Origin: an uncultured Collinsella sp. | Lineage (GTDB): Bacteria > Actinomycetota > Coriobacteriia > Coriobacteriales > Coriobacteriaceae | Assembly (NCBI GenBank): GCA_905197585.1 | Contig: CAJJZO010000011.1 | Coordinates: 1-19,359, forward strand | DNA: 19,359 bases | Direction of reading: 5' to 3' | Part shown: piece after piece, positions 1-19,359 of the stretch | Layout of the letters: each line of letters starts with the position of its first letter | Position numbering within the stretch: position 1 is the stretch's first letter | Program-made: the position numbers and the translations under genes | Notes under the pieces: model-generated | Told to the model about the DNA's origin: nothing | Seen by the model: the letters and a program-made list of their open reading frames with translations, nothing else | The model's database searches: none

Positions 1-463
<463 letters not shown>

Positions 464-535
464 ACGGGCGAATTTGGCGAGGGGGAGGCTGACTCGGTTT
501 CGCCTCGCCTTGGCTGGATGCCGCAAAGCGCTATG

Positions 536-567
536 GGCGCTGGGCCATACGGCTCAGCGCCTTTTTT
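536..567 (+). terminator. Rho-independent terminator after eno
   Basis: An 11-bp stem (GGCGCTGGGCC with GGCTCAGCGCC, one G-T wobble) closes a four-base ATAC loop and is followed at once by six T residues (562-567). It lies 73 bases after the enolase stop and upstream of the promoter proposed for the next gene, so it separates eno from the septum-protein transcript. Confidence 0.88.
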
Positions 568-606
568 ATGTCGAGCAAAGGCTGGCGAAGGCGGTGCGCG
601 CGCTCG

Positions 607-615
607 TGCTATAAC
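607..615 (+). promoter_or_regulatory. Probable extended -10 promoter for the septum protein gene
   Basis: TGCTATAAC at 607-615 matches an extended -10 element (TGnTATAAT) at eight of nine positions including the free base. No convincing -35 hexamer lies 16-18 bases upstream, as is common for extended -10 promoters. A start near 622 would give a leader of about 37 bases before the ATG at 659. Inferred from sequence only. Confidence 0.4.
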
Positions 616-658
616 TAGAATACTTAGCGCAAACAAACCTCAACCGCACAAGGCGCAC

Positions 659-1420
659 ATGGATCAGATTTACGACAACAGGTACTATTCCGCCGGTTCG
701 CGTGAGCCGTCGCCTCGCCGTGCGCGCACGGTGCAGCTCGGTGGGTCCGTCTACGCCGGCGCCGACCGCTCCACGCAGCGCCCGACAAGTACCTCGCGCC
801 CCAATGCTCATGTGAATACTTCGTCAGATGGACCGGTGCGCCCGGCACGTTCGTCGCATGCTCAGCGCTCATCGGCTCAAACGCACGATAGGTCGAGCAG
901 GCCCTCGAACCGTCTTTCGGGCTCGGACTTTATGCACTACGCCAACGACAACGCGGTGGTCAAGGCGATCTATGACTTTACGCATGGCTCTCTGCGTCCG
1001 CTGTTTATCGGTATCGTGGTGACTCTGGCGCTCGTGAGCCTGTATTTCCCCGTGCGCGACCTGTACGTTGCAAAACGCTCGAACGACATCTTGGCCAAGC
1101 AGGTCGAGATTCGCCAGCAGTACAACGACGAGCTGCAAAAAAGCGTCGACAAGCTGCTCTCGGAGGAGGGTATCAAGGATGCGGCATCCGAGGACCTGGG
1201 CTTGGTGATGCCCGGCGAAAAGAGGATTGAAGTACAGGGTCTGGACGAGGATTCGGATTCGTCGTCGAGCAAAAAGTCCTCAAACGCCAAGAAGGCCAGC
1301 GAAGTGGCCAAGGAGATTGAGGAAGTCGGCAAGGACGCGCCGTGGTACATTCAGACGCTCGACATGCTGTTTGGTTTTAGCGGCGTCGAAGGCCAGACGG
1401 TCGCGTCCAGCGGCGAGTAG
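659..1420 (+). CDS. Septum formation initiator, FtsB/DivIC-like membrane protein
   Basis: A 253-residue single-pass membrane protein of the FtsB/DivIC (septum formation initiator) type. In that family a short cytoplasmic N-terminus, one membrane helix and an extracytoplasmic coiled coil join the FtsL-FtsQ division complex. Here residues 1-90 are disordered and rich in Ser, Arg and Pro. The membrane helix is about 113-131, and a charged helical segment likely to form a coiled coil runs about 138-170. Then comes the family-like EDLGLVMPGEKRI segment (178-190) and a Ser/Lys-rich tail. I chose ATG 659, with AAGG at about 650-653, over an upstream in-frame ATG at 518 that would lie before the eno terminator. 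The position after eno is a common actinobacterial arrangement. The family call rests on topology and the post-helix segment; the long N-terminal extension is actinobacterial in style. Confidence 0.8.
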   Translation: MDQIYDNRYYSAGSREPSPRRARTVQLGGSVYAGADRSTQRPTSTSRPNAHVNTSSDGPVRPARSSHAQRSSAQTHDRSSRPSNRLSGSDFMHYANDNAVVKAIYDFTHGSLRPLFIGIVVTLALVSLYFPVRDLYVAKRSNDILAKQVEIRQQYNDELQKSVDKLLSEEGIKDAASEDLGLVMPGEKRIEVQGLDEDSDSSSSKKSSNAKKASEVAKEIEEVGKDAPWYIQTLDMLFGFSGVEGQTVASSGE

Positions 1421-1440
1421 CGCCCAGAGGGGAGCCCGCA

Positions 1441-2442
1441 ATGACAAATTGCAAACGATATAAGGTGGCCGCGATTGACCTGGGAACGGTGTCGTCGCGA
1501 CTGGTGTTGGCGCAGGTCGAGGCCGGGGCGATCGTGGAATCGTCCAAGCATACCGAGATCACCGACTTGGGCGAGGGCGTGGACGCGACGGGGCGCTTTT
1601 GCGAGGCGGCCGTTGAGCGCGTGCTCGCTGCGTGCCGCATGTTTGTGGACGAAGCCCGTACCTTTGGGGCCGCGTGCGTCTGCACCACCTGCACGAGTGC
1701 CGCGCGCGATGCGTCCAATGCCGCGCTGCTGCTGGACGGTCTGCGCGATCTGGGGCTCGAACCGCAGGTGATTCCGGGCGAGGTCGAGGCGCGCCTGACG
1801 TTTTTTGGCGTGGCGCACGACTTTGCCGGCGAGCGCATCATCGTTGCCGATTCGGGCGGCGGATCCACGGAGCTCGCGACGGGCGTCTATGCACCGGAGC
1901 GCGGTATCTTTGCTCTGGAGGGAACGCGCTCGCTGGACATCGGTTGCCGCCGCGTGACCGAGCGGTTTTTCTCGGCACTGCCGCCGTCGACGGACGAGCT
2001 TGCAGCTGCTGCCGGCTGGGCAAACAAGCAGTTTACGGGCTATTTTGAGAGCCTGCCTGTCGACTTTGAGCGCGCCGAGCGCCTCGTCGCGGTGGGCGGT
2101 ACCGTTACCACGCTCGTGGCGCTGGTCCACGAACTGGAGCCGTACGACTCGAACTTTGTGCACCTGCGCGAGCTTTCGATGGAGCAGATTTCGGCCGCTA
2201 TCGAGCGCATGTCTGCGTTGGATGTTGCAGGCATTGCCGCGTTGCCGGGCGTGCAGCCCAAGCGCGCGGGCGTGATTCTGGCCGGCGCCGTGGTGATTCG
2301 CGAGCTCATGCGAGCCGGCGGCTACAAGACGCTCACTGTAAGCGAGAACAGCTTACTCGCCGGCATGGCCGCCACCATCAACGAGGCTCTCGACGGTGCG
2401 ACCCCCACCATCTCCTGGACCCCAGAGCTCAGCACCCTCTAA
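1441..2442 (+). CDS. Ppx/GppA-family phosphatase (exopolyphosphatase or pppGpp phosphohydrolase)
   Basis: A 333-residue cytoplasmic enzyme of the ASKHA fold, of the short Ppx/GppA type that hydrolyses terminal phosphate from polyphosphate or pppGpp. The N-terminal phosphate-binding motif AAIDLGTVSSRLVLA (residues 10-24) carries the conserved Asp, and the second motif ADSGGGSTEL (about 138-147) is the glycine-rich loop. AVGGTVTTL (about 218-226) matches the third conserved loop. The length of roughly 300-330 residues is usual for single-unit actinobacterial members without the C-terminal HD extension of E. coli GppA. It starts 20 bases after the septum gene with a GAGGGGAG ribosome-binding site, so the two are probably co-transcribed. 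The sequence does not decide between polyphosphate and pppGpp as substrate. It contains at least one rare TTA leucine codon (near 2352). Confidence 0.92.
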   Translation: MTNCKRYKVAAIDLGTVSSRLVLAQVEAGAIVESSKHTEITDLGEGVDATGRFCEAAVERVLAACRMFVDEARTFGAACVCTTCTSAARDASNAALLLDGLRDLGLEPQVIPGEVEARLTFFGVAHDFAGERIIVADSGGGSTELATGVYAPERGIFALEGTRSLDIGCRRVTERFFSALPPSTDELAAAAGWANKQFTGYFESLPVDFERAERLVAVGGTVTTLVALVHELEPYDSNFVHLRELSMEQISAAIERMSALDVAGIAALPGVQPKRAGVILAGAVVIRELMRAGGYKTLTVSENSLLAGMAATINEALDGATPTISWTPELSTL

Positions 2443-2443
2443 A

Positions 2444-2514
2444 TAAGTTGCGGTGAAATAGTTCCTAAATAAGCTGGTAAACGGTATAAACAGGATCTAT
2501 TCCACCGCAACTTA
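2444..2514. repeat. Palindromic intergenic element with 18-bp arms
   Basis: The arm at 2444-2461 (TAAGTTGCGGTGAAATAG) is the reverse complement of 2497-2514 at 17 of 18 positions, with a 35-base AT-richer centre. It begins two bases after the Ppx/GppA stop codon and has no T-run, so it is a poor intrinsic terminator. The centre holds GTTCCTAAAT (2461-2470), a word also found beside the palindrome at 12206-12215. It looks like a dispersed repeat unit and not a gene. Confidence 0.7.
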
Positions 2515-2519
2515 GAGCT

Positions 2520-2599
2520 CCGCCGGCGTGTAAAAGAAACGAGCCCGCATCCCTGGGGGACACGAGCTCGTAAACAATACATGGTAGGGGCGGTGGGAC
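2520..2599. repeat. Direct repeat copy A: partial tRNA-Leu 3' end plus its terminator
   Basis: This 80-bp stretch matches 2716-2795 with a constant offset of 196 bases and no gaps I can see. It contains a near-identical terminator hairpin (2539-2571) and, at 2582-2599, the last 18 bases of tRNA-Leu (CCA, acceptor strand and start of the T stem, read on minus). The match to the tRNA stops at 2600, so it is a tRNA fragment and not a functional gene. Confidence 0.8.
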
Positions 2600-2715
2600 G
2601 TCTGCGTATTTGCTGCGCAAATACGCACCGGCTTCGGCCGCCTGTCGGCGCCCTCGCCGGCTCGCTACGGACGCTGCGCGTCCGCTTAACGCTCGCCCCC
2701 TCGCGGGTTCGAGTC
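2600..2715. repeat. 116-bp hairpin-rich insert between the tRNA-end repeats
   Basis: The segment between the two 80-bp repeats holds a perfect 10-bp hairpin (GCGTATTTGC, loop TGC, GCAAATACGC) and a 7-bp hairpin (CGGACGC, loop TGC, GCGTCCG), both with the same loop. Its right edge resembles a tRNA T arm on the plus strand (GCGGG, TTCGAGT, CCCGC at 2703-2719), but no other tRNA parts can be folded upstream. An open frame crosses it on the minus strand but looks spurious. I see no coding gene. Confidence 0.55.
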
Positions 2716-2795
2716 CCGCCGGCATCTTAAAGAAACGAGCCCGCATCCCCGGGGGACACGAGCTCGTAAAAGCCAAATGGTAGGGGCGGTGGGAC
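2716..2795. repeat. Direct repeat copy B, overlapping the intact tRNA-Leu
   Basis: This is the second copy of the 80-bp repeat. It comprises the working terminator of tRNA-Leu (2735-2767) and the 3' 18 bases of the intact tRNA (2778-2795). The differences from copy A are scattered substitutions, mainly in the linker between terminator and tRNA, which suggests the duplication is not very recent. Confidence 0.8.
2728..2767 (-). terminator. Terminator of tRNA-Leu
   Basis: Read on the minus strand, 33 bases fold into a 14-bp stem (outer pairs ACGAGC with GCTCGT, several G-U pairs further in) with a CCCGG loop. The stem is followed by TTTCTTT. It starts 11 bases after the tRNA CCA end. Confidence 0.82.
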
Positions 2796-2862
2796 TCGAA
2801 CCCACAATCCTTGCGGCGAGAGATTTTAAGTCTCCTGCGTATGCCAATTCCGCCACGCCCCC
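2778..2862 (-). tRNA. tRNA-Leu, anticodon UAA, CCA encoded
   Basis: The minus strand folds as a class II tRNA. The acceptor strand GGGGGCG pairs with CGCCCCT (G1-U72 wobble), with discriminator A73 and an encoded CCA at 2780-2778. The D arm has GCG/CGC pairs with GG in the loop. The anticodon loop is CTTAAAA, with anticodon UAA at plus positions 2826-2828. A variable arm of about 13 bases and the T arm GTGGG-TTCGAGT-CCCAC follow. It reads UUA, a rare codon in this GC-rich DNA. A strong terminator follows, and the gene stands alone. Its last 18 bases are repeated at 2582-2599. Confidence 0.96.
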
Positions 2863-2893
2863 GTGAGACTAGAAGTCTAGCACAAGCCGTCCG

Positions 2894-3517
2894 TTACGCG
2901 TTGACGGCCATCGAGTGTTGGCCCGACTTCTCCAGGAACTCCTGGAACTTGGCTTCGTCGCCCTTGTTCTTGTACTGCAGAGCCAACAGATACTCCAAGC
3001 GGCAGCTCTTGACCTTGTCGTCACCGGCCTCCTTGAGCATGCGCTCCAGCTCGGGAATGTCGTTGTGGCGCTTGAGGATCATCGTGTCGTACATCAGTTG
3101 GCATTCGTGTGCGACTGCCTCGGCCTGGCCGCCCTCAAAACCCTTGATTTCGTGCAGCAGCTCCTTGGACTTTTTGCGGTCCTCCTGGCCAACGTAGTAG
3201 TTAAAAGCCTTGATCACCAGGTCGACGCGCTGCATCTTGGGCAGGTTGAGCCCCAACAGCAAATCGAACATCTCGTCGGCGCGCTTGTGGTCCTCGCGCA
3301 GCAGATATGAGTTCAGGCGCAGGTAGTCGCGGTTATAGCGCGGGTACAGCATGCTGGTGAGTTTGGCGTCGAGCAGGCGATCGAACTCGTCCCACTGCTT
3401 GGCGGCCATAAGCTGTTGCAGGCGCTTAAATGTGGTGCGTTTTTTGACGCTAAAGAACACCGACACGGCGATGCAGATGATAACGACGGCGGTCCAGAGG
3501 GTGCGGGAATCGGGCAT
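2894..3517 (-). CDS. Membrane-anchored helical-repeat (TPR-like) protein of unknown function
   Basis: A 207-residue protein with one N-terminal membrane helix (about residues 7-23, then the positive KKRTTFKR stretch, which suggests a cytoplasmic body). The rest is predicted all-helical, with the length and spacing of tetratricopeptide-like pairs, for example AAKQWDEFDRLLD, LLREDHKRADEMFDLLL, and the C-terminal LALQYKNKGDEAKFQEFLEKSG, which resembles a canonical TPR. Such proteins usually act as scaffolds. No catalytic motif is visible and I do not recognise a named family. The ATG at 3517 is supported by AAGGA about eight bases upstream and by a TATAAT element on the same strand (3573-3578). 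It is divergent from the PTS gene and transcribed alone, ending before the tRNA-Leu gene. Being a real gene is near certain; the function is unknown. Confidence 0.85.
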   Translation of the reverse strand: MPDSRTLWTAVVIICIAVSVFFSVKKRTTFKRLQQLMAAKQWDEFDRLLDAKLTSMLYPRYNRDYLRLNSYLLREDHKRADEMFDLLLGLNLPKMQRVDLVIKAFNYYVGQEDRKKSKELLHEIKGFEGGQAEAVAHECQLMYDTMILKRHNDIPELERMLKEAGDDKVKSCRLEYLLALQYKNKGDEAKFQEFLEKSGQHSMAVNA

Positions 3518-3572
3518 ATTAGGGTCCTTAGTCGCTCATAAAGCGAGCGGTATGACAACACGTACTGGATGT

Positions 3573-3602
3573 ATTATACGCAGCGCGCAAGCAAACTGGC
3601 AT
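3573..3602 (-). promoter_or_regulatory. Promoter of the TPR-like protein gene
   Basis: On the minus strand, a perfect TATAAT lies at 3578-3573, with ATGCCA (four of six matches to TTGACA) 18 bases upstream at 3602-3597. Transcription from about 3566 would give a leader of about 49 bases before the ATG at 3517. Confidence 0.5.
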
Positions 3603-3680
3603 AAAAGCTCATCGAGGCCGAGTGACATCGCTCGCTGCGGTACACTTACCTAAAGTAAACCATGAAGGGAGACATTACCT

Positions 3681-3968
3681 ATGAAGAAGATCGTTTTGGC
3701 TTGCGGTGCTGGCGCTGCTACTTCCACGCTCGTTGCCCAGAAGGTCGCTACCCTGCTCGACGCCAACGGTTATGCCGGCAAGTACGAGATCGTGCAGTGC
3801 GCCATCTCCGAGGCCAAGGATTACTGCGACGAGGGCGCTGACCTGCTGATCGCCACCACCGTTGCCCCCGAGGGCCTCACCTGCCCGTACGTGAGCGGCG
3901 TGCCCTTCATGACCGGCATGAACCGCGTCGCTGCTGAGAAGGCCGTTCTCGACGTTATGGCTCAGTAG
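3681..3968 (+). CDS. PTS sugar transporter subunit IIB, galactitol-type
   Basis: A 95-residue IIB phosphocarrier of the lactose/galactitol fold. It opens with a strand and the phosphorylation loop, VLACGAGAATST, in which Cys8 would accept phosphate from a IIA protein and pass it to a sugar at the IIC channel. The length matches stand-alone GatB-type IIB proteins. Later features are the hydrophobic ADLLIATTVAP strand and the VPFMTGMN segment typical of this subfamily. The start is supported by AAGGGAG about ten bases upstream. No IIA or IIC gene lies within the window, so partners must be elsewhere, or this lone copy has a regulatory role. The next gene begins 11 bases downstream, probably in the same transcript. 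The substrate cannot be read from the sequence. Confidence 0.9.
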   Translation: MKKIVLACGAGAATSTLVAQKVATLLDANGYAGKYEIVQCAISEAKDYCDEGADLLIATTVAPEGLTCPYVSGVPFMTGMNRVAAEKAVLDVMAQ

Positions 3969-3979
3969 GCGCTGCCTGT

Positions 3980-4354
3980 ATGAGTGAGCAGAACGCCAAT
4001 CCGGTCGAGCTCTTTGGCATGCGCGTTGCCCATGTGGGCATTAACGCCACCGACCCGGCAGACGCCCTGGAGATCGCGGAGCTGTTCTCGACGATGATGG
4101 GCCTGCCCGTTATTGAGACCCCGGTTTCGTACTTTAACGATTCGCTGGTCGAGATCATGAAGCAGAACGGTCGTGGCACCAAGGGCCACATTGGCTTTGC
4201 CGTCAACGACATCGATGCGGCCGAGAAGTGGTTTGCCGAGCGCGGGCTCGAGGTTAACGAGGAGTCGCGCGTGCTGCTTCCCGACGGCGGCACCAAGCTC
4301 GTATACTTTAAGCGCGAGTTTGCCGGCTTCGCCGTGCACCTGTGCCGCGAGTAG
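3980..4354 (+). CDS. VOC-fold protein resembling the C-terminal domain of some KDPG aldolases
   Basis: A 124-residue protein of the vicinal oxygen chelate (glyoxalase/bleomycin resistance) fold with paired beta-alpha-beta modules. The first spans roughly residues 14-60 (MRVAHVGINATDPADAL to VEIMK), the second 68-122 (KGHIGFAVNDIDAAEKWF to AGFAVHLCRE). His18, Glu58, His70 and His120 are placed where VOC metal ligands usually sit. From memory of the family, the wording closely follows the VOC domain fused to the C-terminus of some Firmicute 2-dehydro-3-deoxyphosphogluconate aldolases, but here it stands alone. It follows the PTS IIB gene by 11 bases without a clear ribosome-binding site, which suggests translational coupling. 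A perfect palindromic terminator follows. The enzymatic role is unknown. Confidence 0.82.
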   Translation: MSEQNANPVELFGMRVAHVGINATDPADALEIAELFSTMMGLPVIETPVSYFNDSLVEIMKQNGRGTKGHIGFAVNDIDAAEKWFAERGLEVNEESRVLLPDGGTKLVYFKREFAGFAVHLCRE

Positions 4355-4378
4355 CGCACAAGCTGCCATAGCTAGCAA

Positions 4379-4414
4379 AAAGGGATAGGGCCGCGCGGCC
4401 CTATCCCTTTATTT
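4379..4414. terminator. Bidirectional terminator between the VOC gene and the convergent kinase gene
   Basis: Positions 4379-4410 are a perfect 32-base palindrome (AAAGGGATAGGGCCGC and its reverse complement) with A residues before and TTTATTTT after it on plus. It can stop transcripts from both sides: the PTS/VOC pair on plus, and the three-gene signalling operon on minus that ends at 4431. Confidence 0.88.
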
Positions 4415-4430
4415 TATGCCGAGGGGCTTC

Positions 4431-5726
4431 CTACCGCGGCAGGCGAATCGTAAAGCGGCTGCCGACGCCTTCGACTGAGGTCACGCCAATGACACCGCCA
4501 TGGCTATCGACGATCCACTTGGCAATGGCAAGCCCCAGACCCGAGCCCTGCGCGCCGGCATCGCGTGCGTTGTCGGCGCGGTAGAACCGTTCAAACGCGT
4601 GAGCTGCGGATTCCTGGTTCATGCCGATGCCCTCGTCCTCAACACTTATGTCGATCGTGCCCATGCCCGCACCGGGCGCTACGCCAAACGTGATGGGCGT
4701 GTCCGCGTCCGAATACTTGGCGGCATTCTGCACGATTACGCGCAGAGCCTGCTTCACGAGCGCCACGTCGACGGGCGCGTCGCAGCGCGGGTCGCTGGTA
4801 AGCGCGGCGTCGTACGCCAGCCGATACGTGTGCTCGGTATCAATCATCTGCGATTCTTCGCATACCTCGCCGACCAGTGCGGCCAGGTTGGTATTCGCGC
4901 GCCGCAGGACCGTGCGCCCGGCATCGCCGCGCGCCAAAAACAGCAGCTGCTCCACAAGCTCCTGCATGTGCTCGCTTTCGGCCTTGAGGGATGCGATGGA
5001 TTCCGCCAGCACGTCCGGGTCGTCTTTGCCCCAGCGGTCGAGCATGTTTACGTAGCCCTGAATCACCGCGATGGGCGTGCGCAGCTCGTGGCTTGCATCG
5101 TTGACAAAGCGCATCTGCTGCAGCTTGGCCTCTTGCATCTGGCGCAGCAGGCGGTTGAGTGCGACCTCGATGCTTGCCAGGTCGGCGTCGCCGGTGGTGA
5201 CGCTCGGCGAGTCGACGCTTGCGCGCTCGATGGCCTGCTCCAGCGTTTCCATCTTGCCGCCGGAGAGCTGCATGCGGCCGAGCTCGTCTACGCGCAAGGC
5301 CAGGTCGTTGAGCGGCGCCATGGTGCGACGCACGCGGCGGGCGCCGCCGAGCATGTTGAGCACGCTGATGACCTGCCAACCCACAACGACAAGGTAGAGA
5401 GGCCATAGCGTGACGAGGTCCTGCGCGAGGGGGAAGGTCTTGGTGGTACGCGCAAGCTCGACGGTATAGGTGAGCGTTGTCAGATCCCAGCCGCGTGCGG
5501 GCGTCAGCGACATGCCGTGAACGGTGGCGCCGGGAATCCAGCCTGCGGTAAACGCGCTGTCGGGCAGCGTATGGTTGTATCCATAGACGAAGATCGCCGC
5601 CGCAATCACCATCAGCAACAGATCGAGCCAGACGTAGCTCATCAGGCGGCGCCACATATAGCCCCAGTTGATGGCGCGGGCGATGGAGGTGACGCGCTTG
5701 GCCTCGGCGTTACGCACGGCAGACAT
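4431..5726 (-). CDS. Sensor histidine kinase with HAMP domain
   Basis: A 431-residue membrane kinase that should autophosphorylate and pass phosphate to the regulator encoded just upstream. Membrane helices lie at about residues 31-50 and 106-127, with a roughly 55-residue extracytoplasmic loop between them as the likely sensor. A HAMP-like linker follows (about 128-200). The HisKA motif FVNDASHELRTPIAVI has phospho-accepting His213. The ATP-binding domain shows the N box with Asn334 (QNAAKYS), the G1 box DEGIGM (364-369) and the G2 box GSGLGLAIAKWIVDSHGG (from 394). I chose ATG 5726, which overlaps the regulator's last 17 bases in another frame. The open frame extends further upstream, but only inside the regulator gene. 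The overlap implies translational coupling. The signal is unknown. Confidence 0.93.
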   Translation of the reverse strand: MSAVRNAEAKRVTSIARAINWGYMWRRLMSYVWLDLLLMVIAAAIFVYGYNHTLPDSAFTAGWIPGATVHGMSLTPARGWDLTTLTYTVELARTTKTFPLAQDLVTLWPLYLVVVGWQVISVLNMLGGARRVRRTMAPLNDLALRVDELGRMQLSGGKMETLEQAIERASVDSPSVTTGDADLASIEVALNRLLRQMQEAKLQQMRFVNDASHELRTPIAVIQGYVNMLDRWGKDDPDVLAESIASLKAESEHMQELVEQLLFLARGDAGRTVLRRANTNLAALVGEVCEESQMIDTEHTYRLAYDAALTSDPRCDAPVDVALVKQALRVIVQNAAKYSDADTPITFGVAPGAGMGTIDISVEDEGIGMNQESAAHAFERFYRADNARDAGAQGSGLGLAIAKWIVDSHGGVIGVTSVEGVGSRFTIRLPR

Positions 5727-6495
5727 AGCCCACCCCGCGCACGGTCTGGATGATGCGGGCGCCACCGGCGTCTTCGATCTTGGCGCGCAGATGCGCGATG
5801 TGCACGTCGACGTTGTTGGTGTCGCCCACGTATTCGTAGCCCAGCGCCTCGTGCGCGATGCGCTCGCGTGTGAGCACGGTCTCGGCATGCGTCATAAGCA
5901 GGGCGAGGACGTCGAACTCGCGGGCCGTGAGTGCGATGGGCGAGCCGCCGACCGTGACTTCGCGGCGGTCGGGATCGAGCGCAACCGAGTCAACGGTAAG
6001 CGCGGTGGGGGAGGGCGTGGCAGCGGTCTGGGCCGTGTCGGTTGCCGGGGACATTGTGGCGATACCGGCGGCCGTGCCGCTCGCTACGCCAGCCCTGGCG
6101 CCGGCGCCGCCAACGCCCGAAGCCGTCCGCGCGGCCTCCGAGCGCTTCAGCGCCACGCGGATCCGTGCGAACAGCTCCTCAATCGCAAATGGCTTGGTCA
6201 GGTAATCGTCGGCGCCAGCATCGAGCCCGGCAACCTTGTCCATCACGGCATCGCGCGCGGTGACCATGATCACCGGCACGTCCTTGTGCTTGCGGACACG
6301 CCGCAGGACCTCCATGCCGTTGAGTTGCGGCAAAAGCACATCGAGCAGAATCAAATCGTAGTCCCGCTCCAGTGCCAGGTCCACGGCGGTGCGGCCGTCG
6401 GCGGCATGTTCCACCTGGTAGCCTTCGTGCTCCAGCTCGAGCGTCACAAAGCGGGCGATTTTCTCCTCGTCCTCTACGATCAGGATCCGTGCCAT
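5710..6495 (-). CDS. OmpR/PhoB-family response regulator with long linker
   Basis: A 261-residue DNA-binding regulator. The receiver domain (about 1-120) has the acidic pair Glu8-Asp9, phosphorylation site Asp52 (LILLDVLLP), Thr79 and Lys101 (DDYLTKPF). The C-terminal winged helix (about 165-261) includes LTAREFDVLALLM, the recognition-helix region NNVDVHIAHLRAKI, and the ending RGVGYVCRA. Between them sits an unusually long Ala/Gly/Thr/Pro-rich linker (about 121-165), making it some 30 residues longer than typical PhoB relatives. It lies 18 bases after the DUF4342 gene and overlaps the kinase gene, forming one operon. The ribosome-binding site is weak (GGGGG, about five bases before ATG). 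Possible direct-repeat binding sites lie upstream of the operon near 7180-7220. Confidence 0.95.
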   Translation of the reverse strand: MARILIVEDEEKIARFVTLELEHEGYQVEHAADGRTAVDLALERDYDLILLDVLLPQLNGMEVLRRVRKHKDVPVIMVTARDAVMDKVAGLDAGADDYLTKPFAIEELFARIRVALKRSEAARTASGVGGAGARAGVASGTAAGIATMSPATDTAQTAATPSPTALTVDSVALDPDRREVTVGGSPIALTAREFDVLALLMTHAETVLTRERIAHEALGYEYVGDTNNVDVHIAHLRAKIEDAGGARIIQTVRGVGYVCRA

Positions 6496-6513
6496 GCGTG
6501 CCCCCGTCTGCGA

Positions 6514-7056
6514 TTACTTGTCGTCGTTGAGATTTTGCTTGATGTCGTCCGCGGCATCGGCGGCGTGATTCATAAGGTTGTTGATGCTGCCGGGCACGTC
6601 GCCGTCGCTGTCGATGCGGTAGCGCATGCCAAAGAACAGGCCAATCAGCATCAGCCATATCGTGGCGCCCCAGGCAAACAGGGCGATGATGGGGATCAGG
6701 ATGGGAATGTTGAGGATGATCGCATCGCGGCGCGTGGCGATAAACTTGGTGTCCAGACTCAGGCGGAAGAGCTTTTTGAGGTACTCCCACACGCTGTCCA
6801 TCTTCTTGGAGAAGTCGGTCTTTTCGCTCGACTTTTCGTAGGCGGCCTGCGCGGCGACCATCTCGGCAGAGGGCTCATCGACTGGCGCGGACTCGGTGGC
6901 GGCATGCGCCGATGTGGTCTGGGTCTTGCCCTGCGACTCAAGCCAAATGATGGCATCCAGAACGTTGCCGTCGGTGGCGTCGAGCGCGGCCTTGGCATCG
7001 GTGTAGCTCACGTTGCACTTGGTGCGGATGGTTTCAACTTTTTCGAGGTCGTCCAT
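6514..7056 (-). CDS. UBA-like/DUF4342 domain membrane protein
   Basis: A 180-residue protein. Residues 1-45 form a UBA-like three-helix domain related to the N-terminus of elongation factor Ts (VETIRTKCNVSYTDAKAALDATDGNVLDAIIWLE). A polar linker follows (46-80), then an amphipathic DUF4342-like stretch (DSVWEYLKKLFRLSLDTKF, about 87-105), and a long hydrophobic segment (112-143) that could be one long helix or a membrane hairpin. The C-terminus is polar and acidic. Its biochemical function is unknown. As first gene of the operon with the regulator and kinase, it may be part of the signalling or stress output; this is inference from position. ATG 7056 has a good AAAGGA site about eight bases upstream. 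Confidence 0.85.
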   Translation of the reverse strand: MDDLEKVETIRTKCNVSYTDAKAALDATDGNVLDAIIWLESQGKTQTTSAHAATESAPVDEPSAEMVAAQAAYEKSSEKTDFSKKMDSVWEYLKKLFRLSLDTKFIATRRDAIILNIPILIPIIALFAWGATIWLMLIGLFFGMRYRIDSDGDVPGSINNLMNHAADAADDIKQNLNDDK

Positions 7057-7179
7057 GACCTGTCCTTTCGTTCGATGGGCGCGACGCCGGGCGATCTGCC
7101 CGGGCGCGAGCGTTGCGTTCGGCAGTCTGCGTTGCGCGGCGCCGCCCCGCCCTTGGTCGAACTCTATAGTGCAGGTTAT

Positions 7180-7219
7180 AGATTAAGCGATTCTTGAGCC
7201 AAGATTAATGTTGGATGAG
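7180..7219 (-). promoter_or_regulatory. Candidate regulator-binding direct repeats upstream of the DUF4342 operon
   Basis: AGATTAA occurs at 7180-7186 and 7202-7208, exactly 22 bases apart. GAT recurs at 7181, 7203 and 7214, matching the 11-base periodicity typical of OmpR-family half-sites. It lies just upstream, on the minus strand, of TATAGA-like sequence near 7165. This is pattern-based inference only. Confidence 0.3.
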
Positions 7220-7270
7220 TTTTTGCGCGGCGGTGGGGAAGGAAGAGGTGTCCTTCTGGGTAGCTAGCAG

Positions 7271-7453
7271 CGAGGTCTAATACTTTTCCGAGAAGTGAAC
7301 GAGCTAAAACGGACCCCTGAAGCATCGACACTTTAGAGGTGCCGTTTCCTGCGGTTTCGATGCTGAAATCCTGCGATTTTGCCGCCGAAAAATGTGGATG
7401 TTCCAGGGGTCCAAAAACAGCCGTTCACTTCTCGGGAAAAGTATTAGACCTCG
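7271..7453. mobile_element. MITE-like 183-bp inverted-repeat element
   Basis: The ends are inverted repeats: 7271-7300 pairs with 7423-7453 (31 bases) with a single one-base gap. A second, inner pair (GGACCCCTG at 7311-7319 with CAGGGGTCC at 7404-7412) and a third hairpin (AGCATCGA at 7321-7328 with TCGATGCT at 7357-7364) continue the symmetry, so the whole can fold into one long hairpin. No gene of useful length is inside, and no clear target duplication is seen beside the ends. It fills the main part of the 557-bp gap 7057-7613. The remaining part of the gap shows only possible regulatory sequence. A non-autonomous transposable element is the best reading; a structured RNA is the alternative. 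Confidence 0.6.
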
Positions 7454-7613
7454 ATAGCGGGGGATGGGGTGCCGGTGCAAAACGGCGTCAAGGGTTGGTC
7501 GAGCAGGCGGTTTCTCCATTGATGTCCGCACGACATGTGACGCTTGCCCTGCCGCCCTGCTCTGCCGCGGCGGCATGTACCCAAACAACGGTCCTCTAAG
7601 GAGTTCGATATCG

Positions 7614-7853
7614 ATGAGTGATAACACCAAGCATCTCGCAAAGAAGTGCGTCAAGAACGCGGGGCCGTGCCTCGCGCTGTGCCTTGCCGGCGCAACGGTC
7701 GCGCTGCTGGCTGTTCTGGGGCCGTTTGATGTGCTCCGAAGTGCCAGTTCTCTGCATGTTTGCATGGCTCTTGCCGGCGCCATGATGACCGGCGGCGTGC
7801 TCGATCTGGTTTTTTGGGTGCTTGACCCGTTTGGATGGAAGAACGAAGGGTAA
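7614..7853 (+). CDS. Small two-helix membrane protein, unknown
   Basis: A 79-residue protein with two hydrophobic helices, about residues 16-38 (GPCLALCLAGATVALLAVLG) and 47-70 (LHVCMALAGAMMTGGVLDLVF), joined by a short polar turn. Both ends are short and charged, and four Cys fall in or near the helices. I recognise no family. The start is clear: AAGGAG lies 10-11 bases before the ATG at 7614; upstream in-frame extension would run into the MITE-like element. It precedes the metallophosphoesterase by 85 bases on the same strand. Whether the two are co-transcribed is uncertain. Codon use and the good ribosome-binding site support a real gene. Confidence 0.7.
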   Translation: MSDNTKHLAKKCVKNAGPCLALCLAGATVALLAVLGPFDVLRSASSLHVCMALAGAMMTGGVLDLVFWVLDPFGWKNEG

Positions 7854-7938
7854 GCCCTAAGGGATGGAAGGGCTGGAACGGTTGGCTTAGTGATCGTGCA
7901 GAATGTGGGCTAGCGACTTACAGGGAAGTGGTAATCCG

Positions 7939-8628
7939 ATGACGGTCTATGTAACAGGCGATATTCATGGCGGCGCTGACATGCAAAAGCTCCGCGATTG
8001 GGAGCTTGGGGATAGCCTGGCGAGCGACGACTATCTCATCACCGAGGAATGTGCCTTTATTGCTTGGGTGGTGTCGCGCCCCTACACCGTGCTGTTTGTC
8101 GACGGCAACCACGAGCGTTTCGATCACTGGGCGGAACGCCCCATGGAGTTGTGGCACGGTGGGCTGACGCAGCGCCTGTCGGATACCTCGCCCATACGGC
8201 GCCTGACGCGCGGCGAGGTTTTTGAGCTCGACGGCTCAACGGTCTTTACCATGGGCGGCGCCACGAGCGTGGATAAGGAATACCGCATTCCGTATTCCAG
8301 CTGGTGGCCGCAGGAGCTGCCGGACGAGCGCAACTTTGAGGAGGCGCGGGCAAAGCTCGACAGCGTGGGCTGGACGGTCGACTACGTGATCACTCACACC
8401 TGCTCTACGCGCATGCTTTCGTCCACGCTTTATCCAGCGTCCGGCTGGAATTGCCCCTCCGTTGATCGGCTTACGGCATTTTTCGATGAGCTGGAAGACC
8501 GCTTGGACTACAAGCGCTGGTACTACGGGCATTTTCATCGGGATACCAACCCGGCCGAGCGTCACACCGTGCTCTACGACTGCATCGTTCGCTTGGGCGA
8601 CGAACTCCAGCCCTGGGATGTTGCGTAG
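7939..8628 (+). CDS. Metallophosphoesterase-family protein apparently lacking motif II
   Basis: A 229-residue calcineurin-like phosphoesterase. Conserved metal motifs are GDIHG (Asp8, His10), GNHE (Asn57-His58), His153 in ITHTC, and GHFH (His198, His200). Members of this gut-bacterial subfamily, as I recall them, carry a GDFG motif after DDY-hydrophobic, about 10-12 residues upstream of an EE-x3-WL-x-W stretch. Here DDYLI (31-35) runs directly into TEECAFIAW, so the bridging metal ligand Asp seems absent. The reading frame is otherwise intact, with the usual WHGG, GGATS and SWWPQELP blocks. I chose ATG 7939, where homology begins, over 7903; the ribosome-binding site (AGGGA, about 13 bases away) is weak. 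Activity may be altered or lost. The substrate is unknown. Confidence 0.88.
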   Translation: MTVYVTGDIHGGADMQKLRDWELGDSLASDDYLITEECAFIAWVVSRPYTVLFVDGNHERFDHWAERPMELWHGGLTQRLSDTSPIRRLTRGEVFELDGSTVFTMGGATSVDKEYRIPYSSWWPQELPDERNFEEARAKLDSVGWTVDYVITHTCSTRMLSSTLYPASGWNCPSVDRLTAFFDELEDRLDYKRWYYGHFHRDTNPAERHTVLYDCIVRLGDELQPWDVA

Positions 8629-8643
8629 AGGCGGGGTGGCTGG

Positions 8644-9645
8644 CTACTCGACCGTTACAGTGATGTTCTCGCGGTGCGCGCGGATGACATCCCAGCTAAA
8701 GTGCTCGACCAGCTGCTCGGCAGAGCGCGGTGTGGCGTCCGGCGCGATGCCTGTTTGCCCGGCGAGCCAGCCCAGTAGTGCCTCGGGCGCGCCAAAGCGG
8801 GTGCGGAGCTCGCCCAGGTCCAGGTCGCGGTCGCGCTTGGAAAGGCGGCGGCCATCCGGCGACATGAGCAGCGGAATGTGCGCGTAGTGCGGCGTGGGAA
8901 GTTCCAGCAAATGCTGCAGGTAGATTTGGCGCGGCGTGGAGCCCAGCAGATCGCATCCGCGCACGACCTCGGTGACGCCCATGGCAGCGTCGTCGACCAC
9001 CACGGCTAGCTGGTAGGCAAAAACGCCGTCGCTGCGGCGCACCAAAAAGTCGCCGCATTCGGTGGCGAGTGCTTCGCATTGGGCTCCATACGTGCGGTCC
9101 ACGAATTCGATCACATCGTTTGCGAGGTCGTCGACGGCGGGTACGCGCAGGCGCGTGGCCGGAGCGCGCAGAGCGCTGCGGCGGGCAACCTCCTCGGCAG
9201 AAAGGTCTCGGCAGGCGCCGCGGTAGATGGGCGTGCCGTCGCTCGCGTGCGGCGCGCTCGCGGCGTGGAGTTCGGCACGCGTGCAAAAACAGGGATAGGT
9301 GAGGCCGGCGTCTTGCAGCTGACGCAGGGCGTCCTCGTACAGATCCAGGCGATCGTGCTGGTAGTAGGGGCCTTCGTCCCACTCCAGTCCCAGCCAGGCC
9401 AGGTCGTCAATCAATTGAGTGGCAAGTTCCGGGCGCTTGCAGCGATCGTCCAGGTCCTCGATGCGCAGCACGATGCTGCCGCCTTGGCTGCGGGTCGAAA
9501 GCCATGCGCACAGGCAGCTGAACACGTTGCCCAAGTGCATGCGGCCCGAGGGCGACGGGGCAAAGCGGCCCACGACGGGGGTGGGCGCTGCCGTTGCTGG
9601 TGCGTCCGCGGCGTGTGTTGCTATGTTGCGTGCGTTGATATCCAT
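8644..9645 (-). CDS. gluQ: Glutamyl-Q tRNA(Asp) synthetase
   Basis: A 333-residue truncated glutamyl-tRNA synthetase paralogue. It activates glutamate without tRNA and transfers it to queuosine at the wobble position of tRNA-Asp. It has only the catalytic core: RFAPSPSGRMHLGN (27-40, the HIGH motif as HLGN), the Zn-site residues Cys119, Cys121, Tyr141 and Cys145, and the KMSKS equivalent RRLSKRDRD (266-274). The anticodon-binding domain is absent, as expected for GluQ-RS (about 300 residues). There is a short Ala/Thr-rich N-terminal extension before the core. The open frame extends to 9933, but that part lacks homology; ATG 9645 is where the protein should begin. A TATACT element ends only seven bases before this ATG, which suggests a leaderless message. 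Confidence 0.93.
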   Translation of the reverse strand: MDINARNIATHAADAPATAAPTPVVGRFAPSPSGRMHLGNVFSCLCAWLSTRSQGGSIVLRIEDLDDRCKRPELATQLIDDLAWLGLEWDEGPYYQHDRLDLYEDALRQLQDAGLTYPCFCTRAELHAASAPHASDGTPIYRGACRDLSAEEVARRSALRAPATRLRVPAVDDLANDVIEFVDRTYGAQCEALATECGDFLVRRSDGVFAYQLAVVVDDAAMGVTEVVRGCDLLGSTPRQIYLQHLLELPTPHYAHIPLLMSPDGRRLSKRDRDLDLGELRTRFGAPEALLGWLAGQTGIAPDATPRSAEQLVEHFSWDVIRAHRENITVTVE

Positions 9646-9652
9646 GCGGACG

Positions 9653-9658
9653 AGTATA
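9653..9658 (-). promoter_or_regulatory. -10 element placed for a leaderless gluQ transcript
   Basis: TATACT on the minus strand (9658-9653) is followed by seven bases and then the ATG at 9645. Transcription would begin at or next to the start codon. No good ribosome-binding site is visible upstream of the ATG and the -35 region (near 9676-9681) is poor. Confidence 0.4.
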
Positions 9659-9782
9659 GCGCGGGGCGCGGTGGGAGAGACGCTGCCGTGGCCTGCAAGT
9701 TGCCGAGGCCGCGCGTTGCGCGTGCCGGACCACCGGCTCGACAGCTCGATCGCCGCCCGCCAGCCCAACCCCTCAAACGACA

Positions 9783-9818
9783 GAAACCCCGGCAGCTCTT
9801 CGCAACTGCCGGGGTTTC
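9783..9818. terminator. Terminator-like 13-bp hairpin in a gene-free gap
   Basis: GAAACCCCGGCAG (9783-9795) pairs perfectly with 9806-9818 across a ten-base loop. On minus it is followed by TTTCTGTCGTTT, on plus by TTTCCGCGG, so minus is the more plausible direction. No annotated gene ends here on either strand; it may be a relic, or end a small RNA (see 9828-9893). Confidence 0.45.
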
Positions 9819-9827
9819 CGCGGAAAA

Positions 9828-9893
9828 GGGGGACATGATCCTCGAGCGAACGGCAAAGGGGCAAACCGTTTTCGCTCAACTGCTTTATCCCCC
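9828..9893. repeat. Two-tier inverted repeat, possible structured RNA
   Basis: GGGGGA (9828-9833) pairs with 9888-9893, and inside it GAGCGAACGG (9844-9853) pairs with 9866-9877 with a two-base bulge. It sits next to the terminator-like hairpin 9783-9818 in the 509-bp gap 9646-10154. The rest of that gap holds the gluQ promoter, the repeat at 9993-10034 and the upstream region of the DUF2207 gene. No ORF here is convincing. Confidence 0.35.
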
Positions 9894-9992
9894 TCGCTCG
9901 CCGGCTTAATCGGCTCACGCCGCGCCCACACAAAGCCGCTACACCTGTGACGGAGCTATGAAGTGGTATCTATTGCCGGAGCGGGCTATGCC

Positions 9993-10034
9993 AAGGAGTG
10001 TCCCAGATTGCCGGCAAATAAGGAACGTCCCCAG
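9993..10034. repeat. Intergenic repeat with paired AAGGA-GTCCC words
   Basis: AAGGAGTGTCCCAG (9993-10006) and AAGGAACGTCCCCAG (10020-10034) form a short imperfect direct repeat around GCCGGC. The second word occurs inverted (CTGGGGACGTTCCT) at 12198-12211, so it belongs to a repeat family dispersed in gaps of this genome. Confidence 0.5.
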
Positions 10035-10154
10035 GTGGCGGCCGCGGGCGTGACTTTCGTCCCGTTTGATACTCCGCTGACCTAGATGTTCGTCACATGA
10101 ACCCGCAAACGTGGGACAATGACGCTACTGGTATCACAGACAAAGGATGTGCCT

Positions 10155-12098
10155 ATGAACACCCTCGCCGCCAAAGTCAGCCGGCAGCGCCACCTGTTTG
10201 CGCGATTCGCCTCCGTCTGCGTGCTCGTCACGCTTGCGTTGTTGCTGCTGCCTGTCGCCGCGCACGCCGACGGCTACTCCATGGCCCAGACCTATATCAG
10301 TGCCACGGTCGAGGCCGATGGATCGCTGACCGTTGTCGAGGGACGCCAGCTTGATTTCGACGACGACATCAACGGCGTGTTTTGGGAGATCAATACGGGC
10401 TCCAACCAGCAGGGCGGCACGGCGGGCGTCGACGTGCTGAGTGTCGAGGAAGAGGACACCGCGTTTAACAAAGTCGATAGCGCGAACAAGGGTGACTCTG
10501 GCGTCTACACGGTCGAGCAGACCGGTGACGGCGTAAGGATTAAGGTGTTCAGCCCTCACGAGAGCGGCGACAGCGCAATCTACTACGTGAGCTACACCAT
10601 GACCGGTGCGGTTATGAACTGGGCCGATACCGCCGAGCTCTACTGGAAGTTCGTAGGTGACGGCTGGTCTGCGGATTCCGATGACGTCGAGATGGAAGTG
10701 TGCTTCGCGAATGCCGCTGCCGGGACGGCGGCCGTCAAGGGCGATAACTTCCGCGCATGGGGCCATGGTCCGCTGACGGGCGACGTGTCGCTCGATGAGG
10801 ACGAGCCCATGGTCACCTATACCATTCCCTGCGTGCGCCAGGGCGAATTCGCCGAGGCACGCATCGCCTTCCCTAGCGACTGGGTGCCGCAGCTTGCCGC
10901 TTCGGGCGAAGAGCGCATGTCAACGATCCTGAGCGAAGAGAAGGAATGGGCCGACGAAGCTAACGCCCGCCGCGCTCACGCTCGCATGATTGCCAATGCA
11001 CTTGCCGTGCTAAGTGTTGTCGCGGCGGTGACCTTTACCGGCACAATCGTTATGCTCAAGCTGCGCAAGCGCAAGCCCAAGCCGCTTTTCCAGGACGAAT
11101 ATTTCCGCGATGTGCCTTCGGCCGACCATCCCGCCGTGCTTTCGGCCCTCATGAGCTGGAACGAGGTGCCCGATCGGGCATATATCGCCACGCTCATGAA
11201 GCTCACTGACGACCGTGTGATCAAGCTGGAGCAGGCGACCGTGACCAAGGTCAAGAAGGGTCTGTTGGGGCGTGAAAAAGAAGAGCAGACGTATCGCGTG
11301 ACGGTGAGTGATGCGGGCTGGAAGTCGGCCAAGGGCATTGACCACATGGTGCTCAAGGTCTTCTTTGCCGGTACTAAGCCTGACGAGAACGGCGATCGCT
11401 CGCGCACGTTCGACGAGCTGCAGCACTACGTCAAGCAGCACGCTACACCCGTGGGCGACAAGCTCGAGGACTATCAGAACACCGTTAAGGGCAAGCTGGC
11501 TGATAGCGAGTACGTTGCCTCGGACGGCATTGTTGCAATGGTGTTTTGCCTGGTTCTTGGTATCCTGATTGCCTTTGTTCCCGTGGGATCCATCTTCTTT
11601 ACCGATGGCGCACAGGCGAACATTACCGCCGCGGTTATCTCGGTGCCGATTGTGCTGGTGGGTATCGGCGTGGGCCTTACGTTCCGCCGCTTTACGCCGG
11701 AGGGCGCCGAGGTGGCGGCTCGCTGCAAGGCACTTAAGCATTGGCTCGAGGACTTTACGCGTCTAAAGGAAGCCGTCCCCGGCGATTTGGTGCTGTGGAA
11801 CAAGCTGCTGGTGATGGGCGTTGCCCTGGGCGTTTCGAAAGAAGTGCTGCGACAGCTGGCCGAGGCCGTGCCGCCCGAGGTGCGCGAGGCCGACGGCTTC
11901 TACGACAATTATCCCTGTTACTGGTGGTACTACCATCATTACGGTATCGAGTCTCCGCTCGATTCGTTCGATGACGTGTATCACGAGAGCATCCGTGAGC
12001 TGGCGTCGAGCTCCGACAGCTCGAGCGGCGGCGGAGGCGGCGGCTTCTCTGGCGGCGGAGGCGGCGGCGTCGGCGGAGGCGGCGGCGGAACGTTCTAA
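10155..12098 (+). CDS. DUF2207-family membrane protein with polyglycine tail
   Basis: A 647-residue membrane protein of the DUF2207 type. A signal peptide (about 1-38, ending AHA before DG) leads into an extracytoplasmic beta-rich domain (about 40-275, with EADGSLTVVEGRQLDFDDDINGVFWEI near its start). A membrane helix follows at about 278-303, then a cytoplasmic KRKPKP region and a domain to about 455. Two more helices lie at about 458-483 and 488-508. The last 25 or so residues are Gly/Ser-rich, ending GGGGGGTF, the usual tail of this family. Its role is unknown; it is common in Actinobacteria and Firmicutes. ATG 10155 has AAAGGA six to twelve bases upstream and fits the signal peptide; the longer frame from 10119 would spoil it. 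A strong terminator follows. Confidence 0.9.
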   Translation: MNTLAAKVSRQRHLFARFASVCVLVTLALLLLPVAAHADGYSMAQTYISATVEADGSLTVVEGRQLDFDDDINGVFWEINTGSNQQGGTAGVDVLSVEEEDTAFNKVDSANKGDSGVYTVEQTGDGVRIKVFSPHESGDSAIYYVSYTMTGAVMNWADTAELYWKFVGDGWSADSDDVEMEVCFANAAAGTAAVKGDNFRAWGHGPLTGDVSLDEDEPMVTYTIPCVRQGEFAEARIAFPSDWVPQLAASGEERMSTILSEEKEWADEANARRAHARMIANALAVLSVVAAVTFTGTIVMLKLRKRKPKPLFQDEYFRDVPSADHPAVLSALMSWNEVPDRAYIATLMKLTDDRVIKLEQATVTKVKKGLLGREKEEQTYRVTVSDAGWKSAKGIDHMVLKVFFAGTKPDENGDRSRTFDELQHYVKQHATPVGDKLEDYQNTVKGKLADSEYVASDGIVAMVFCLVLGILIAFVPVGSIFFTDGAQANITAAVISVPIVLVGIGVGLTFRRFTPEGAEVAARCKALKHWLEDFTRLKEAVPGDLVLWNKLLVMGVALGVSKEVLRQLAEAVPPEVREADGFYDNYPCYWWYYHHYGIESPLDSFDDVYHESIRELASSSDSSSGGGGGGFSGGGGGGVGGGGGGTF

Positions 12099-12110
12099 CG
12101 GTCGTAAATC

Positions 12111-12159
12111 ATGGGATGGGCTTTTCTCGACAGCCGTCGGGGAAGCCCATCCCATTTTT
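12111..12159 (+). terminator. Terminator after the DUF2207 gene
   Basis: A 13-bp perfect stem (ATGGGATGGGCTT at 12111-12123 with 12143-12155) carries a 19-base loop and runs into TTTTT (12155-12159). It starts 12 bases after the stop codon. Confidence 0.88.
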
Positions 12160-12179
12160 ATGCGCTACCTACGAAGACT

Positions 12180-12205
12180 GTCCCCAACGACTAGTCACTG
12201 GGGAC
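12180..12205. repeat. Palindromic repeat with GACTAGTC core
   Basis: A 26-base near-palindrome: GTCCCCA and TGGGGAC arms around the perfect core GACTAGTC, with two dinucleotide mismatches. GTTCCTAAAT follows at 12206-12215, shared with the element at 2461-2470. It lies between convergent genes, has no T-run, and belongs to the same dispersed family as 9993-10034. Confidence 0.55.
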
Positions 12206-12236
12206 GTTCCTAAATGACTAGGTATGGCTGCCGGGT

Positions 12237-12878
12237 TTAGGCTGTTAGGTCGAGTTCGTAGAGGAAGCTTTCGCGCGGCATGTCGTGACGGCGTTCTTCG
12301 CGGTTGGCGCGGTGCGTGGCCGTGCGCTTAAAGCCGTGCAGCTCGTAGAACTTCCACGAGCAGTTGGAGTCGGTGTACAGGTACGCCCTCGTCGCTCCAA
12401 GCGAGGACAGGTGCGAGACCGCGGCGTCGAGCAGAACCGTGCCAACGCCCAGGCCATGGACATCGCGATCCACGGCAAGCAGCGTGACCTCGTTGTCGTG
12501 CGGCAACGGGCTGCTCTCGAGCAGGCGGTTGTTGGTTCGGATGGTTGCGCGCACTAACGAGAGATACTCGGCGCAGGCATCAGGCTCCAGCTCACGCATC
12601 TGCGATAGCAGCGCGCGTTCGGTATCCATCCAATGCTCGTTGATAGTGACGCCGGAGTTCTGTCCTGCGCGTGCAAGTGCAATGCCGCGCGCCTCGCCGT
12701 CAATCACCGCAACCTGCGAAAACGTCGATGACGAAAGGCAATAGGCGAGGTCGCACGCGGCCTCAAGGCGGTTGTACTCATCGTTATCCGAATTGTTATG
12801 CCAAAGCTGTTGCAGAATCAGCGCGATGGCGTCGAAGTCTTCGGTATCAAACGGTCGGTAGAGAACCCGCGAGACCAT
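12237..12878 (-). CDS. GNAT-family N-acetyltransferase
   Basis: A 213-residue acetyltransferase of the GNAT fold, which transfers acetyl from acetyl-CoA to an amine. The N-terminus (VLYRPFDTEDFDAIALILQQLW) is the usual first strand and helix. The acetyl-CoA-binding motif A is VTLLAVDRDVHGLGVGTVLLDAAVSHL, with the pyrophosphate loop HGLGVG (141-146), followed by motif B with AYLYTDSNCSWKFYELHGFKRT. The length is slightly longer than the 150-180 residue norm because of a helical insert (about 80-125). ATG 12878 has AGAGG about five to nine bases upstream. It is a single-gene unit convergent with the DUF2207 gene and divergent from purH. The substrate is unknown and cannot be assigned from these motifs. 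Confidence 0.9.
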   Translation of the reverse strand: MVSRVLYRPFDTEDFDAIALILQQLWHNNSDNDEYNRLEAACDLAYCLSSSTFSQVAVIDGEARGIALARAGQNSGVTINEHWMDTERALLSQMRELEPDACAEYLSLVRATIRTNNRLLESSPLPHDNEVTLLAVDRDVHGLGVGTVLLDAAVSHLSSLGATRAYLYTDSNCSWKFYELHGFKRTATHRANREERRHDMPRESFLYELDLTA

Positions 12879-13155
12879 GGTGCCTCTTTCTTTTGCGGAT
12901 GCATATCGAGCACAGTTCTACCACGCCATTGGCATCAAATTATGGTGCCCCTGTGTTCCATGAACTCACCGTGCCCAGCGCCGTGCCCATCCCCTCTGCT
13001 CGCAAACTTTTTCTGCACATGCGCCCGTTGCGGGGTGCATCGATGCGCTCGATGCGCTACATTAAATCAGTATTTTCATTGCCGCTGCGCGAGCGCTGCA
13101 GATCGACGTATCACCGACTCACAGAGCACGGCGGCGTACCAGACAGGAGGACTGC

Positions 13156-14763
13156 ATGGGATCTGATGTGAAGATCGCACGCGCGTTGATCTCGGTTACC
13201 GATAAGACGGGCGTCGTCGATTTCGCACGGACGCTGGTCGATGACTTTGGCGTCGAGATCATCTCTACGGGCGGCACGGCTCGTGCCATCGAGGACGCGG
13301 GCGTTCCCGTAACCCCCATCGAGGAGTTCACGGGCTACCCCGAGATGATGGACGGCCGCGTTAAGACCCTGCACCCCAAGGTTCACGGCGCGCTGCTGGC
13401 CCGCCGCGATTCCGAGCAGCACATGCAGGAGGCCGCTCAGCACGGCATTAAGCTGATCGACCTGGTCGTCGTCAACCTGTACGAGTTCGAGAAGACCGTC
13501 GCCAACCCCGAGGTCACCTTCGCGGACGCCATCGAGCACATCGACATCGGTGGCCCCTCCATGCTGCGCTCTGCCGCCAAGAACGCCACGAGCGTTACCG
13601 TCATTTCCGACCCGGCCGACTATGATGCCGTCCTGGCCGAGATGCACGAGACCGGTGGCTGCACCACGCTTTCCACCCGTCGTCGCCTGCAGGTGAAGGT
13701 CTACCAGACCACCGCCGCCTACGACACGGCTATCTCCCGTTGGCTTGCCGCCCAGGCAAGCGACGTGGCGGACACTTCTGCCAAGCTCGAGATTTCGCTG
13801 GAGAAGGTCGACGACCTGCGCTATGGCGAGAATCCTCAGCAGAAGGCTACGGTCTACCGCTTTGCCGAGGGCTGCGAGAACACCGCGAGCTCGCAGTTCC
13901 CGCTCGTTGGCTCCGAGCAGATCCAGGGCAAGCCGCTCAGCTACAACAACTATCTGGATGCTGATGCCGCTTGGAACCTGGTCCGCGAGTTCGACGAGCC
14001 TGCCTGCGTGATCCTCAAGCATCAGAACCCCTGCGGCTCCGCCGCGGCCGAGGACATCACGGCCGCCTACGACCGCGCGTTTGCCTGCGATCCCAAGAGC
14101 GCCTTTGGCGGCATCATCGCCTGCAACCGCGAGGTTCCCTATGAGCTGGTCGAGCACTTCGCCGATCAGAACAAGCAGTTCGTCGAGGTTATCATCGCCC
14201 CGAGCTACACTGCCGAGGCGCTCGAGCGCATGGCCAAGCGCCCCAACCTGCGCGTGCTGGCTACCGGCGGCGTGGACCACGGCGCCCAGGTGGAGCTGCG
14301 CTCCGTCGACGGCGGCATGCTGGTGCAGGAAGTCGACCACGTGACCGAGGATCCCGCGACCTTCACGTTTCCCACCGACCGCAAGCCCACTGACGCCGAG
14401 ATGGCCGAGCTCGAGTTTGCCTGGAAGGTCTGCAAGGGCGTCAAGTCCAACGCCATCCTGGTCTCCAAGGGCAAGGCCGGCATTGGCATGGGCCCGGGTC
14501 AGCCTAACCGCGTTGACTCTGCGCTGCTTGCCTGCGAGCGCGCCGAGGACTTCTGCGAGCGCGAGGGCGTGGAGAAGGGCGGCTTTGCCTGCGCAAGCGA
14601 CGCGTTCTTCCCGTTCCGCGACAACGTCGACGTGCTTGCCGAGCATGGTGTGACCTGCATCATCCAGCCCGGCGGCTCCAAGCGCGACGACGAGAGCATC
14701 CAGGCCTGCAACGAGCACAATATTGCGATGGTGTTTACGGGCGCTCGCCACTTTAGGCACTAA
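13156..14763 (+). CDS. purH: Bifunctional AICAR formyltransferase/IMP cyclohydrolase
   Basis: A 535-residue enzyme for the last two steps of IMP synthesis: formylation of AICAR with 10-formyl-tetrahydrofolate, then ring closure. The N-terminal MGS-like cyclohydrolase domain (about 1-195) shows [46 protein letters not shown] and [15 protein letters not shown]. The C-terminal transformylase domain shows the catalytic KHQNPCGSA (about 285-294), [38 protein letters not shown] and the ending FTGARHFRH. The length matches the bacterial family. ATG 13156 is preceded by AGGAGG with good spacing. It is monocistronic, with about 275 bases of non-coding DNA upstream in which I see no riboswitch or strong promoter, and a hairpin terminator downstream. 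It is not in a purine operon here. Confidence 0.98.
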
Positions 14764-14792
14764 GTTTCGCCCCGGGACAAAATAATCTCTGC

Positions 14793-14828
14793 AAAAGACG
14801 GTCGCTCCGTTTGGAGGGCCGTCTTTTT
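14793..14828 (+). terminator. Terminator after purH
   Basis: AAAAGACGG pairs with CCGTCTTTT. The stem continues through CTCC/GGAG with one bulged base to a GTTT loop, and ends in five T residues (14824-14828). It lies 29 bases after the purH stop. Confidence 0.85.
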
Positions 14829-14868
14829 GGTATAAGAGGACGGAATGACTAACACGAAAGGTATGACC

Positions 14869-15576
14869 ATGCCCCAGATTGATGATGCCGAGCTGTTTGG
14901 CAATGCCGAGGATCAGCGTGCGTACGAGGACTTTTGCGCCAATCAGGAGGCGGTCGAGAAGTTTACGCTCGACAAGCCCGCGCTTGTCTGCCGTTGGCGC
15001 ATGTCCAACAAAAAGGTGCCCATGCTCAACCGCCACATTCGCGCACTGTCCGAGCGCCTGGTGCAGGGCGAGCCGCTTACCCATAACATGCTCAGCTGGG
15101 CCAAACAGCACGTTGAGTGGTCGCTTGCCGAGGGCGATTACACCGCGCGCGACGGCGTGCTCATGCTGGTGATCGACATCAACGGCAACGCCGCCATGAC
15201 GGTGGGGGAGTACGAGCCGCTAGCCGATACGTCGGCCAAGGCGCTGCGTGCTCGCTCCGCCGAGGCCCGCTCCGAGGCCGACGAGACCGGCGTAGCGCCC
15301 GAGCTGCTCGCCGCCGTCAACAACGGCGAGCTTGCCTTTGTGGCGCCGGCGGACGAGTGCCTGTGTGGCACGGCGACGCTCATTGAGCAGCTGGCCCAGA
15401 CCAAGGGCATCCCGGTCACGCGCGTAGACATTCCCGCGCAGCTTAAGGGCGCGCTGTTCCTAGTGAGCGACGAGCACGGCGTGGTCCCCGCGACCGAGAC
15501 AGACGCCGCCGAGGCCGACGCCGCCACGGTCGCCTTCTTCGCCGACGGCTACGAAAAGCTCCGCGCCCGCCGCTAA
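14869..15576 (+). CDS. Conserved-looking protein of unknown function
   Basis: A soluble, acidic protein of 235 residues from ATG 14869 (243 if ATG 14845 is used). I prefer 14869 because GAAAGG lies seven bases upstream. ATG 14845 has AGAGGA only four bases away and a TATAAG just before it, so a leaderless or alternative start is possible. The N-terminal half is helical, with LVCRWRMSNKKVPMLNRHIRALSERL and SWAKQHVEWSLAEGDYTARDGVLMLVIDINGNA. The C-terminal half, with ELAFVAPADECLCGTATLIEQLAQTKGIPVTRVD, has a weak look of fold type IV aminotransferases but lacks the catalytic motifs I would need. Codon use and good third-position GC support a real gene. It sits alone between the purH terminator and the regulator gene. 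I do not assign a function. Confidence 0.75.
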   Translation: MPQIDDAELFGNAEDQRAYEDFCANQEAVEKFTLDKPALVCRWRMSNKKVPMLNRHIRALSERLVQGEPLTHNMLSWAKQHVEWSLAEGDYTARDGVLMLVIDINGNAAMTVGEYEPLADTSAKALRARSAEARSEADETGVAPELLAAVNNGELAFVAPADECLCGTATLIEQLAQTKGIPVTRVDIPAQLKGALFLVSDEHGVVPATETDAAEADAATVAFFADGYEKLRARR

Positions 15577-15610
15577 ATGATTTTCTGGGACGGGGATTAA
15601 AGAATCATTT
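15575..15610. repeat. Short inverted repeat after the unknown gene
   Basis: AAATGATT (15575-15582) pairs with AATCATTT (15603-15610); GGGGA (15592-15596) and TCCCC (15614-15618) form a second, crossing pair. It overlaps the end of the preceding stop codon and lacks a clean T-run, so it is a weak terminator candidate or another dispersed repeat. Confidence 0.4.
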
Positions 15611-15680
15611 TGGTCCCCGCCACCGCTACGAGTGCGAGGCGGACAAAACGCCCCCGCTCGCGAACAGTTCTGTCACCTTG

Positions 15681-15696
15681 GCACCGCGCGCGGTGC
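15681..15696. promoter_or_regulatory. Perfect 16-bp palindrome upstream of the Bce-like regulator gene
   Basis: GCACCGCG followed by CGCGGTGC is an uninterrupted palindrome 58 bases before the regulator ATG, and CATAAT at 15716-15721 could be the -10. The arrangement would suit an operator; no binding protein can be named from the sequence. Confidence 0.35.
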
Positions 15697-15754
15697 ACAC
15701 CTGCAGTTTCGCAGCCATAATGGTGGCAAGACAACCAAGAGGGGAGCGGAACCC

Positions 15755-16426
15755 ATGCCGCTGATCTATATCGTTGAGGACGACGAGCCCATTCGTCGTG
15801 AGCTTGTCGACATTCTTGCCCGCGCCGGGTTTGAAATCGAGGCCTGCGAATCGTTCGAGCACGTCTCGCGCGATATTCTCGCCGCCGCTCCCGACCTGGT
15901 GCTGCTCGACCTCACACTCCCTGTCAAAGACGGCCAGCACATCTGCCATGAGGTTCGCCGCGAATCCGAGGTTCCCATCATCGTCCTCACGTCGCGCACG
16001 ACCGAGATTGACGAGGTCATGGCCATGACGCTCGGCGCGGACGACTTTGTTCCCAAGCCCTACAGCGCCCGTGTGCTCGTGGCGCGCATCAACGCACTAC
16101 TGCGTCGCACCGCGGCGGCGGGCGAGCGCAGCACGCTCGTCCACAAGGGACTGGAGCTCGACCTCGCACGCTCCATGGTCACCAACACGCAAACGGGCAC
16201 CAGCACCGAGCTCACCAAAAACGAGCTGCGTATCCTCTCGTTGCTTCTGAGCCGCGCGGGCAAGATCGTCTCGCGCTCGGCCATCATGCAGGACCTGTGG
16301 GACTCCGATGCCTTCGTGGACGACAATACGCTCACCGTCAACATCAACCGCCTGCGTACCACGCTCGAAAAAATCGGCATCAAGGGGTATTTGACGACGC
16401 ATCGCGGCCAAGGCTATTCGGTCTAG
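15755..16426 (+). CDS. OmpR-family response regulator, BceR/GraR-like
   Basis: A 223-residue two-domain regulator. The receiver domain has Glu8/Asp9/Asp10, phosphorylation site Asp52 (LVLLDLTLP), the TSR segment (79-81) and Lys101 (ADDFVPKPY). The winged-helix domain (about 128-223) contains LTKNELRILSLLLSRAG and NTLTVNINRLRTTLEKIG, ending RGQGYSV. The phrasing of receiver and effector is like regulators paired with intramembrane-sensing kinases for peptide-antibiotic detoxification (BceR, GraR). ATG 15755 is supported by GAGGGGAG at good spacing; the longer open frame from 15632 adds residues with no receiver homology. It is followed after nine bases by its kinase. No BceAB-type transporter genes are in the window. 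Confidence 0.92.
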   Translation: MPLIYIVEDDEPIRRELVDILARAGFEIEACESFEHVSRDILAAAPDLVLLDLTLPVKDGQHICHEVRRESEVPIIVLTSRTTEIDEVMAMTLGADDFVPKPYSARVLVARINALLRRTAAAGERSTLVHKGLELDLARSMVTNTQTGTSTELTKNELRILSLLLSRAGKIVSRSAIMQDLWDSDAFVDDNTLTVNINRLRTTLEKIGIKGYLTTHRGQGYSV

Positions 16427-16435
16427 GGGCCGGCT

Positions 16436-17479
16436 ATGTCGTTTGGCAAGTTCTTTAAAGATGCGCTGCTTCCCGTCGCCGTGTGGACGTGCGGCGTGCT
16501 GCTGAGCTGCTTTGTGCTGACGGTCGCCGGCGCACCCGTTTCTATCGTGGTCGTGGCGGTCGGTGTGTCCTATATCTTTGGTATGCTCGGCATCGTGGTC
16601 GAGTACGCGCGCCGTCGCCGTTTTCTGCGTCAGCTGGAGCGTGCGGCCGAGGAGCTCGAGAGTCCCGCATGGGTGCAGGAGATGGTGCAATGCCCGACCT
16701 ATGCCGAGGGCGAGCTCGAGTACGAGGTCTTGCGCCGGGTGGGCAAAGCCGCTTGTGACGAGGTTGCCGAAGGCAGGCGCCAGACCGATGACTATCGCGA
16801 CTATATCGAGAGCTGGGTCCACGAGGCCAAGCTGCCCCTGGCGGCGGCCCACCTGATTTTGGAAAACCTGGACGGCAGCGAAGACGACCTGTCGCGCGTG
16901 GATGACCTGGGCCGTGAGCTGGCTCGCGTGGAGCGCTATATCGACCAGGCACTGTACTACGCGCGCTCGGAAGTCGTGGAGCGGGACTACCTGATTCGCC
17001 GCTGGGATCTCAAGACCTTGGTGACGGGCGCGATTAAAGCCAACGCGCGCGAGCTCATCGCGGCGCACGTGGCCCCGGTGTGCGAGAACCTCGACTTTGA
17101 GGTCTTTACCGACGAGAAGTGGCTCGAGTTTATCTTGGGGCAGCTCATCCAGAACAGCATTAAATACGCGTGCGAGGACGGCGCGAAGATCGTGTTTTCG
17201 GGCGCGTTGCTGGACGAGGGTCTGGCGAGTGAGCGCATTGAGCTCACTGTTGCCGATAACGGCTGCGGCGTGAGTGCGGCAGACCTGCCACGCGTGTTCG
17301 AGAAGGGCTTTACCGGCGACAACGGCCGCACCACCAAGCGCGCAACGGGCATCGGCCTCTATCTGGTGGCACGCCTGTGCTCCAAGATGGGCATCGACGT
17401 CACCGCGGCATCCGATTCCGGCGAAGGCTTTGTTGTCACGTTTGCCTTCTCAACCAACAAGTTCCAATACTTTGAGTAG
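16436..17479 (+). CDS. Intramembrane-sensing histidine kinase, BceS/GraS-like
   Basis: A 347-residue kinase with two membrane helices (about 12-32 and 35-57) separated by only a few residues, so no extracytoplasmic sensor domain, the hallmark of intramembrane-sensing kinases. The dimerisation motif YIESWVHEAKLPLAA carries His129, matching the WVHE-I/A-K-x-P pattern of BceS. The ATPase domain shows Asn240 (QNSIKYA), DNGCG (274-278), the family-typical FEKGFTGDNGR (288-298) and TGIGLYLV (304-311). In the known systems the paired ABC transporter senses the peptide and signals to the kinase. Here no transporter is adjacent; the following genes are hipBA. The stop-to-start gap with the regulator is nine bases and the ribosome-binding site is weak, so translation is probably coupled. 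Confidence 0.92.
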   Translation: MSFGKFFKDALLPVAVWTCGVLLSCFVLTVAGAPVSIVVVAVGVSYIFGMLGIVVEYARRRRFLRQLERAAEELESPAWVQEMVQCPTYAEGELEYEVLRRVGKAACDEVAEGRRQTDDYRDYIESWVHEAKLPLAAAHLILENLDGSEDDLSRVDDLGRELARVERYIDQALYYARSEVVERDYLIRRWDLKTLVTGAIKANARELIAAHVAPVCENLDFEVFTDEKWLEFILGQLIQNSIKYACEDGAKIVFSGALLDEGLASERIELTVADNGCGVSAADLPRVFEKGFTGDNGRTTKRATGIGLYLVARLCSKMGIDVTAASDSGEGFVVTFAFSTNKFQYFE

Positions 17480-17542
17480 TCAGCCCGTATAGCGTAGACG
17501 TTCAGGATCTTCCCATTTAAGAAGAAATCAGGCTTTTCGGCA

Positions 17543-17568
17543 GCTATATTCCCGAACGGGAACATTGC
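17543..17568. promoter_or_regulatory. hipBA operator O1
   Basis: A 26-bp inverted repeat with half-sites GCTATATTC and GAACATTGC, sharing the TTCCCG...GAA core with the two sites downstream. It is the first of three sites whose left ends are exactly 39 bases apart. Confidence 0.65.
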
Positions 17569-17581
17569 TAATGTAGTCAAC

Positions 17582-17607
17582 ACTATATTCCCGTACATGA
17601 ACATAGT
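17582..17607. promoter_or_regulatory. hipBA operator O2
   Basis: A 26-bp inverted repeat with half-sites ACTATATTC and GAACATAGT, the most symmetric of the three. It lies just upstream of the -10 candidate TATACT and would cover the -35 region. Confidence 0.7.
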
Positions 17608-17617
17608 GCTACAGTTT

Positions 17618-17623
17618 TATACT
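17618..17623 (+). promoter_or_regulatory. -10 element of hipBA
   Basis: TATACT lies between operators O2 and O3 and overlaps the first three bases of O3. The -35 region is poor (near 17595-17600) and falls inside O2, so a repressor on either site would block polymerase. Confidence 0.45.
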
Positions 17624-17646
17624 ATGTTCACGGGCAGGAATATAGC
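17621..17646. promoter_or_regulatory. hipBA operator O3
   Basis: A 26-bp inverted repeat with half-sites ACTATGTTC and GAATATAGC. It ends one base before the TGGAGG ribosome-binding site region of hipB, so it covers the transcript start and the leader. Confidence 0.68.
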
Positions 17647-17656
17647 TGGAGGCGTT

Positions 17657-17947
17657 ATGAGAACGGTGACAACGATTAAAAAGCTGGATGGGCGCGTCAA
17701 GCTCAAACCGTCGGAAGCCGCTTTCTCGGAGCGCACGGTTTTCGATCCCTCTGAGATAGGGAAGGCCCTTAGGCTCAGAAGGCGTGAGCTCGGCTTGACT
17801 CAACGTGACGTCGCGACTATGACGGGTCGCAGCCTTCGTGTGATTGGTGATATCGAACGGGGGCGGACAACGGTCGAAATTGGTGTCATTTTCGATTACG
17901 CCTCCATCGTGGATATTGATTTTATTCTGAAGGTGAGGGGGAAGTAA
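17657..17947 (+). CDS. hipB: HipB-like antitoxin, helix-turn-helix repressor
   Basis: A 96-residue DNA-binding antitoxin. The XRE-type helix-turn-helix occupies about residues 34-75 (IGKALRLRRRELGLTQRDVATMTGRSLRVIGDIERG), with the conserved LTQ start of the second helix and the ERG end. A C-terminal strand (DIDFILKVRG) is likely for dimerisation. HipB-type antitoxins bind HipA and repress their own operon. Start ATG 17657 has GGAGG four bases upstream; an upstream in-frame ATG at 17597 would lie inside operator O2. Its TAA shares an A with the hipA ATG, so the genes overlap by one base. Operators O1-O3 directly upstream support autoregulation. The base composition is more AT-rich than neighbouring genes. 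Confidence 0.88.
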   Translation: MRTVTTIKKLDGRVKLKPSEAAFSERTVFDPSEIGKALRLRRRELGLTQRDVATMTGRSLRVIGDIERGRTTVEIGVIFDYASIVDIDFILKVRGK

Positions 17948-19239
17948 TGGATGGCACGCTGTTCGTTCACCGTGAGTTTAATGGGTCTTACCAGCTGGTC
18001 GGCATATTGGAGGAAAATGCGGGGTTTCCGATATTCACCTATAGCCCCAAATATCTCGAGAGCGGTGATGCGGCGCCGATTTCGATCTCGCTGCCGTTGA
18101 CGGCCGAGACATTTAGTCCGGATGCAACGGGTTCCTTTTTCTCCGGCATCATTCCGGAGGGGCAGCTCAACAGGGACCTTGAGAAAAGGGCGCGAGCGGA
18201 ACGCGGAGATTACTTCAAGGTACTCGATTTGGTCCGCGATGAACCCGTCGGCGCCCTGGTTCTGACGCGAGAGCCTTCGGGCGACAGCCTCGAAATGGAC
18301 TATGAAGAGATAGGTGCGGAACAGCTAAGCGGGCTGGCATACGCACCGGCGGAGGTTGCTTTTGATTTAGCGCTAGAGAGTCGAATCTCCCTTGCAGGTG
18401 CTCAGGCGAAGATCGGTCTCTACCATACGGGCGATGACCCATGTGGTGGATGGTACCTGCCTCATGGAGCGGCTCCATCCACGCACATTCTCAAGGCGGG
18501 GTCGAAAACGTTCCCGGGCGAGACAGTGTGCGAAGCGATGTGCGTGAGAGCCGCCTCTCTGATGGACCTATCGGCCGAAGAGTGTTTTCTTATCCGAGTT
18601 GAGGATGCCGAGCCAATTATCGCCGTGAAGCGATTTGACCGAGTAACGTCTGATGCCGGACGCTCGGTTGACGGATTGCCAATTCCATACCGTTTGCATC
18701 AGGAAGATGTTTGTCAGGCCAAGGGCGTCTCGCGTGAGCTTAAATATGAGCCGACGGGCGTCAATTACCTGGGGCTTATCGTCGATGCGGTGCGAAGGGC
18801 GTCGACGAATCAAATGGAGGACAGGTTCCTTGTCGGCTATAACCAGCTGTTCGACTATGCCGTAGGTAACTGTGATAACCATCTAAAGAACTGGTCGCTC
18901 GTATGGGACGAAAGTTGGAAGCAGGTGAGGTTGGCGCCGCTCTATGACGTGCTGTGCACAACGGTTTACCCCAGTCTCGTTCGTGAGATGGGCGTCTCGT
19001 TTGGTGGGAGCCGCAAGATTGACGAAGTAACGCGCGGGTCGGTGATGAGCCAAATGATTGGGGCGGGTTTGCCCGGGGGAATTGTCGCCGGAATGATTGC
19101 TGATACCTGCAATGAGGTTCCAGACGCGCTAAGAGACGCCGCGCGCGGTCTCAAAGAAGAGGGTTTTCCCGAAGCGGAGGTAATGTTCGAGAAGATCATT
19201 CCAGAAGTGCAAGCTCGTCTAAGCAGGATCGCCTTATAG
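17947..19239 (+). CDS. hipA: HipA-like serine/threonine kinase toxin
   Basis: A 430-residue HipA-fold kinase (E. coli HipA: 440), complete. E. coli HipA phosphorylates glutamyl-tRNA synthetase and induces dormancy; the target here is not known. The N-terminal subdomain (about 1-110) includes FSGIIPEG and EPVGALVL. The regulatory glycine loop ISLAGAQAKIGL (147-158) has Ser148 where E. coli HipA autophosphorylates. ATP-site Lys183 lies in THILKAG, followed by VKRFDR and HQEDVCQA (251-258). The catalytic loop GNCDNHLKNWSL (307-318) has Asp310 and Asn315, and the metal-binding Asp334 is in LAPLYDVLCT. All key residues are present, so it is probably active. It overlaps hipB by one base. The sequence is less GC-rich than its neighbours, in keeping with horizontal acquisition. 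Confidence 0.94.
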   Translation: MDGTLFVHREFNGSYQLVGILEENAGFPIFTYSPKYLESGDAAPISISLPLTAETFSPDATGSFFSGIIPEGQLNRDLEKRARAERGDYFKVLDLVRDEPVGALVLTREPSGDSLEMDYEEIGAEQLSGLAYAPAEVAFDLALESRISLAGAQAKIGLYHTGDDPCGGWYLPHGAAPSTHILKAGSKTFPGETVCEAMCVRAASLMDLSAEECFLIRVEDAEPIIAVKRFDRVTSDAGRSVDGLPIPYRLHQEDVCQAKGVSRELKYEPTGVNYLGLIVDAVRRASTNQMEDRFLVGYNQLFDYAVGNCDNHLKNWSLVWDESWKQVRLAPLYDVLCTTVYPSLVREMGVSFGGSRKIDEVTRGSVMSQMIGAGLPGGIVAGMIADTCNEVPDALRDAARGLKEEGFPEAEVMFEKIIPEVQARLSRIAL

Positions 19240-19359
19240 TAAAAACGTGCCATCCCAAACAAAACGTGCCCCCCCCAACCGGGCGGCACCCCAATTTTAT
19301 ATAAGACAACAAGCGGAAGTAAAGCAGCGAAGGCCCCCGGGGCCGGGGGGGGTTAAAAA
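19240..19359. other. Non-coding tail at the window end with homopolymer runs
   Basis: After hipA the sequence holds two copies of AAAACGTGCC (near 19242 and 19261), runs of eight C (19268-19275) and seven G near 19347, and a GC palindrome (GGCCCCCGGGGCC-like). No gene or clear terminator is visible. Such homopolymer-rich ends are typical of contig termini, so base accuracy may be low. Confidence 0.5.

Follow-up and report, generated by a model that had tools for sequence, protein, structure and literature searches.

Palindromic operator-like sites before a Collinsella hipBA operon lie on a spacing ladder found at many hipA loci

INTRODUCTION

In front of the hipB gene of an uncultured Collinsella sp., three near-identical palindromes follow one another at an exact period of 39 bp, which raises the question of whether they are the operators of the hipBA operon behind them and, if so, what holds them at this distance. 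They lie in a stretch of 19,359 nucleotides (contig CAJJZO010000011.1 of assembly GCA_905197585.1, positions 1 to 19,359), the whole of which we call the window.

Several Hip systems offer a comparison; the papers cited are represented here by excerpts. In Escherichia coli, HipB is described as binding cooperatively to four operators with a 70-degree bend and with HipA flanking HipB (PMC3920265, PMC3376134), and HipA dimerizes within the HipA/HipB/operator promoter complex (PMC7029023). Measured on the sequence of E. coli K-12, the four TATCC-N8-GGATA operators of hipBA are 28, 39, and 28 bp apart; thus, a 39-bp step is already present between the middle operators of the best-known hipBA. In the HipBST system of Legionella pneumophila, three evenly spaced conserved operators precede hipB, and each is bound by HipB in gel shifts; the gaps between the 18-nt sites are 53 bp, which we sum to 71 bp center to center, and the authors suggest that intermediate occupancy may occur, in contrast to the cooperativity seen in E. 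coli (PMC10653801). Repeats at E. coli-like intervals have been described for Caulobacter crescentus hipBA1 and hipBA2 (PMC7029023). A sequence-only reading of the window had taken the regular 39-bp period to suggest cooperative or looped HipB-HipA assembly of a kind new to it for Coriobacteriia; the spacing itself is not foreign to known systems, as the E. coli middle pair and the evenly spaced Legionella operators show. Evenly spaced Hip operators are therefore known already, and what is added here is a general spacing rule. Neither a spacing ladder nor the hipBA operators of Coriobacteriia were found in titles and abstracts of the open-access literature, a search largely outside subscription papers, and operator spacing is not given in the excerpts of PMC8262856, PMC4803016, PMC9438503, and PMC6581861.

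RESULTS AND DISCUSSION

The hipBA operon and its operator array

The window operon has the gene order of HipBA systems, a small HTH antitoxin gene directly before hipA and overlapping it, and several palindromic sites stand before hipB (Table 1). Its HipA carries an N-terminal Couple_hipA and a C-terminal HipA_C domain in a single chain, whereas the Legionella toxin is split into HipS and HipT; both domains exceed the Pfam cut-offs, and the protein matches E. coli HipA at 6.3e-31. The kinase motifs RISLAGAQ, THILK, CDNHLKN, and PLYD align with RISVAGAQ, THIIK, TDGHAKN, and PFYD of E. coli HipA, and we take them to hold the Ser of the Gly-rich loop, the Lys, the catalytic Asp and Asn, and the metal Asp. 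The window HipB matches TIGR03070, the Y4mF family antitoxin, at 6.6e-13 (48.4 bits, under the curated cut-off of 71.65); because this is a subfamily model, the miss counts against that subfamily and not against HipBA. The operon has in common with E. coli hipBA an HTH repressor-antitoxin before a HipA kinase and several palindromic operator sites, although the HipB tail, counted from the TQ motif, has 50 residues in the window and 63 in E. coli. We predict that it is a HipBA type II toxin-antitoxin operon, in which HipB would bind the operators and neutralize the kinase activity of HipA.

Table 1. Features of the hipBA promoter region and operon in the window
Feature	Position	Strand	Core	Description
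O0, degenerate fourth operator-like site	17504-17529		17510-17523, TTCCCATTTAAGAA	Exactly 39 bp upstream of O1 core
O1, putative operator	17543-17568		17549-17562	26-bp near-palindrome
O2, putative operator	17582-17607		17588-17601	26-bp near-palindrome
TATACT, tentative -10 hexamer	17618-17623	+		Overlaps first three bases of O3
O3, putative operator	17621-17646		17627-17640	Between -10-like hexamer and ribosome-binding site
GGAGG, likely ribosome-binding site of hipB	17648-17652	+		Assigned from sequence; one base after O3
hipB	17657-17947	+		96 aa, HTH antitoxin-repressor; Pfam HTH_31 3.8e-08, HTH_3 9.4e-08
hipA	17947-19239	+		430 aa, kinase toxin; Pfam HipA_C 5.6e-39, Couple_hipA 4.2e-15; start overlaps hipB stop (TAATG)

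A repeat search recovered the array as three copies that begin at 17544, 17583, and 17622 and are separated by 39 and 39 bp, in agreement with the sequence-only reading, which had described three 26-bp sites at an exact 39-bp period; the halves that it gave, RCTATRTTCnCG and GAAYATWGY, leave five bases at the center rather than the six it had counted. The cores are of the TTCCCG or TTCACG type, and the best site pair of the window scores 47, whereas none of 20 block shuffles exceeds 37 (mean 33.6, SD 1.6). As had been claimed, the window sites are not of the E. coli TATCC-N8-GGATA form; moreover, their spacing is uniform at 39 bp, whereas that of E. coli alternates. In its even spacing the array resembles that of Legionella, from which it differs in motif. 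Farther upstream, the degenerate site O0 agrees with the core pattern in 8 of its 12 specified letters (P = 0.007 for a position fixed in advance); in six genomes without hipBA, the core at this offset, +33 from the stop of the histidine kinase, is intact (TTCCCGAACGTGAA).

The -10 element had been placed between O2 and O3. The hexamer indeed begins upstream of O3, but it is not clear of it, and we treat TATACT as a tentative -10 since a sigma-70 consensus scan of 17400 to 17760 gave no promoter above the cut-off. In our own reading of the E. coli hipBA sequence, TATAAT likewise runs into the last operator. Among the 99 clusters of hipA loci described below, TANNNT lies close to where the last site begins in 50, to where the second-last begins in 25, and to where the third-last begins in 20 (a third site is lacking in 12 clusters). 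The placement of the end of O3 one base before the ribosome-binding site was accurate.

The array accompanies hipB in close relatives

A scan of genome contigs for relatives gave 73 loci, and the five closest named ones belong to Collinsella, three of them labeled C. aerofaciens. Site spacings are 39/39 at five loci with 86 to 99% HipA identity (L002 to L006), 38/39 at L007 (53% HipA identity), and 39,39,39,39 in the five-site array of Collinsella sp. AK_207A (L008; 51% HipA identity). The number of sites per array varies from 2 to 5 in these relatives, and TTCMCG-NN-CGKGAA is the core common to them. The upstream regions of homologous hipB genes keep both the motif and the spacing: the array accompanies hipB in seven relatives (51 to 99% HipA identity) at 38 to 39 bp throughout, and homologues without the repeats, which would speak against the sites as operators, were sought among these relatives and not met. 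The three sites are very probably operators of the window hipBA, as judged by sequence, and HipB is their putative ligand.

The 20-bp site of the array, with at most two mismatches allowed, is present in 22 of 43 genomes of the genus, compared with two genomes for the same site read backward. In the five genomes with window-type hipBA (G005, G011, G012, G032, and G034, the same records as L002 to L006), all three matches in each are confined to the array, and both matches in G029 (the record of L008) are likewise in its array. Six hipBA-free genomes have both of their two matches behind the kinase discussed below, and ten further genomes have one to three scattered matches. In a tandem-core pattern search of 65 genomes with three mismatches allowed, the pattern proved too loose, since the backward control was about as frequent; among the matches listed, six new ones at 0 to 1 mismatches were followed. 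In six other genus genomes, TTGTTCACGAACGTGAAGAT or its complement is conserved as a single site away from the locus (L215, L216, L217, L219, L228, and L229); this site is perhaps an SOS-type or other repressor box.

One chromosomal locus occurs in four states

Profile searches identified response regulator and histidine kinase genes upstream of the array. A homologue of this kinase that is 95 to 99% identical occurs in 22 genomes, which we term C. aerofaciens-type, and we typed the stretch that follows window position 17479 and its counterparts in all 22 (G012 by coordinates). Five genomes have window-type hipBA behind the kinase. Four others (G006, G010, G024, and G026) have a different hipBA there, with HipA 37% and HipB 43% identical to those of the window; at the same locus, behind the same kinase, it is preceded by two sites of other sequence, ATTATCCCAAACGGGATAAT and ATTATCCCGTTTGGGATAAT, again 39 bp apart. 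The sites of this second type (L082 to L085, L161 to L163, and L166) read TATCC-N6-GGATA: the half-sites are those of E. coli, and the spacer is shorter by two bases.

In a third state, found in 6 of the 22 genomes, there is no hipBA, and two TTCCCGAACGTGAA-type sites stand 39 bp apart at the offsets of O0 and O1 (L133, L135, L137, L151, L153, and L155; for example, L155:1501-1553); a single mismatch affects one of their twelve cores. HipB searches of these six genomes, one of which (G033) is 72% complete, gave no match at E up to 0.001; in two of the six (G031 and G033), the comparison covers about 250 bases after the kinase. The second site is followed by sequence resembling a ribosome-binding site and a start codon, which makes a remnant of a lost hipBA the likeliest interpretation of the site-only loci. 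Differences among the six genomes are too few, in sites and flanks, to tell constraint from recency. The remaining 7 of the 22 genomes have neither hipBA nor sites behind the kinase. On sequence comparison, the spot behind the histidine kinase is a swap or loss hotspot for hipBA.

Spacings of palindromic sites before hipA genes form a ladder

We surveyed hipA loci with a detector that accepts any repeated palindromic 20-mer pair 18 to 100 bp apart and has no distance preference. It was applied 120 to 720 bp before hipA, with hipA starts estimated from alignments, at 175 of 178 listed loci (three were too short or masked), and an array was called significant if it beat all 20 block shuffles with z >= 4. 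From the class search came its 24 new loci and another 40 of the places it listed, taken mostly in rank order, with near-copies and contig edges skipped. Kept out of the survey were 21 hipA loci from the genus search: L076 to L081 (the contigs of L002 to L006 and L008), L083 to L085 (copies of L082), and L091, L093 to L098, and L100 to L104, the last group being like L001, L090, or L092, or short.

Significant arrays were found at 126 of the 175 loci, leaving 49 without, compared with 2 of 189 control stretches elsewhere in the surveyed loci. Near-copies were merged by shared 9-letter words into 99 clusters (a HipB frame was recognized in 74), of which two had no spacing in the range of 20 to 62 bp, so that 97 medians remained. 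The 212 consecutive distances comprised 3 at 14 bp, 12 over 62 bp, and 197 at 20 to 62 bp; the latter fell at 26 to 29 bp (66), 37 to 40 bp (102), and 48 to 50 bp (19), which places 187 on the ladder and leaves 10 others, with group means of 27.1, 38.8, and 49.4 bp. Cluster medians lie in the bands 26 to 29, 37 to 40, and 48 to 51 bp in 91 of 97 cases, where 27 would be expected if they were uniform over 20 to 62 bp, the bands having been chosen after a first look at the data. At a period of 11 bp, the medians give R = 0.84, a value reached by 0 of 20,000 uniform draws, which treat the clusters as independent, as they are not. The best-fitting period is 11.5 bp for all clusters (R = 0.85) and 11.3 bp outside Coriobacteriia; R falls to 0.80 at 10.5 bp for all clusters, so the plain helical repeat is only an approximate description. 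Within an array, distances agree to within 2 bp in 77 of 82 cases.

The rule is strong in Coriobacteriia, where 50 of 54 cluster medians are 38 to 40 bp, and good but less complete elsewhere, with 39 of 43 medians in a band (27 at 26 to 29 bp, 2 at 37 to 40 bp, and 10 at 48 to 51 bp). The 70 loci added once the ladder had been noticed repeat this pattern in part. Among 47 later-added Coriobacteriia loci, 40 were significant and yielded 33 cluster representatives, 32 of them with medians in a band. Outside Coriobacteriia, 9 of 23 later-added loci were significant and 5 of these 9 had medians in a band (the misses being 42/41, 42-31-42, 73, and 53), which lends the ladder weak support there. Three of these arrays, with spacings of 42/41, 42-31-42, and 73, come from Actinomycetota with short HipA_C frames of 308 to 347 aa (L240, L243, and L246); the 42-31-42 array is mirror-symmetric, and its two distances differ by 11 bp.

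For plasmids, the prediction was written down first and the detector was left unchanged. We took 14 loci from 48 listed rows, leaving out those from Salmonella, E. coli, Klebsiella, Enterobacter, Citrobacter, Yokenella, Proteus, and Aeromonas. Arrays were significant at 10 of the 14 loci, and 9 of these 10 were on the ladder, the exception being at 45 bp. The on-ladder spacings were 26/26; 27 then 54 (twice 27); 28/28/27; 27/27; 50/50; 50/49; 50/50; 27/27/28; and 27/27/26. The corresponding probabilities of 0.00008 (9 of 10) or 0.005 (9 of 14) assume independence and are generous in this respect, as L301 shares 76% and L308 68% identity with the queries and L304 and L313 have like sites. Four sub-threshold loci, which were not counted, show spacings of 50 (L306), 41 (L307, with a short HipA and no annotated hipB), 26/26/26 (L310), and 38/39 (L312, from Treponema).

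Conserved spacing and variable site sequence

The distance between sites is conserved more strictly than their sequence. Even the most similar site in each of the 49 other Coriobacteriia clusters at 37 to 40 bp departs from every window site in 3 to 12 of 20 letters, mostly in 9; for random triples of 20-mers the difference is mostly 12 letters (range, 7 to 16). The commonest half-sites in these clusters and that of the window are TATGC (18 of 50) and TTCCC (10), followed by TTACG, TTACC, TCTGC, and others.

A quick HipA tree of 94 rows was built from about 215 N-terminal residues, with the representatives L060, L089, L240, L243, and L246 dropped; 40 of its 91 inner branches are open. This tree calls for no fewer than 11 changes of spacing class, compared with a mean of 36.5 after shuffling (0 of 200 shuffles as low), and the strongly supported branches alone force far fewer changes. 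Spacing class therefore follows HipA clades, as far as a poorly resolved tree can tell, and the clusters are not independent. Eight of the 11 changes land on a rung if the three changes to off-ladder rows are taken as misses (P = 0.003 under uniformity, a rough value because the bands are post hoc). L231, at 37/37, differs by one turn from L233 and L234, at 27, with 61 to 63% identity over the HipA N terminus, and L024, at 39/39, may be compared with L030, at 49/50, with 45% identity. Two arrays, 28-39-28 in E. coli and 29-40-29 at L256, mix rungs in a mirror pattern. The HipB C terminus, counted from the TQ motif, has 48 to 58 residues in 47 clusters of the 39-bp class and a median of 68 (range, 50 to 116) in 17 clusters of the 27-bp class.

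How the sites may act and what may set their distance

In our judgment, the three sites and the decayed fourth are likely to be autoregulatory operators of hipBA that are held near a fixed helical phase, on the 39-bp rung. One HipB dimer, with or without HipA, would sit on each palindrome. Occupancy of O3 would cover the DNA from the -10-like hexamer through the likely start point as far as the ribosome-binding site, and occupancy of O2 the place of a -35, so that a filled array would block hipBA transcription; upon loss of HipB the array would empty and hipBA expression would be restored. Neighboring sites would keep a nearly constant rotational offset, very roughly 0.5 to 0.8 turn at 10.5 bp per turn, and spacing would for this reason change in steps of roughly one full turn, giving about 27, 39, and 49 to 50 bp. 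On the 39-bp rung, HipB(-HipA) units, or the DNA bends that they make, may stack cooperatively into a superhelical assembly; by analogy with the cooperative binding of E. coli HipB, such assembly on the window array is plausible, although the intermediate occupancy suggested for the evenly spaced Legionella array speaks against it. Phased bends or complexes stacked into a superhelix account better for a similar offset at all three distances than a loop of integer turns or a fixed-reach bridge would, and the fit is approximate, as the observed step is nearer 11 than 10.5 bp.

The distance could instead be set by the reach of a protein contact that joins neighboring operators directly, either through a HipA dimer or between HipB molecules, as has been proposed for E. 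coli. This is a possibility that we hold to be rather doubtful. HipA does dimerize in the E. coli complexes with HipB and operator (excerpts of PMC7029023), and the way in which spacing class follows HipA clades suits a contact of this kind. However, a fixed reach is hard to fit with about 27, 39, and 49 to 50 bp at similar phase, with 28 and 39 bp inside one E. coli array, or with a one-turn switch between relatives at 61 to 63% identity. Conservation of E. coli HipA G22 was considered as support for a shared HipA bridge; G is found at this position in 22 of 29 members of the 27-bp class and 7 of 10 of the 49-bp class but in only 15 of 52 of the 39-bp class, a comparison of one residue in a loop with alignment gaps. 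The E. coli HipA contact cannot, with such poor conservation, simply be carried over to the 39-bp class, which may use another HipA contact or none.

The sequence-only reading had also raised looped assembly, in which HipB-HipA complexes would join the outer operators. Multiple operators and the E. coli precedent for higher-order complexes (excerpts of PMC7029023) are in its favor, yet the literature excerpts examined give no evidence of looping for any Hip system. The spacing itself, about 3.7 turns for 39 bp and about 7.4 turns for the 78 bp from O1 to O3 at 10.5 bp per turn, is not an integer number of turns, and similar off-integer phases recur near 27 and 49 to 50 bp. Moreover, 39 bp is short for a DNA loop. 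We do not favor looping and consider it improbable.

It is very improbable that the sites belong to another regulator, either the upstream two-component system or an SOS-type repressor. This reading draws on the start of the array about 30 bp after the histidine-kinase stop and on the six genomes without window-type hipBA that keep two sites there; against it, the sites differ where the other hipBA follows the same kinase, the kinase occurs without sites in seven genomes, and in G029 the array lies beside hipBA on contig C16 and the kinase homologue (54%) on C19, which indicates that it is hipBA, rather than the kinase, that the sites accompany. Least credible of all is a period that is the functionless by-product of tandem duplication of a 39-bp unit: equal distances arise easily in this way and array length does vary in relatives, but consecutive units in 68 triplets share 74.5% identity in their sites and only 28.5% in their spacers (25.5% when shuffled), so that tandem copying is not the cause of the period, and different site sequences at the same distance and the mirror arrays of E. 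coli and L256 speak against it as well.

Operators near a fixed helical phase on the 39-bp rung thus remain our preferred account of the window array. As a general rule, we incline, with moderate confidence, to the view that HipB site sequence is free and rotational phase fixed, arrays lying on a ladder of 27, 39, and 49 to 50 bp and moving by whole-turn jumps. If so, HipB(-HipA) arrays on DNA would be locked in phase, probably as a superhelix, with a pitch that varies from one HipA clade to another.

The regularity extends beyond the window array, and an observation on one promoter thereby becomes a rule that can be tested across a toxin-antitoxin family linked to persistence. The rule places both E. 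coli distances, 28 and 39 bp, on a common scale, makes cooperation of HipB-HipA promoter complexes directly testable through a series of spacings, and offers an easy means of locating hipBA operators in newly sequenced genomes. The Collinsella locus itself is one spot in the chromosome of a gut commensal at which hipBA types are exchanged or lost and sites stay behind.

Sequence downstream of hipA

The end of the window, 19240 to 19359, contains repeat-like sequence (AACAAAACGTGCC) that also occurs at hipBA-free loci, and this end may be a contig edge. At L003 to L006, hipA is followed by a convergent gene encoding a universal-stress-protein-like product.
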